From assembly GCA_002868855.1 (NCBI GenBank), contig PKUM01000126.1, positions 1 through 58,208 of the forward strand: DNA of 58,208 nt, written 5' to 3'. The notes beneath the pieces were generated by a model, which saw nothing but the letters and a program-made list of their open reading frames with translations, did no database searches and was not told the origin of the DNA. Source of the stretch: Chromatiales bacterium (GTDB lineage Bacteria; Pseudomonadota; Gammaproteobacteria; Steroidobacterales; BM003). This document shows positions 1 to 58,208 of the stretch, piece by piece. The translations under genes and the position numbers were made by a program. Numbering within the stretch: position 1 is the stretch's first letter; every line of letters starts with the position of its first letter.

Positions 1-1
1 G

Positions 2-376
2 ACGATGCGCCATAAACAGCTGCGTATGCTCGCTCAGCATCTCGACAGCAGCACCGGACCAACCATCGTTATGGGCGATTTCAACTGCGAGTGGGAAGAG
101 GATACCTGCCTGCAATGGTTCACCTCCGAGATGCAGCTGCAGGCTCACGCGCCCGCTGCGCCAGACCTTGGCACGTTCCGCTTCGGCGGCAAACGACTCG
201 ACTGGGTGCTGGCATCCCGGCACTTCGGATTCAGCGATTACAAGGTGCTGACTGACGATCTGTCGGACCATCGCGGTGTTGTTGCCGAGCTGCACTGGCT
301 GCCGCAGCCAGACGATCCCCAGATCGTGGCAGACGGCGAAGAAAGCCGGCAGGCGGGACAAGTTCTGTCGCGGTGA
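2..376 (+). CDS. Endonuclease/exonuclease/phosphatase family protein, C-terminal part
   Basis: The gene enters from the left edge, so only about 124 C-terminal residues are present. Two motifs of the DNase I-like (EEP) fold are visible: a GDFNCEW block early in the fragment and SDHRGVVAEL near the end, where the Asp-His pair is part of the metal-dependent catalytic site. A KRLDWVLAS segment between them matches the usual DYIF/DWVL strand. Enzymes of this fold cleave phosphodiester or phosphomonoester bonds in nucleic acids, phosphoinositides or other substrates, and the fragment does not show which. It overlaps the next gene by 4 bases (GTGA), so the two are probably co-transcribed. Confidence 0.8.
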   Translation, partial: TMRHKQLRMLAQHLDSSTGPTIVMGDFNCEWEEDTCLQWFTSEMQLQAHAPAAPDLGTFRFGGKRLDWVLASRHFGFSDYKVLTDDLSDHRGVVAELHWLPQPDDPQIVADGEESRQAGQVLSR

Positions 377-885
377 GCAAGACGCTAACGATCGTCCGCC
401 ATGCAAAATCGAGCTGGGATGATCCGGTTCTCGCCGATTTCGATCGACCCTTGAACCCTCGTGGGCTGCGCGACGCTCCACGCATGGGCGCCCGCCTCGC
501 CAAGACCGGCATAACACCGGACAGGCTGGTTTCGAGCCCGGCCAATCGGGCTTTGGCCACGGCAAAAATAATCGCTGCCGCGTTGGGTTTGGAGACCCGG
601 ATCATAGTTCCGGATGAGCGCCTTTATCTCGCATCCGCCGACATGATTATGCGGATCGTGCAAGAGCAGCCCGATGAAGTATCCAGCCTGATGTTATTCG
701 GCCACAATCCCGGGATGACTGACCTGGTCCATCGTCTCGGCGACTGCCCGCTCGCAAATCTCCCGACCGGCGCCTGCGTGACGTTCCGCGTGGAGGTTGA
801 TCGTTGGGCCGCAACCGGGCCGGACAATACACGCCTCGAAGTCGTTGACTATCCGAAAAAGCGCATCGCCGCCGATGCCGGCTAA
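373..885 (+). CDS. SixA-like phosphohistidine phosphatase (histidine phosphatase superfamily)
   Basis: A 170-residue protein of the histidine phosphatase (phosphoglycerate mutase-like) superfamily. The N-terminal [11 protein letters not shown] holds the RH motif, with His10 as the expected phospho-acceptor. The [10 protein letters not shown] segment and the second histidine in FGHNPGM (His111) complete the active site. RHAKSSW is typical of SixA, which removes phosphate from histidine-containing phosphotransfer domains, but the substrate here is unknown. The GTG start overlaps the stop of the upstream gene, which fixes the start. Its last bases overlap tail-to-tail with sdaA. Confidence 0.82.
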
Positions 886-2252
886 CAGTCCGGTACGTTG
901 ACAGCCAGCCCGGCCTTCGACGTTTCTTTGTAGCTGGTCGACATATCGCGCCCGGTCTGACGCATCGTCGCGATGACCTGGTCGAGACTGACGACGTGAC
1001 GGCCGTCACCGAACATCGCCAGGCGTGATGCATTGATGGCCTTTACCGCTCCCATGGCATTGCGTTCGATGCAGGGTACCTGTACCAGACCCGCAATCGG
1101 ATCGCAGGTCAATCCCAGGTTGTGCTCCATGCCGATTTCGGCGGCGTTCTCGACCTGGGCATTGCTGCCACCCTGGGCCGCGACGAGTCCTCCGGCGGCC
1201 ATCGAGCAGGCCACCCCTACTTCTCCCTGACAGCCCATCTCAGCTCCCGAAATCGAAGCGTTCTCCTTATACAGGATGCCGATCGCGCCCGCCGTCAACA
1301 GGAACCGCACGACACCGTCCTCATCCGCCCCGGGCACGAAGCGAAGATAATAGTTAAGCACCGCAGGGATGACCCCCGCAGCGCCATTTGTCGGCGCAGT
1401 CACAACCCGTCCGCCGGCGGCATTTTCCTCATTGACCGCCAGCGCAAAAACGTCGACCCAGTCCATTGCGTCGGCCGCGTGCCCGCTCGCATGTTGTAAT
1501 CGTCGCAACAGCGCCGGAGCGCGGCGCTGCACCTTGAGGCTGCCCGGCAGAACGCCCTCGGTGCGCAGACCTCTATCGATGCAACTGCGCATTACCTCCC
1601 AGATCTCCAACAGGCCGGCAATAACCTGATCGCGGCTGCGCCAGGCGGTCTCGTTCTCCAGCATCAGCGCCGCAATACCCAATCCGGCCGCTTCCGCCCG
1701 GCTCAGCAACTCGGAGCCCGAGTGAAACGGATGCGCAAGCCGGACGCTTCCGCGATCATCGATGGCCTCCTCGGTCTCCTCATCGCCACGGGTGATGAAC
1801 CCGCCGCCGATGGAATAGAACTCGGCGCTAGCCAGTTTCTTGCCTTTGTCATCGAGCGCACTAAAACGCATTCCGTTGGGATGGAGAGGCAGTACCTGAT
1901 CACCAAGAAAAAGGATATCGAGGTCCGTGTCGATCGCTACGTCGCGCACGCCCCCGAGTCGAAGCGTTGCGCTCTCCCGGATTCGCGCGAGCAGTTTTTC
2001 GATTTGCTCAGGTAGAACCGCGTCCGGCAAATTGCCCTCTAGCCCGGCCAGTACTGCAACATCGGTGCAATGCCCACGACCTGTCAGCGCCAGCGAACCG
2101 TACAACTGAACCGCAACCCGGGCCACGTCATCCAGCACGCCGTTTTCCGCCAGGTCCGCGGCGAAATTTTGCGCCGCCCGCATCGGCCCCATGGTATGGG
2201 AGCTCGAAGGCCCGATACCAATCTTGAAGATGTCGAATATGCTGACTGTCAT
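882..2252 (-). CDS. sdaA: L-serine ammonia-lyase, iron-sulfur dependent
   Basis: Deaminates L-serine to pyruvate and ammonia in the cytoplasm using an oxygen-labile [4Fe-4S] cluster. At 456 residues it matches the single-chain SdaA/SdaB type. The N-terminal beta domain carries [10 protein letters not shown] at residues 14-23. The C-terminal alpha domain carries the cluster cysteines in [12 protein letters not shown] (about 341-352) and [12 protein letters not shown] (about 382-394). The chain ends in Cys456; in type 2 enzymes the C-terminal cysteine reaches into the active site and caps the cluster. It starts 24 bases after the putA stop on the same strand, so putA-sdaA is probably one operon for amino-acid use as carbon and nitrogen source. 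Confidence 0.96.
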
Positions 2253-2276
2253 GGCTGGTCCCGCAACGCCTGAGCG

Positions 2277-5200
2277 CTAATCCGATGCCAGCGCCAGCAG
2301 GCTGGCGTTGCCGCCGACCGCGGACGTGTTGATCGTCAACGTCTTTTCCGTGGCAAAGCGATGGAGGTATTGCGGCCCACCGGCTTTTGGTCCGGTACCA
2401 GACAATCCACAACCGCCGAACGGTTGCACACCAACCACTGCCCCAACCATGTTTCGATTTACGTAGACGTTGCCGACCCGCATACGGCTGTGCACATATT
2501 GCGCAAAACCATCGATGCGGCTGTGAATACCGAGCGTCAAACCGAACCCCGTGGCGTTAATTGAATCGAGAACGGTATCCAGATCGCGGGCCCGGTAACG
2601 AATCACATGGAGCACCGGTCCGAAAACCTCGCGCTCGAGTTGGTCGATGGCATTGATTTCAACCAGCGCGGGTGCAAAGAACGTACCGCCTCCCGCTGCG
2701 GGCGCATTGCGGCACCTGTGCAGTAACTGGCCGGTATCGGCGATTTCGGATAGATGTGATTCCAGAACCCGGAGCGCCTCGACATCGATGACCGGACCGA
2801 CATCGGTGTTCAGCAACCCCGGATCACCCACGACGAGCTCGTCCATGTAGCCTTTCAGCAGATCCAGAACGCGCGGTGCGATCTCTTGTTGCAGGAACAG
2901 GACGCGGAGCGCCGAACAACGCTGCCCGGCGCTGTTAAAGGCCGACTGTACGACATCCAGCACGACCTGCTCGGGCAATGCTGAACTATCCACGATCATT
3001 GCATTCTGGCCACCGGTTTCGGCGATCAACGCACCGATCGGCCCCGTGCCCGCCGCCATTCCGGCATGGATAATGCGAGCCGTCTCCGTCGAACCAGTAA
3101 ACGCAACCCCGGCTACACGCCGATCTCCAATTGCGGCACCACCGATCGTGGCGCCGTCTCCCGGCAGAAAATTCAGTGCCCCGGGCGGCACCCCGGCTTC
3201 GTGCAGCAGGCGTACTGCAAGCGCCGCGACCAATGGCGTTTGTTCCGCCGGCTTGGCGATGACTGCATTGCCCGCGGCAAGAGCAGCAGCGATCTGTCCG
3301 GTAAAAATTGCCAACGGGAAATTCCATGGACTGATGCATACAAACACACCGCGCCCGGACAGACTCAAATGATTCGTCTCACCGGTCGGCCCCGGCAATT
3401 GCACTGGTTCGCCAAAATCGCTCTCCGCCTGCATCGCATAGTAACGAAGGAAATCGACGGCCTCGCGAAGTTCGGCGACACTGTCCGGCAAGGTTTTGCC
3501 GGCTTCCCGCACCAGTAACGCAAGAAACTGGTCGGAATGCTGTTCGAAACGATCGGCCGCAGTCCTCAGCGCATGCGCTCGCTGCGCGACCGCAGTCGCA
3601 TTCCATACACGATGTGAGGCGACCGCCGTAACCAGTGCCTTGTCGACCTGCTCCGCGGTGGCCTCGACAACGGTACCGACCTGATGGCCGTCCCAGGGAT
3701 CGCGAACGGCAATATCGGGACCGGATTGGGCCTTGCCATCAATGACCGGTGCCGCACGCCAATCGCTCTGCAGCGCGGCTTCCAACCTCACAGACATTGT
3801 CTGTAAAGAGGATTGATCAGCGAGGTTGATGCCGCGCGAGTTGACCCGGCCGCGACCGAAAATTGCATCCGGCATCGGAATCCTCGGATGCGGGACCTGA
3901 TGCAGCGATTCGACTTCCGCAATCGGGTCGGCCACTATCTCTTCGAGCGGTGCTTTTTCGTCCACGATGCGATTGACAAATGAAGTGTTCGCGCCGTTCT
4001 CGAGCAACCGACGCACGAGGTAAGGCAGCAGATCCTTGTGATTGCCGACGGGTGCATAGACCCTGCATGGCAGCCCGAAACGTTGCGGATCGACCACCTC
4101 GTCGTATAGCTCCTCACCCATGCCATGCAGACGCTGAAACTCGAACGGCTTCCCCTGCGCCATGTGGATGATGCTGGCAACCGTGTGCGCGTTGTGGGTC
4201 GCAAATTGCGGATAGATATGACTGCCGTCGTGCAACAGTATCGCTGCACAGGCGAGGTAACTGACATCCGTGTTTACCTTGCGTGTAAACACCGGGTAGC
4301 CATCGAGACCCTGCTCCTGGGCGCGCTTGATTTCGGTATCCCAATACGCTCCCTTGACGAGGCGAACCGGAATTGTCCGCCCGACCTCGGCACTCATCTC
4401 GGTCAGCCACCGCAAAACCTCAACCGCGCGTTTCTGGTAGGCCTGCACCGCAAGTCCGAGTCCATGCCAGTCCGCCAGCCCCGGATCCCGGTAAACATTC
4501 TCGAAAACCTCCAGGGAAAGCTGGAGCCGGTCGGCCTCTTCCGCATCCATCGTGAGGGCGACGGATGCCTTGCGTGCAAACTCGGCAAGCTGCCGCAAAC
4601 GCGGGGTCAACTCAGACAGGACCCGCTCGCGCTGGGCGAACTCGTAACGCGGGAACAGTGCCGACAATTTGACCGAAATACTGGGCGCCGAATCATCCGT
4701 CGCCGCGCCCTCGCGCGATGCTCCCAGCACCTGTATCGCGTCGGCATAAGCTCTCATGTATCGCTGCGCGTCGGCGTCGGTCAGTGCGGCCTCGCCGAGC
4801 ATATCGAAGGAGTAACGGTAAACCCGGTTAGCCTCTTTCTGGCTGCGCTTTATCGCCGCCTGAATATCGCGGCCCATTACAAACTGGTGCCCCATGATGC
4901 GCATTGCATGGCGCATTGCACCGCGCACAACCGGGTCGCCAAGCCGATTCACGACTTTACCGAGGAAACCGGCCGGGTTCTCCGTCACATCCTCATCAAG
5001 CGCGATCAGGCGCCCGGTCAGCATTAGCCCCCAGGTCGACGCATTGACGAACATTGAATCGCTGCTGCCCAGGTGTTCCTTCCAGTTCGCGGTAGTCAAT
5101 TTGTCTGCGATCAATCGATCGGCGGTCTCGGCGTCGGGAATTCGCAGCAGAGCCTCGGCGAGACACATCAGCACCACGCCCTCGTGCGAAGACAAGTCGT

Positions 5201-5459
5201 ATTTGCGCAGGAATGCATCGAGCCCACCCTTGCGATTGCGGTTGTTGCGCACCCCGCGAACGAGTTCGCGCGCGGTAGCACCAACCCGGTCGGTCACTTC
5301 CGGATCGAGTCGCGCCAGTTCCAGACATTCATGTATGCAGGTCGTCTCGTCCGCGAGGTAAAGCCCGTCGAGACGGGCTCCGAAGGACGGTTGTCCCGGA
5401 TAGCTGCGCGGAAAGACAATGCCATTGGAATTTACGGAAACCGGCTCGCGTGCCGCCAC
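2277..5459 (-). CDS. putA: Bifunctional proline dehydrogenase / L-glutamate gamma-semialdehyde dehydrogenase
   Basis: A two-step enzyme oxidising proline to glutamate. The FAD-dependent proline dehydrogenase barrel spans roughly residues 170-480 and includes RLVKGAYWD near 362. The NAD-dependent aldehyde dehydrogenase spans about 560-1040, with the general base in AETGGQN (about 815) and the catalytic Cys in SAGQRCSA (about 845). At 1060 residues it is a short PutA: it starts directly in the helical arm and lacks the N-terminal ribbon-helix-helix DNA-binding domain of the roughly 1300-residue Escherichia protein, so it should not repress its own gene. The start is GTG, preceded at good distance by GGGAGAG. 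It leads the putA-sdaA operon. Confidence 0.96.
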   Translation of the reverse strand: MAAREPVSVNSNGIVFPRSYPGQPSFGARLDGLYLADETTCIHECLELARLDPEVTDRVGATARELVRGVRNNRNRKGGLDAFLRKYDLSSHEGVVLMCLAEALLRIPDAETADRLIADKLTTANWKEHLGSSDSMFVNASTWGLMLTGRLIALDEDVTENPAGFLGKVVNRLGDPVVRGAMRHAMRIMGHQFVMGRDIQAAIKRSQKEANRVYRYSFDMLGEAALTDADAQRYMRAYADAIQVLGASREGAATDDSAPSISVKLSALFPRYEFAQRERVLSELTPRLRQLAEFARKASVALTMDAEEADRLQLSLEVFENVYRDPGLADWHGLGLAVQAYQKRAVEVLRWLTEMSAEVGRTIPVRLVKGAYWDTEIKRAQEQGLDGYPVFTRKVNTDVSYLACAAILLHDGSHIYPQFATHNAHTVASIIHMAQGKPFEFQRLHGMGEELYDEVVDPQRFGLPCRVYAPVGNHKDLLPYLVRRLLENGANTSFVNRIVDEKAPLEEIVADPIAEVESLHQVPHPRIPMPDAIFGRGRVNSRGINLADQSSLQTMSVRLEAALQSDWRAAPVIDGKAQSGPDIAVRDPWDGHQVGTVVEATAEQVDKALVTAVASHRVWNATAVAQRAHALRTAADRFEQHSDQFLALLVREAGKTLPDSVAELREAVDFLRYYAMQAESDFGEPVQLPGPTGETNHLSLSGRGVFVCISPWNFPLAIFTGQIAAALAAGNAVIAKPAEQTPLVAALAVRLLHEAGVPPGALNFLPGDGATIGGAAIGDRRVAGVAFTGSTETARIIHAGMAAGTGPIGALIAETGGQNAMIVDSSALPEQVVLDVVQSAFNSAGQRCSALRVLFLQQEIAPRVLDLLKGYMDELVVGDPGLLNTDVGPVIDVEALRVLESHLSEIADTGQLLHRCRNAPAAGGGTFFAPALVEINAIDQLEREVFGPVLHVIRYRARDLDTVLDSINATGFGLTLGIHSRIDGFAQYVHSRMRVGNVYVNRNMVGAVVGVQPFGGCGLSGTGPKAGGPQYLHRFATEKTLTINTSAVGGNASLLALASD

Positions 5460-5567
5460 GATGACTCTCCCTTCGGTATTTACCGTTTGTGACCCCGAAT
5501 TCGGTGTCGTGAATTATAGGTGATGGCGAGGCCCGCCGTTGATCGCCGCCAATTCGCGGCAAAGAGT

Positions 5568-5978
5568 TCAGCGTCGTTCTCGCCAACGAATAAAATCGGC
5601 AAGCACCTGCTGATGATCGAACGCCAGCGGCGGGGTTTTCCCCGGATCGAAAACGCCGACTTCACGAGCGTCGTCCCCGGCCACAGGGTCACCGCTGGCA
5701 ACTGCCACAAAAATGATGCTGACGGTATGTCCGCGCGGGTCCCGGTCGGGCTTCGAATAACACCCGAGAAGCGCCTCGAGACGAACGTCCAGGCCGGTCT
5801 CCTCGCGCGCCTCGCGCAGCGCGGCGTGCTCGACTGTCTCACCGATGTCGACAAACCCGCCGGGCAAAGCCCAGCCGAGGGGCTCGTGCCTGCGCTCGAT
5901 AAGCACAATCGGTCGGCCTGGCCGATCGCGTAATTCGATCACTGCATCCGCTGTGATCAAAGGCGTTTGCGGTCGCAT
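5568..5978 (-). CDS. Nudix hydrolase
   Basis: A 136-residue single-domain Nudix protein. The Nudix box follows GX5EX7REUXEEXGU and reads from GFVDIGETVEHAALRE through AREETGLD at about residues 41-64. Preceding residues IERRHEPLGWALPGG are typical of small ADP-ribose or nucleoside-diphosphate-derivative hydrolases. The substrate cannot be assigned. It starts 4 bases after the stop of the hslR-like gene upstream on the same strand, so the two form a pair. The 108 bases between its stop and the putA start on the same strand are the likely place for a putA promoter. Confidence 0.88.
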   Translation of the reverse strand: MRPQTPLITADAVIELRDRPGRPIVLIERRHEPLGWALPGGFVDIGETVEHAALREAREETGLDVRLEALLGCYSKPDRDPRGHTVSIIFVAVASGDPVAGDDAREVGVFDPGKTPPLAFDHQQVLADFIRWRERR

Positions 5979-5982
5979 TGCA

Positions 5983-6378
5983 TCACCCCTTCGTGAATCG
6001 AATTATCCGCCGCCGCGAGCGCTTGTCGGGTCGACGCTCCGGGTGTGGCGACGACGCCCGCTGCAGGCGCCGTTCCTCTACCGCAAGCCGCACTCGCTCG
6101 ACGCTCTCTTCGGATTCTTTGTACATTGTGGCTGCTTCGCTGGCCGGACCGCGCCGACGAGGAAGTCCGGTTACAACAAACGTGCGCAGCGCCGGTTCCC
6201 GGGTAATTTCGACGACATCACCCGTTGCCGCAATGCGCGCCGGCTTTATCCTGCTGCCGTTCACGCGAACATGCCCGGCGACAATCGCCTGGCGCGCGAG
6301 CGCGCGCGACTTGTATAGCCTGACACACCATAGCCACTTATCGAATCTTAGGGTTTCCGAGTCCACGAACCGCACCAC
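5983..6378 (-). CDS. hslR: S4-domain RNA-binding protein, Hsp15-like
   Basis: A 131-residue protein with an N-terminal S4 RNA-binding domain ([20 protein letters not shown], then AGHVRVNG and ATGDVVEI, residues about 9-60) and a basic C-terminal tail rich in Arg/Lys. This is the layout of Hsp15, which binds 50S subunits carrying stalled nascent chains after heat stress. The start is GTG, with a second GTG directly after it, so the first residue is uncertain by one. It is divergent from kbl and followed closely by a Nudix gene. Confidence 0.86.
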
Positions 6379-6452
6379 GCGTCCGAGCCTGCCAACCGCT
6401 ACAGTCTAATCCAACTCGGACCGATTTGGGCCACTGCCGGCGACAGCGTGAC

Positions 6453-6461
6453 TGCTATAAT
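6453..6461 (+). promoter_or_regulatory. Extended -10 promoter of kbl-tdh
   Basis: TGCTATAAT matches an extended -10 (TGn followed by a perfect TATAAT at 6456-6461). No convincing -35 is seen at normal spacing, as is usual for extended -10 promoters. Transcription would begin near 6468, leaving a leader of about 22 bases before the ATG at 6490. This argues against translation from the in-frame ATG at 6448. Confidence 0.6.
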
Positions 6462-6489
6462 TCGTGACATTCAATCTAAGGGAAGCGAC

Positions 6490-7680
6490 ATGGATCCGGC
6501 ATTTCTCCAACGTCTGACGCAACAGCTCGACCAGGTCAGAAGCGAGGGACTGTTCAAGTCCGAACGGGTGATCACGTCACCACAGCAGGCCAACATCAGC
6601 GTCGCCGGCGGAATCGAAGTCATCAACTTTTGCGCCAATAACTATCTCGGTCTCGCCAACCACCCGGCACTGATCTCGGCTGCGCATGCGGCGCTGGATG
6701 AGTATGGCTATGGCCTCGCTTCGGTCCGGTTTATCTGCGGCACACAGAGTGTGCACAAGGATCTCGAAAACCGTATTTCTCGCTTTCTCGGTACCGAGGA
6801 TACGATCCTGTATCCATCCGCATTCGACGCGAATGGCGGCCTTTTCGAGGTAATCCTCGATGAGAATGATGCGGTTATCAGCGACGAACTCAACCATGCA
6901 AGCATCATTGACGGTATTCGCCTGTGCAAGGCGAAGCGTCTGCGCTACCAGCATGGCAATATGGACGACCTCGCGCTAAAACTGAAGGAAGCCGGCGCCA
7001 GCCGTACCCGGCTGATCGCTACCGATGGCGTATTTTCGATGGACGGTACGATTGCAGACCTCGCTGCGATTTGCGATCTGGCGGAGGCGCACAACGCGCT
7101 GGTCATGATCGACGACTGTCATGCAACCGGCTTCATCGGCGAGAACGGCCGCGGTACTCATGAATATCGAGGGGTCATGGACCGCGTCGATATCATCACC
7201 GGAACCCTGGGCAAGGCTCTAGGCGGCGCGTCCGGCGGATTCACCTCGGGGCGTAAGGAAATAGTGGACTGGTTACGGCAGCGATCGCGGCCCTATCTGT
7301 TTTCCAATACTCTCGCACCGGTCATTGCAGCAACGTCGATACGCGTACTCGACCTGCTCGAGGAAGGAACCGATCTGCGTGACCGGTTGCAGGCCAATTC
7401 GCAGTATTTCCGGGCGCAGATGACGACGCTCGGATTTGACCTCCTGCCGGGCGAGCACCCAATTATTCCGGTCATGCTGGGTGATGCCAAACTGGCGGCA
7501 AAGATGGCCGACCGACTGCTCGAGGAAGGAATTTACGTCATAGGCTTTTCCTTTCCGGTGGTACCGAAAGGCAAGGCGAGAATCCGCACGCAGATGTCGG
7601 CCGCTCACAGCCGTGAGCACATTGATCGGGCCATTGCGGCATTTGCTAAAGTCGGCAAGGAACTTGGCGTCATTGACTAA
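6490..7680 (+). CDS. kbl: Glycine C-acetyltransferase (2-amino-3-ketobutyrate CoA ligase)
   Basis: A PLP-dependent alpha-oxoamine synthase that cleaves 2-amino-3-ketobutyrate with CoA to glycine and acetyl-CoA, the second step of threonine breakdown. From the ATG at 6490 it is 396 residues, close to the usual 398. That start follows AAGGGA, and the promoter -10 lies between it and the earlier in-frame ATG at 6448. The PLP lysine is Lys242 in [20 protein letters not shown] provides the cofactor-contacting Asp and His. tdh follows after 15 bases, which separates this enzyme from its family paralogue Spt at 42.3 kb. Confidence 0.96.
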
Positions 7681-7695
7681 ATCGAGGATGCGGCA

Positions 7696-8730
7696 ATGAG
7701 AGCACTGGTAAAAAAGCACGCGTCGGAAGGCATCTGGATGGACGATGTACCGGAGCCGGAAGTCGGGCACAACGATGTACTCATACGCGTTCGAAAGACG
7801 GCTATCTGCGGCACGGATATTCATATTTTCAATTGGGACGACTGGGCCCGGCAAACGATTCCGGTTCCGATGACCGTCGGACATGAATTCGTCGGCGAGA
7901 TCGTCGATATCGGCAGCGAAGTCCGGGGTATCGAAATCGGCGACCGCGTTTCCGGAGAAGGACATATAACTTGTGGATTCTGCCGCAATTGCCGTGCCGG
8001 CAAGCGCCATCTCTGCCGCAATACCTCAGGGGTGGGCGTAAATCGCCCCGGCTGCTTTGCCGATTATCTGTCGATCCCCGCGTTCAACACTTTCAAACTG
8101 CCTGACGCGATCTCGGACGACATGGCGTCGATACTCGATCCGCTCGGCAATGCCACGCATACGGCGTTGTCGTTCGACCTGGTAGGCGAGGATGTGCTGA
8201 TAACCGGAGCAGGACCGATTGGCATCATGGCGGTGGCCATAGCGCGCTTTGCCGGCGCGCGGCATATCGTGATCACCGACGTCAATGACTATCGCCTCGG
8301 ACTCGCTGCGGAACTGGGAGCAAGTGTTACGGTCAATGTGACCAATACGAGTCTTGACGATGTTATGCGCGATCTTGGCATGCAGGAAGGATTTGATGTC
8401 GGCCTCGAAATGTCAGGCAATCCCGATGCGTTTCGCGATATGTTGCGGACGATGCACCACGGCGGTCGCGTCGCACTCCTCGGCATACCTCCCACCGACA
8501 CCTCCATCGACTGGAACGAAGTGATATTCAAGGGCCTGGTGATAAAGGGCGTATACGGTCGCGAGATGTTCGAAACCTGGTACAAGATGTCGTCCATGCT
8601 GCAGAGCGGACTCGATCTCGGCCCGGTGATCACTCACCATTTCGCGGTCGCTGACTATCAGCCGGCGTTCGACATCATGCGCTCGGGCCAATCCGGCAAG
8701 GTGATTCTGGACTGGGACGATGCCGCCTGA
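7696..8730 (+). CDS. tdh: L-threonine 3-dehydrogenase
   Basis: A zinc-dependent medium-chain dehydrogenase that oxidises threonine to 2-amino-3-ketobutyrate with NAD+, handing its unstable product to Kbl. It is 344 residues long. The catalytic zinc site includes Cys38 in [11 protein letters not shown] and the GHEF motif. The structural zinc lobe has four cysteines in [15 protein letters not shown]. The Rossmann motif GAGPIGIMA lies mid-chain. GAGG stands just upstream of the ATG. It is the second gene of kbl-tdh and converges on sppA. Confidence 0.96.
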
Positions 8731-8762
8731 TCCGGCCACCCATTAGCACGGACTCCGGGCAG

Positions 8763-10613
8763 CTAGTCGAAGCCGCAAAAACAATAGAGATAGAGGCCCC
8801 TCGGGTCAGTGCCCACCTGGCCAAACCGAGTGAGATCGGCGAGAAAATCCGGCAGGACAGGCCCGATCAGCTGTTGCAGCGACAACTCCGTTCCGACATG
8901 CCGCGCCAGTCCCGACGCACCAAGCAGCGAGGCCAGCAATAACTCGCTGGGATCGACCGGCGGCTCGAGGTACTCAATGCCATAGTCACTCATTCCCGCC
9001 AATTCCGCGGCAGCTTCTATAGCGGCATCAAGATCACCGAGGACATCCACGAGACCCATTTCCAATGCCATTTGCCCGGTCCAGACCCGGCCGCGCGCCA
9101 GGCTCTCGACTTCGGCGCGCTCGAGTTCTCTCGATGCCGCGACAAGCTCGACGAAATCGGCGTAGCCGGCCTCGGTACTCAGACGCATAATCGCAAGCGC
9201 CTCCTCCGTAAGACCGCGGTCCGGCCGAAACGCACCGGAAAGACGCGTCGTCCCGACTCCGTCGACATTGATACCGATCCGCTCGAGCGACCTGTCGAAA
9301 CTGGGAATCATCGCCACGATGCCGATCGAACCGGTCAACGTAGTCGGATTTGCGAAGATACGGTCGCCTGCCAGAGCGATCCAGTAACCACCGGAGGCTG
9401 CTACGCTGCTCATGGACACAACTACCGGCTTGCCTGACTGCCGCAATAATTCGAGCTCGCGGCGTATTACCTCCGACGCAAAGCGGCTGCCTCCGCCGCT
9501 GTCGACACGCAACACGACCGCCGCAACGTCCTCGTCGTCACGCGCCTGGTGAATCATCTCCACGATCGTATCCGACCCGATTGTCCCGGGCGGCTGGTTT
9601 CCCTCCGTGATTCCACCCGCTGCGACAATGACAGCCACACTGGGTCCGTCAGCGCTCGTGCCTGCAGGACCATCGACGGCCGCCAGATACGTGCTGACAT
9701 CGACCTGGCGGTATCCCGAATCATCGTCCTCGTCGCTGCCGACAAGCTCGCGCATGCGCGAACGCAACTGGTCGCTGGTCCATAATTCATCGACCAGGCC
9801 GGCAGCCTGTGCGACGGCCGCAAGGTCGCCCTCAGCCTGTTTGAGAGCCGATACGAAACCATCCGCGTATCCGGACAACGTTCCGGAATCGAGATCGCGC
9901 GCCGCAACCACGTCGCTGCGGTAGGCACGCCAGAGATCCTCCAGATATGCGCGGCTCGCCTCTTTGTCGTACTCGGACATATCGCCACGCGAGTACGGCT
10001 CCGCAAAAGACTTGAAGTCACCAACGCTGAACACGTGCCAGTCGATCGATAACTTGTCGATAGCTTCCTTGTAATAGGTTCGAAAGCGCTCGTAGCCATC
10101 CAGGTAGACCAGCCCATAAGGATGCAGGTAGATTTCGTCGGCATGGGCTGCCAGGTAATACTGATCCTGGCTGTAGTAATCGCCGTACGCAATCACCTTT
10201 TTGCCGCTTTCCCGGAACCGCGAAATAGCCTCGCCGAGGTACTGCAGCTTGCTCAGGCCACCACCGGCCAACGTCTCGGAACGCAGGACCAGCGCCTGGA
10301 TCCTGTCGTCTTCCGTGGCCAGCTCAATTGCCCGCACCAGATCGTGCACCAGCGTTTGCGGAATGCCATCGCCGGTTGCCTCTCCAATTGCGCGATCGAG
10401 CGGACCGCCTTCGAGCTGCTCCACAAGCCTGCCCTCGGGCTGCACAACCAGCGCCGCAGTGGCCGGAACCATCGGCAATTCAGGAGTCAGCGCGGCCAGG
10501 ATAACCATAAACAGGACCAGCAGCACGATCAGGTGGAGGACCTTGCGAAGCCCGTCAAGCCCCTTCCAGAGCAGTCCGAACAAATGGCCGATCGTGCTGA
10601 ATATTGATGTCAT
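8763..10613 (-). CDS. sppA: Signal peptide peptidase SppA, 67-kDa type
   Basis: An inner-membrane serine protease that degrades cleaved signal peptides and other membrane-released fragments. The 616 residues hold the two tandem S49 domains of the long form. A single N-terminal membrane segment lies at about 27-45. The general base is Lys201 in VGDFKSFAEPYSR in the first half, and the nucleophile is Ser407 in SSVAASGGYW in the second half, followed by TTLTGSIGI. It starts 21 bases after the sugar-dehydrogenase homologue and is probably the last gene of the TRAP operon transcript. No functional link to transport is evident. Confidence 0.94.
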   Translation of the reverse strand: MTSIFSTIGHLFGLLWKGLDGLRKVLHLIVLLVLFMVILAALTPELPMVPATAALVVQPEGRLVEQLEGGPLDRAIGEATGDGIPQTLVHDLVRAIELATEDDRIQALVLRSETLAGGGLSKLQYLGEAISRFRESGKKVIAYGDYYSQDQYYLAAHADEIYLHPYGLVYLDGYERFRTYYKEAIDKLSIDWHVFSVGDFKSFAEPYSRGDMSEYDKEASRAYLEDLWRAYRSDVVAARDLDSGTLSGYADGFVSALKQAEGDLAAVAQAAGLVDELWTSDQLRSRMRELVGSDEDDDSGYRQVDVSTYLAAVDGPAGTSADGPSVAVIVAAGGITEGNQPPGTIGSDTIVEMIHQARDDEDVAAVVLRVDSGGGSRFASEVIRRELELLRQSGKPVVVSMSSVAASGGYWIALAGDRIFANPTTLTGSIGIVAMIPSFDRSLERIGINVDGVGTTRLSGAFRPDRGLTEEALAIMRLSTEAGYADFVELVAASRELERAEVESLARGRVWTGQMALEMGLVDVLGDLDAAIEAAAELAGMSDYGIEYLEPPVDPSELLLASLLGASGLARHVGTELSLQQLIGPVLPDFLADLTRFGQVGTDPRGLYLYCFCGFD

Positions 10614-10634
10614 CTACTGTCCCCGGGGCCTGGC

Positions 10635-11744
10635 TCAGCCGCCTTGGTAAGAAATTCGGTAAATACGGCCGCCCAGGTCGTCTGACACGAGCAGCGATCC
10701 ATCAGCCAGTTGCAGGATATCGACTGGCCTGCCTGAGACTTCTTCGTCATTGAGCCAGCCGTGCGCAAACGGCTCGGCAGCGCTCGGGCTGCCATTTTCC
10801 ATCCGCACCATTACGACCCGATAGCCGACCTTTCCCGCCTTTCGATTCCATGATCCATGCTCGGCAATATACGCATGGCCCCTGTACTCCGGCGGGAACA
10901 TCGTTCCGTTGTAAAACTCGATCCCGAGCGGCGCTACGTGCGCCCCAAGCCCCAGCGCTGGCGGCACAAAATCGGAACACTTTCTTCCGTCGCCATATTC
11001 GGGATCGATAATGTCCGCACCATGGCAATACGGAAACCCGAAATGCATGCCGGGCTCCGGCGCATGATTGAGTTCGCAGTCGGGAATATCGTCGCCCATC
11101 CAGTCCCGACCATTGTCGGTAAACCACATCTCACCGGTATCGGGATGCCAGGTGAAGCCAACTGTGTTGCGCACGCCTTCAGCGAAGACTTCCAGCTCAC
11201 TGCCATCCGCATTCATGCGAGTAATCACTGAGTAGCCGGCCTCGTCGCACACGTTACACGGTGCACCTATCGGTACGTAGAGCTTACCATCGGGCCCGAA
11301 CGCGATGAATTTCCAGCCGTGATGCGCATCGGTGGGAAAATCATCACGCACGATTTCGGGCTCGGGCACGTTACCGAGCCGTGTCTCGATATCCGGATAG
11401 CGCAATACCCGGCTGATCTCGGCCACGTACAGCGCGCCATCGCGAAACGCCACGCCATTGGGCACGTTCAGCCCTTCGCCGATAGTCGTGACGACCGGGC
11501 CTGCTGCACTGTCGAGATCAGTGAGCGCATAGACCTTACCCAGCTTACGCGTCGATACGAACAGGGTTCCTCGCTCGCCCAGCGTCATCGAACGTGCGTT
11601 CGGAACCTGGTCTGTCAGAACCTCGATACTAAATCCAGGCGGAACTACCAGGTCTGGTTCGACCGTCAGTTCTCTGGCGCAGGCCCCCTGCAGCGTCAGA
11701 CCAAGAAAAAATAGCGCGGCAATGAGGTTTCGAGCAATCGGCAT
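10635..11744 (-). CDS. PQQ-type sugar (sorbosone-like) dehydrogenase, exported
   Basis: A 369-residue six-bladed beta-propeller protein of the soluble glucose/sorbosone dehydrogenase family. An N-terminal hydrophobic signal ends near LQGACA, so the protein is exported; a lipoprotein anchor is possible but the lipobox is imperfect. Family signatures include VPPGFSIEVL after the signal, HHGWKFIAFGPDGKLYVPIG, NTVGFTWHPDTGEMWFTDNG and YIAEHGSWNR. Extra cysteines (APCNVCDEAG, CELNH, YCHG) are common in this subgroup. It starts 23 bases after dctM and may oxidise a sugar or aldehyde linked to the transported acid; that is only inference. PQQ biosynthesis genes are not in the window. Confidence 0.78.
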   Translation of the reverse strand: MPIARNLIAALFFLGLTLQGACARELTVEPDLVVPPGFSIEVLTDQVPNARSMTLGERGTLFVSTRKLGKVYALTDLDSAAGPVVTTIGEGLNVPNGVAFRDGALYVAEISRVLRYPDIETRLGNVPEPEIVRDDFPTDAHHGWKFIAFGPDGKLYVPIGAPCNVCDEAGYSVITRMNADGSELEVFAEGVRNTVGFTWHPDTGEMWFTDNGRDWMGDDIPDCELNHAPEPGMHFGFPYCHGADIIDPEYGDGRKCSDFVPPALGLGAHVAPLGIEFYNGTMFPPEYRGHAYIAEHGSWNRKAGKVGYRVVMVRMENGSPSAAEPFAHGWLNDEEVSGRPVDILQLADGSLLVSDDLGGRIYRISYQGG

Positions 11745-11767
11745 CGGGTCCGTCCCTCTGAATTGGG

Positions 11768-13024
11768 TCAGCCCTGCACCAGGAACAGAGATAAAGAGGG
11801 CCAGAATGTAATGATAATTACAGCGACTAAGAGTATCAGCAGAAACGGTAACGTCGCCAGATACACAGAGGTGATCGAGCGCTCGAAACGGAAACTTGCA
11901 ATGAACAGGTTAAGGCCAACCGGCGGCGTCAGGTAACCGAGCTGCATCGCGGAGAGAAATACGATCCCAAGGTGGACCGGGTCGACCCCGAAACTTGCGG
12001 CGACCGGGAGTATTAGCGGCACTACGAGAACAAGCGCAGAAAAAATATCGAGGATGGCCCCCAGCGCCAGCAGAAACAGCAAAAGGGAAACCAGGAACGT
12101 GGTCTGCGAGTCGACATGAGTCTGGGTCAACGCCAGCAGCTTGTCCGGCACGCCTGCGAAAATCATATAGTTCGTGGATGCTAACGACACGCCAAGAATG
12201 ATGAGGATTCCTCCGACCAGAACCATCGCTTCACGCATAATGCGAGGCAGGCTGCGCAGAGGCACTTCACGCAAAACAATGACGTCGATAAAAATGACAT
12301 AGAAAGCGGTAACCGCGGCGGCCTCGGAAACCGCGAAGAAGCCGCTGTAGATTCCACCGAGCACGACAATCGGCAGTGGCAACTCCCAGCGCGCGGCCCA
12401 CAGCGCACGCCCTACTTCGGCCGCGGAGAATTGATCGAACGGCACGCGGATCGAACGATTTCGCCAAAGACTCCAGCCGCCGAGCATTGCGAGCATCAGA
12501 ATTCCAGGGAGCAATCCGGCCCGAAACAACTGATCGATCGAGACCTCGGCAACGACTCCATAGAGAATCAGCGGTAGCGAAGGCGCAAAAAGCAGACCGA
12601 GGCTTCCGGAAGATGTCACCAGCCCCAGATTGAAATTGTCCGGATATCCGGCATGTTTCAAAGCCGGATAAAGCAAAGCCCCCAGCGCAATAATGGTAAC
12701 GCCCGATGCACCCGTAAAGGCAGTGAACAGCGCGCAGGCGACAAGCGAGATCATCGCCAGCCCGCCGGGCATCCAGCCAAGCAGGGCTTCGGATAAATGC
12801 ACCAGGCGTCGCGGCGCTCCGCTCTCGCTCAGGAGATAGCCGGCAAAAGTAAACATCGGGATCGCCATCAGAAGCGGCAGATCGGTCAGCCCGAAAACGC
12901 TGATGGCAACGATCGAGAGCGGATCGCCCTGCTGGTTAAATCCATTCAGCGCACTTGCGCCGATAACCGCGAATAGTGGCGCACCCAGCAACGCCAGAAG
13001 AATCAGCACCAGGGCAGCTATCAT
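11768..13024 (-). CDS. dctM: TRAP transporter large permease DctM
   Basis: The large membrane subunit of a tripartite ATP-independent periplasmic transporter, importing a solute (often an organic acid) with Na+. The chosen ATG at 13024 overlaps the dctQ stop as ATGA and gives 418 residues, within the usual 420-430. A longer reading frame to 13135 would run inside dctQ and is rejected. About 12 hydrophobic segments are present. Conserved stretches include LPLLMAIPMFTFAGYLL, FTGASGVTIIALGALLYPAL and the LGYLTPPVGLNLF block near the C-terminus. Confidence 0.95.
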   Translation of the reverse strand: MIAALVLILLALLGAPLFAVIGASALNGFNQQGDPLSIVAISVFGLTDLPLLMAIPMFTFAGYLLSESGAPRRLVHLSEALLGWMPGGLAMISLVACALFTAFTGASGVTIIALGALLYPALKHAGYPDNFNLGLVTSSGSLGLLFAPSLPLILYGVVAEVSIDQLFRAGLLPGILMLAMLGGWSLWRNRSIRVPFDQFSAAEVGRALWAARWELPLPIVVLGGIYSGFFAVSEAAAVTAFYVIFIDVIVLREVPLRSLPRIMREAMVLVGGILIILGVSLASTNYMIFAGVPDKLLALTQTHVDSQTTFLVSLLLFLLALGAILDIFSALVLVVPLILPVAASFGVDPVHLGIVFLSAMQLGYLTPPVGLNLFIASFRFERSITSVYLATLPFLLILLVAVIIITFWPSLSLFLVQG

Positions 13025-13536
13025 GATTGCGCCGCCCCACCGTCGAAGAGCCCAAGCACTTCGCGAATCATCGATACAAAATAGCGATAGGCAATGAGAG
13101 CAAAGCCGCCGGGCACAACTGACTGGAAATACCACGCCGGAAGACCGAGGAACTCGTCTCCGATCTCGCGCGAGGCGGAGAGTAACTCAAGACCGTACCA
13201 GGCGATGATCAGGCACACGGCAACAGTAAAAAGATGGAGCACGATTCTAACCAGCCGCTGCAGGACCGACGGCAACAAACGGGTAATGACATCGATATTG
13301 ATCTGCTTGCCATCGCGACTTGCGGCCAGCGCCCCGAACATCGCAATCCACAGCACCATCTGGTCGAGCACGCTGTCTGCCCACAGCCAGCTGGTTTCCA
13401 GCACGTTACGCAGAAAGATCTGGGCGGTAGCCAGAAAAATCATGCCGCCCAGCAGCGCCACGAGGATGAACGTCTCTACGTGGCGGCCTATGCGGTCAAG
13501 CCGTTCCAGAAAAGTGCGGTAGGCCGGCTCAGCCAC
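13021..13536 (-). CDS. dctQ: TRAP transporter small permease DctQ
   Basis: The 171-residue small membrane subunit with four hydrophobic segments. The conserved LWADSVLDQMVLWIAMFGA and SRDGKQINIDVI segments are typical of DctQ. It pairs with DctM in the inner membrane. The start is GTG, 3 bases after the dctP stop, and the end overlaps the dctM start by 4 bases. Confidence 0.93.
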   Translation of the reverse strand: MAEPAYRTFLERLDRIGRHVETFILVALLGGMIFLATAQIFLRNVLETSWLWADSVLDQMVLWIAMFGALAASRDGKQINIDVITRLLPSVLQRLVRIVLHLFTVAVCLIIAWYGLELLSASREIGDEFLGLPAWYFQSVVPGGFALIAYRYFVSMIREVLGLFDGGAAQS

Positions 13537-13539
13537 GAA

Positions 13540-14556
13540 CTATTGCGCTCGCGCCTGCCGCGCGCCGGTCCGGTATTCCTGAATATACTCGAGCATTTTG
13601 TCCAGCATCTCTTCCGAGTACATGCCCTGCCGAGCCAGGTCGCGGTTGGTCTTTTCGATGTCGGCGCGCCACTTGGCGATTTCCCCGTCAGCGGGTTTGA
13701 CGAACTCCAGCCCGGAGGAAACCAGCGCCGTCTTTGCCTTTACATTGTCAGCGCGATTCTGGACGTTGAAGTCGGCATACACACGTCCGAGCACCTCGCG
13801 CACCACCGCTTGATCAGCTGGCTGAAGGCGGTCGAAATAGCGCTTCTCAATCACCATGTAACCGATCGTGTAAAGCACCGGAAAATCTGTCACATACTTC
13901 ACTTTGGTGTGCCACTGCAGCACTACCGCGCCAACCGGCGGGGTTGCCACGATATCGAGAAGACCGGTCTGTAGCCCTGTCAGCACATCGGTCAACGGCA
14001 GGGGAACCGGTGCAAGCCCGAGACTTTTCATGGTTTCCGCCAGAACGGGATCGCCGTCCGGAATCCACACTTTCTGACCCTTCAGATCGGCAAGCGTGGT
14101 CACCGGTTTGTTCGACATGATCAGTGCAAATCCGCCACCGGCCAGGCCAAAACTCACCATGCCGGCTTCTTCCATGCCTTTGATCAGGTCTACGTCCATC
14201 TTCTGGCGGACATAGTCGACCTCTTCGAGATCGTTGAAAACCAACGGCAAGGTGTACAGCTGAATATCGTTATAGATGTTCGTGAGACTGCTCGGCGTAA
14301 ACACACTGCCGTGCAACTGGCCCGTTCGCATCTTGAGCAGTACCTGGCGGTCGGTGCCCATCACGCCGCCGCCATAAAATTTAAGCTGCACCCTGCCCTC
14401 TGTACGCTCCTTGATCTCAGCGGCTCCGGCGCGCATGTCCTTCATCCAGACCGTACCTTCCGGCGCGATACTGGCAATTTTCAACGTAATCGCGGCCGCC
14501 GGTGTCATCCAGCCCAAAACAAGCAAAAACACCGTCATGGAAATTGCACGAATCAT
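13540..14556 (-). CDS. dctP: TRAP transporter periplasmic solute-binding protein DctP
   Basis: A 338-residue extracytoplasmic receptor that delivers the substrate to DctQM. It has an N-terminal signal peptide cleaved near the Ala-rich PAAAI, then LKIASIAPEGTVWMKDMR, which is diagnostic for DctP-type (DctP/TeaA) proteins. PLVFNDLEEVDYVRQKMD and GQKVWIPDGDPV follow. A strong AAGGAGAGAG precedes the ATG. The ligand is unknown; the usual ligand-anchoring arginine cannot be placed without alignment. Members found beside TatT form a distinct TRAP group. Confidence 0.93.
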   Translation of the reverse strand: MIRAISMTVFLLVLGWMTPAAAITLKIASIAPEGTVWMKDMRAGAAEIKERTEGRVQLKFYGGGVMGTDRQVLLKMRTGQLHGSVFTPSSLTNIYNDIQLYTLPLVFNDLEEVDYVRQKMDVDLIKGMEEAGMVSFGLAGGGFALIMSNKPVTTLADLKGQKVWIPDGDPVLAETMKSLGLAPVPLPLTDVLTGLQTGLLDIVATPPVGAVVLQWHTKVKYVTDFPVLYTIGYMVIEKRYFDRLQPADQAVVREVLGRVYADFNVQNRADNVKAKTALVSSGLEFVKPADGEIAKWRADIEKTNRDLARQGMYSEEMLDKMLEYIQEYRTGARQARAQ

Positions 14557-14586
14557 GGAATCTCTCTCCTTGGAGCAGACCAGGGC

Positions 14587-15450
14587 TCAGAAATAATCGT
14601 CCGCCGACGCAAGCAGAATTTCTGCCTGTCGTTGCGCCAGCACATTGAACAGGGTCAGACCCGGTACATCCGGATCCGCAGCGAGAACCTCGCCCAGCAA
14701 TCGGTCATGCAGCTCGCGATCATAGACGAGTCGTGCATACGTTCGCGCAAACTCCACCTTGACCGAAAGATCCCGACCGCCTGTAAGCTCGATCGCGCGC
14801 TCGAAGTACTGCCGCCCGACCTCCGGATTGCCTCCCAGCGCGGGCGGACGAATACTGTTCAGAATGCCGAGGTAAAGATCGATATTGCCACCGTCGAAAT
14901 CCTGATCCAGCTCGTAAAGCCGGTTCAGTACGGCCTCGACTTTCGGCAAATCGGCAAGAACCTCCCAATCGTCGGTATGGGCCCGGGTAAAAGCCAGCCA
15001 GCTGACTGAATAGGCGTACAGCGCTTCGATATCCCGCTCGCCAACCTTGGTCAGCGCCGCATCGAATTCGTCGAATGACAGCTCCGACCAGCCGCAGGCG
15101 GGCTCATGCTGCACGCATATTGCGCGCGACCCGTAATCGAAACTGCGCTGGGTCAGACGTTTGGCGCGCGCGTCGTCGTCCACGAAAACAGAGCCATAGG
15201 CGGCGTAAAGATTCGCCGCCCCGGACAGCGTACCGACGCTTTCAGGATTGCCCTCGACAAGGCTGTCCATCAGCAGCAGATAGGCCGGCGCACCATCACG
15301 AACAGTTTCCGGATCGTTCTGGTTCAGAATCGCGTTGGACAAATTGTCGGACATTCGATCGGTGGCACGCTCCACCAACACGCTGCAAGCACCGAGCGTC
15401 AGGGTCGACGCCAGCACCAACAATCGCAGTCTTGCGTTAGCCAAAGTCAT
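14587..15450 (-). CDS. TRAP transporter TatT-component family lipoprotein
   Basis: A 287-residue exported helical-repeat protein of the TatT family, the periplasmic trimeric accessory subunit described for TatT-PQM TRAP systems, thought to work with DctP on hydrophobic or organic-acid ligands. The N-terminus RLRLLVLASTLTLGAC ends in a good lipobox (LGAC), so it is probably a lipoprotein. The conserved SLVEGNPESVGTL, GAANLYAAYGSVFV and AKRLTQRSFDYG segments resemble TatT. The ATG at 15450 is preferred because it places the signal at the N-terminus; an in-frame ATG lies at 15483, and longer readings would enter rplS. It is the first gene of the TRAP operon. Confidence 0.85.
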   Translation of the reverse strand: MTLANARLRLLVLASTLTLGACSVLVERATDRMSDNLSNAILNQNDPETVRDGAPAYLLLMDSLVEGNPESVGTLSGAANLYAAYGSVFVDDDARAKRLTQRSFDYGSRAICVQHEPACGWSELSFDEFDAALTKVGERDIEALYAYSVSWLAFTRAHTDDWEVLADLPKVEAVLNRLYELDQDFDGGNIDLYLGILNSIRPPALGGNPEVGRQYFERAIELTGGRDLSVKVEFARTYARLVYDRELHDRLLGEVLAADPDVPGLTLFNVLAQRQAEILLASADDYF

Positions 15451-15525
15451 ACCGGGATTTTTTGCATCCGCGCTCTCAGCCATACCCGGTGTTTTGATCG
15501 CGCAGCTCCGGATTGGTTCGACTAC

Positions 15526-15567
15526 CGTCGCATACGGCACCGAAATTGGCGGATGCCATATGCGACG
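15526..15567. other. Long inverted repeat between rplS and the TRAP operon
   Basis: CGTCGCATACGGC at 15526-15538 pairs with GCCATATGCGACG at 15555-15567: 13 positions, one mismatch, with a 16-base loop. It lies after rplS and before the TatT start on the leftward transcript. No run of T follows on either strand, so it is not a standard intrinsic terminator. It could be a processing or attenuation hairpin, or a palindromic operator for the TRAP operon. Confidence 0.45.
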
Positions 15568-15580
15568 ACCGCGGATTCCG

Positions 15581-15925
15581 CTATATCTTCTCTTTGATTC
15601 GGGCCGCTTTACCGGTCCGATCACGAAGATAGTAGAGCTTGGCCCGTCTTACGTCGCCACGACGTTTGACCTTGATGCCCTGTATGGCCGGACTGTAGGT
15701 CTGGAAGACCCGCTCCACACCCTCGCCATGCGACATCTTGCGAACCGTAAAAGAGGAGTTGAGTCCACGATTCCGTTTCGCGATCACGACGCCTTCATAA
15801 GCCTGCAATCGCTCACGGCTGCCCTCAGTTACCTTGACCTGCACGATCACAGTGTCACCAGGACCGAATTCGGGGACATCCCGCTGCATCTGTTCCTTTT
15901 CCAACTCGTCGATGATATTGCTCAT
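15581..15925 (-). CDS. rplS: 50S ribosomal protein L19
   Basis: A 114-residue L19, at the 30S-50S interface. It starts [16 protein letters not shown] and contains [16 protein letters not shown] and [19 protein letters not shown]. The ATG at 15925 follows AGGTGAGG; a GTG 9 bases upstream is less likely. It is the last gene of rpsP-rimM-trmD-rplS. Confidence 0.97.
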
Positions 15926-15961
15926 AGTCCTCACCTGCCTGCAGGTCGTCGTTTTTCAAAC

Positions 15962-16720
15962 TCAACCGCCGTTGCGGTCCCCGTCGCCCTCTTCGGCGAT
16001 GAATTCATTCAAAAGGTCAATCTGTTCCTGCGTCAACCGCAAATTATCCAACAAGTCCGGGCGCCTCAGCCAGGTCCGCCCCAAAGCCTGCTTCAGTCGC
16101 CAGCGGCGTATTTCCTCGTGGTTGCCGCCAAGCAAAACCGGCGGTACCGCCATCCCGTCGACAACCTCCGGCCGGGTGTAATGCGGGCAGTCGAGCAAAC
16201 CCGAAAAAAACGAGTCTTGTTGTGCCGACTCGGAGTCGCCCAGTACACCGGGCAACAACCGCAAGACCGCATCGATCACCACCGCCGCGGCGAGTTCGCC
16301 GCCGCTTAGCACGTAGTCTCCGATCGATAATTCCTCGTCGACCTCCGAGGCGATCAGCCGCTCGTCTACGCCTTCATACCGACCCGCCACCAGTATCATG
16401 CCTGGCAGCTCGGACAATTCGCTCACAACCGCATGATTCATCACGCGCCCCTGAGCACTCAAATATATCGTTTTACTGCCTTGCGGTGCCGCCGCGCGCG
16501 CGGCTCTGAGCGCGCTGCGCAGGGGTTCCACACCCATCACCATGCCCGGTCCGCCGCCGTACGGCCGATCATCGATACTGCGATGACGATCGTTCGCATA
16601 CTCGCGCGGATCCCACGTGGCGATGCTGGCAACACCGCGATTGATGGCCCGTCCAGTAACGCCGTATCCGGTCGCGGCCGCAATCAGATCCGGAAAAACC
16701 GTGACTACATCAATACGCAT
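15962..16720 (-). CDS. trmD: tRNA (guanine-37-N1)-methyltransferase
   Basis: Methylates G37 of tRNAs that read CNN codons, using S-adenosylmethionine, and so prevents +1 frameshifting. It is 252 residues from [10 protein letters not shown]. The knotted SPOUT fold is shown by [23 protein letters not shown] and [13 protein letters not shown]. The ATG at 16720 is chosen because GGAG precedes it at normal distance and the family begins MxIxVVTxFP; the longer frame would overlap rimM. Confidence 0.97.
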
Positions 16721-16748
16721 CCTCACCAACTCCAGGCTACGTCGCGTG

Positions 16749-17258
16749 TCAGAATTCCGGGTCCCAGTCGACCTCCATCCGCCCTTGTTCAAGATCGATT
16801 CCGCGAACGACATCGGGCCGCACAAACGGAATCAGATGTTTCCTGTCACCGACGACAACAAGTACATCGTTGGCGCCGGTCTCGATCATCGAGGCGATTT
16901 GCCCTAGCGAAACGCCGTCCTTGGTGACGACGTCCATGCCCAGCAAATCGGCCCAGTAGTACTCACCTTCCGCACACCGCGGCATTTCGGCCCGGTCCAC
17001 GCATATCTCGCTATCCATAAGCGCCAGTGCAGCGTCCCGATCCTCGATTCCGCTGAGTTTTGCCACCAGGCCACGACCCTGCTCGCGCCCTTCGGTCATC
17101 TCATGAGTCGCGCTGCTACCGTTTTTTCGCAGCATCCATCGCGGATAGTTCAAAATGTTGCCCATCGGCCTGGTGTAGGAAAAAACCTTCACCCATCCGC
17201 GGACACCATGCGCCCCACTCACGCGCCCAAGTACGACGGTAGAATCGGCGAAAGCCAT
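16749..17258 (-). CDS. rimM: Ribosome maturation factor RimM
   Basis: Assists late 30S assembly by binding S19 in the head domain. It has 169 residues from [18 protein letters not shown]. The N-terminal RimM beta-barrel contains [15 protein letters not shown]; the C-terminal PRC-barrel contains [17 protein letters not shown] and [11 protein letters not shown]. An in-frame GTG at 17279 is an alternative start. It lies between rpsP and trmD. Confidence 0.95.
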
Positions 17259-17289
17259 GCTGCGACCCGGTGCGGCCACTGGCCAGCGA

Positions 17290-17544
17290 TCAGGCCTGCG
17301 CCGTTTTCCGGAACTGCTTAATCAGGCTGGCGACTCGCTCCGACGGCTGCGCGCCCTGTCCGAGCCAGTGTTCCGCGCGCTCGAGGTCGATCCGCAGCCT
17401 CTCCTCACCGCCGGTGGCGATTGGATTGAAAAAGCCAAGCCGCTCTATTGAACGACCATCCCGACGCTTCCTGCTGTCGGACACAACAATGTGGTAGAAC
17501 GGGCGCTTCTTTGCCCCGCCGCGGCTAAGCCGAATGCTAACCAT
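17290..17544 (-). CDS. rpsP: 30S ribosomal protein S16
   Basis: An 84-residue S16 starting [20 protein letters not shown], with [13 protein letters not shown] as the conserved centre. It is the first gene of the rpsP-rimM-trmD-rplS operon. Confidence 0.97.
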
Positions 17545-17581
17545 CTGAATATAAAACCTCAGCTAACGCTAGAAATGATCA

Positions 17582-17614
17582 GGCCCGTCGTAGCGCAAGC
17601 TCTTTCGACGGGCC
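17582..17614 (-). terminator. Hairpin between ffh and rpsP
   Basis: GGCCCGTCG at 17582-17590 pairs perfectly with CGACGGGCC at 17606-17614, with a 15-base loop. It lies in the only gap (125 bases) between ffh and rpsP. On the leftward strand only a weak T-rich stretch follows (CATTTCT). It may end ffh transcription or act in the rpsP leader. Confidence 0.45.
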
Positions 17615-17669
17615 CTGCTAAACCCTCTATTTTAATCGATTCCCGCCAAAAGGGAAGGGTCCAGGAAGA

Positions 17670-19025
17670 CTAGCGGCCAAACCCTCTTGGCATGCCCGGC
17701 ATTCCTTGCATCATGCGCTTGAGTCCGCCCTTGGACGCCTTTTTCATTACCTTCTGCATTTGCGTGAATTGTTTGAGCAGTCGGTTGACATCCTGAGCCT
17801 GCACCCCCGATCCCGCGGCAATACGACGTTTTCTCGAAGAATCGATAATCTTCGGGAATCGCCTTTCCTTGGGGGTCATCGAGTTAATGATCGCGATTTG
17901 GCGCCGGATCTGACGATCATCGAACCCGCCGGGCAGCCCGCCTGGCGGTGCCATGTTTCCGGGCAGCTTGTCGAGAATTGCCTCCAGCCCGCCCATCTCG
18001 AGCATCTGACTCAGTTGCTCGCGCAAATCGGCCATATCGAGGCCTTTGCCTTTGCGCAGTTTTTTCGCGAGCCGTTCGGCCTTGTCTTTGTCGACCTGTT
18101 CCTCGACCTGCTCGACCAGCGACACGACATCGCCCATGCCGAGAATTCGGGACGCGATGCGCTCCGGGTGGAACACTTCGAGCGCGTCGGATTTCTCGCC
18201 AACGCCGACAAACTTCACCGGTTGACCGGTAACCTGGCGAACCGACAGTGCCGCACCGCCACGCGCGTCACCGTCGGCCTTTGTCAGCACAATGCCGGTA
18301 AGCGGCAACGCTGCGGCAAAGGCCTCCGCCGCGCGCACCGCATCCTGCCCCGTCATTGCATCCACCACAAACAGCGTCTCGACCGGTTCGCAAGCCTCGT
18401 GGACGGCTTTGGCCTCGGCCATCATCTCGTCGTCGACGTGAAGCCTGCCGGCAGTATCAACAATCAATACATCGACCAGCCGTTTGCGCGCTTGCTCGCG
18501 CGCATCTGCCGCTATCTTCGCAGCCGGAGTCTTGGGGTCGGTCGGGAAAAATTCAGCGCCAACCTGTCCGGCGAGCTGCTCCAGCTGCTGAATGGCCGCG
18601 GGCCGGTAGATGTCCGCGCTGGCAAGCATGACTTTTTTCTTGTCGCGCTCAATCAGGCGGCGCGCGAGCTTCGCGCTGCTGGTGGTTTTGCCTGAGCCCT
18701 GAAGCCCCGCCATCATGATTACTGCTGGGGGTTGAGCCCGAAGGTTCAGCGAACCGGCATCGCCGCCCATCACCGCGACGAGTTCGCTATGGACAATTTT
18801 GATGAAAGTCTGGCCGGGAGTAAGGCTTCGCTTCACCTCTTCGCCGAGCGCGCGTGCGCGCACTCCATCGATAAACGTCTTGACCACCGGAACCGCAACA
18901 TCCGCTTCCAGCAGCGCCATCCTTACCTGGCGCAGCGCGTCCTTGATATTGTCGTCGCTCAATCGGCCCTTGCCGCGCAATCGCGCTGCGGCCTGGCCGA
19001 GACGTTCGCTCAGATTCTCAAACAT
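17670..19025 (-). CDS. ffh: Signal recognition particle protein Ffh
   Basis: The SRP GTPase that binds 4.5S RNA and signal sequences of nascent membrane proteins. Its 451 residues show the N domain (MFENLSERLGQAAARLRG), the G domain with GLQGSGKTTSSAKLA, DTAGRLHVD and TKADGDARGG, and the C-terminal M domain with PGNMAPPGG, SMTPKERRFPKII and a Met-rich end (GLKRMMQGMPGMPRG). It stands next to the rpsP operon and the ypjD/corB homologues, as in other gammaproteobacteria. Confidence 0.97.
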   Translation of the reverse strand: MFENLSERLGQAAARLRGKGRLSDDNIKDALRQVRMALLEADVAVPVVKTFIDGVRARALGEEVKRSLTPGQTFIKIVHSELVAVMGGDAGSLNLRAQPPAVIMMAGLQGSGKTTSSAKLARRLIERDKKKVMLASADIYRPAAIQQLEQLAGQVGAEFFPTDPKTPAAKIAADAREQARKRLVDVLIVDTAGRLHVDDEMMAEAKAVHEACEPVETLFVVDAMTGQDAVRAAEAFAAALPLTGIVLTKADGDARGGAALSVRQVTGQPVKFVGVGEKSDALEVFHPERIASRILGMGDVVSLVEQVEEQVDKDKAERLAKKLRKGKGLDMADLREQLSQMLEMGGLEAILDKLPGNMAPPGGLPGGFDDRQIRRQIAIINSMTPKERRFPKIIDSSRKRRIAAGSGVQAQDVNRLLKQFTQMQKVMKKASKGGLKRMMQGMPGMPRGFGR

Positions 19026-19116
19026 CGATAAACCCGGGTGCGGCCTGGCCGCAAGCAGAGGATTTCAGCGCGCACATGATATCGCCTGGCGCCGGCGAGC
19101 GACAGTCGGACCGGAG

Positions 19117-19884
19117 TCAGAGCTGCAGTACTGAACCGGCCTCGAGGCGACGGATTCGCCGCTCCGGCAGTGCAGCGAGGACCTCATCCATGATCTCCTC
19201 CTCCTCACCTGGTTTCATTGCCGTGAGCCAGATATCCGGCGAATGCGACAATTTGCCGAGGTCACTGGCGAGCGTGCGCGGGCAATAATGCCCCGATTGC
19301 TCCGCGAGCTCATGCTGGCGGTTCGGAAAAGATACCTCAATGACCAGCACATGCACGTCCGGGTATGCGTTCAGAACCGGCCACAGAGTCCGGTTGGTGG
19401 TTGTGTCGCCGCTGAATGCAAGAACTTTATCGCCGGCCTCGACACAATAGCCAAGCGTCGGAACCGCATGCTTGACGTCGACCGCGCGAACGACCCTGCC
19501 GCCACAATCGACGACAGCACCCGACTCAATCGGCCGGTACTTTATTGCCGCTGCCTCGACAGAAGGGATTCGGGAAAAATCGGGCCACATCACGTCATTG
19601 AAAAGATGACTCTGGAGCGCCGCGATAGTCGCCGGATGGGCATAAATTTCCAGCGGGCGGCGGCGAAATGTCTCGAATACGGCATCCACGAACAGTGGCA
19701 GGCCGACAGTATGGTCAAGGTGTGAATGGGTTAGAAACAGGCGCTTCACGCAGCGCAATTCGTCCAGAGTCAGGTCGCCGACACCAGTACCGGCGTCGAT
19801 AAGAATGTCGTCGTCAATGAGGATCGCAGTCGTACGCAAGCCAGCGGCAATGCCGCCACTGCAACCCAGAATTCTTACCTGCAT
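19117..19884 (-). CDS. MBL-fold hydrolase, class II cyclic-nucleotide phosphodiesterase-like
   Basis: A 255-residue metallo-beta-lactamase-fold protein. The metal motif THSHLDHTVGLPLF (HxHxDH) follows DDDILIDAGTGVGDLTLDEL. A later AFSGDTT, VIEVSFPNRQHELAEQSGHY and LTAMKPGEEEEI supply the further metal ligands. The G-T-G-V-G-D-L-T pattern and length resemble 3',5'-cyclic-nucleotide phosphodiesterases of the PdeA/CpdP class; RNase Z-like enzymes are the main alternative. The ATG at 19884 is chosen because the fold begins at MQVRILGCSGG; an in-frame ATG at 19947 would add 21 residues unlike the family. It follows the divergent ypjD start. Confidence 0.75.
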   Translation of the reverse strand: MQVRILGCSGGIAAGLRTTAILIDDDILIDAGTGVGDLTLDELRCVKRLFLTHSHLDHTVGLPLFVDAVFETFRRRPLEIYAHPATIAALQSHLFNDVMWPDFSRIPSVEAAAIKYRPIESGAVVDCGGRVVRAVDVKHAVPTLGYCVEAGDKVLAFSGDTTTNRTLWPVLNAYPDVHVLVIEVSFPNRQHELAEQSGHYCPRTLASDLGKLSHSPDIWLTAMKPGEEEEIMDEVLAALPERRIRRLEAGSVLQL

Positions 19885-20020
19885 GGAGCCCTTTTCTCCG
19901 GGTGTCGGCTCAGCTTCGACAACGCGCGCCGAAACCGATATCTGCAAGCCTTCTCATGCAAGCAGCCATGTGCGAAGATTTACTGTCCTGCAACGCTAGA
20001 TCCTCAGGGTACCTCTTTCT

Positions 20021-20824
20021 GTGCTTCAAATCACAGTTCCAATTCTATACGCCGCTGCGGCACTTGTACTGCTGAGATCGGCCAAGCCTGATCAGGCCTC
20101 GGCCTGGTCCTCGCCACCGCTAGGGATGGCGTTGGGGGTAAGCGCGTTATTGCTACACAGCAGTCTTTTGGCGGGCGCTATCTTCATCGATGGGACCCTC
20201 GCGCTGGGGCTCGGCAACGTAATCGGACTGATCGGTTGGCTGACTGCGATTCTGGCGCTTGCCGGGAGCGCCAAACCCGATATGCGGGGGCTTGCCGGCA
20301 TCCTCCTGTGCGTTGCGGCGGCCATGTCGATTGGTACGGCCTTGCCGTTGGCCAGCAGCTTTACTCGCGCGATGACGTGGCAATTGCAGGCTCATGTGAT
20401 GATGTCCATGCTGGCCTACTCCATGCTCGGTATCGGGGCGGCGCTGGCATTGTTGATAGCGGCCCAGGACAGGCGTCTTCGACAACGTCGTCCGACCGGT
20501 TGGCTGCGTATCCTGCCGCCAATGGAAACGCTTGAACAGTCGTTATTCGCTGCTTTAACTATTGGTTTTCTGCTATTGAGCCTCGCGGTTTTCAGCGGTT
20601 TGATTTTCGTAGAAGACCTGTTTGCCCAGCATCTCGTTCACAAGTCAGTGTTGTCGATTCTGGCCTGGCTCATTTTTGCGGTGCTGTTGGCGGGACGGTG
20701 GCGCTATGGCTGGCGTGGCAAGCGTGCCGTCCACTGGACGCTGGTCGGATTCGCCGTACTCGCGTTGGCATATTTCGGTAGCAAGCTGGTACTGGAAGCA
20801 TTGCTCGGACGGCAATGGGGATAA
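20021..20824 (+). CDS. ypjD: Cytochrome c assembly (CcsA/HemX-like) inner-membrane protein, YpjD family
   Basis: A 267-residue polytopic membrane protein with about eight hydrophobic segments. The C-terminal half resembles the CcmC/CcsA heme-handling family (WQLQAHVMMSMLAYSMLGIG and HLVHKSVLSILAWLIFAVLL with conserved histidines). YpjD homologues sit beside ffh in many gammaproteobacteria, and their exact role is unresolved. The start is GTG, after CAGGGT. corB follows on the same strand. Confidence 0.85.
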   Translation: MLQITVPILYAAAALVLLRSAKPDQASAWSSPPLGMALGVSALLLHSSLLAGAIFIDGTLALGLGNVIGLIGWLTAILALAGSAKPDMRGLAGILLCVAAAMSIGTALPLASSFTRAMTWQLQAHVMMSMLAYSMLGIGAALALLIAAQDRRLRQRRPTGWLRILPPMETLEQSLFAALTIGFLLLSLAVFSGLIFVEDLFAQHLVHKSVLSILAWLIFAVLLAGRWRYGWRGKRAVHWTLVGFAVLALAYFGSKLVLEALLGRQWG

Positions 20825-20905
20825 CTCGCCGCGACCGGTTTCCTTGACACGGTACCCGCCAGAGCCCCAACATTTAACCGCAATCAGCCGACCAGAAATA
20901 ATTTC

Positions 20906-22168
20906 TTGAACGAAGACGTTCCTTTATCCCTGCTTTTTTCCCTGCTTGTTTTTTTGCTGCTGTTGTCTGCGTTTTTCTCCAGCAGCGAAACCGCGCTAAT
21001 GACGCTGAACCGGTATCGTCTGCGCCATCAGGCTCGCGCAGGCAACCGGTCGGCCAAACTGATCGAAACGTTGCTATCGCGACCGGACCGACTTATCGGG
21101 CTGATCCTGCTCGGCAACAACCTTGTCAACATCTTCGCTGCATCGCTGACGACTATCATCGCGATTCGGATCGGCGGCGACTCCGCGATCGCGGCTGGCG
21201 CTTTGATCCTGACCGTCGTCATTCTGATTTTTGCCGAAGTAACGCCGAAGACGCTCGCCGCCTTGCAACCCGAGCGCGTTGCAAAGCCGGCTGCTTATGT
21301 CTACTACCCCCTGTTAAAACTGACCTACCCAGTGGTGTGGCTGCTCAACGCGATCAGCAACGGCATACTGCTGCTTCTGGGAGTCTCGCCCAAGAAGCTG
21401 AGCGGAGATGCGTTGAGCCAGGAGGAATTGCGGACCGTCGTCATGGAGGCGAGTTCGCTGATCCCGCGCCGGCACAAACGAATGCTGCTGTCTATTCTCG
21501 ATCTTGAAAACGTGGCAGTCGACGATGTCATGGTGCCGCGCAACGAGATAGTCGGCCTGGATCTGGACAACAGCATCGACGAAATTCTGAGCCAGTTGCA
21601 GAGCTCGCCGCACACCCGTCTGCCGCTATACCGGGAAAACCTCGACAACATTCTCGGCATTGTCCATATCCGCAAGCTCGCCCGACTTTTGACCTCCGGC
21701 CGACTGGACCGCGACAGCCTGTGCGATCTCGCGCGCGAGCCTTATTTTGTACCGGAAGGCACACCGCTGCACGTACAACTGGTCAATTTTCAGGCTTCCA
21801 AGCGCAGGTATGCACTGGTAGTGGACGAGTACGGAGACATTCAGGGGCTGGTGACCCTGGAAGATATCCTCGAGGAAATCGTCGGCGAGTTTACCGCGAT
21901 GCCGATTACTTTGTACCAGGAAGCAGACCGCCAACCCGATGGCAGCTACGTTGTCAGCGGAACAGCAAATATTCGCGACCTCAACCGGTCGCTGAACTGG
22001 GACCTTCCCACTGACGGGGCCAAGACCGTCAACGGGCTGATCCTCGAGGAACTAGAGACCATCCCCAGCCCCGGCACAACGCTCGACATAGACGGGTTTT
22101 CCATCGCAATCATGCAAACCGCCGACAAGGCAGTTAAGACTGTCAGAATTCGAAGCACCGATTCATGA
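20906..22168 (+). CDS. corB: CorB/CorC-family (CNNM-type) transporter with CBS domains
   Basis: A 420-residue membrane protein related to YfjD/CorB and eukaryotic CNNM Mg2+ transport proteins. The N-terminal DUF21 region (about 1-190) has four hydrophobic segments and SSSETALMTLNRYRLRH, VNIFAASLTTI and FAEVTPKTLAA. Two CBS domains follow (VDDVMVPRNEIV, then YALVVDEYGDIQGLVTLEDI). A C-terminal CorC_HlyC domain follows with DGSYVVSGTANIRDLN. The start appears to be TTG at 20906 with only a weak Shine-Dalgarno sequence, so the first residues are uncertain. It converges on radA with 11 bases between them. Confidence 0.9.
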   Translation: MNEDVPLSLLFSLLVFLLLLSAFFSSSETALMTLNRYRLRHQARAGNRSAKLIETLLSRPDRLIGLILLGNNLVNIFAASLTTIIAIRIGGDSAIAAGALILTVVILIFAEVTPKTLAALQPERVAKPAAYVYYPLLKLTYPVVWLLNAISNGILLLLGVSPKKLSGDALSQEELRTVVMEASSLIPRRHKRMLLSILDLENVAVDDVMVPRNEIVGLDLDNSIDEILSQLQSSPHTRLPLYRENLDNILGIVHIRKLARLLTSGRLDRDSLCDLAREPYFVPEGTPLHVQLVNFQASKRRYALVVDEYGDIQGLVTLEDILEEIVGEFTAMPITLYQEADRQPDGSYVVSGTANIRDLNRSLNWDLPTDGAKTVNGLILEELETIPSPGTTLDIDGFSIAIMQTADKAVKTVRIRSTDS

Positions 22169-22179
22169 TCGAATTGCGC

Positions 22180-23529
22180 TCAGAACAACACGTCCAGGGC
22201 CTGTTTTAGTCGGCTGACGGCGATCACTTCAATATCTGCCGGAATTACTCGGGGGCGATTGGCCGTAGGGACAATCGCCCGGTCAAAGCCGTGTTTTGCC
22301 GCTTCCAGCACCCGCTCCTCGCCAAACGGAACGGGCCGCACTTCGCCCGCCAGACCGAGTTCGCCGAGAATAACGGTGCGGTCGCGCAGCGGATGATCGC
22401 GATAGCTGGACAGGATCGCGGCCACCAGCGCGAGGTCCGCGGCAGTCTCACTGATGCGAATACCGCCGACCACGTTGACGAATACGTCGCGGTCATGACT
22501 CGCGATGCCCCCGTGGCGATGGAGTACCGCCAGCAGTAACGACAGGCGGCTCTGATCCAATCCGGCCGCAACCCTGCGCGGATTGCCGGCGCGGCTCTCA
22601 TCCACCAACGCCTGTAACTCGAGCAACAGCGGCCGACTCCCCTCGCGCGTCACAGTTGTCACGCTACCTGCCACGGGCGCGTCATGCGCGGAGAGAAAAA
22701 TAGCCGATGGGTTGCGCACTTCCTTCAGGCCTTCGCTGCTCATCGCGAAAACACCCATTTCATTGGCTGCACCGAAGCGGTTCTTAATCGCCCGCACGAT
22801 CCGAAACCGGCTGCCGGCCTCGCTTTCGAAATACAGCACGGTATCAACCATGTGCTCGAGCACCCGCGGCCCCGCGATCGTGCCGTCCTTGGTAACGTGA
22901 CCGACAAGAAACACGATGCAGCCAGACTGCTTTGCGTATCGCACCAGCCGCGCGGTAGCCTCGCGCAGTTGGCTGACGGAGCCCGGGGCGGAATTCAACT
23001 CTTCCGAGAACATGGTCTGAATCGAATCCACGACCATGACGGCGGGACGGGCGGCGGCGGTCTCGTCGATGACCCTCTCGACCTGGGTCTCGGCAAGCAA
23101 CTCGATTGCGTCGCTGTCCAGCCCAAGTCGCCGCGCTCGCAATGCCACCTGGCGCAACGATTCCTCGCCGGTGACGTACATCACAGGCATGGATTCAGAT
23201 AACCGGGCTGCCGCCTGCAACAGCAGTGTGGACTTGCCGATACCGGGATCCCCGCCCAGTAGTACGACCGAACCGGCTACGAGCCCTCCCCCGAGAACCC
23301 GGTCGAGCTCACCGATTTGCGTCCCGGTACGCCGCTGTTGTGCGTCGTCTACGTCACCGAGACGTTGCCGCCGGGACTCGCCGGCATAGCCGCCGCGCCG
23401 CCGCGGAGCGGTTTCACCGCGTACCTCTGCAAACGTATTCCATGCGTCGCAGTCCGGACACTGACCTTGCCACTTCAGACTTTCGGCACCACAAGCCGTA
23501 CAAACAAAAAGGGTTTTCGCCCGCGCCAT
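22180..23529 (-). CDS. radA: DNA repair protein RadA
   Basis: A RecA-like ATPase that promotes branch migration in recombinational repair. From MARAKTLFVC it is 449 residues. The N-terminal C4 zinc finger uses Cys10, Cys13, Cys24 and Cys27 (CTACG and CPDCD). Walker A is GGDPGIGKST, the RadA-specific motif is KNRFGAANE, and a Lon-like C-terminal domain ends the chain. An ATG three codons upstream (23538) is possible, but the family starts MAKxKxxFVC. Confidence 0.97.
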   Translation of the reverse strand: MARAKTLFVCTACGAESLKWQGQCPDCDAWNTFAEVRGETAPRRRGGYAGESRRQRLGDVDDAQQRRTGTQIGELDRVLGGGLVAGSVVLLGGDPGIGKSTLLLQAAARLSESMPVMYVTGEESLRQVALRARRLGLDSDAIELLAETQVERVIDETAAARPAVMVVDSIQTMFSEELNSAPGSVSQLREATARLVRYAKQSGCIVFLVGHVTKDGTIAGPRVLEHMVDTVLYFESEAGSRFRIVRAIKNRFGAANEMGVFAMSSEGLKEVRNPSAIFLSAHDAPVAGSVTTVTREGSRPLLLELQALVDESRAGNPRRVAAGLDQSRLSLLLAVLHRHGGIASHDRDVFVNVVGGIRISETAADLALVAAILSSYRDHPLRDRTVILGELGLAGEVRPVPFGEERVLEAAKHGFDRAIVPTANRPRVIPADIEVIAVSRLKQALDVLF

Positions 23530-23658
23530 CGAAATCATCCCGCGAAAGAGCGCCCGATGATAGCACCAGACCGGGTTTCCGACCGGATTGATAAAATTAC
23601 CCTAATGTGCCGGAATCGCTAGTTTTTTCCGTTAATTGTCGCGTACACTCCGCGCAGC

Positions 23659-26109
23659 ATGAAGTCCCGTGGTCTGTTCTCTCGAATTCTCGAGCCGATA
23701 CGTAACTCGAGCGTTGCCAGCGCTTTGGTCTACAGCGTTGCGTTCCTGGTACTCGCCACAGGGCCATTGAACGGCGCGCTGGTTGCCGTCGAAGGCGCAC
23801 TTTACGATTACGGCCTCGGGCTTACACCAGATCTGCCCGATCCGCGAGTTACCGTGGTCGGTATCGACGAACGCTCGCTCGATGAGCAAGGCGCCTGGCC
23901 CTGGCCACGTGCAGTAGTCGCCAGGCTGGTCGACAAAATCACCGCTGGTGGCGCATCGTCAATCGTGTTGCTGCTCGACCTGACCCGACCCGAAGCCCGC
24001 GGCGGCTCCGCCGCGGCGAATGCGGATTTATCCGGCAACGGTGATTCACTGTTGCGGGCGTCTATCGAGCGTGCCAGCCGGGTCTATGTCCCGGTTGTTG
24101 CCAATGTCAGCGGCCCGGCCGCGCGCAAGGGATCGGTTTTCGGCGTTCCCCTCGGCCCGACTGGCAGTATTGCCGAAATCACGGACCTGCGACGCCCTCT
24201 GCCGGAATTTGTCGAGCATGCCAGCGGCATCGGGCATATTCACATGGTCCCCGACGGCGACGGTGTTCAGCGCGGCGTTGACCTTCTCATTCGCAATCAG
24301 TCTGACATCATTCCCGCGCTCTCTCTGATAGCCGGCACTCCGCATGAGGACACCGCGGGAACGAGCCCCTTTCTCGAGGGACGCACGCTGCGGTTCGACA
24401 AATTGCTCGTCGATGTCGATACGGACAGCCACTGGCTGCCCCGGTTTTATGCGCCGCGCAGCGGTACCTGGCCATTTCGCGCCGACTCGGCATCCGACGT
24501 TCTGGAGGGGCGCACGCCGGCTGACAAATTCAACGGCAAGATTGTCCTCGTCGGAGTCACCAGCCCGACCATCGAGCCACCGCTTGCCACGCCGGTGGCG
24601 GCCGCGATGCCTGCCGCGACCGTGGTAGCACACCAGATTTCCAGTATTCTGCAGCGCGACTGGCTGAGCAGGCCAGCCTGGGCCTCGATACTCGAAGGCG
24701 CACTCGGAGTGCTTACCATTCTCTACCTTTGTCTTGGCCTGCCACGACTTTCCGCCGTCGCCGGCTGGACCATCACTTTGTCGATGACGGGGCTCCTGAT
24801 TGCTACCGAGTTGACTTTCCTTTTGTCCCAATCGGCCTGGTTGCAGCTGGTAACAACGGCAATTTTCCTGTTGGGCGGTCACCTCGTTCTGACTCTCGAG
24901 GGTCTTACCGCGAGGTCGGCGGGCAGCTCGAAGGAGCGAAATGAATGGCATGAAAGCAACCGCATGATGGGGCTGGCGTATCGCGAGCAGGGTCAACTCG
25001 ATCTCGCATTTGAGCGCCTCCAGGTACTGCCTTACGATGACGAACTGATGAGTACGCTGTACCAGCTCGGCCTCGAGGCAGAGCGCCGCCGTAAAAACGA
25101 GCTGGCGGTCTCGATCTACCGCCATCTGGCCAAACACGAGCCGGACTATCGCGATATCACAAAACGGATAGACATCAACCAGCGTGCCTACCGCCGCCCT
25201 CCCGCAGCGAAAGCACCGCAACCCGTACAGCAACCGCTGCGGGTCAATCGGCAGACCGAACCGGGAAAACCGAAAATCGGGCGTTACACAATCGACCGCG
25301 AGATTGGCCGCAGTGCGATGGGGGTCATGTACCTCGGCAAGGACGAGAGAAACGGGTCTCAGGTCGCGATCAAGGCATTTCCGCTGGCGGATGAATTCGA
25401 CGAGGCGGAACTCGGCGGTGTGCGCGAGAGACTTTTGCGCGAAGGAGACGCCGCGGCGCGGCTCAACCACCCGGACATCGTAAAAGTCTACGCGGCGGGC
25501 GAAAGCCGCGGACTCGGTTACATCGTCATGGAATATGTCGATGCGGTGCGAATGAGCGAATTCGTACCCGAAGAGTCGCGCTTGCCTGCGGCGCGATTGC
25601 TGACGATCGCGGCCCGCGCCGCCGAAGCGCTGCATTATGCGCACGAACAAGGCGTCGTCCATCGCGACATCAAGCCGGCCAATCTGCTCTACAACCCTGT
25701 GAGCGGGATTTTCAAGATTACCGATTTCGGAGTCGCCCGCTCCGCCAATATGAAACGCACCCGGACCGGGGTCGTTATGGGGACTCCGTCATTTATGTCG
25801 CCCGAGCAAATTGCGGGAGAAACTGTGACAGGACACTCGGACTTGTTCGCGCTCGGTGTTACGCTATATCAATTACTTACGTCAGTCCTGCCGTTCAGAG
25901 CAGATACGCTGGTGCAGCAGATGTACAAAATATCTAATGATCCGCACCCGCCGATCGGCCAGCTGAGACAGGACTTGCCACCGTGTGTAGCGGAAATTAT
26001 TGACCGGGCGCTTGAGAAGCGCGCCGAAGACAGGTTTATAGACGGAACCGTTATGTCGGCCGCGCTCAAGCGGTGCGGCGCAGAAATGGATCGTCCGGGC
26101 ACGAAATAG
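23659..26109 (+). CDS. CHASE2-domain Ser/Thr protein kinase
   Basis: An 816-residue membrane sensor kinase of eukaryotic type. After an N-terminal membrane segment (about 17-40) comes a periplasmic CHASE2 domain (DPRVTVVGIDERSLDEQGAWPW to FNGKIVLVGVTSP, about 50-320). Three membrane segments follow (about 335-415), then a TPR-like stretch (about 430-500) and a kinase domain from about 541. The nucleotide loop EIGRSAMGVMYLG, the VAIKAF lysine near 571, HRDIKPAN near 667, DFGVAR near 688 and GTPSFMSPEQ near 714 show an active kinase. It leads an operon with a PP2C phosphatase and an FHA protein and probably phosphorylates them or other targets in response to an envelope signal. The signal is unknown. 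Confidence 0.92.
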   Translation: MKSRGLFSRILEPIRNSSVASALVYSVAFLVLATGPLNGALVAVEGALYDYGLGLTPDLPDPRVTVVGIDERSLDEQGAWPWPRAVVARLVDKITAGGASSIVLLLDLTRPEARGGSAAANADLSGNGDSLLRASIERASRVYVPVVANVSGPAARKGSVFGVPLGPTGSIAEITDLRRPLPEFVEHASGIGHIHMVPDGDGVQRGVDLLIRNQSDIIPALSLIAGTPHEDTAGTSPFLEGRTLRFDKLLVDVDTDSHWLPRFYAPRSGTWPFRADSASDVLEGRTPADKFNGKIVLVGVTSPTIEPPLATPVAAAMPAATVVAHQISSILQRDWLSRPAWASILEGALGVLTILYLCLGLPRLSAVAGWTITLSMTGLLIATELTFLLSQSAWLQLVTTAIFLLGGHLVLTLEGLTARSAGSSKERNEWHESNRMMGLAYREQGQLDLAFERLQVLPYDDELMSTLYQLGLEAERRRKNELAVSIYRHLAKHEPDYRDITKRIDINQRAYRRPPAAKAPQPVQQPLRVNRQTEPGKPKIGRYTIDREIGRSAMGVMYLGKDERNGSQVAIKAFPLADEFDEAELGGVRERLLREGDAAARLNHPDIVKVYAAGESRGLGYIVMEYVDAVRMSEFVPEESRLPAARLLTIAARAAEALHYAHEQGVVHRDIKPANLLYNPVSGIFKITDFGVARSANMKRTRTGVVMGTPSFMSPEQIAGETVTGHSDLFALGVTLYQLLTSVLPFRADTLVQQMYKISNDPHPPIGQLRQDLPPCVAEIIDRALEKRAEDRFIDGTVMSAALKRCGAEMDRPGTK

Positions 26110-26124
26110 GGAAAAATCGCCTTC

Positions 26125-26961
26125 ATGAGTTTGACGGGGAAGATCAAGGCAACAGCGGCCACCGATACGGGGATGGTCCGCGAGCATAACGAGGATGCGA
26201 TCGGCAGCGATCCCGACCTCGGCCTTCTCGTTCTCGCGGACGGCATGGGCGGCTATAACGCTGGCGAGGTGGCATCGGGCATCGCTGTCAAGACAGTGCT
26301 GAGCCAGGTCTCGGCTGCGCTGGAGACCATCCCGGACCGCAATGAAATCGAGCCGGAATCGGGCCTGCGGCGCGATTCGATCATCCTGCGAGACGCGATC
26401 TTTCGGGCCAACCGGATTATCCATAACACGGCCCAGACCCAGCCCGATTGCGAGGGAATGGGCACTACCGTGGTCGCCTGCCTGTTTTATGACAACAAAA
26501 TCTCAGTTGCCCATGTCGGTGACTCACGAATGTACCGAATGCGCGATGGCAACCTTGAGCAGATCACGATGGATCACTCTTTGCTGCAGGAGCTGGTGGA
26601 TCGGGGTTTCTATTCGAAGGAAGAGGCGCTGCGCTCCACAAACAAGAATTATGTAACACGTGCGCTTGGCGTCGAACCCAGTGTCGATGTCGAATTAAAC
26701 GAGGCCGAGGTTGTTCCCGGCGATTTCTATCTACTCTGTTCCGATGGCCTTTCGGATATGGTTGAAGACGATGATATTCAGTTAACTATCAGCACTTTTC
26801 ATGCTAATCTTGATGTAGTTGGTCAACAATTAATCAGACTTTCCAACGATCAGGGCGGACGCGACAACATCTCGTTGATGCTGGCCTACATTGCGCAACC
26901 GTTTCCGGCGCGCAAGGGAATGTTGGGGAACGTTCTGAATTGGTTTAATTCTTCAAAATAG
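26125..26961 (+). CDS. PP2C-family Ser/Thr protein phosphatase
   Basis: A 278-residue cytoplasmic PP2C (PPM) phosphatase needing Mn2+ or Mg2+. Metal-ligand motifs are visible: REHNEDAIG (residues 19-27), VLADGMGGYNAGEVAS with Asp39, VAHVGDSRMYRM, LLCSDGLSDMV and GGRDNISLML. It starts 15 bases after the kinase gene and is the likely antagonist of that kinase. Confidence 0.94.
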   Translation: MSLTGKIKATAATDTGMVREHNEDAIGSDPDLGLLVLADGMGGYNAGEVASGIAVKTVLSQVSAALETIPDRNEIEPESGLRRDSIILRDAIFRANRIIHNTAQTQPDCEGMGTTVVACLFYDNKISVAHVGDSRMYRMRDGNLEQITMDHSLLQELVDRGFYSKEEALRSTNKNYVTRALGVEPSVDVELNEAEVVPGDFYLLCSDGLSDMVEDDDIQLTISTFHANLDVVGQQLIRLSNDQGGRDNISLMLAYIAQPFPARKGMLGNVLNWFNSSK

Positions 26962-26971
26962 AGGGCGGGTA

Positions 26972-27697
26972 ATGGCGCGTTTGATGCTTAGCCTCGACGG
27001 ACAAGTTCTGGCGGAATACAACATGACCAAGGAGCGGTACACGGTTGGCCGCCTGCCGGATAACGATGTCCGCATCGATAATGCAGCTGTGAGCGGCCAC
27101 CACGCGCTCATCATTAATATCCTGAACGACTCGTTTCTTGAGGACCTCAACAGCACCAACGGCACTTATGTCAATGGCAAGCTGATCAAGAAACACGCGC
27201 TTCAGCATGGTGATGTCATCACGATCGGGCATCACCAGTTGCGCTTCGTCGACCAGGAAGAAGCGGACGCGGATCCGGATGAGTTCGAGAAAACGATGGT
27301 CATCCACCCGAGTTCCGCCAGCGCCGAGAAAATGAACCAGGCGGCGCAGGCAGTGCAGCATGCCGTTTCCGGGTCAGGCGAAGCCGGACCCGAGACTGCG
27401 GCGGCGGCCCCGTCCCCGGCGACGCCCAAGATGGCCAAGCTTCAGGTTCTTTCCGGCGCGTTCGCCGGCAAGGAACTCGAATTGACGAAGGCGCTGACCA
27501 CCCTGGGTCGACCAGGCGTGCAGGTGGCAGGGGTTACGCGTCGTGCAGAGGGTTACTACATCGTCCACGTCGACAGCCTCGAGGACGGCAACTACCCGGT
27601 CATGAACGGCAAACGCATTGGTCCGCGGGCGCAGAAGCTCGAGGACAATGATGTGATCGAACTGGCCGGTGTCAAAATGGGGTTTTTCCTCAAGTAA
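26972..27697 (+). CDS. Protein with two FHA domains
   Basis: A 241-residue protein. The first FHA domain (about 24-90) has all phosphothreonine-binding signatures: GRLPDND, SGHH and NSTNGTYVNG. An Ala/Glu/Pro-rich linker with possible phosphorylation sites (EKTMVIHPSSAS) follows. A second, degenerate FHA-like domain (about 150-241) keeps LGRPG, PVMNGKRIG and LEDNDVIELAG but has lost the SxxH element. It starts 10 bases after the phosphatase gene. It is a probable adaptor or substrate for the kinase. Its end overlaps alr tail-to-tail by 8 bases. Confidence 0.9.
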   Translation: MARLMLSLDGQVLAEYNMTKERYTVGRLPDNDVRIDNAAVSGHHALIINILNDSFLEDLNSTNGTYVNGKLIKKHALQHGDVITIGHHQLRFVDQEEADADPDEFEKTMVIHPSSASAEKMNQAAQAVQHAVSGSGEAGPETAAAAPSPATPKMAKLQVLSGAFAGKELELTKALTTLGRPGVQVAGVTRRAEGYYIVHVDSLEDGNYPVMNGKRIGPRAQKLEDNDVIELAGVKMGFFLK

Positions 27698-28769
27698 CGT
27701 AGCGAACGTCTACGCGCTGGGTGACTCCGCACAGCAATTCGTAGGGGATCGTGCCGGCGAGCCGGGCAACCTGCTCGACCGGCAATTCCTCACCCCACAG
27801 GGTCACCTCGTCACCAATAGCTGCATCGGGATGATCCGCCAGACCGAGCGTGATCATATCCATTGACACGCGCCCCAGCAGAGGCGCGTTTCGCCCCCGT
27901 AACGCCACCGGCGCATTATTGCCGAGATGGCGCGGGTAGCCGTCACCATAGCCGATTCCCGCTACTGCAATCCGGGTTGGAACCGGGGCGCACCAGTTGC
28001 CGCCATAGCCCACAGATTCGCCTTTCCCGACCTCGCGCAGGGCAATAATTCGCGCGTTCAGCCGCATCGCCGGACGCAGTCCGAGATCGGCACCGGTTCC
28101 GCAACCAAACGGTGTAACGCCGTAGAGCGCAATTCCCGGCCTGACCCAGTCATAATGACTGCCGCGCCAGCCAAACAAACCGCCTGAGTTGGCCAGTGTC
28201 CGTTCGCAGCCCAAGGTGTCGGTAATCGCGGCAAATTCACGCATCTGACTCTGCGTCTTGGCATCTTCACGGTCATCCGCGTTCGCCAGGTGCGACATCA
28301 GTCGAGGCACCCCGCGGACACTCCCGCAATTACGCAGTCGGTGCAGAAATTCACCAAGATTGGCACCCGTGATCCCGAGCCGGTTCATTCCCGTGTCGAT
28401 TTTCAACCACACGGAGAAAGCACCACCGATCTCGAAATCTTCGAGCATCCGGAGCTGCTCGTCATTGTGAACGACCAGATCGAGACTCAGTTGAGCTGCC
28501 TGCTCCAGTTCAGCACGCAGATTTACGCCCTCGAGCAGCACAACCCGCGAATCGATACCGGCTTTGCGCAACTGTCGGGCCTCCGCGAGGCGCGCGACAG
28601 CCAATGCATCGGCCGATGCAAGCGCCCGCGCCACCGGAACGATACCGTGGCCGTACGCGTTGGCCTTGATGACAGCCATAACGCGGGAGCCGGGGGCTGC
28701 TGCGCGGACGACCTGGAGGTTATGTTTCAGCGCCGTAGTGTTGACCGTGGCACTGCAAAACGACGTCAC
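27690..28769 (-). CDS. alr: Alanine racemase
   Basis: A PLP enzyme converting L-alanine to D-alanine for peptidoglycan. It has 359 residues. The PLP lysine is Lys35 in VMAVIKANAYGHG; SMDMITLGL and the catalytic tyrosine region GESVGYGGNW follow, and GYGDGYPRHL is conserved. The GTG start overlaps the dnaB stop as GTGA, placing it at the end of the rpsF-rpsR-DUF2232-rplI-dnaB-alr block. Confidence 0.96.
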   Translation of the reverse strand: MTSFCSATVNTTALKHNLQVVRAAAPGSRVMAVIKANAYGHGIVPVARALASADALAVARLAEARQLRKAGIDSRVVLLEGVNLRAELEQAAQLSLDLVVHNDEQLRMLEDFEIGGAFSVWLKIDTGMNRLGITGANLGEFLHRLRNCGSVRGVPRLMSHLANADDREDAKTQSQMREFAAITDTLGCERTLANSGGLFGWRGSHYDWVRPGIALYGVTPFGCGTGADLGLRPAMRLNARIIALREVGKGESVGYGGNWCAPVPTRIAVAGIGYGDGYPRHLGNNAPVALRGRNAPLLGRVSMDMITLGLADHPDAAIGDEVTLWGEELPVEQVARLAGTIPYELLCGVTQRVDVRYVT

Positions 28770-30160
28770 GAAAACGCCTCGTCGCCATAGGCCTCCGCAA
28801 CAAGGTTCTCGAACTTGGTGTACTCGCCAAGAAACGTCAGATGGATGTCGCCAACGGGGCCGTTACGCTGCTTCGCGATGATCACGTCGGCGATTCCCTT
28901 GCGCGGCGTATCCTGATCGTAAACCTCTTCGCGATAAATAAACGCAATGACATCTGCGTCCTGCTCGATCGCGCCCGACTCGCGCAAATCCGACATCACT
29001 GGTCGCTTGTCGGTTCGCTGTTCCACGCTGCGGTTGAGCTGAGACAACGCGATGATCGGAACATTCAGTTCCTTGGCCAGTGCTTTCAGGGAGCGTGAGA
29101 TTTCTGAGATCTCGGTGGCGCGATTTTCCTTTGTCCCGGTTACCTGCATAAGCTGGAGGTAATCGATCACGATCAAGCCGAGACCATGCTCGCGAGCAAG
29201 CCGGCGCGCCCGCGCGCGCACCTCGGTCGGAGTGAGGGCCGGCGTGTCGTCGATAAAAATCGGTGCCTGCGACATCATGGCCACGGCCATATTGATCCGA
29301 TTCCAGTCTTCGTCCGTGAACCGTCCTCGCCGCAGATTGGACTGGTTTACCCTGCCGATCGAACCGATCATCCGGAAACTCAGCTGCTCGGCCGACATCT
29401 CCATACTGAATATCGCAACCGGAATCTTGCTTCCTATCGCGGCATTCTCGGCAATGTTGACCGCGAGCGTGGTCTTGCCCATCGATGGCCGTCCGGCAAT
29501 GATTATCAGGTCGCTGCGCTGCAAACCTGCGGTCATTTCGTCGAACTGGGCGAAACCCGACGACACACCGGTTATGTCCTCGTCCGAATGGCTGAGGACG
29601 TCGAGACGATCTACCGTGGCTGGCAAAATCTGGCGTAGTGACTGAAATCCGGATCCGTGGCGTTTGCCTCGTTCGGCGATCTCAAATACCCGCCGTTCTG
29701 CCTCGTCCACCAATGCGCTGGCGGAGCGGCCCTCCGGTGAAAATGCACTGCCGGCAATTTCGCCTGCGGCGTCGATCAGCGATCTCAACAGCGATCGCTC
29801 GCGGACGATATCTGCATAGGCGCGAATATTCGCCGCACTCGGGGTCTCGTTGGCCAGGGTTCCGAGATAAGCGAGACCGCCGCATTTCTGCAATTTGTCG
29901 CGCCGCTCGAGATGTTCCGAGAGCGTTACAGCGTCGAACGGACTGTGCTCGTCTGCCAGCGCCGCGATTGCCGCGAAAATCAATTGATGATCGACGCGGT
30001 AAAAATCATTCTCATTGACGCGGTCGGCGATTTTATCCCACGCCGAATTATCGAGCATCAGCCCACCCAGCACGGCCTGCTCCGCCTCAGTCGAGTGCGG
30101 AGGAACGCGGATCGATCGTGTATCCGCTTCCTGGTCCCGTGTCTCGGCTAGCTCTGCCAT
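28766..30160 (-). CDS. dnaB: Replicative DNA helicase DnaB
   Basis: The hexameric 5'-3' helicase of the replication fork, 464 residues. The N-terminal domain (PPHSTEAEQAVLGGLMLDN) and the RecA-like C-terminal domain are both complete, with Walker A in IIAGRPSMGKTTLA, IFSMEMSAEQL, IVIDYLQLM and SQLNRSVEQR. No intein is present. It lies after rplI as in most gammaproteobacteria. Confidence 0.97.
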   Translation of the reverse strand: MAELAETRDQEADTRSIRVPPHSTEAEQAVLGGLMLDNSAWDKIADRVNENDFYRVDHQLIFAAIAALADEHSPFDAVTLSEHLERRDKLQKCGGLAYLGTLANETPSAANIRAYADIVRERSLLRSLIDAAGEIAGSAFSPEGRSASALVDEAERRVFEIAERGKRHGSGFQSLRQILPATVDRLDVLSHSDEDITGVSSGFAQFDEMTAGLQRSDLIIIAGRPSMGKTTLAVNIAENAAIGSKIPVAIFSMEMSAEQLSFRMIGSIGRVNQSNLRRGRFTDEDWNRINMAVAMMSQAPIFIDDTPALTPTEVRARARRLAREHGLGLIVIDYLQLMQVTGTKENRATEISEISRSLKALAKELNVPIIALSQLNRSVEQRTDKRPVMSDLRESGAIEQDADVIAFIYREEVYDQDTPRKGIADVIIAKQRNGPVGDIHLTFLGEYTKFENLVAEAYGDEAFS

Positions 30161-30275
30161 CGCCCGCGACTTGTCAACCTCTCCCCCATCTAACGGGTAT
30201 AACCGTGAACCCGAGTCAAACGCAAGCCCAACCGTTTTCGCGCCACCCGAAGGTCAACGACGAAGCGGGCGGAGT

Positions 30276-30725
30276 TTACTCTTCGCCCACCACGTTGACC
30301 GGCACCATGACCGATACGCTGGAGTGAAGATGGATCTCGACTTCGTGTTCACCGGCTGACCTGATCGGGCCATCGGCCATTCTGATTTCGCGTTTCTCGA
30401 CGGCGATACCGGCTTTCTCGCACGCTTCGGCAATATCAGCGGTGCCGATCGACCCAAACAATTTACCTTCGGTGCCCGCCTTGGCGGCAATAGTCAGAGC
30501 AAATCCCTCGAATTGCTTTGCGCGCTCGGTTGCCGCATCCAACTCGACGACAGCCTTTTTCTCCAGCTCGGCCCGGCGTATTTCCATTTTCGCGACGTTC
30601 TCGGCGGTCGCGAGCGCCGCCTTGCCCTGCGGCAGCAGGAAATTCCGGCCGTAACCCGAACGGACCTTGACCTGATCACCGATTTCACCGAGGTTTTCAA
30701 TTTTTTCCAACAGAATAACGTTCAT
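30276..30725 (-). CDS. rplI: 50S ribosomal protein L9
   Basis: A 149-residue L9 starting MNVILLEKIENLGEIGDQV, with the signature VRSGYGRNFLLPQGKA, a long central helix and a C-terminal domain with LFGSIGTADIAEA. The ATG at 30725 has GGAGACTGGAA directly upstream; a longer reading frame to 30812 would enter the DUF2232 gene. Confidence 0.97.
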   Translation of the reverse strand: MNVILLEKIENLGEIGDQVKVRSGYGRNFLLPQGKAALATAENVAKMEIRRAELEKKAVVELDAATERAKQFEGFALTIAAKAGTEGKLFGSIGTADIAEACEKAGIAVEKREIRMADGPIRSAGEHEVEIHLHSSVSVMVPVNVVGEE

Positions 30726-30759
30726 TTCCAGTCTCCTGCGCAGCAGACCCGTGCGCGGG

Positions 30760-31695
30760 TCAAATACGCTTCCGAACATCCAGCCAGTTGTCGAGAAATC
30801 CCGCCCCGGCAAGCACCGGCATGCCGATCTGACCGACGAGAATCAGCAACACGTACATCATTACCAAAATCGATTTGTGCAGTCCTCTTTCCGCTACCAG
30901 ATAATGCGCGACGGAAAGCCCCTGCAAAACCAGAAAGATCAAAAACATCCACGCCAGATTGGTCATTACGATCCAACCCGTCACGATCGCCAGCCCGATG
31001 ACCACGGTTACGACAATGATCAACAACCGCCCGAGGCGCAATTGCCGAAACTGCTCGCCAAATCCCGGCTCGCCGTCTCCGGACTTGTACCACCAGCAGC
31101 CGATAAAAAGACTGACCAGGTAACCGAGCGCCATGAAGCCAACGAAAAGGCCCGGGAAAATCGACACAATCGCCCCTTCGGCCTCTTCCGGCATCCGGCC
31201 AAATCCAAGCTGGGCCATGGCCTCCCAAACGCCGCGCAGCACGTCCAGCGCCAATGCACGTACGTCGGGCACCAGCGCCAGGCCAACCAGCAAAATCAAA
31301 AAGCCGGTAGCCGCCGCCACCTGAAAACTCAGGCTCAGCGAACGATAGCGCGTCTGCACTGCGGCAAGACCAAGCAACGGCAACCAGTTAATTGCCGCTA
31401 CCGTCAATGCTCTTCCCACGGCTGCCGGCCCGCCAACCGCGAGCGACAACACGCTCAGTATCAGCGCCGCAAACGCCGCGGTAACAAGACCATAATGCGG
31501 ATCGCGGCGCAGACACAGGTAAACGAGTAGTCCCCCTCCGAGAATACCCAGAGGCGGTAACAACATCGAAGCGGCAAGCAGCAATGCGCCTCTGTGCCGG
31601 CGCGCTTCAACCCAGCCGAAAAACTCGTCCACGTTTACCCAAAAATTGCTTGGCTCAGATGCGCCGGCCGACCGCGACCAGCGCACTCGCCGCAA
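30760..31695 (-). CDS. DUF2232 polytopic membrane protein
   Basis: A membrane protein with about eight hydrophobic segments, of the DUF2232 family often found between rpsR and rplI in gammaproteobacteria. Its biochemical role is unknown. The reading frame can begin right after rpsR at 31695 (311 residues), but the first 20 residues are polar and a GTG at 31632 giving 290 residues is equally likely. Its place in a ribosomal-protein transcript is conserved context, not evidence of a ribosomal role. Confidence 0.8.
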   Translation of the reverse strand: MRRVRWSRSAGASEPSNFWVNVDEFFGWVEARRHRGALLLAASMLLPPLGILGGGLLVYLCLRRDPHYGLVTAAFAALILSVLSLAVGGPAAVGRALTVAAINWLPLLGLAAVQTRYRSLSLSFQVAAATGFLILLVGLALVPDVRALALDVLRGVWEAMAQLGFGRMPEEAEGAIVSIFPGLFVGFMALGYLVSLFIGCWWYKSGDGEPGFGEQFRQLRLGRLLIIVVTVVIGLAIVTGWIVMTNLAWMFLIFLVLQGLSVAHYLVAERGLHKSILVMMYVLLILVGQIGMPVLAGAGFLDNWLDVRKRI

Positions 31696-31920
31696 TCAAT
31701 GCCGATCTGTATACGGCAACAGGGCGAGAAATCTGGCACGCTTGACCGCAACCGCCAGCTGCCGCTGGTAATTCGCTTTCGTACCGGTAATACGGCTCGG
31801 CACGATCTTGCCGGTTTCGGTCACGTAGTTCTTCAGCGTCGCGATGTCTTTGTAGTCAATCTCCTTCACGCCGTCAGCCGTGAAGCGACAGAATTTTCTC
31901 CTGCGGAAAAATCTGGCCAT
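31696..31920 (-). CDS. rpsR: 30S ribosomal protein S18
   Basis: A 74-residue S18 starting [17 protein letters not shown], with [18 protein letters not shown], the conserved core. It lies between rpsF and the DUF2232 gene. Confidence 0.97.
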
Positions 31921-31954
31921 ATCTAATTACTCCTGATGATTCTAAATCTGCTAA

Positions 31955-32497
31955 TCAGACGCTTGCCGAGGACTTGTCGGCCTCGCCCGCTTCCGCATCG
32001 ACCCCTTCGGTCGCGTCTGCGGTCTCAGCTTCGGGCTCATTCGCAGCAGCCTTCACGGGCTCACCCGCAGCCGCCTCAGCGGCGACCGATGGCGCGGTAT
32101 CCGGCATCGGGGTATCGGGCTTCGCGCTGTCTTGATCCCCAGATGCTTCGCGGCGGTTCTCGCGCGGACGCTCCTCTTCTTCGGCTTTGGCCATCAATGA
32201 GGGTTCGGTTATCGCTTCTTTGCGACTGATCACCAAGTGACGCAATACCGCGTCGTTGAACCGGAAGGCACCGGTCAACTCATCGAGAATTGGCTTGTCG
32301 CATTCTACGTTCAGCAGAACGTAATGAGCCTTGTGGATCTTGTTGATCGGGAACGCCAGCTGACGCCGCCCCCAATCTTCAAGGCGATGGATTGTGCCAC
32401 TGCCTGTCTCAATAAGACTGCGGTAGCGCTCGAGCATGGCAGGAACTTGCTCGCTCTGGTCCGGATGGACCAGAAACACGATTTCGTAATGACGCAT
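31955..32497 (-). CDS. rpsF: 30S ribosomal protein S6 with long acidic tail
   Basis: The N-terminal 100 residues are a normal S6 ([45 protein letters not shown]). From about residue 112 a tail of roughly 70 residues follows, rich in Glu, Ala, Pro and Asp, bringing the protein to 180 residues against about 130 in Escherichia, where the short tail receives added glutamates by RimK. The ATG at 32497 follows GGGAGTG. It leads rpsF-rpsR-DUF2232-rplI-dnaB-alr. Confidence 0.95.
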
Positions 32498-32661
32498 TGT
32501 CACTCCCTTCGGGTTAATCAGCCTCCCGTCGACGTCCTTTGGATCACGCGGTGAGGCAAGGAGCTTCGCGGCCCATAACAAGCGGACCACGAAGAAAGCC
32601 GGCGAATTCTAAGTTAGCAAGAGATCTTGTGCAACCGAAATGCCGGCCCGGCGCGATCCGA

Positions 32662-33408
32662 TCAATGGCCCGCTCTCTGACGCACTGCCTCGTAAAGACA
32701 GATACCGCTTGCAACCGAGACATTCAGGCTTTCCACCAGTCCGCGCATTGGCAACCGGACCAGCAGATCACAATGTTCCCTCGTCAGCCGCCGCAACCCG
32801 CTTTCCTCGCCACCCATCACCAGCGCGATTCGCCCGCCGAGGTCCGCTTCCGCATAACCTGTCTCAGCGTCCGCATCGGTGCCGACGCACCAGATCCCGG
32901 CCTCTTTCAGGCTGCGCATGGCTCGCGCGAGGTTGCGAACCCGCACCAGCGGCGTCGTCTCCGCCGCCCCGCACGCTACCTTTCGGACGGTTGATGTCAG
33001 TCCGACCGCGCGGTCGCGCGGAACGATGACTGCGTCGGCGCCGGCCCCGTCGGCGACCCGCAGACAGGCACCGAGGTTATGCGGATCCTTGACGCCGTCG
33101 AGCACCAGAAGCAAGGGCTGGTCGACTCCGTCGAGATGCCGCAACAGCCTCTTCTCGTCCCAAGGCTCGGCCGGGCGAAGCCGAACGGCGATACCCTGGT
33201 GAACCCCATGGCACTGCCGGTCGAGCACATCGGCTGCGACCAGGCTGACAGAAATTCCCGCCGCCCTCGCCTGCTCCACCAGCGCTGCGACCCGACCTCC
33301 AGGACGGTCCTGTAACGCCAGCATCGCGGTCACCCGTGCCGGCGCCGCGCGCAAAACATGCGCAACCGCATGGATACCGTAGACAGTCTCGGAACGATCC
33401 GCGCTCAT
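32662..33408 (-). CDS. rlmB: 23S rRNA (guanosine-2251-2'-O)-methyltransferase
   Basis: A SpoU-class SPOUT methyltransferase that methylates G2251 in the peptidyl-transferase P loop. It is 248 residues long. The N-terminal substrate-binding domain begins VYGIHAVAHVLR. The catalytic knot shows LDGVKDPHNLGACLR, VMGGEESGLRR and GLVESLNVSVASGI. Its ATG overlaps the rnr stop as ATGA, the usual rnr-rlmB pair. Confidence 0.96.
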   Translation of the reverse strand: MSADRSETVYGIHAVAHVLRAAPARVTAMLALQDRPGGRVAALVEQARAAGISVSLVAADVLDRQCHGVHQGIAVRLRPAEPWDEKRLLRHLDGVDQPLLLVLDGVKDPHNLGACLRVADGAGADAVIVPRDRAVGLTSTVRKVACGAAETTPLVRVRNLARAMRSLKEAGIWCVGTDADAETGYAEADLGGRIALVMGGEESGLRRLTREHCDLLVRLPMRGLVESLNVSVASGICLYEAVRQRAGH

Positions 33409-35642
33409 CGCCGCCGGCGCCGCTTCCGCGCAGCGCGTGGCTGGCTCTCCGGTTGTCCTGCAGTGGCAACCGGTACGAAATCGATCTTGCGGTCTTCGAG
33501 ACTTGCGCGCGCGACCCGAACCCTCAATTCATCGGTCAGGCCGTAGGTCGCCCCGGAGCGTTGTCCGACCATCCGGTGGCGCGTGCGATCGTGATCGAAA
33601 TAGTCGTTTCCGAGCGAGGTCACATGCACAAGGCCGTCTATCTGCATGCCCTTGAGTGTGACAAACACGCCGAAATCGGTAACTCCGGTAATTATTCCGT
33701 CGAATTCCTCGCCCAGCTTGTCCTGCATGAATTCGATCTTGAGCCACTGCACGGCTTCACGGGTGGCATCGTCAGCGCGTCGCTCGGCTGCAGAACAAAG
33801 CGAACCCAGCTCCAGCATATGGCCGGGCGAGTAGGAGAAATCGCCGGCAGTCCCGCCCTCGAGTACGTGGCGGATACCGCGGTGAACCAGGAGATCCGGG
33901 TAGCGCCGGATCGGCGACGTAAAATGAGCGTAAGCTTCGAGCGCCAGCCCGAAGTGACCGCCGTTTTCCGGCCGATAATCGGCCTGGGCCATCGCCCGCA
34001 ACATTACTGTCTCGATTAATTCCACGTCCGGTCGGCCGCGAATCGACTCGAACAGCGCGGTAATGTGCCTGGGTTCGAGCTTGTCGAGCCCACCCAGAGA
34101 CAAACCCAGCCCTTGCAGAAATTCGCGTGCCGCCGCGATCCGTTCTTCGCCCGGGCCTTCGTGCACCCGATACAGCGTCGGAATACGGTGACGGGCGAGA
34201 AACTGCGCCGCCTGAACGTTGGCCGCAATCATGCACTCCTCGATCAAGCGATGCGCATCATTACGGCTGCGCGCCTGGATATTCGCAATTCGGCCGCTTT
34301 CGTCGAAAATCAACTGCGCTTCGGGGATATCGAAATCAATCGCGCCGCGCTGGCGTCGCGCAGCGGACAGAGCGTGATACACGTCATACAAGTGCTGCAG
34401 CGCCGGTAGCAATTTTGCGTGACGGCGCCTGAGTTGAGCATTCTCGTCGATGAGCATCGACGCAACTTCGTCATAGGTCAGGCGCGCAGCCGAGTTCATG
34501 ACCGCGGCATAGAATTTCGAACGGCTCACCTTGCCTGCGGGCGTCACGTGCATCTCGCAAACCATGCATAAACGATCTACTTTGGGCTTTAACGAACACA
34601 GCCCGTTCGACAGCTCCTCTGGCAGCATCGGCACAACACGAGTCGGGAAATACACCGAGGTTCCCCGCTCTTGCGCCTCTTCGTCGAGTGCGGTGCCAAG
34701 ACGAACGTAGTGCGACACATCGGCAATTGCCACGAGTACGCGCCAGCCGCCGCGAATTTTCTCCGCGAACACCGCATCGTCAAAATCTTTCGCGTCTTCG
34801 CCGTCTATGGTTACCAGCGGTACGTCGCGCAAATCCACGCGGTCCTTTTTTGCCGCCAGCGGAACTCGCGGCCCGAACGTCTGCACTTCGCGATCGACTT
34901 CGGTGGACCAGCGATGCGGCAGACCGTGAGCGTGGATCGCAAGCTCGGTTTCGATACCCGGCGCATCGGGCTCACCGAGAACCTGGCTGACCCGTCCAAC
35001 CGGCTGCGCAACGGCGCTTGGTGGCGACACGATATCGACGAGCACCAACTGCCCGTGGCGCGCGTTTCCAGCGTTTTTGTCAGGCACGATCACCTGGTGG
35101 GTAATGCGCGGATTGTCGGGCACCACGAATCCCACTCCGCGCTCACGAAGGTAGCGCCCGACGATCTCGGTAGAGCAGCGCTGCAGAACTTCCGCAATAG
35201 TGCCCTCCGGCCGACCGCGCCGGTCGTAACCCTTGATGCGAACCGCAATCCGGTCGCCGTGAAACACCTCGCGCATCTGGCGTGCCGCCAGATAGACGTC
35301 GTCCCCGCCGGCGTCCGGGATCAGGAAGCCGAAGCCATCCGCATGACCCTGGACCCGACCGACAACCAGGTGCACTTTTTCCGGAAGGCAGTATTCCTCG
35401 CGCCGATTCTGTATGAGCTGGCCGTCCCGGATCATTGCCTTGAGACGACGCTGGAAAGCATGGCGAGCCGGATTTCCCTTGACCCTGAGCGCACCCACAA
35501 GCGACTTGAAGTCCATCGGGCGACCGGCCCCTTCCAGCACCTCGATGATCGCGGCGCGTTCCGGTACATCGGCCTTCGGGACTGATTCATTGACGCGGCG
35601 ATTACGCGAGTTTCGCTTGCCGCGTCCGGCATCTTTCGACAA
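33405..35642 (-). CDS. rnr: Ribonuclease R
   Basis: A processive 3'-5' exoribonuclease able to degrade structured RNA. It has 745 residues. An N-terminal helix-turn-helix and cold-shock domains precede the RNB domain, whose Asp-rich active site is in IDGEDAKDFDDAVF. HFTSPIRRYPDLLVHR follows, then an S1 domain (DGIITGVTDFGVFVTL) and a basic C-terminus ending in an Arg/Lys run. The start is TTG, preceded by AGGA at normal distance; no better start is seen. Confidence 0.96.
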   Translation of the reverse strand: MSKDAGRGKRNSRNRRVNESVPKADVPERAAIIEVLEGAGRPMDFKSLVGALRVKGNPARHAFQRRLKAMIRDGQLIQNRREEYCLPEKVHLVVGRVQGHADGFGFLIPDAGGDDVYLAARQMREVFHGDRIAVRIKGYDRRGRPEGTIAEVLQRCSTEIVGRYLRERGVGFVVPDNPRITHQVIVPDKNAGNARHGQLVLVDIVSPPSAVAQPVGRVSQVLGEPDAPGIETELAIHAHGLPHRWSTEVDREVQTFGPRVPLAAKKDRVDLRDVPLVTIDGEDAKDFDDAVFAEKIRGGWRVLVAIADVSHYVRLGTALDEEAQERGTSVYFPTRVVPMLPEELSNGLCSLKPKVDRLCMVCEMHVTPAGKVSRSKFYAAVMNSAARLTYDEVASMLIDENAQLRRRHAKLLPALQHLYDVYHALSAARRQRGAIDFDIPEAQLIFDESGRIANIQARSRNDAHRLIEECMIAANVQAAQFLARHRIPTLYRVHEGPGEERIAAAREFLQGLGLSLGGLDKLEPRHITALFESIRGRPDVELIETVMLRAMAQADYRPENGGHFGLALEAYAHFTSPIRRYPDLLVHRGIRHVLEGGTAGDFSYSPGHMLELGSLCSAAERRADDATREAVQWLKIEFMQDKLGEEFDGIITGVTDFGVFVTLKGMQIDGLVHVTSLGNDYFDHDRTRHRMVGQRSGATYGLTDELRVRVARASLEDRKIDFVPVATAGQPESQPRAARKRRRRR

Positions 35643-35651
35643 GTGTTTATC

Positions 35652-35696
35652 CTGACAGCTGAGTAAATTGACAAGGATACACGCTGTCAGTAAAGT
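35652..35696 (+). promoter_or_regulatory. Candidate sigma-70 promoter inside an inverted repeat
   Basis: TTGACA at 35668-35673 and TAAAGT at 35691-35696 are separated by 17 bases, a good -35 and spacing with a weaker -10. CTGACAGC at 35652-35659 and GCTGTCAG at 35683-35690 form a perfect 8-base inverted repeat around the -35. Transcription would run rightward toward the tRNA gene about 220 bases away. The palindrome could equally bind a regulator of the divergent rnr. Confidence 0.4.
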
Positions 35697-35713
35697 TCGC
35701 GCTCCGCGACGGC

Positions 35714-35759
35714 GGGCGCAGTTATTTTCCGGCCATGGGCGCTGTTATTTTTCGGCCAT
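35714..35759. repeat. 23-bp tandem duplication
   Basis: Two directly adjacent 23-base copies (35714-35736 and 35737-35759) differ at two positions. Each runs from GGGCGC through TTATTTT to CGGCCAT. It lies in the gap between rnr and the tRNA gene and has no coding sense. Confidence 0.75.
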
Positions 35760-35920
35760 CATTCTGCGTCCTGCGTCGATTGGCCCGGGACGGCACGGCC
35801 CGGAGCTTGCGGATGCGACTCCGGAGGCCAGCCTGATAGTCGAAAGTTAGACATCCCCGGAGTTTTTGTAGAAACTGCAAGCAAGCGACGCGTCGAATCA
35901 GCGTCGCGGATCGAGGCATT

Positions 35921-36007
35921 GCCCAGGTGGCGGAATTGGTAGACGCGCCAGCTTCAGGTGCTGGTCTACGTAAGTAGGTGGAGGTTCAAGTCCTCTCCTG
36001 GGCACCA
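35921..36007 (+). tRNA. tRNA-Leu (anticodon CAG)
   Basis: An 87-base gene including an encoded CCA. The acceptor GCCCAGG pairs with CCTGGGC. The D arm contains AATTGGTAGACGC. The anticodon stem CCAGC/GCTGG encloses loop TTCAGGT, so the anticodon is CAG reading CUG. A long class II variable arm (TCTACGTAAGTAGG region) and GGTTCAAGTCC in the T arm fit tRNA-Leu. A terminator follows 7 bases later. Confidence 0.97.
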
Positions 36008-36014
36008 GACACCC

Positions 36015-36043
36015 AACCCCCCGTTCTCGGGGGGTTGTCGTTT
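36015..36043 (+). terminator. Terminator of tRNA-Leu
   Basis: AACCCCCC at 36015-36022 and GGGGGGTT at 36029-36036 form a perfect 8-base stem with a 6-base loop, followed by the T-containing GTCGTTT. Its position directly after the tRNA supports a rho-independent terminator. Confidence 0.75.
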
Positions 36044-36307
36044 GTGCCAGCGGCCGAGCCATTTGCCCATGGCGCTGCCTTTACCGAAGTCGGCACCCTG
36101 TTTGCCCGGAGTCGCTACTCGATTCCTGCCACCGCGCGGCCGGCTTGCGGAGCACGCGCCACCGCAGCGGGGTCTTTAGATTTCTGCTCCGGGCACGGAA
36201 AATTGCGGAGGGTTGCCGCCCCCCGGCCGCAGCGATTTCGCCTGCAGTCGGATTACTCGGGCAGCGTGGCGGCCTGGCGCCCATTTCTGGTAAGACGCGG
36301 CGCGCGG
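36044..36307. other. Non-coding gap between tRNA-Leu and the desaturase gene
   Basis: About 260 bases with no reading frame that looks like a protein, and no clear hairpin or repeat. It lies downstream of both flanking genes, so no promoter is expected. Confidence 0.5.
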
Positions 36308-37282
36308 CTAACTCGTGGCAGAAACGGCGGCTTTTGCCGCGGCCTGGCGCCGCTCCGCGAGCCTCGCCAACAAACGCTCTTCGGTTTCCGGGCCACGGAC
36401 GAGCGCTCTCAGGAAGACCCCGGTATAGCTATTGTCGACGACTGCACCACGCGCCTCGATCGTAGGCCGCATCAACTCATGCAGCTCTTCCAGGTTGTAC
36501 CAGGGCACTGCGGGGTACACGTGATGACCAATGTGCCAATTGATATTGTTCCAGAAAAAACGCTGTACCGGGTTGGATATTGTCGTACGCGAACCGACGA
36601 GCTGGCCCTCGTTCCAAGGAGTTTCGTAGTGTTCGGCAAGAAAGCGGATCGAGTTGAAAACCGAGAAAATGAACACCGGCACCAGCCAGACCTCGAGGGT
36701 CTTGCCCAGCACCCCGTTGCGCATCGCCCACGCAATCAGCGCCCAGTAACAAGCAATTTTCAATGCCGTTTCAAACAAGTGAATGGCCCACTGTTTGGGC
36801 CCGAATCGCTGCACCGGATATATAAAATTGAAGTGGATAAAACTAAGCAGCGCGCCGCCGATGATGTATGCATAGAAAAGGACAAAGTCCAGAACGCCGC
36901 GTTTACCCATCGTGAACGCGTCGGGATCGCGTGGCGAGCGGTTATAGCGGTGATGCTCGAGATGGTCCTCCTTGAACGCAATGAACGAAGCCATCAACGG
37001 CAGCATGCAGACAATACCGAATGCGAGATTTGCCCAGCGCGCCCGGAACAGCGTGTTGTGGGTGCCGTCATGCATAAACGTCACCATGCCCATCCACAGG
37101 TATCCGATGCCGACATAAGCCACCCACTTGAGTGCGGCCGACGGCGTCGTCCAGGCAAGCCAGGTCAACGCCACCATCATGCTCAAAAACAGTGGGATTT
37201 TGACCAGGTTTGGCAGAACGCGCATTTCGGTCAGGCGACGAACATCCGCCCTCGACAAGGGTTTATCGGCAACGAAGTTCAT
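36308..37282 (-). CDS. Membrane fatty acid desaturase family protein
   Basis: A 324-residue di-iron membrane oxygenase/desaturase. Three histidine boxes are seen: HDGTHN (about 74-79), HLEHHRYNR (about 107-115) and HIGHHVYP (about 247-254). Four hydrophobic segments fit the family fold. It could desaturate or hydroxylate a fatty acyl chain in the membrane; the boxes do not separate acyl-lipid desaturases from carotenoid or sphingolipid oxygenases. It is a single gene flanked by non-coding DNA. A role for the ceramide made by the cluster 3 kb away is conceivable but unsupported. Confidence 0.8.
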   Translation of the reverse strand: MNFVADKPLSRADVRRLTEMRVLPNLVKIPLFLSMMVALTWLAWTTPSAALKWVAYVGIGYLWMGMVTFMHDGTHNTLFRARWANLAFGIVCMLPLMASFIAFKEDHLEHHRYNRSPRDPDAFTMGKRGVLDFVLFYAYIIGGALLSFIHFNFIYPVQRFGPKQWAIHLFETALKIACYWALIAWAMRNGVLGKTLEVWLVPVFIFSVFNSIRFLAEHYETPWNEGQLVGSRTTISNPVQRFFWNNINWHIGHHVYPAVPWYNLEELHELMRPTIEARGAVVDNSYTGVFLRALVRGPETEERLLARLAERRQAAAKAAVSATS

Positions 37283-37412
37283 ACTGTCGTAGTTCCCGTG
37301 TGAAGATGAAAAAATAGGACTAATGTCCCTTCACAGAGAACTTGCTCGGAAAGAGCGTGGGCAAATGCCCCCTGAAGATTCCTTGAATTGTACCCGATCC
37401 GACCACACCACG

Positions 37413-37461
37413 GTTAGCCCGGGCCACGCCAATGATCTTCCTTGCGGTCGCCCGGGCTAAC
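37413..37461. repeat. Perfect 12-bp inverted repeat
   Basis: GTTAGCCCGGGC at 37413-37424 and GCCCGGGCTAAC at 37450-37461 are exact reverse complements with 25 bases between them. It lies about 130-180 bases upstream of the desaturase start. There is no T run, so it is not an ordinary terminator; a REP-like element, an operator or a remnant of a small mobile repeat are options. Confidence 0.7.
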
Positions 37462-37639
37462 GATTGGCGTCTGAACCGAGCCGTCGTTTCGCTGCCTGCA
37501 AACCGCGGTTCCCGGGACTAGCGCGGGCCGCGCCGCAGACCTCTCCGCGTCTCTACCGGCTCATCCTGCAAGTCTCACCAGCAGATCTGCTCTCAGCATC
37601 GGCGTCGAGCCCACAACGGCAGCGACAGCGGCGCCCCCT

Positions 37640-37669
37640 GAACCAAAACCCCGCGCATGGCGCGGGGTT
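37640..37669 (-). terminator. Intrinsic terminator of the class I aldolase gene
   Basis: CGCGGGGTT at 37661-37669 and AACCCCGCG at 37647-37655 give a 9-base GC-rich stem with a 5-base loop. On the leftward strand the stem runs into GGGGTTTTGG, a short T run. It lies 49 bases beyond the aldolase stop. Confidence 0.75.
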
Positions 37670-37717
37670 CCGGTCTTACAGCCTGATAGCCACTGAGAAG
37701 CGGCTACTCTTCCGGAC

Positions 37718-38605
37718 TCATGTCCTGGATGCATCGAATATGCTCTGGATCGACGCATCAAGCATCTGGTTGAACTCCTCGTCGGATTGTTGTGCCGACA
37801 GCCCCTCGCTCAAAGCGCGGGAAAAGCTCGCCACCATGCCGTGATTGCGCGCCAGGCGATCGTTCGCTTCTTCGCGCGAATAGCCGCCAGACAACGCGAC
37901 CACCCGGACGATGTTCGAATGCTCGATACATTCTTTGTAGAAGTCGTCCTGCTCGGGCAAAGTGAGTTTGAGCATGACCTGCTGGCCGGGTTCGAGCGCA
38001 TCCAGATGCTCAATGAGACGAGCTTTCAGAATTATCTCTGCCTGGGCTTTTTCGGCACTGTTTATGTCGACCTCCGGCTCGATGATCGGCACCAGTCCCT
38101 TGCCAAGAATCTGACGGCCAATTTCGAACTGCTGATCAACGACGGCAGCAATGCCCGCGTCGTCTGCCAGTTTAATGACCGAGCGCATCTTGGTACCGAA
38201 AATGCCATTTTCGATACCCCTGTCGAGCAATGCGTCCAGATCCGGCATAGGTTTCATTACCTGGACGCCGTTTTCTTCCCCGGCAAGACCCTTATCGACT
38301 TTCAGAAACGGCACAACCTGTTTGTCTTCCCACAGGTATTGAGCAGTCGGTTTGCCCTTGATTGTCCGATCCATCGTGACCTCGAACAGGATGGCACCGA
38401 GGATGCGATCACCGCCGAAGCTCGGACTCGTGATAATACGGGTCCGCATCTCGTGGACCTTGTCGTACATCTCCGCTTCGCCGGAATACTCATCTTCAGG
38501 GATGCCGTAGAGACGAAGCGCCTTGGGTGTACTGCCTCCGCTCTGATCGAGGGCTGCAATAAATCCATCCTGGTTTCGGACCTTGTCGAGTTGCTGCTGG
38601 TTCAT
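37718..38605 (-). CDS. fda: Class I fructose-bisphosphate aldolase
   Basis: A 295-residue Schiff-base (metal-independent) aldolase splitting fructose 1,6-bisphosphate. The N-terminus [25 protein letters not shown], then [43 protein letters not shown] and the C-terminal [18 protein letters not shown] closely resemble the Staphylococcus Fda type. The active lysine is expected in a later strand (MLKLTLPEQ or the region near it). Most gammaproteobacteria rely on class II Fba, so this class is notable. GGAACA precedes the ATG. Confidence 0.92.
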
Positions 38606-38844
38606 TGTTCCATCCGCACGCTAAAGATAAAGAAAGGACGTGATGGCAGACAGCCCTCGCGTCCTGCAGGGTGAACAAAGTATAACTTCTAAATCGCTGT
38701 TGTGCTTCCGCTCGCCGCAGGGGCGAGCTGAGATAATTTCGGTTGCAAAACGGCAGGACCGCCTGGCATTGCCGAAACCGGCCATGACCGGGTTTTGTCG
38801 ACTGTTATTGACAATTCGGACGCTGCCCGGGGCTTCAGTCTGGT

Positions 38845-38850
38845 TATAAT
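38845..38850 (+). promoter_or_regulatory. -10 element upstream of the pyrophosphatase gene
   Basis: A perfect TATAAT preceded by TGGT (near an extended -10) stands 30 bases before the ATG. A TTGACA at 38808-38813 is too far (31 bases) to act with it. AGGAAA near 38863 is the Shine-Dalgarno candidate. Confidence 0.45.
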
Positions 38851-38880
38851 CCACCCGCATCCAGGAAAACGAGTCTAATC

Positions 38881-39492
38881 ATGTCATTCCCAAAACCGTT
38901 CTACCGTTGGCGGCCTCACCCATGGCACGGACTGTCCCCGGGCGATGAAGCACCCGGAATCGTGCAGGCATACATTGAGATTACCCCGTTCGATACCGTC
39001 AAATACGAGATCGACAAGATTACCGGATACCTGCGCATCGACAGGCCCCAGTCAACCTCGTCCCGGCCACCCATGCTGTACGGCTTTATTCCGCGTACCT
39101 TCTGTTCCGAGCGGGTCGCGGCGCTGAACCCGGAAGGCAAGCGCGGCGACGGCGATCCGCTGGATATCTGCGTCATTTGCGAACGTCCGGTCAGCCACGC
39201 CGATATTGTGCTGGATGCAAAGGTCATCGGCGGCCTGCCAATGATCGACAACGACGAAGCCGATGACAAAATCATTGCGGTGCTGAAGAACGACCATGCC
39301 CACGCCCACATCGAGGATATTTCCGAATTACCGGCGGTCTACGTCGAACGGCTGATGCACTACTTCAACACCTACAAGATGGCGGTCGGGCAGCTGCCCT
39401 CTCTAGCTGTCAAGGAGGTCTATGACCGTAGCCATGCGCTGAGGGTAATAGAGGCCTCGCTCGCCGACTACCGGGACGAATACGGCGATTAG
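38881..39492 (+). CDS. ppa: Inorganic pyrophosphatase
   Basis: A 203-residue family I soluble pyrophosphatase that hydrolyses PPi to phosphate. The active-site aspartates are in [13 protein letters not shown]; other conserved parts are [25 protein letters not shown], and [12 protein letters not shown]. It is longer than the bacterial standard (about 175) and somewhat divergent, but the catalytic core is complete. It may help pull the PPi-releasing acyl-AMP ligase and nucleotidyltransferase steps of the neighbouring lipid cluster; that is inference, since every cell needs the enzyme. Confidence 0.88.
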
Positions 39493-39506
39493 CAAAACGG
39501 CGTGAC

Positions 39507-40676
39507 TCAATCCCGGTCGCAGTGGCGCTCGCTCATCATGGCGCTGACTCGCGCCACAGTGCGCTCTACATCTGCAAGAGGCGGCACCGGACCCGCTGGC
39601 GGCGGTTCCGCGAACCAGCCCATTCTGCCCTCGGCCAGCAAGCGCTCATAGACAATGCGCAGTTCGCGCGAAAGTCGCCGAGGCCCGATCTTCATCAACA
39701 ACCAATAGGTCATCGCCGACAGTCTGAAGTCGTCCTGGCGCAGCCAGTCACCCGGCTTTTCCCTCCGGCCGCGTTCATGGCGCATCGCCAGGGTCGCGCG
39801 CCCCAGGTCGTAAACGGACACGGGTTTGCAGGTGGCGCAAGCCTCGCTCAGCATCGCAATACTGTCACCCGTGACGACCAGTTCGTCCGCGGATGCCAAA
39901 TACGCAAAATACGGATTCGGCGTGTTTTTACGCCACGGGAAAAAATCGTAGTTACCGGTCAGATTTGACTCGATTTCGGCCACCGCTTCCTTGCTGGTGC
40001 GCGAACTCGTGGTAACCAGCAACGAGCCATTGAGTTTCTGCGCATACCGACTCACCTCGGCCGCAAGCCGCCGGCCGCCGTTGGCACCAAGCGTGTACGG
40101 TCCACTATTACCGCCGACAATTACGCCGATGTGCGGGCGCGGCAAATTCGCCAGCCGCGAATGCCATTCCGATTCCGCGCGCTTCAGCTTCTCTACCGTT
40201 ACGGCCTGTAACGTCGTACTGTTCTCCAGGACACGCGGCGCGGGCGTCACACGATACTGCGGGGTCGTTACCAGCAGATCGAAATGCTCCACCGGCGCCC
40301 AGGTTCGGCCAATGAATACCACGCGGGTCGCGCCTCCCGATTCGGCCGCGATCCAGCGCGCAACCGGCTCGTTTCGTAGTCCCGAGGTTATTAGCAGGTC
40401 AGGCCACGGTGGTTCCAGCTCAGCCCGGCTCCGCGCGGCAACGCCGGCGCTTGCCGACACGCGAATCAGGCCAATCGCTCCGGCCGACCAGCGATAATGC
40501 ATTACCTTGCGTTCGTACGGCCACGCCAGTGCCTCGGCCAGCGCGAGGATTTGCGATGACTCACCTGCACGATGGCTTAGCAAGGCCCAGACCCGTGGCG
40601 GGGAGGCCGCAACACTCGTTCGCTTGTCTTCCAGTCGCGCCAAGAAACACCCTGTCGCAAAAACCGGTGGCAGCAT
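39507..40676 (-). CDS. ELM1-family (DUF1022) putative GT-B enzyme, paralogue 1
   Basis: A 389-residue protein of the mitochondrial-fission ELM1 family (DUF1022). Conserved blocks shared with its two paralogues: PRVWALLSHRAGESSQILAL, PWPDLLITSGLRNEPVARW, VVFIGRTWAPVEHFDLLVTT, VIVGGNSGPYTL, and NPYFAYLASADELVVTGDS followed by SEACATCKPV. Two Rossmann-like halves and the late D-S plus E-A-C pattern resemble the sugar-nucleotide site of GT-B glycosyltransferases. In plants ELM1 recruits a dynamin to mitochondria; the bacterial role is not established. The first 28 residues lack family similarity, so the true start may be later. It is divergent from paralogue 2. Confidence 0.8.
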   Translation of the reverse strand: MLPPVFATGCFLARLEDKRTSVAASPPRVWALLSHRAGESSQILALAEALAWPYERKVMHYRWSAGAIGLIRVSASAGVAARSRAELEPPWPDLLITSGLRNEPVARWIAAESGGATRVVFIGRTWAPVEHFDLLVTTPQYRVTPAPRVLENSTTLQAVTVEKLKRAESEWHSRLANLPRPHIGVIVGGNSGPYTLGANGGRRLAAEVSRYAQKLNGSLLVTTSSRTSKEAVAEIESNLTGNYDFFPWRKNTPNPYFAYLASADELVVTGDSIAMLSEACATCKPVSVYDLGRATLAMRHERGRREKPGDWLRQDDFRLSAMTYWLLMKIGPRRLSRELRIVYERLLAEGRMGWFAEPPPAGPVPPLADVERTVARVSAMMSERHCDRD

Positions 40677-40829
40677 CTATGCTAGCCATGGTTTGCGCCA
40701 CGATCGCCAAGGCCCGGTACTGTAGCGGCATTGCCGGACGGATAGAACCCATCGAAACCCAATGCGACGCAACACATGCTCCAACAACGCCTTTAACTTC
40801 GTAACAACCATGCTCCGACTGGAACAGCT

Positions 40830-41894
40830 GTGCCGCCCCTGACCTGGCTGGTGCTCGGTGACAAAATCGGCGACAACGCCCAGGTGGAGTTGATCGCAGA
40901 TGCGCTCGGTTGGCCATTCGAGCGTAAATCGCTGGTGTTCCTGCCGCAATTTCGCACCGGAAAACCGCGATTCCGGCCCACATTGAGCCACCTTGATCGC
41001 GATCTCTCCGCTGCACTCGAAGCGCCGTGGCCCGACCTGATTATTACGATCGGACGGCGGCCCTCCATGGCGGCGCTCGCGGTACGCGAGCTATCCGGAA
41101 ACCGCTCCCGAGTCGTTATGATCGGCCGTCCGCGCCGGTTGCCCGAACTGGCCCTTGGCGTGGTTACGCCGCAGTATTCCGTGCCGGCTGCAGACAACGT
41201 AATGCATCTCGACTATCCCCTGATGAAAATCGATACTGACGCGATTTTGGCTGAGAAATCCGCGCATGCAGCATCGATGTCGAGGCTTCCGCGCCCGCTT
41301 ACTGCGGTACTGGTAGGCGGCAGTACCTCGCCATTTGTACTGGATGTCGGGGCTGCAAAACAATTATTGGCGCAAACCCGAAAATGCTGCGTGGGCGGCA
41401 CCAATTACCTGAGCACCAGCCGCCGCACCGACGCGGCGGTTGTGGACTACCTGGCCGACACGATGCGCGAAGACGAACGCTTGTATCGCTGGCAGCCCGA
41501 TGACCCGGACAATCCGTACCTTGGACTCCTCGCACATGCGGATCGGGTCGTCGTCACCTGCGACAGCATTTCGATGATGATGGAAGCCGCAAGACTCGGT
41601 AAGCCTCTGGCAATATTCGAGGTCCCGACGCTCTTCACCCCCAGCCAGAAGACCCGGCGGCGCATGGCCCGGGCGCTGGATCCGACCGTCGGCGGCAACA
41701 AGCGCTTCAAGCGATGGTTGTATACGGCCGGACCAATGAGTTTTCCGCGGGATCTGGGACGAATGCAGCGCGCACTTGTCGCCGAAGGCGTAGCGGTTGC
41801 GCTGGGTGCGCCCTTTCCGCCCCCCCATGCCGGTCTGCCCAATGAAAGTCAGGCAGTGGCGGCACGCATTCGCGCGCTGTTCCATGGCCAGTGA
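40830..41894 (+). CDS. ELM1-family (DUF1022) putative GT-B enzyme, paralogue 2
   Basis: A 354-residue ELM1-family protein, the most divergent of the three. It keeps PLTWLVLGDKIGDNAQVELI, PWPDLIITIGRRPSMAALAV, VVMIGRPRRLPELALGVVTP, AVLVGGSTSPFVL and NPYLGLLAHADRVVVTCDS with MMEAARLGKPLAIFEV. No membrane segment is seen. The start is a GTG right before the conserved domain; no ATG fits. It is followed after 116 bases by acp-spt on the same strand, suggesting shared expression with ceramide synthesis. A glycosyl or phosphosugar transfer to the lipid is my inference. Confidence 0.8.
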   Translation: MPPLTWLVLGDKIGDNAQVELIADALGWPFERKSLVFLPQFRTGKPRFRPTLSHLDRDLSAALEAPWPDLIITIGRRPSMAALAVRELSGNRSRVVMIGRPRRLPELALGVVTPQYSVPAADNVMHLDYPLMKIDTDAILAEKSAHAASMSRLPRPLTAVLVGGSTSPFVLDVGAAKQLLAQTRKCCVGGTNYLSTSRRTDAAVVDYLADTMREDERLYRWQPDDPDNPYLGLLAHADRVVVTCDSISMMMEAARLGKPLAIFEVPTLFTPSQKTRRRMARALDPTVGGNKRFKRWLYTAGPMSFPRDLGRMQRALVAEGVAVALGAPFPPPHAGLPNESQAVAARIRALFHGQ

Positions 41895-42010
41895 CAGGGA
41901 CGCGAGGTATCGGACCGGGCGCGCCGATAGCGTATACTCCGCAGGCGAATCCGGACCGCGCCGGACTTCGCACGAGCAGCGCGCAACAGGCAGCATAGGG
42001 AGAGAAAGCG

Positions 42011-42262
42011 GTGGGTTCTTACCAGGAAAGCGTCACCCTTATTTACGAAGCGCTCGAGCCTTTTCTTCAGCCCGGGCTGGTGCTAAGCGAGGATTCGGCT
42101 CTGGTCTCGGATCTGGGACTTAGCTCTCTTCAGGTAATGGAACTCGTTGCCGAAGTCGAGGACAGGCTCGATATCACCGTGCCGCTAAACGTCCTGCCGG
42201 ATGTGCGCAGTATCCGGCAGTTTGCCGAATTGCTTTCGCGACTGACCGGTGACGCAACATGA
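42011..42262 (+). CDS. Dedicated acyl carrier protein of the ceramide pathway
   Basis: An 83-residue acidic helical carrier protein. The phosphopantetheine serine is Ser39 in DLGLSSLQVMELVAE; the usual Asp before this serine is replaced by Ser38. It starts with GTG after AGGGAGAG and overlaps spt as ATGA, so it is translationally coupled to it. By analogy with the carrier protein of the Caulobacter ceramide locus it would present an acyl chain, loaded by the AsR-like ligase at 52.4 kb, to Spt. It is distinct from the fatty-acid-synthesis AcpP, whose gene is not in this window. Confidence 0.9.
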   Translation: MGSYQESVTLIYEALEPFLQPGLVLSEDSALVSDLGLSSLQVMELVAEVEDRLDITVPLNVLPDVRSIRQFAELLSRLTGDAT

Positions 42263-43479
42263 GCCTGCTGGAGAAGTTCGAGCCGCTGAGTTCAATCCGC
42301 GAAGATCTGAACGCTCACGGCATGATGCCATTTGGTGTCGTAACGGAAAAAATCCTGTCGCCCACCGAAGGGATGGTCGACGGCAAACGTACCATCCTGG
42401 CCGGCACCAATAATTATCTGGGGCTGACATTTGCGCCGGAATGCGTTGCAGCGGCTCAGCAGGCCACCGCGGACGAGGGAACCGGAACCACCGGTTCGCG
42501 TATGGCAAATGGCACTTACAGCGGCCACCGCGCCCTCGAGCAGGAACTGGCACAGTTTTTTGGCCGCGAATCGGCCATGGTTTTTACGACGGGTTTCCTG
42601 GCGACGATGGGCATGGTCGCGACCCTGACCGGTCCCGGCGATGTATTGCTGATTGACGGCGACAGTCACGCGAGCATCTATGACGGCTGCAAACTGAGTG
42701 GCGCTGACATCGTACGATTTCGCCACAATGATCTGGCCGATCTCGAGAAACGCCTGCGGCGGCTGGGCGAACGGACGGCCAACACTCTCATCGTATCGGA
42801 AGGCCTGTACAGCATGATGGGTGATCAGGCGCCACTGGCCGGCATTGTTGAGCTGAAACGGAAATACGGTGGCTATCTTCTGCTCGACGAGGCGCACTCG
42901 GTAGGTGTGCTAGGCGCGCACGGTCGCGGACTTGCGGAAGCAGCCGGAGTCGAGGACGAGGTTGATTTTGTGGTTGGCACATTCAGCAAGAGTCTTGGCT
43001 CGGTCGGTGGCTTCTGCGTCAGCAGCCGTCCCGAACTCGAACTGATTCGCATGGCTGCCCGCGCCTATATTTTTACTGCCTCGCCGACGCCTTCGGTCGT
43101 GGCCTCGACGCGTGCGGCGCTTAGACTCGTCGCAGCACATCCGGAACTGCGGGAAAAGTTGTGGCGCAATGCTACGCGGCTCTACGACGGGCTGGCAAAA
43201 ATCGGCTATCAACTGGGCCCGCAGGCTGGCCCGGTCGTCGCTGTTTTCGTGGATGATCGCGAGCAAGCGATTGCGGGCTGGCATCAGCTGCTGGCCGCCG
43301 GCGTCTACGTCAATCTGGTGCTTCCCCCGGCGACGCCAACCGGCGCAAGCCTGCTGCGATGCAGCCTGAGCGCGGCGCACACGGACGAACAGATTGACAA
43401 GATCCTGGAAGCGTTTGCCGGTTTACCTGTCGCGGCGGGTGTACCAGCGCCATCGCAGGCGCGTTCCCAGAACGTTTAG
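42259..43479 (+). CDS. spt: Serine palmitoyltransferase (alpha-oxoamine synthase)
   Basis: A 406-residue PLP enzyme of the alpha-oxoamine synthase family, predicted to condense serine with a fatty acyl thioester to 3-ketosphinganine, the first step of sphingolipid synthesis. The PLP lysine is Lys244 in GTFSKSLGSVGG; LLLDEAHSVGVLG supplies the ring-contacting Asp and His. GTNNYLGLTFAPE, DGDSHASIYDGC and SEGLYSMMGD are typical. It differs from Kbl at 6.5 kb (SKSLG against GKALG) and is coupled to an acyl carrier protein rather than tdh. BioF or 5-aminolevulinate synthase are excluded mainly by context. Confidence 0.9.
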   Translation: MSLLEKFEPLSSIREDLNAHGMMPFGVVTEKILSPTEGMVDGKRTILAGTNNYLGLTFAPECVAAAQQATADEGTGTTGSRMANGTYSGHRALEQELAQFFGRESAMVFTTGFLATMGMVATLTGPGDVLLIDGDSHASIYDGCKLSGADIVRFRHNDLADLEKRLRRLGERTANTLIVSEGLYSMMGDQAPLAGIVELKRKYGGYLLLDEAHSVGVLGAHGRGLAEAAGVEDEVDFVVGTFSKSLGSVGGFCVSSRPELELIRMAARAYIFTASPTPSVVASTRAALRLVAAHPELREKLWRNATRLYDGLAKIGYQLGPQAGPVVAVFVDDREQAIAGWHQLLAAGVYVNLVLPPATPTGASLLRCSLSAAHTDEQIDKILEAFAGLPVAAGVPAPSQARSQNV

Positions 43480-43509
43480 GCGAACACGCTCGCAGTAGGA
43501 TCCGCGAAC

Positions 43510-45261
43510 TTATGTGGTGCCCGATACCGACACCGCCCCCTCGCCGCCAGCGCGACGACCATCGACGAGTTTCCCATTGGCAAGCCGATAGACCCTATCG
43601 GCAATCTCCGCGAGCGCCGGCTGATGCGAAACGGCGAGGATGGTCAGGTCGCCTTTCAAATGGGTCAGAGTCGCGCAAATTTCCGCTTCGCTGGACGGGT
43701 CGAGCGCGCTGGTGGCCTCATCGAGTACTAGCAGACGCGGATTATGCGCCAGCGCCCGTGCCAGCATTATGCGCTGGCGCTGACCTGAACTCAGGCGCGC
43801 ACCGCCCTCGCCGACGGTTGCGTGAATCCCGCCGGGCATCTCCGTGACAAAATCCCACGCCTCGGCTGCACGCAATGCCCGCTCCGCCTGTTGCTCGCCG
43901 AGTTCCGGGTCACTGAGCGTGACGTTGTTCAACACGCTGTCATGCAGCAAAAGGGTCTCCTGCGGCACATACCCGAGCTGGCGACGCCAACTCCGGATAT
44001 CGAGCTCTCCCATTGGTCTTCCATCGATCAGTACTTCGCCATCGGTCGGGCGCTGCAGACCCATAATCAGATCGAGGACCGTGGTCTTGCCGGACCCGGA
44101 CGGACCGATCAACGTGGTCAGGCAACCCGCCGGAATCTCGATAGTCACATCGTCGAGAACCTTTTGTTCGCCATGGGCAAAACTGACGCCGCGTAAGGAT
44201 ATCCCCTGTGCCAGGGGCGGCGCCGGTTCGCCGGCCACATTTTCACGACTCTCGACAGCCTCGTCGACCGCCTCCTGCAGTGACCAGTAAGCACTGCCCG
44301 CCGCAACCATTTTCTGGTAGTACTTCTGAATCTTGCCAAGCTGACTCAACACCTTGGTCAGCACGATCAGCAACACCATGACTTCGGCTATGGGCATCTG
44401 CCATTTCTGCAGCAGAATGAACATTCCGAGCGCCATTACGGTCGCAAACAGCGGCTCTTGCACAGCGCTCAACGCTGCCTTGCTAAAAACCTCTTTTTCC
44501 AGCGCCCTATTGACTTTGTTCGTCTCGACCGCGAGCACTCCGCCAGCGAGATCTTCACGCCCCATCGCCTTGAGGCTGCGCACCGAACGCAGCGTGTCGG
44601 TCATCCGGGCGAGCAGCGATTTCATCCATACCGTCTGCCGCTTGCCTGCGCGACGCGTCATCCTCACCAGGAAATGCGAAATCGCGAGAATAAACACTGC
44701 CGCGATCAGCGACGCCACCACGGCCTGCCACGAAACTGCAAGCGCGACGGCGCTATAGACCATTGCCTGGATAAGCAACGCGACGATCGTCGCGCCGAAC
44801 TCGTACGCCTGGGCCGCCCGCCATGCCTCGGTCGCCATGCTGTTGGTCAAGCGCCCGGTGGGTTGAGTGACGAAGTAACCCCATTTGGACTCGAGAACAC
44901 TGTTCAGAAGTCTGAGCCGAAGATCCGTGGCCACCCTGGCCTTGGTGTACCCCACCTGCTTTTCCGCGAACAAGACCAGCACATTTTTCAGGAAGACGCC
45001 AATTACAACGAATATCAGCAGGCTGCCTATCGAGGGTTCGACACCGAATTTATCCAGCAGACCAGTAACGAAGTCGGTCACACTGTTGTCCGGTAGCACT
45101 GGCTCCGAATCGGACCCGTCCCCGGCCTGAACCGCAAAACTGGCCAGAGGCAAAAGCGCCGACAGGCTGGAGCCCTCCGCTATTCCGGCCAGAAGCAGAG
45201 CGGTAACCATCAAAAAACTCTGCCACGGGTAGGACCGGGCGTATGTCAGCATCAGTTCCAT
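43510..45261 (-). CDS. MsbA-like ABC exporter half-transporter
   Basis: A 583-residue fused permease-ATPase that would dimerise in the inner membrane. About six membrane helices occupy residues 10-320. The ATPase domain has Walker A GPSGSGKTTVLDL, Q-loop YVPQETLLLHD, signature LSSGQRQRIMLARAL and Walker B LLVLDEATSALD. This is the type-I exporter plan of lipid flippases such as MsbA and of drug or peptide exporters. Inside a sphingolipid island, flipping of ceramide or a ceramide-linked glycolipid is the natural proposal, not proven. It converges on spt and is divergent from ELM1 paralogue 3. The ATG at 45261 is preferred over a longer frame to 45348. Confidence 0.9.
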   Translation of the reverse strand: MELMLTYARSYPWQSFLMVTALLLAGIAEGSSLSALLPLASFAVQAGDGSDSEPVLPDNSVTDFVTGLLDKFGVEPSIGSLLIFVVIGVFLKNVLVLFAEKQVGYTKARVATDLRLRLLNSVLESKWGYFVTQPTGRLTNSMATEAWRAAQAYEFGATIVALLIQAMVYSAVALAVSWQAVVASLIAAVFILAISHFLVRMTRRAGKRQTVWMKSLLARMTDTLRSVRSLKAMGREDLAGGVLAVETNKVNRALEKEVFSKAALSAVQEPLFATVMALGMFILLQKWQMPIAEVMVLLIVLTKVLSQLGKIQKYYQKMVAAGSAYWSLQEAVDEAVESRENVAGEPAPPLAQGISLRGVSFAHGEQKVLDDVTIEIPAGCLTTLIGPSGSGKTTVLDLIMGLQRPTDGEVLIDGRPMGELDIRSWRRQLGYVPQETLLLHDSVLNNVTLSDPELGEQQAERALRAAEAWDFVTEMPGGIHATVGEGGARLSSGQRQRIMLARALAHNPRLLVLDEATSALDPSSEAEICATLTHLKGDLTILAVSHQPALAEIADRVYRLANGKLVDGRRAGGEGAVSVSGTT

Positions 45262-45472
45262 GTGACGGTCAGAATTCTCTCGGTCTGATTCACAATGCGT
45301 ACGGCTCGCATCATGTCTATTACAGGATGCCCGGTGAGCAACAAACAACCTTTATGCCGTTCAGCGGATCAGGCGGGAAATGCACCCCGTACAGTCGCGG
45401 CAGTGAGCTCGCATTATACACTCGGCTAACGCTTGCTTCCTGTTGCCGCGACAAGCATTACAATGCGCTCCC

Positions 45473-46612
45473 ATGAGCGCCGATCGCGACAGACCGCACC
45501 CAGATAAGCAATTGCAGCCGCAGCCTCGAGTTTGGGCGCTGCTCGGTCACAAAGCCGGCGACAACAACCAGGTACTGGCGCTCGCCGAGGCACTTGGTCT
45601 GCCGTTCGAAAAGAAAGTTTTCTCGTATCGGCGCAGCGAGTTGCTCAGCAACCTCTTTCTCGGTCCGACCCTTCTGGGCACACGAGGCAGCGAATCGTCC
45701 GTGCTCGAGCCGCCCTGGCCTGACCTCGTCATCACATCCGGGCGGCGAAACGAACCCGTTGCGCGCTGGATCCGCGAGCAAGGGGGACCTGGAGTACGGA
45801 TCGTGCATATTGGGAGGCCATGGGCCCATCCCGAAAATTTCGATCTTGTCATTACCACTCCGCAATACGAACTCGCCGAGGCAGGCAATGTCATGCGCCG
45901 CGAGCTACCCATGCACCGCGTGGAGTCGGCAAAAGTAAGCGCCGCGGTAAGCGCGTGGAAACCCAGGCTCAGTCATCTCGCCCCGCCCTACATTGCCGTT
46001 TTGATCGGCGGCCAGAGCGGCCCGTATTACCTGGACACGAAAAAGGCCCGCCGGCTCGCCCACGAAGCCAGCGCGTTGGCGCGATCACTGCACGGTGCCC
46101 TGCTGGTCACATCGAGTGCGCGCACCCCGGCAGCGGTAATCGATGCATTTGTCGATGCGGTCGAAGCGCCGAACTTCGTATATCGATGGGCACCTGGCAA
46201 CGGCGAGAATCCGTACCTCGCGTTCCTCGGGCTGGCCGACGCCTTCATTGTCACCAGCGAGAGCATGTCTATGCTCGCCGAAGCCTGCGCGATGCAAAAA
46301 CCGGTTTACATGTTCGACATGGACGACCGCGCAGGCGGCGACGGCCAGCCGGCCCTACCCGGGCTCCAGGCAACCGCGGCCGAGCGCTGGATCAATGCGC
46401 TGCGTTACAAGGCGTGGACCCATCGCCTGGCACAGGGCCTGGCACCCCGGAGAATGCGGCGCGATATCGGTCGTATGCACCGGGCGTTGCTGGCTTCGGG
46501 CCGCGCCGTATGGCTGGGGCAGCGGTTTCCGGACGTTGCGCCGCCGCCTTTACCGGATGGTTCCCGCGCGGTGGAGCGAGTTCGCGATCTGCTGGCTCTG
46601 CCCGACGAATAG
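45473..46612 (+). CDS. ELM1-family (DUF1022) putative GT-B enzyme, paralogue 3
   Basis: A 379-residue ELM1-family protein, close to paralogue 1: PRVWALLGHKAGDNNQVLAL, PWPDLVITSGRRNEPVARW, IVHIGRPWAHPENFDLVITT, AVLIGGQSGPYYL and NPYLAFLGLADAFIVTSES with LAEACAMQKPVYMFDM. The start ATG at 45473 opens with a hydrophilic tail before the domain. No signal peptide or membrane helix is present, so it is likely cytoplasmic or peripheral. Its divergent neighbour is the ABC exporter, with 211 bases between them; it converges on the glycosyltransferase gene. Confidence 0.82.
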   Translation: MSADRDRPHPDKQLQPQPRVWALLGHKAGDNNQVLALAEALGLPFEKKVFSYRRSELLSNLFLGPTLLGTRGSESSVLEPPWPDLVITSGRRNEPVARWIREQGGPGVRIVHIGRPWAHPENFDLVITTPQYELAEAGNVMRRELPMHRVESAKVSAAVSAWKPRLSHLAPPYIAVLIGGQSGPYYLDTKKARRLAHEASALARSLHGALLVTSSARTPAAVIDAFVDAVEAPNFVYRWAPGNGENPYLAFLGLADAFIVTSESMSMLAEACAMQKPVYMFDMDDRAGGDGQPALPGLQATAAERWINALRYKAWTHRLAQGLAPRRMRRDIGRMHRALLASGRAVWLGQRFPDVAPPPLPDGSRAVERVRDLLALPDE

Positions 46613-46641
46613 CGGGCCACGTTCGATTCAGGCGCGGACCA

Positions 46642-47580
46642 TCATGCAGCAGGCAATTCCATGGGCAGGCCCGGCCCAGGATGCAGTGGCCGGGTCCGCT
46701 CCAGGACCTCGAACGCATCATGGCGAACGTGGTTCGATGCCATCTCGCTGCGCAACATTTGCTCGGTGACTATGCCCTTGTCGACGCACTCCTTCAGCAA
46801 ACCGAAGAAGAACCGCTCCTGGTTCGGATCCGGATGACTGCGGTATTTGCCGAGAAATGCATACTCTCCGAACAGCCGCCGCCGCGCACGCATGATCCAG
46901 GCCAGCGGCGGGAACAAACGGAATCGTTCAGCTGGCCGCCAGTCGGTAGGTAATCCTGTTTTCCAGGGTTGGGTTTTGCGCCGCGTGTTGTGCAACAGAC
47001 GGGTATCGCTGGCCAGCCGGTCAAAGTCGTTCCATTGTTTTTCCAGCGGCCCGATTGATTCGGGATCTTCGGTTTTCAGGCAGATCCACGGCATATAGTC
47101 ACGCTTGAATTCAAACATCTCGCGGAATCCCTGTTCGGCATTCCAGTGAGTAAGCCGCGCGCAATCGAGAAGCATTACACTGCTGGCAAAACATTTGTCT
47201 ATGAACCCCTTCGGGCCCGAGCGCGCACGGCACAAAATAGACTTGCCTTGCATATCGCGATTAAGCAGTTCCCAGACATCGCCTACGGCAAAAATGTCGG
47301 GATCTATCACGACCGCCCGTCCCTGATAACCCATCAGCTCCGGGGGCATAAATCGCAATGGAGTAAAGGACTGCAGATCTTCGTAAAGCCAAACCCGACT
47401 AACTCCGTCACGCAGGTACATCTGGCCTTCGTATTCACGTAACCAAGGATAATCCTCGGTGTGAATCAACTTCACATCGAACTTGTCTGCATGCGCGGAA
47501 TTACGTTTGAGCGCGTACTGGGCAACCAGAGCGCCGACAATTTGCTTGTGATTCGTGTGGATGAAAACACAATGGTCCAC
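46642..47580 (-). CDS. GT8-like glycosyltransferase family protein
   Basis: A 312-residue protein with a GT-A-like layout. The N-terminus VFIHTNHKQIVGALVAQYAL begins the fold. AVVIDPDIFAVGD contains the D-x-D element that binds metal and nucleotide sugar (about residues 91-103). SVMLLDCARLTHWN and LHNTRRKTQPWKTGLP, the latter with the GT8-type late His, follow. I expect transfer of a sugar, perhaps to the ceramide or its head group. The GTG start follows GAAGAGG. It lies 129 bases downstream of the Tam41-like gene on the same strand. Confidence 0.68.
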   Translation of the reverse strand: MDHCVFIHTNHKQIVGALVAQYALKRNSAHADKFDVKLIHTEDYPWLREYEGQMYLRDGVSRVWLYEDLQSFTPLRFMPPELMGYQGRAVVIDPDIFAVGDVWELLNRDMQGKSILCRARSGPKGFIDKCFASSVMLLDCARLTHWNAEQGFREMFEFKRDYMPWICLKTEDPESIGPLEKQWNDFDRLASDTRLLHNTRRKTQPWKTGLPTDWRPAERFRLFPPLAWIMRARRRLFGEYAFLGKYRSHPDPNQERFFFGLLKECVDKGIVTEQMLRSEMASNHVRHDAFEVLERTRPLHPGPGLPMELPAA

Positions 47581-47709
47581 GATTAACGTACCTCTTCAAT
47601 GTATTGCAGCCACCGCCTTCGGAACACGGCTGGATCAGCGGAATTGCGACGGGGCATCAAAGCGCGGATTTTACCGTATCGCCCGGCAGTCGCGAAGGAG
47701 CAGGCAAAA

Positions 47710-48651
47710 TTATCGAAACGCTCCCTGACGGTATAGCCGCCACAGCTCCCCCCACAGAAAGATCAGAGGGTATCTCCGCGCCCGGTCGCTCAACGTGACC
47801 CGTACGCCGGTGTGACGCTCGAGTTTCCATACGGCATAGTCGAGACCACCGTCAAAAGTCGCTAAAGCCTTGAGCCAGCGCGCGATACTTAGACATTTGC
47901 CCTGCAGACCACGCACTCGCCAGCAAAATGCCGACCAGCGTCGCGCCCAGGCACTTGCGCTAAAACTGAGCGGCAACTGGTTTGCTGGCTCCACCTCGAT
48001 ATTCGTGGCCGCGGCTGCGCTATACGTAACAGCAGCAAAATACGGTGCCGACGAATCAGCGAGTTCAATTCCGCGCGTTCCCGATTCCGGCCGCAATTCA
48101 CTGCGATAACTGCGACTAAGGCCCTCTCTCCAGAGCTGCATGGCATCGAACTGCGCCGGCAAAACAGGAGCGGTACGAGACATCAGGGTGCACACCGCCC
48201 TGGCAAGGCAGTCGACGATAAATTCCCGTGTCGTCTCGTTTGCGGAAAAAACCAGCTGGCACGGCTGCGAAAATCTGCCCCACAGGTAGGAGTGAAACCA
48301 CCGCTCGCTGGTGCCACGGCGAAAATCCCGGCGCGATATCAGCGCATACTTGGTGCGTGCCACCGCACCGTCAATCTCCACTTCCATGTATTTGACAGTG
48401 GGCGGAATTATGAAATAAACAAGCGAGCGCCAGAAGGAAGACAACGCCGCAGGATAGCTGCTGACAACCACGTAAAGATCGACCACACCTTCGAGCGCAT
48501 CACCCTGGCGAAGACAGGACCCGTAGTAAAGGATGGCGTCCACGGCATCGCCATACCGTTGCCGCAATACGACTCCGAGTTGCTCCACCGCATCCGGCGA
48601 CTCGGCTGAGATCTGGCGGCTGATCAGTTGTTGGAGAGACGGCGCTGTCAT
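47710..48651 (-). CDS. Tam41-like nucleotidyltransferase (phosphatidate cytidylyltransferase family candidate)
   Basis: A 313-residue protein resembling Tam41, the mitochondrial CDP-diacylglycerol synthase. The nucleotidyltransferase signature YYGSCLRQGD is followed by an acidic VVDLYVVVSSY, matching the G-S and D-x-D elements. VKYMEVEIDGAVARTKYALI and RRDFRRGTSERWFHSYLWGRFSQP match the Tam41 pattern of a K-Y segment followed by a W...LY..GR...P segment. It has no strong membrane segment. If it activates a lipid phosphate with CTP it could form CDP-linked ceramide or CDP-diacylglycerol for head-group transfer; this is inference. Another nucleotidyltransferase role is possible. Confidence 0.6.
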   Translation of the reverse strand: MTAPSLQQLISRQISAESPDAVEQLGVVLRQRYGDAVDAILYYGSCLRQGDALEGVVDLYVVVSSYPAALSSFWRSLVYFIIPPTVKYMEVEIDGAVARTKYALISRRDFRRGTSERWFHSYLWGRFSQPCQLVFSANETTREFIVDCLARAVCTLMSRTAPVLPAQFDAMQLWREGLSRSYRSELRPESGTRGIELADSSAPYFAAVTYSAAAATNIEVEPANQLPLSFSASAWARRWSAFCWRVRGLQGKCLSIARWLKALATFDGGLDYAVWKLERHTGVRVTLSDRARRYPLIFLWGELWRLYRQGAFR

Positions 48652-48702
48652 CGCAACAAGCCTCGCACCGCGATGGGCGCTCGTTATTCCACGACATGTC
48701 GG

Positions 48703-49761
48703 ATGGCAGTATATACTTCCGCGACGCCAAGCTGTGGAGGTGCCGCAATCGCATTCGCGAGCAAATCTTATTTGCCTAGCCCACCGAACCCATCCGACTC
48801 GAACGAATCGTTACGCAGCGCGCCTCGTGACGAGCTCGTGTTCGCCCATCTGACCGACCCGCATCTCACCCGGCCCGATCCGGTAAATGGCGCCGATCTG
48901 GCGAACAAAAGGATACTTGGCTATCTGTCATGGAGGCGCCGACGGCACGCCATTCATCGCAGTGACATCATTGAGGCCCTGGTGACGGATTTGCATGCGC
49001 AAACTCCGGACCATATCGCTGTCACCGGAGACCTTACCCAGATCGGCCTTCCAGGCGAGTGTCGCGATGCCCGAACATGGCTGGAGAATCTTGGGCCAAG
49101 CGCGAAGATCAGCGTGGTCCCCGGCAATCACGATCAGTATGTCGACGCGCCATGGAAAGAAACGCTTGGACTCTGGTACGACTACATGGCCTCGGATGCG
49201 GGTTCGGCCTCGAATGAGCTTTTCCCGAGTATCCGGGTGCGCGGGCCGGTTGCCTTCATTGGCGTATCCTCCGTCTACCCTTGCCCGCCGCTACTGGCCA
49301 CCGGGCGGGTTGGAAAAACCCAGCGTGAGGCGCTGGAAAAGGTGCTCCGAGAAACCAGCGATCGCGGATTATGCCGGGTAGTTCTGATCCATCACCCCCC
49401 TGTTCCCGACAGTTACAAGTGGCGAAAACGTCTCGAGGATGCGCGTGAAACCTGTGCGATTTTGCGCTCGGCGGGAGCAGATCTGGTTTTGCACGGACAT
49501 ACCCATCGACTGATGCTCAACGAACTGGAAAGCGAAACCGGTAATCTGCCTGTATTCGGCCTTTCGTCAGCATCGGCCGGAGATCACGAGTTCGAGCGCC
49601 GCGCCCGCTATTTTCTGTATCGCGTCAGCCGCGATGACCACGGCATCGGGATAACCTGGTCGTCGCGAGTCTTTGATCCCGAATCGGCCGAATTCCGGAT
49701 GGAAAGCGACTGGCGAAGTATTTCGCAAATAGCCCGGGCGTTGCGCGCCGATCAGGGCTAG
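48703..49761 (+). CDS. Calcineurin-like metallophosphoesterase
   Basis: A metallophosphoesterase with all five family motifs: AHLTDPHL, VTGDLTQIG, VPGNHDQY, VLIHHPPVP and LHGHTHRL, giving a two-metal hydrolase site. It resembles cAMP phosphodiesterase/UDP-diacylglucosamine hydrolase-like enzymes. The start is uncertain: ATG at 48703 gives 352 residues, but the family usually begins close to the first motif, and a GTG at 48838 preceded by GACGAG gives 307. Within the cluster it might dephosphorylate a lipid or head-group intermediate. It is divergent from the Tam41-like gene and overlaps the MobA-like gene end by 4 bases. Confidence 0.85.
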   Translation: MAVYTSATPSCGGAAIAFASKSYLPSPPNPSDSNESLRSAPRDELVFAHLTDPHLTRPDPVNGADLANKRILGYLSWRRRRHAIHRSDIIEALVTDLHAQTPDHIAVTGDLTQIGLPGECRDARTWLENLGPSAKISVVPGNHDQYVDAPWKETLGLWYDYMASDAGSASNELFPSIRVRGPVAFIGVSSVYPCPPLLATGRVGKTQREALEKVLRETSDRGLCRVVLIHHPPVPDSYKWRKRLEDARETCAILRSAGADLVLHGHTHRLMLNELESETGNLPVFGLSSASAGDHEFERRARYFLYRVSRDDHGIGITWSSRVFDPESAEFRMESDWRSISQIARALRADQG

Positions 49762-50567
49762 CCAGGCTCACGCGCCGCGACCATCGCCCTGACCCGACGC
49801 AGGTCTTCCGCACTGTCCACATCTATCGCCGCTTCGCCGTGCTTCATCAGCACTGGTGCCACCGTCGCGCCGCTGCGCCGGGACAACGCCCCCAGCCCCT
49901 GACTCAGCGAGAGGCGGCCACTGACGAAGCGCAGCAGGGTAAACAAACCGAGACTGCGAATAACGCGGACCGGGTTTTTGCGATGGGCCTCGACCCGGCG
50001 CCAAAAACCAACGGCGTCGCGACCGCGCTGGGTCATGAACGCAAAGAGATTACAGCCGCAGTAATCACCATCGCTAAATCGGCTGACTGTCCGCCGTGTA
50101 TCCGGAGAGGCGGCGAGGACCTTTTGATGGGTTGCAAGGGCAATGGCCACATCGGCGCCGCAAGTGCGCGCTCCGCCGCAGAACTCATCCACATATTCGC
50201 TTTGCAGCAAAGCATGATCCGCAGTCGTGACCAGCACAGGCGCAGCCGAATCGAGCGTTTCCAGTGCGGCGATTACACTTCGACTCGGGGTCTCGGCTCC
50301 CATCACGCGACGCACAGAGCGCGCCGCCAAAACCGCCTCTACATCTGCCGGTAGCTCCCCGCTCAAACCCACTACCACGATCTCGGAGACCGACTGACTC
50401 GTCGCAAGCGCTGCGATTACCCGGCTAACCATCGCGACGCCACCAATCTCGGCAAGCGCCTTGGCGCGAACCCCCGCGGCTTCGGCTACCGGGTCGGAGG
50501 GTCCACGACTGCCCGCAAGCACTATCGCGATGAATTTCTGGCCCGTTTGCGCCTGATCACTGGCCAT
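49758..50567 (-). CDS. MobA-like NTP nucleotidyltransferase
   Basis: A 269-residue Rossmann-type nucleotidyltransferase. IAIVLAGSRGPSDPVAEA gives the nucleotide loop, KALAEIGGVAMVSRVI the conserved Lys region, LVTTADHALL the metal-binding Asp, and AAIDVDSAEDLRRVRAM a typical C-terminus. Such enzymes join NTP to a phosphorylated small molecule. It starts 12 bases after the BCerS-like gene on the same strand, so the two are co-transcribed. A cytidylyltransferase of this fold (CpgD) has been reported for ceramide diphosphoglycerate synthesis in Caulobacter; whether this is its counterpart cannot be told from motifs alone. Confidence 0.8.
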   Translation of the reverse strand: MASDQAQTGQKFIAIVLAGSRGPSDPVAEAAGVRAKALAEIGGVAMVSRVIAALATSQSVSEIVVVGLSGELPADVEAVLAARSVRRVMGAETPSRSVIAALETLDSAAPVLVTTADHALLQSEYVDEFCGGARTCGADVAIALATHQKVLAASPDTRRTVSRFSDGDYCGCNLFAFMTQRGRDAVGFWRRVEAHRKNPVRVIRSLGLFTLLRFVSGRLSLSQGLGALSRRSGATVAPVLMKHGEAAIDVDSAEDLRRVRAMVAAREPG

Positions 50568-50579
50568 GGCTGCTAGTAC

Positions 50580-51719
50580 TCACCCAAGAGCCTTTTCGAA
50601 CAGACGATAGCGCTTGTAGGCAACTCCGCCGATCGACTCAATTATGTTGCGCATGCCGAGGTTGTCCGCAAGTATCCACGACAATTCAACTTCTTCGATT
50701 CCGCGCCGGGCAAGCACCTCCCGTTCCGCGTCTATCAACGTAAATGCCAGTCCCGGGCCCATTCGTGTGTTCTGGAATTCCTTCCGCACCCCCATTAACG
50801 GAACACGAGCGGTGCGCGGATATCGCACCTTCAGGCGCCACAAGAGCCTCGCCCAGTTGAACGGAAGCAGACGCCCACCCATATCGGCGATGACTTCGTT
50901 GAGATTCGGCAGCGCCACGATCATCGCTGCCGGACGGCCTTCGACCTCGGCGATCTGCACCATATCGGGGTCGGCAAGGTGCAGCATGGCGCGGCCGATT
51001 TCCGCAAACTCCGCTTCGGTAAATGGAACAAACCCCCAGTTCTCCGACCACGCGTCATTGAAAACATCGCGCAGTATCGCGAGCTCCTCATCGAGACGAT
51101 CGCGGCGCAGATCGCGCACGACAGTACGCTTTTTCACATACGCCACCAGTTTTCGCATGACCGCGGGCGCTTCGTATTGTGGCGGCATGATGTAGGCCAG
51201 GGTGTCTGCAGCGCCGATGTAACCGTATTGCGCCAGTCGATCCGCGTAGTAAGGTCGCGCGTGCCCCATCATCATCGATGGTGGCGTATCGAATCCCTCA
51301 ACCAGCAACCCGCATTCCTCGTTGACAGTCAGGTTGAATGGCCCACGCACCCGGTGCATTCCTTGTTCGCTTAACCAGCGTTCCGCCGTCCCGAGCAAAG
51401 CGCCGAAAACCGCCGGGTCGTCAACGCTTTCAAGCATGCCGAAGAAGCCGGTATTGTCAGCGTAGCGCTGCAGGTGAAGCTGGTCGATTTGGGCGCTGAT
51501 TCGCCCCACACATTTGGCGTCGCGCAGCGCCACCCATGCATGCCATTGCAGATGATCAAAAACGGGATTCTTAGAGGAAAAATGCTGTTTACGCTCGACA
51601 AGTAACGGAGGTACCCAACTGGGGTCCCGCGAGTAGATCGTCCGAGGCATCCGCAGGAATTGTCTGAAGGCCTTCCCGGAAACTGCCGACACAATATTTA
51701 AATCTTTATTATCAGACAC
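50580..51719 (-). CDS. bcerS: GNAT-fold N-acyltransferase, bacterial ceramide synthase (BCerS) candidate
   Basis: A 379-residue protein with an N-terminal region (FRQFLRMPRTIYSRDPSWVPPL, then KNPVFDHLQWHAWVALRDAKCVGRI, a GNAT-like strand) and a C-terminal GNAT half (EVEGRPAAMIVALPNLNEVI to GIEEVELSWILADNLGMRNI). RVRGPFNLTVNEECGLLVEG between them is typical of this family, to which the Caulobacter ceramide synthase belongs. It would N-acylate 3-ketosphinganine or sphinganine. The start is GTG, and a consensus TATAAT (51722-51727, leftward) stands directly before it, so either the message is leaderless or the motif is fortuitous. It heads a two-gene operon with the MobA-like enzyme. Confidence 0.78.
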   Translation of the reverse strand: MSDNKDLNIVSAVSGKAFRQFLRMPRTIYSRDPSWVPPLLVERKQHFSSKNPVFDHLQWHAWVALRDAKCVGRISAQIDQLHLQRYADNTGFFGMLESVDDPAVFGALLGTAERWLSEQGMHRVRGPFNLTVNEECGLLVEGFDTPPSMMMGHARPYYADRLAQYGYIGAADTLAYIMPPQYEAPAVMRKLVAYVKKRTVVRDLRRDRLDEELAILRDVFNDAWSENWGFVPFTEAEFAEIGRAMLHLADPDMVQIAEVEGRPAAMIVALPNLNEVIADMGGRLLPFNWARLLWRLKVRYPRTARVPLMGVRKEFQNTRMGPGLAFTLIDAEREVLARRGIEEVELSWILADNLGMRNIIESIGGVAYKRYRLFEKALG

Positions 51720-52372
51720 TTATTATACCGCCACTGGGCAAGACACAGTGTGCGCATCGGAACCCGAAAACTCGCCGGTTGCACCGCACAAAAGAAAGCT
51801 TCCTTTCCGCCGGATATGAAATTAGAATTGTACGCTTGATTTGCCTAGGGGTAGCTAGGGGTGGTCATGCGGGCGCAGGCAGTATAGCCTTGGGATCCTG
51901 CGGTTGCCATGCAATGCTCAGGGCCAGAACGTGTCGATCCGACGTGCGACTAGGGGCCGGTAATTCGAGAGACTGGCCGCGGAAACATGGAGATTCAGGG
52001 GGCGGGCGGATCGATCAAACAGCACCAGTCGAGAATAACGACAAGTTGCGAGACCTGGCTCGGGGAAGAGTCTGGTCGGCGCAGTGTTGCGTTTCTGGTT
52101 TGGCGGTGAGCGCGGTGAGTTGATTGCCAATAATCAATTCGCTCGCGATGTTTCCGCAAGGTGCATAGTTCAGTAAAATGAGTTAATTAGGTAAGATAGT
52201 TTACGCAGCGGTGGAATTTTACCCGCCTTTGAAAAAACGCCAGGAAATTTGCTCTTACAGGGATTGTTGATTCAGTTTGCGAAGCCTTCCCCTTTGCGGG
52301 CGGGGAAGTACAGGGCGAAGGTGGGATCGGATCAACCGGGGGAAAGGCCCAGGAGAGAGGTACAGCTTAGGT
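51720..52372. other. Long divergent intergenic region of the ceramide cluster
   Basis: This 653-base gap separates the BCerS-like and AsR-like genes, which diverge from it. I see no credible gene on either strand. It contains a repeated TAGGGGTAGC/TAGGGGTGGT element (about 51846-51865), an AT-rich tract (52168-52205) with a weak rightward promoter candidate (TTCAGT, 17 bases, TAAGAT), and a TATAAT on the leftward strand at 51722-51727. It is the obvious place for joint regulation of both arms. Confidence 0.6.
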
Positions 52373-54148
52373 ATGGAAGCAACACCTACGCAGAATAACT
52401 TGCCACTCCGACCAGCGGATTTCTCTGGTCTCGCCGAGGCGTTGGATTACGCCGCACAAGGTGAGACAGGTGCAAATTTCTATGACGGTCGCGGCCGGCT
52501 GTATGCGGCACTGCCCTATTCCGAGATGCGCGAACGTGCCAGAAGCGTGGCGCGGAGAATCATCGGACTCGGCCTTAAACGCGGCGATCGCGTCGCGCTG
52601 GTTGCGGAAACCACCCCGGATTTTGTCGTCTTTTTCTTCGCCTGCCAGTATGCCGGCGTCATTCCGGTTCCGCTTACCGCGGCAGTAACGCTCGGTAGCC
52701 ATAACGCCTATGTGCGCCAGTTGCATGGTTTCCTTACCAACTGCGATGCGTCGATCCTGATCGCACCGCCCGGGTACGAGGAGTACCTGGATGAGGCAAG
52801 CGAGGGCGTCAAACTCGAATTTTGCGGGACGCCCGAGGCATTTGCCGAACTGCCGGAGGCTGACGTCGAACTGCAGCCGCTTTCCGGAAAAGAAACCGCC
52901 TATATCCAGTACACATCTGGCAGCACCCGTTTTCCGCGTGGCGTGATGATCACCGAGGAAGCGGTGTTGAACAATCTCAAGGGCATTGCGGTTGACGGCG
53001 CTGAAATTCGTCCCGGCGATCGTTTTTTCTCCTGGCTACCGTTTTACCACGACATGGGCCTGATCGGTCTCGTACTGACCCCGGTCGCCTGTCAGATCTC
53101 TGTCGACTACCTGGGCACACGTGAGTTCGCCATGCGGCCGCGCCTGTGGCTCGAGCTGATGACGCGAACCAAAGCTTCGGTGTCGTTCAGCCCACCATTC
53201 GGCTACGAACTGTGCGCGCGTCGCCTGCGCAGCGGTGATGCGGAAAATTATGATCTCAGCAACTGGCGCATCGCCGGCGTAGGAGCCGAGATGATTCGTC
53301 CGGAAATCCTGCATATGTTTGGCGAGGCACTCGAGCCGAGCGGTTTCGACGAGAAAGCTTTCCTCCCCTGTTATGGCATGGCCGAATGTTCTCTCGCAAT
53401 CAGCTTTGATCCGCTGGGAACTCCGATAACGGTTGACGAGATCGACAACGAACACCTCTCCAATACGGGCGAAGCGGTTCCGGTTACGACGCCAGAACAA
53501 AAGGCCCGCTCGCGCGCATTCGTAGTCTGCGGTGCGCCGCTGCCCGAATATGAAGTCGAGATTCGGGCCGAAGACGGCACGCCGATGCCCGACCGTCGCA
53601 CGGGCACAATATTCGTGCGTGGTCCGAGCGTAATGTCCGGTTACTACAACGAGCCGGAGATAACTGCGCAGACATTGTCTCAGGATGGTTGGCTGAATAC
53701 CGGTGACATCGGTTACCGCATCGGCAAAGAGCTGATCATTACCGGGCGTAAGAAAGACCTGATTATCATCAATGGCCGAAACATCTGGCCACAGGATCTT
53801 GAATACCTGGCGGAGCAACAACCAGAAGTTCGCACCGGAGATGCGCTGGCTTTTTCCGCGCCCGGTGCGGGCGGCGAAGAAACTACGGTACTGGTAGTTC
53901 AGTGCCGACTGCGTGACACGGAGAGACGCAGCCAGCTTGTCGAGCGGCTGCAACAACTCGTCCGGGAAGAGCTGGGCATCGACTGTAAGGTAGAACTGGT
54001 ACCGGCGCACACGCTGCCGCGGACGTCCTCTGGCAAGCTTTCGCGCTCCAAGGCTCGCCAGAACTATATCGAGAGTCGCGGCGAACAATTCGGATTGTCG
54101 ACCGTCCCCGGCAAACGCAGGGGCCGTGTCGCGGCCGCGGGCAGGTAA
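52373..54148 (+). CDS. Fatty acyl-AMP ligase / acyl-ACP synthetase (AsR-like)
   Basis: A 591-residue adenylate-forming enzyme. The AMP-binding motif is YIQYTSGSTRFPRG at about 177-190. WLPFYHDMGLIG, PCYGMAECSLAISF, GWLNTGDIGY and the C-terminal TSSGKLSRSKARQNY follow. It is closest in pattern to fatty acyl-AMP ligases that load carrier proteins rather than CoA. With acp and spt it would prime the acyl chain for ceramide, as AsR does in Caulobacter. The ATG at 52373 is chosen because the domain starts just after it; an upstream extension to 52277 looks non-coding. It is followed by a strong terminator, so cerR may have its own or read-through transcript. Confidence 0.88.
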   Translation: MEATPTQNNLPLRPADFSGLAEALDYAAQGETGANFYDGRGRLYAALPYSEMRERARSVARRIIGLGLKRGDRVALVAETTPDFVVFFFACQYAGVIPVPLTAAVTLGSHNAYVRQLHGFLTNCDASILIAPPGYEEYLDEASEGVKLEFCGTPEAFAELPEADVELQPLSGKETAYIQYTSGSTRFPRGVMITEEAVLNNLKGIAVDGAEIRPGDRFFSWLPFYHDMGLIGLVLTPVACQISVDYLGTREFAMRPRLWLELMTRTKASVSFSPPFGYELCARRLRSGDAENYDLSNWRIAGVGAEMIRPEILHMFGEALEPSGFDEKAFLPCYGMAECSLAISFDPLGTPITVDEIDNEHLSNTGEAVPVTTPEQKARSRAFVVCGAPLPEYEVEIRAEDGTPMPDRRTGTIFVRGPSVMSGYYNEPEITAQTLSQDGWLNTGDIGYRIGKELIITGRKKDLIIINGRNIWPQDLEYLAEQQPEVRTGDALAFSAPGAGGEETTVLVVQCRLRDTERRSQLVERLQQLVREELGIDCKVELVPAHTLPRTSSGKLSRSKARQNYIESRGEQFGLSTVPGKRRGRVAAAGR

Positions 54149-54192
54149 GGCGCTGCCTTCTTGTCAGGCCGTGCTCGACCGGCTTGTTGATC

Positions 54193-54220
54193 AAGGGCAC
54201 CTGTCGGTGCCCTTTTTATT
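54193..54220 (+). terminator. Strong intrinsic terminator after the acyl-AMP ligase gene
   Basis: GGGCACC at 54195-54201 and GGTGCCC at 54206-54212 form a 7-base GC-rich stem with a 4-base loop, extended by AA/TT pairs, followed by TTTTTATT. It stands 44 bases beyond the stop and 26 before cerR, so it could attenuate cerR. Confidence 0.88.
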
Positions 54221-54245
54221 CCACGAGTAATTACCCAAGGACACG

Positions 54246-55175
54246 ATGGTTAAGATCGCGCTCACTGGCGCAACCGGATTTATCGGACAACACATTGCCA
54301 GGGAATTGTCAGGACACAATGTCTCGGTGCGCCTGCTCGCCAGAAACCCTGCGAAAGTCTTCTTGCCCGATGACGCTGGCGAGGTCGTGCGAGGTTCGCT
54401 GGCAGACGATCAGGCCCTGGCGAGGCTTGTGGCCGGTACCGACGCGGTAATCCACTGCGCCGGCAGCGTCCGCGGCGCCACACTGGAGCAGTTCAGCCGG
54501 GTAAATGCGGATGGAGCCGCCAGGCTTGCAGGAATTGCCCAACGCGAAGGATGCGCGCGCTTCCTGTTGTTATCGTCCCTGGCCGCGAGGGAACCCGGAC
54601 TGTCGCCCTACGCAGCGAGCAAACGCGCCGGCGAAAAGAGCGTGGCGCAGGCGGCTGGCACGATGACATGGGCTGCATTTCGCCCCCCTGCCGTGTACGG
54701 GCCCGGTGACAAGGAAATGCTGCCGCTGTTTCAGCTAATGGCCCGTGGCGTGGCGCCGGTTTTCGGTTCAAAAGATGCACGCTTTTCGTTAATTTTTGCA
54801 CCCGACCTGGCGCAGGCCATCGTCGCATGGAGCCTGACCGAAGAGCCGCCGCCGGGGATATTCGAACTCGACGATGGAAAGAAGAACGGTTACGGCTGGC
54901 GCGATATTACAGAGACCATCACTGCGCTGACCGGCAAACCGATACGCATGCTTCGCATTCCGTCTTCCGTACTGAGTATTCCGGCAGCGGTAAACTGGGT
55001 GCTTGGACGATATCTGAATCGCACGCCAATGTTGACTCCCGGCAAAATCCGCGAATTGCGTCATCCCGACTGGGTCTGCCACCCAAACCCGGCCCTTGCC
55101 GCCGTAGGCTGGCGACCACAGCATTCTCTGGCCGAGGGCCTGGCAGCGACACCGGGCTGGCGCCGCGAGACCTGA
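54246..55175 (+). CDS. cerR: NAD(P)-dependent epimerase/reductase, ceramide reductase (CerR) candidate
   Basis: A 309-residue extended short-chain dehydrogenase. The nucleotide motif is GATGFIG at 8-14; the catalytic Tyr122 and Lys126 stand in SPYAASKRAGE, and LLLSSLAA supplies the Ser. The protein ends with helices typical of NAD-dependent epimerases. In Caulobacter a protein of this kind (CerR) reduces the 3-keto group of ceramide. The ATG follows AAGGA. It is downstream of the AsR-like gene on the same strand, across a terminator. Confidence 0.82.
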   Translation: MVKIALTGATGFIGQHIARELSGHNVSVRLLARNPAKVFLPDDAGEVVRGSLADDQALARLVAGTDAVIHCAGSVRGATLEQFSRVNADGAARLAGIAQREGCARFLLLSSLAAREPGLSPYAASKRAGEKSVAQAAGTMTWAAFRPPAVYGPGDKEMLPLFQLMARGVAPVFGSKDARFSLIFAPDLAQAIVAWSLTEEPPPGIFELDDGKKNGYGWRDITETITALTGKPIRMLRIPSSVLSIPAAVNWVLGRYLNRTPMLTPGKIRELRHPDWVCHPNPALAAVGWRPQHSLAEGLAATPGWRRET

Positions 55176-55205
55176 CTGCAGGCGTAATCTCCAGCCTGTC
55201 AGGTC
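55169..55205. terminator. Hairpin between convergent cerR and the binding-protein gene
   Basis: GACCTGA at 55169-55175 pairs with TCAGGTC at 55199-55205. CAGGC and GCCTG extend the stem inside, with a CTG bulge and a 10-base loop. It overlaps the cerR stop and lies just beyond the stop of the leftward gene. There is no T run, so it may act as a shared, weak terminator. Confidence 0.45.
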
Positions 55206-55217
55206 ATGACGATCGCG

Positions 55218-56108
55218 CTATTCAGGCAATGCCTGCAAGTGGAAAACCGCCATCTGCAAGCCACTCGGCCGCGCCCCAATCACACCGAACCACTTCCGGT
55301 ACAGAATGCCGATCTGTTCGTTTCGAAACACATCCGAGAGCGCTCTATTGGCAACCAACCGGAAGTCCGGATCGTTACGCCGAACTACAAGCGCATACGG
55401 TTCATACGAGAAGAAATCGTCGGACACGACAAACTTCGATGCGTCACCGGTGTTTTTTACCAGTCCAAGCAACACCAGGCGATCTGATGCAAAAGCATCG
55501 ACTTTCTTTTCCGCAAGCAACCGCATTCCCTCGCCGTGCTCGGTGACTAGCTCCAGTTCGGCATTGATCAGCGCTTCGCCCATAAACGCCTTTAGCGCAG
55601 ACTCCGTCGTCGTGCCAGCCACGACCGCTATGCGCTTTCCGCCCGCATCCGACATTAGTCGAATCGGCTTACTCCTGAGCGACAGCAGGGTGCCACCGGT
55701 GACGAATGTGATATGCGTGAAATCGACGAGCTCCTGTCGCGACAACGTATTTGTCGTGGCGCCGCATTCGATGTCGACCTTACCGCTGGTGACCGCTTCA
55801 AACCGCTGTTCGGCACTCAATGGCACATAGGTCACGGCCATTTCCTGGATACCCAACCGCTTCTGCACAGCACTCGCGATCCGCTTGCACAGGTCGATCG
55901 AATAGCCGGATGGATTGCCCTGACCATCAACAAATGAGAATGGCGGAGAATTTTTGCGGTAGCCAATCGCCATCGCACCGCTCTCCTTCACCTTGGCAAG
56001 CGTATCGCCATGCTCCGCCGCCTGCGCCGGCAAACTGGAAAAAACCAGCAGTGCCATCACTGTAAAACGCACGCTTGTCGACAATCCGTTCAGGCTTATC
56101 CCCTTCAT
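55218..56108 (-). CDS. Amino-acid-type periplasmic substrate-binding protein
   Basis: A 296-residue exported protein of the SBP_bac_3 family. A signal peptide ends at AQAAEHG. AMAIGYRKNSPPFSFVDGQGNPSGYSIDLCK, the substrate-binding start, and ERFEAVTSGKVDIECGATTNTLSRQELVDFT-type segments are visible in shorter form as SGKVDIECGATTNTLSR, typical of glutamate/aspartate-binding proteins. No ABC permease or ATPase lies next to it, so it is an orphan here and may serve a distant transporter or a sensor. Confidence 0.9.
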   Translation of the reverse strand: MKGISLNGLSTSVRFTVMALLVFSSLPAQAAEHGDTLAKVKESGAMAIGYRKNSPPFSFVDGQGNPSGYSIDLCKRIASAVQKRLGIQEMAVTYVPLSAEQRFEAVTSGKVDIECGATTNTLSRQELVDFTHITFVTGGTLLSLRSKPIRLMSDAGGKRIAVVAGTTTESALKAFMGEALINAELELVTEHGEGMRLLAEKKVDAFASDRLVLLGLVKNTGDASKFVVSDDFFSYEPYALVVRRNDPDFRLVANRALSDVFRNEQIGILYRKWFGVIGARPSGLQMAVFHLQALPE

Positions 56109-56254
56109 ATCGAGCCTGCTCCAATCCGTTTAGTTGGGCAAAAGGTAGCACAACTAATTGGCCGCGTGCCGGCGCGAGCGCTGCCTCCGCCTTGTACCGA
56201 ACCCGCTGGCCTACATATACTGGCAGCTCAGCAAACGTTCCGGATTACCGCACA

Positions 56255-57730
56255 TTGAGAAAAAAGCCTTCACTCGTTGATGCGGTAGTACCGATAGCCG
56301 TTCTGATAACCCTCCTGTCCTTCTCTGTTTTTCTGTTCGGTGATTCGTCATCCGCCGGACCCAATCAGATCGCGATGATTTTCGCCGCTGCGGTGGCAGC
56401 ACTGATCGCACTGAAAAACGGGAACGACTGGCATTCCATCCAAAACGCTATCGTCAAGGGAATTTCCACGGCGATGGCCGCGGTTCTGATACTGCTCGCA
56501 GTAGGTGCACTGATAGGCAGCTGGAATCTGGCCGGCACCGTGCAGGCAATGATCTATTTTGGATTGAAGATTCTCAGCCCCGATATTTTTTATGTCGCCA
56601 CATGCATCATATGCGCTCTCACATCGCTGGCAATCGGCAGTTCATGGACGGTTGCCGGAACACTGGGAATCGGCCTGATGGGAGTATCCCAGGGACTCGG
56701 ATTATCGCCAGCGATGACTGCTGGCGCCGTCATATCCGGCGCCTATTTCGGCGACAAAATGTCGCCTTTGTCCGATACCACCAACCTCGCGCCGGCAGTC
56801 GCCGGGGTCGAACTATTCAGTCATATTCGCCACATGTTGTGGACTACGGGTCCCTCGTTCGTAATCGCCATAGTCATTTTTTCGTTTATTGGGCTGGGTG
56901 GCGTCAGCACCGGAGCCGATACCAACATGGGCATGATCGGCGATGTTATCGCCGCCAATTACAGCCTGTCTTTTCCTACCCTGATACCGCTGGCATTAGT
57001 GTTCTACCTGGCGCTGAAACGCTACCCCGCTTTGCCGACGATCCTGGCAGGCGCGCTGGCGGGAGTCCTGGTTGGGCTGATTATCCAGCGCCCCGCTGTC
57101 CTCGCGCTTGCCGATAGTCCGGATCTGCCTGTCGGACTCGCGCTGCTCAAGGGTGTATGGATCACACTCTTCGACGGATTTGTTGCAAACACCGGATACG
57201 AAATGGTGGACAACCTGCTTTCGCGGGGAGGCATGAATAGCATGCTTTCCACGATATTCCTGGTGTTCTCCGCGCTGAGTTTTGGCGCGGTGATGGAATA
57301 TAGCGGCATGCTGGCCCGCCTGATCGAATCAATTCTGGCTGCTGCAAAATCGACCGGCTCGATGATAGCCGCAGTGCTGGTAACCAGCGTCGGCGTCAAT
57401 ATTGTGGCTGCCGACCAGTATCTTGCAATCGTGTTACCGGGACGCATGTATCGCGCAGAATTTTCCCGGCGCGGTCTCCACCCGAAAAACCTGTCCCGCG
57501 CGATTGAAGACGCGGGAACAATCACATCGCCTTTGATTCCCTGGAATACCTGCGGCGCCTACATGGCGGCGACGCTGGGTGTGCCCACTCTCGCGTACCT
57601 GCCGTACTGTTTTTTCAACCTTGTGAATCCGTTGATTTCGATGATCTACGGATTTCGCGGTATCACGATCGAAAAACTCGAAAAAACTGAGCCAACCGAT
57701 AGTCAGGCAGAATCAGCATCGTCGATTTGA
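56255..57730 (+). CDS. nhaC: Na+/H+ antiporter, NhaC family
   Basis: A 491-residue polytopic membrane protein with about eleven hydrophobic segments. GSSWTVAGTLGIGLMGVSQGLGL, in shorter terms IGSSWTVAGT, and SGAYFGDKMSPLSDTTNLA are the NhaC signature. PLIPWNTCGAYMA lies near the C-terminus. It exports Na+ in exchange for H+. The TTG at 56255 is chosen because hydrophobic sequence begins shortly after it; the longer frame to 56075 lacks family features and overlaps the divergent gene. Its end overlaps the FAD-oxidase gene by 28 bases tail-to-tail. Confidence 0.9.
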   Translation: MRKKPSLVDAVVPIAVLITLLSFSVFLFGDSSSAGPNQIAMIFAAAVAALIALKNGNDWHSIQNAIVKGISTAMAAVLILLAVGALIGSWNLAGTVQAMIYFGLKILSPDIFYVATCIICALTSLAIGSSWTVAGTLGIGLMGVSQGLGLSPAMTAGAVISGAYFGDKMSPLSDTTNLAPAVAGVELFSHIRHMLWTTGPSFVIAIVIFSFIGLGGVSTGADTNMGMIGDVIAANYSLSFPTLIPLALVFYLALKRYPALPTILAGALAGVLVGLIIQRPAVLALADSPDLPVGLALLKGVWITLFDGFVANTGYEMVDNLLSRGGMNSMLSTIFLVFSALSFGAVMEYSGMLARLIESILAAAKSTGSMIAAVLVTSVGVNIVAADQYLAIVLPGRMYRAEFSRRGLHPKNLSRAIEDAGTITSPLIPWNTCGAYMAATLGVPTLAYLPYCFFNLVNPLISMIYGFRGITIEKLEKTEPTDSQAESASSI

Positions 57731-58208
57731 ATCACTTTGCCGGGATTCATGATTCCCTGCGGGTCAAGGCTCTGTTTCAGTCGCACCATCAGATCGTACT
57801 CGGCACCTGACCTGAAGCGCGACAGCGCGTCACGCTTCAGGCGACCAACACCGTGCTCGGCGGCGATGCTCCCGCCGCGCGCCGATACAATTCGGTAAAC
57901 GGCCTCGTGCACTGCTCCGGCCTGGGCCAGAAATTCCTGCTCGTCAGCGCCAACGGGCGGAGACAGATTGAAATGCAGATTGCCGTCTCCGATATGGCCA
58001 TATGCCACCAGGCGTACTCCCGGCACCAAATCCCGTACCGCAGCCCCGGCCTCAGCAATCAATCCGGGAACACTACTAAGCGGTACCGACACGTCATGTT
58101 TGACGCTCACCCCTTCGTGACGCTGCGCCTCCGGAATACTCTCCCGCATGCGCCACATCGCCTGCCGGTCCGCCTCGCTTTGTGCCAGCGCAGCGTCGAT
58201 CACGACAC
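57703..58208 (-). CDS. FAD-linked oxidase (GlcD/D-lactate dehydrogenase-like), C-terminal part
   Basis: The gene runs in from the right edge, leaving about 168 C-terminal residues. HDVSVPLSSVPGLIAE, YGHIGDGNLHFN (the metal/substrate histidines), SIAAEHGVGRLKRDAL and SLDPQGIMNPGKV are signatures of the FAD-oxidase C-terminal domain in D-2-hydroxyacid dehydrogenases. It would oxidise a D-hydroxy acid such as glycolate, lactate or 2-hydroxyglutarate; the substrate is not determined by this part. Confidence 0.9.
   Translation of the reverse strand, partial: VVIDAALAQSEADRQAMWRMRESIPEAQRHEGVSVKHDVSVPLSSVPGLIAEAGAAVRDLVPGVRLVAYGHIGDGNLHFNLSPPVGADEQEFLAQAGAVHEAVYRIVSARGGSIAAEHGVGRLKRDALSRFRSGAEYDLMVRLKQSLDPQGIMNPGKVIQIDDADSA

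Follow-up and report, generated by a model that had tools for sequence, protein, structure and literature searches.

The questions raised by this locus are whether an island at 39507-55175 of a contig from a gammaproteobacterium (58,208 nucleotides, here called the window) encodes ceramide synthesis, and what sphingolipid would be made from the ceramide. A first-pass annotation, made from the sequence alone, had proposed all five core ceramide genes. The five open reading frames are present in the window at the coordinates it gave:

42011..42262, plus strand: AcpR, dedicated acyl carrier protein (PF00550; attachment serine S39)
42259..43479, plus strand: Spt, serine palmitoyltransferase (NF047599; PLP lysine K244)
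50580..51719, minus strand: BCerS, bacterial ceramide synthase (N-acyltransferase), by similarity to YghO
52373..54148, plus strand: AasR, acyl-AcpR synthetase (NF006624; ATG at 52373, reading frame open from a TTG at 52277)
54246..55175, plus strand: CerR, 3-oxo-ceramide/3-oxo-sphinganine reductase of the SDR type (PF01370)

The proposed identities are borne out, as each protein matches its counterpart in the E. coli BL21 cluster with 43-56% identity: 56% for Spt, 50% over 373 aa for BCerS (against YghO), 48% for AasR, and 43% for both AcpR and CerR (the latter against the cluster epimerase). The acpR gene lies immediately upstream of spt, and its 3' end overlaps the spt start (ATGA). Spt scored 624.7 bits against the NCBIfam serine palmitoyltransferase model NF047599 (cut-off 500), and 343 and 316 bits against the bioF and glycine C-acetyltransferase models, both under the cut-offs of those models. 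The top PDB matches were bacterial serine palmitoyltransferases (460 bits), compared with 232 for Kbl and 187 for BioF, and the catalytic residues H137, D210, H213 and K244 are conserved in the alignment. The NF047599 score and the PDB matches thus rule out BioF or Kbl, a grouping that would have spoken against the first-pass annotation. Unrelated families for the acyltransferase and the epimerase would likewise have spoken against it, and both fall with known ceramide proteins. AasR reached 821 bits against the fatty acyl-AMP ligase model NF006624 (cut-off 600), and CerR carries the motifs GATGFIG and YxxxK (Y122/K126). For BCerS, no Pfam family was matched and the PDB search gave a weak match to a GCN5-related acetyltransferase (E 0.23); the GNAT fold label is not reproduced here and stands on the literature.

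It is very improbable that Spt and its partners make another alpha-oxoamine product, e.g. a capnine-like sulfonolipid base, and not ceramide. In favour of such a product, alpha-oxoamine synthases form a broad family and related clusters contain sulfotransferases, but Spt passes NF047599, scores 460 bits with serine palmitoyltransferases against 204 with a cysteate acyltransferase in the PDB, and is accompanied by BCerS and CerR orthologues. Judged from these sequences, the bacterium carries a complete predicted ceramide gene set of the Rhodobacteria type, and we regard ceramide synthesis as highly probable.

The clustering of the core genes was evaluated on 80 named bcerS loci, many of which are truncated contigs. 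In this set aasR was found 48 times, cerR and spt 44 times each and acpR 42 times, while three window genes flanking the island, used as negative controls, were found at none of the 80; co-occurrence of the core genes with bcerS is far above chance. A genome scan with BCerS gave matches in Serratia, Pantoea, Erwinia, Pseudomonas and many metagenome-assembled genomes, and the Spt model NF047599 matched in 18 of 274 genomes of the class (16 above the cut-off). Gammaproteobacterial ceramide clusters have already been published for E. coli B, Azotobacter and Pseudomonas luteola (PMC9386255, PMC11324152). The earlier statement that sphingolipids are rare in this class fails on these published clusters and on the many found in the BCerS scan, and ceramide genes in a gammaproteobacterium are not new on their own.

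The origin of the island had been left between transfer and an overlooked native trait. In the Spt tree the window protein and one from another member of its order form a group (SH-aLRT 99) within a gammaproteobacterial clade (96), apart from Roseovarius, and the GC content of the island is 0.596 compared with 0.592 in the flanks. A recent transfer from Alphaproteobacteria therefore has no support in either the Spt tree or the GC content; the BCerS tree gave deep branches without resolution. Spt was found above the cut-off in 8 of 59 relatives and in none of three genomes of the same family, and this patchy distribution still implies gain or loss inside the class.

What is new here is the accessory set accompanying the core genes, namely three ELM1 proteins, a GT8-fold protein, an MsbA-like exporter, a CpgC orthologue, a nucleotidyltransferase in the CC_1153 position and a metallophosphoesterase:

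39507..40676, minus strand: ELM1-family protein A, predicted GT-B glycosyltransferase (PF06258, 189 bits)
40830..41894, plus strand: ELM1-family protein B (PF06258, 167 bits)
43510..45348, minus strand: MsbA-like ABC half-transporter, predicted ceramide-lipid flippase (PF00664 and PF00005)
45443..46612, plus strand: ELM1-family protein C (PF06258, 210 bits)
46642..47580, minus strand: putative GT8-like glycosyltransferase 'u46', without a Pfam family (AlphaFold2 model and Foldseek)
47710..48651, minus strand: CpgC (CC_1161) orthologue by synteny, Tam41-like nucleotidyltransferase (similarity and profile)
48628..49761, plus strand: calcineurin-like metallophosphoesterase (PF00149; domain from residue 72)
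49758..50567, minus strand: MobA/IspD-like nucleotidyltransferase in the CC_1153 position, adjoining bcerS (PF12804)

The unusual part of the island is the ELM1/GT8 module together with a missing kinase, which the first-pass annotation did not mention. The cut-off of PF06258 is 27 bits, and the ELM1 matches extend only to about position 264 of 304; proteins A and C are 41% identical. Sequence-profile searches of the PDB with the ELM1 proteins and the GT8-like protein gave nothing useful, and folds were therefore used instead. The AlphaFold2 model of ELM1 C (pLDDT 85) matched GT-B folds (E 3e-7), and that of u46 (pLDDT 81.5) matched XXYLT1, LARGE1, GlyE and LgtC in Foldseek (E 7e-9 to 7e-7), where TM-scores of about 0.4 for both proteins support the fold class only and not the donor or acceptor.

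Within the class, ELM1 was found in 11 of 17 spt-positive and 50 of 256 spt-negative genomes (p 1.3e-4), at least two ELM1 copies in 5 of 17 and 3 of 256 (p 2.5e-5), and the GT8-like protein in 4 of 17 and 0 of 256 (p 1.1e-5), all by Fisher tests which ignore genome relatedness. As a family, ELM1 proteins are not specific to ceramide, since 50 spt-negative genomes carry them. ELM1 B homologues adjoin ceramide genes in G048, G137, L074 and L055, and at four loci a GT8-like sequence and an ELM1 match share one open reading frame of about 800 aa. In Roseovarius and in other gammaproteobacteria the module is again found next to ceramide genes, often with sulfotransferases, and synteny of the accessory genes with ceramide genes was seen in G048, G137, G184 and Roseovarius L074. 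Among open-licence papers, none was found that pairs ELM1 with a sphingolipid or a glycosyltransferase.

These genes, together with the sulfotransferase and LpxL-like genes, might serve lipid A or O-antigen-like glycolipids, their adjacency to ceramide genes being coincidental. LPS is made (lpxC), and an LpxL-like acyltransferase and an O-antigen-ligase-like protein occur in some such clusters. Against this, the GT8-like protein is restricted to spt-positive genomes of the class sample, ELM1 copy number rises with spt, and the adjacency repeats in different classes; we consider this explanation improbable. Loci with GT8-like and sulfotransferase genes could also act for another polysaccharide. 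As the genome holds lpxC and a single lptF/lptG pair, ceramides can only complement LPS here: of the earlier suggestion that they partly replace or complement it, replacement is excluded by the presence of lpxC and complementation is what remains.

Homologues of the ABC half-transporter adjoin spt in Azotobacter, Pseudomonas, Stutzerimonas, Roseovarius and G048. The CpgC orthologue is 39% identical over its full length to the Stutzerimonas protein in the CpgC position, its equation with CC_1161 being based on synteny, and has a profile match to Tam41 (6ig2, E 8e-4). The true start of the metallophosphoesterase is probably downstream of 48628. Homologues were found at 21 of the 80 bcerS loci; matches to anti-phage proteins were weak and under the cut-off, and that assignment was rejected. 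The CC_1153-position nucleotidyltransferase accompanies bcerS at 56 of the 80 loci, mostly as the direct neighbour, and its identification as CpgD was rejected on comparison.

Our main reading, to which we give a probability of about three in four, is that the island combines a Rhodobacteria-type ceramide pathway with a glycosylating and exporting module. By analogy with orthologues tested elsewhere, AasR would charge AcpR with a fatty acid, Spt would condense acyl-AcpR with serine to 3-oxo-sphinganine, BCerS would attach the second acyl chain, and CerR would reduce the ketone to give dihydroceramide. The ELM1 (GT-B) and GT8-like glycosyltransferases would then assemble the head group. An activated intermediate would presumably be processed by three further enzymes: the phosphoesterase, the CpgC orthologue and the CC_1153-like nucleotidyltransferase. 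The MsbA-like protein would flip the lipid, and its export may fall to the ordinary Lpt machinery, since no second set (Lpt2) was found. Sulfotransferase- and oxygenase-comparable genes of this genome sit outside the island on contigs C170 and C302, and these loci may supply sulfate and hydroxyl groups.

Alternatively, the island could make CPG/CPG2 as in Caulobacter, with the ELM1 and GT8-like proteins as extra decorations or unrelated neighbours and the kinase in an assembly gap or with a different enzyme in its place. The CpgC orthologue and the CC_1153-position gene are present and conserved, and a kinase adjoins cpgC in G137, L029, L055 and Roseovarius, cpgB usually lying just upstream of cpgC; in G048, where the BCerS homologue is divergent, the kinase is at the far end of the cluster. 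In the own genome, a draft assembly of 337 contigs, no CpgB ceramide kinase (DAGK family) was found, no match to Stutzerimonas CpgB was obtained at E<=0.01, and a DAGK-family match was rejected because the protein is NAD-kinase-like; the kinase could lie in an assembly gap. No CpgA- or CpgD-like gene is present in the window, none of the three CDP-alcohol transferase (PF01066) loci of the genome matches Stutzerimonas CpgA, and a second Lpt set (LptF2/LptG2) was not found, the genome having one LptF and one split LptG. Weighing both sides, we find the CPG/CPG2 route unlikely.

The evidence suggests a glycosylated, perhaps sulfated sphingolipid rather than the known phospho-type. The modelled folds and gene context make glycosylation of the head group by ELM1/GT8 somewhat favoured, whereas sulfation of the sphingolipid is doubtful. 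The CpgC orthologue favours a phospho-type head group, counter to the glycosyl reading; the kinase which would feed it was not found. A broader proposal is offered tentatively: an undescribed recurrent module of ELM1 paralogues, the GT8-fold family, sulfotransferases, a 2OG oxygenase and the ABC flippase may convert ceramide to a sulfated glycosphingolipid, bacterial ELM1 proteins being sphingolipid glycosyltransferases and the ceramide-kinase route being displaced here. If true, this would give a testable function to bacterial ELM1 proteins, so far known only under a mitochondrial-fission name, and to a glycosyltransferase family without a Pfam model, and would predict a new bacterial sphingolipid class in Gammaproteobacteria and Roseovarius. 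If the glycosyl reading holds, the ceramide core is accompanied by at least two distinct head-group modules, phosphoglycerate and glycosyl.

Among known systems, the Caulobacter crescentus cluster CC_1168-CC_1152 (PMC11324152), compared without direct protein alignment, shares with the window the five core genes and the cpgC-like and CC_1153-like genes, the CC_1153-type gene adjoining the ceramide synthase gene in both. The window differs in lacking cpgB, cpgA, cpgD and lptF2/G2, and adds three ELM1 genes, the GT8-like gene, the phosphoesterase and the ABC exporter adjoining spt. In E. coli BL21(DE3) (ECD_02850-02854; PMC9386255) the five core proteins are 43-56% identical to those of the window and the divergent bcerS/aasR layout is common to both, but the neighbours there include lptF2/lptG2 and other genes, and no ELM1, CpgC or CC_1153 homologue. 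The Azotobacter vinelandii, Stutzerimonas and Pseudomonas clusters (PMC11324152; L102, L049, L044) have the core, cpgC, the CC_1153-like gene and the ABC gene adjoining spt, as in the window, but retain cpgA, cpgB, cpgD and lptF2/G2. Stutzerimonas and some Pseudomonas have one ELM1 gene each against three in the window, and no u46-type gene was found in the Stutzerimonas genome searched. Roseovarius autotrophicus (L074) and the gammaproteobacteria G048, G137 and G184 carry ELM1, GT8-like, ABC and cpgC genes beside the ceramide genes, like the window, and unlike it retain the kinase gene. Their clusters also contain sulfotransferases, mostly together with a 2OG oxygenase or LpxL-like gene, where the window genome has its comparable genes on the two separate contigs.

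The five core ceramide genes proposed in the first-pass annotation are all present in the window with correct coordinates: acpR (42011-42262), spt (42259-43479), bcerS (50580-51719), aasR (52373-54148) and cerR (54246-55175). The decisive comparison was with the DNA of the five-gene E. coli BL21(DE3) cluster described in PMC9386255, in which each gene has a counterpart, with identities of 56% for Spt, 43% for AcpR, 48% for AasR, 50% for BCerS and 43% for CerR. Spt is not BioF- or Kbl-like, as it passes the curated Spt model in a profile search (624.7 bits, cut-off 500) and, among solved structures, scores highest with serine palmitoyltransferases of the Sphingomonas type (460 bits; the scores with Kbl and BioF are 232 and 187). 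The catalytic residues H137, D210, H213 and K244 align with those of the solved enzymes.

By analogy with tested Caulobacter orthologues, and for the first steps also with E. coli proteins, the five products would make dihydroceramide; which of the last two steps comes first is under debate (PMC11087976). Sugars would then be added by the ELM1 and GT8-like enzymes. An activated intermediate would be the substrate of the phosphoesterase and of two nucleotidyltransferases, one CpgC-like and one CC_1153-like, and the ABC protein would flip the lipid. For delivery to the outer membrane the ordinary Lpt system would have to serve; searches of the source genome turned up only a single LptF and a single, split LptG. 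The earlier suggestion that ceramides complement or replace lipopolysaccharide stands in its first half only, because LpxC is present.

Homologues of the window proteins were sought in 80 bcerS loci, many of them incomplete, so that all counts are lower bounds. The nucleotidyltransferase at 49758 was found in at least 56 loci, the CpgC-like protein at 47710 in at least 38, the phosphoesterase in at least 21, the ABC protein in at least 19, ELM1 in at least 13 and the GT8-like protein in at least 6; three flanking window genes were found in 0/80. Two genes to the left of the island lies a gene of the fatty acid desaturase family (36308-37282, reverse strand), which showed no link with bcerS among the 80 loci. 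CC_0202, a DesA-family protein of Caulobacter, is reportedly a hydroxylase of the amide-linked acyl chain. No PF04116 fatty acid hydroxylase occurs in the window island; such genes lie within the ceramide clusters of three relatives (L019:3046-3672, L074:8073-8720 in Roseovarius autotrophicus, and locus L050), which suggests that these may make hydroxylated ceramides. Two other neighbours were observed: a 2177-aa ORF with DUF4347, Ig/cadherin-like and OmpA-like barrel domains right after acpR-spt in genome G053 (L022:1807-8340), and a Wzy_C (O-antigen-ligase-like) protein within the cluster of the gammaproteobacterial genome G137 (L124:13846-15027).

The model of the third ELM1 protein (45443-46612; pLDDT 85) matches GT-B glycosyltransferases and UDP-GlcNAc 2-epimerases. 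The 46642-47580 protein has no Pfam family and a sole GT8 match below threshold; its model (pLDDT 81.5) matches GT8 glycosyltransferases. With TM-scores of about 0.4 for both, the models support the predicted fold classes, GT-B and GT8 respectively, and not a substrate. In the class sample, with the source genome left out and kinship ignored in all p values, 11/17 spt-positive and 50/256 spt-negative genomes carry ELM1 (p 1.3e-4). At least two copies occur in 5/17 versus 3/256 (p 2.5e-5); for the GT8-like protein the counts are 4/17 versus 0/256 (p 1.1e-5). GT8-like and ELM1 matches fall within a single long ORF in loci L072, L079 and L094 and in genome G024. Two other contigs of the source genome, C170 and C302, carry GT8-like paralogues accompanied by sulfotransferase and 2OG oxygenase genes:

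Further loci with GT8-like paralogues in the source genome
L122:5084-10978 (C170): GT8-like paralogue, two Sulfotransfer_1 proteins, 2OG-Fe(II) oxygenase, ELM1, LpxL-like acyltransferase
L132:9598-12375 (C302): sulfotransferase, GT8-like paralogue and 2OG-type protein, consecutively

Homologues of these genes are contained in the ceramide clusters of Roseovarius, of G137 and G184 (both gammaproteobacterial) and of G048 (same order).

The 47710 protein is orthologous to the protein that, in Stutzerimonas, Azotobacter and Pseudomonas, comes after the DAGK-type kinase, and is assigned as CpgC (CC_1161) through synteny with the clusters of PMC11324152. Its profile match to Tam41, a mitochondrial phosphatidate cytidylyltransferase (E 8e-4), fits the activation of ceramide-1-phosphate suggested for CC_1161 (PMC11324152). 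In L029, L055 and G137 the kinase sits between phosphoesterase and cpgC; in the window these two genes adjoin directly, and no CpgA-like or CpgD-like gene was found there. Profile and homology searches of the rest of the source genome found no CpgB-like kinase, the sole DAGK-profile match being NAD-kinase-like. As the assembly consists of 337 contigs, true absence of the kinase is probable, not proven. G048 also has no kinase at this position and carries one at the other end of its cluster, beside a divergent BCerS; there, a 557-aa ORF (L123:9950-12750) has the DAGK domain in its C-terminal half, and the adjoining BCerS homologue is 28% identical.

In the Spt tree the window protein clusters with that of G048 (SH-aLRT 99), nested in a gammaproteobacterial clade (support 96) and separate from Roseovarius. 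The GC content of the island equals that of the left flank. Since spt exceeds the cut-off in 8/59 relatives, the source genome counted, and in 0/3 genomes of the same family, gain or loss within the class is likely. The Spt of G184 clusters with Roseovarius, and transfer between classes therefore seems to occur in this family.

The interpretation in the first-pass annotation is, as a whole, partly supported. Its claim that sphingolipids are rare in this class is not upheld. A scan with the BCerS alignment, one genome per species, gave at least 575 relatives among at least 592 candidates, the best 80 of which include Serratia, Escherichia, Pantoea, Erwinia, Pseudomonas, Azotobacter and Stutzerimonas as well as Rhodanobacter, Nitrosomonas, Desulfobulbaceae, Gemmatimonadetes and Rokubacteria. 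The Spt model was found in 18 of the 274 genomes of an even class sample, over the cut-off in 16, and contiguous clusters were already known from Azotobacter vinelandii and Pseudomonas luteola (PMC11324152). Given the scan and these published clusters, the ceramide genes are another case of a known cluster type, and the novelty is the head-group module.
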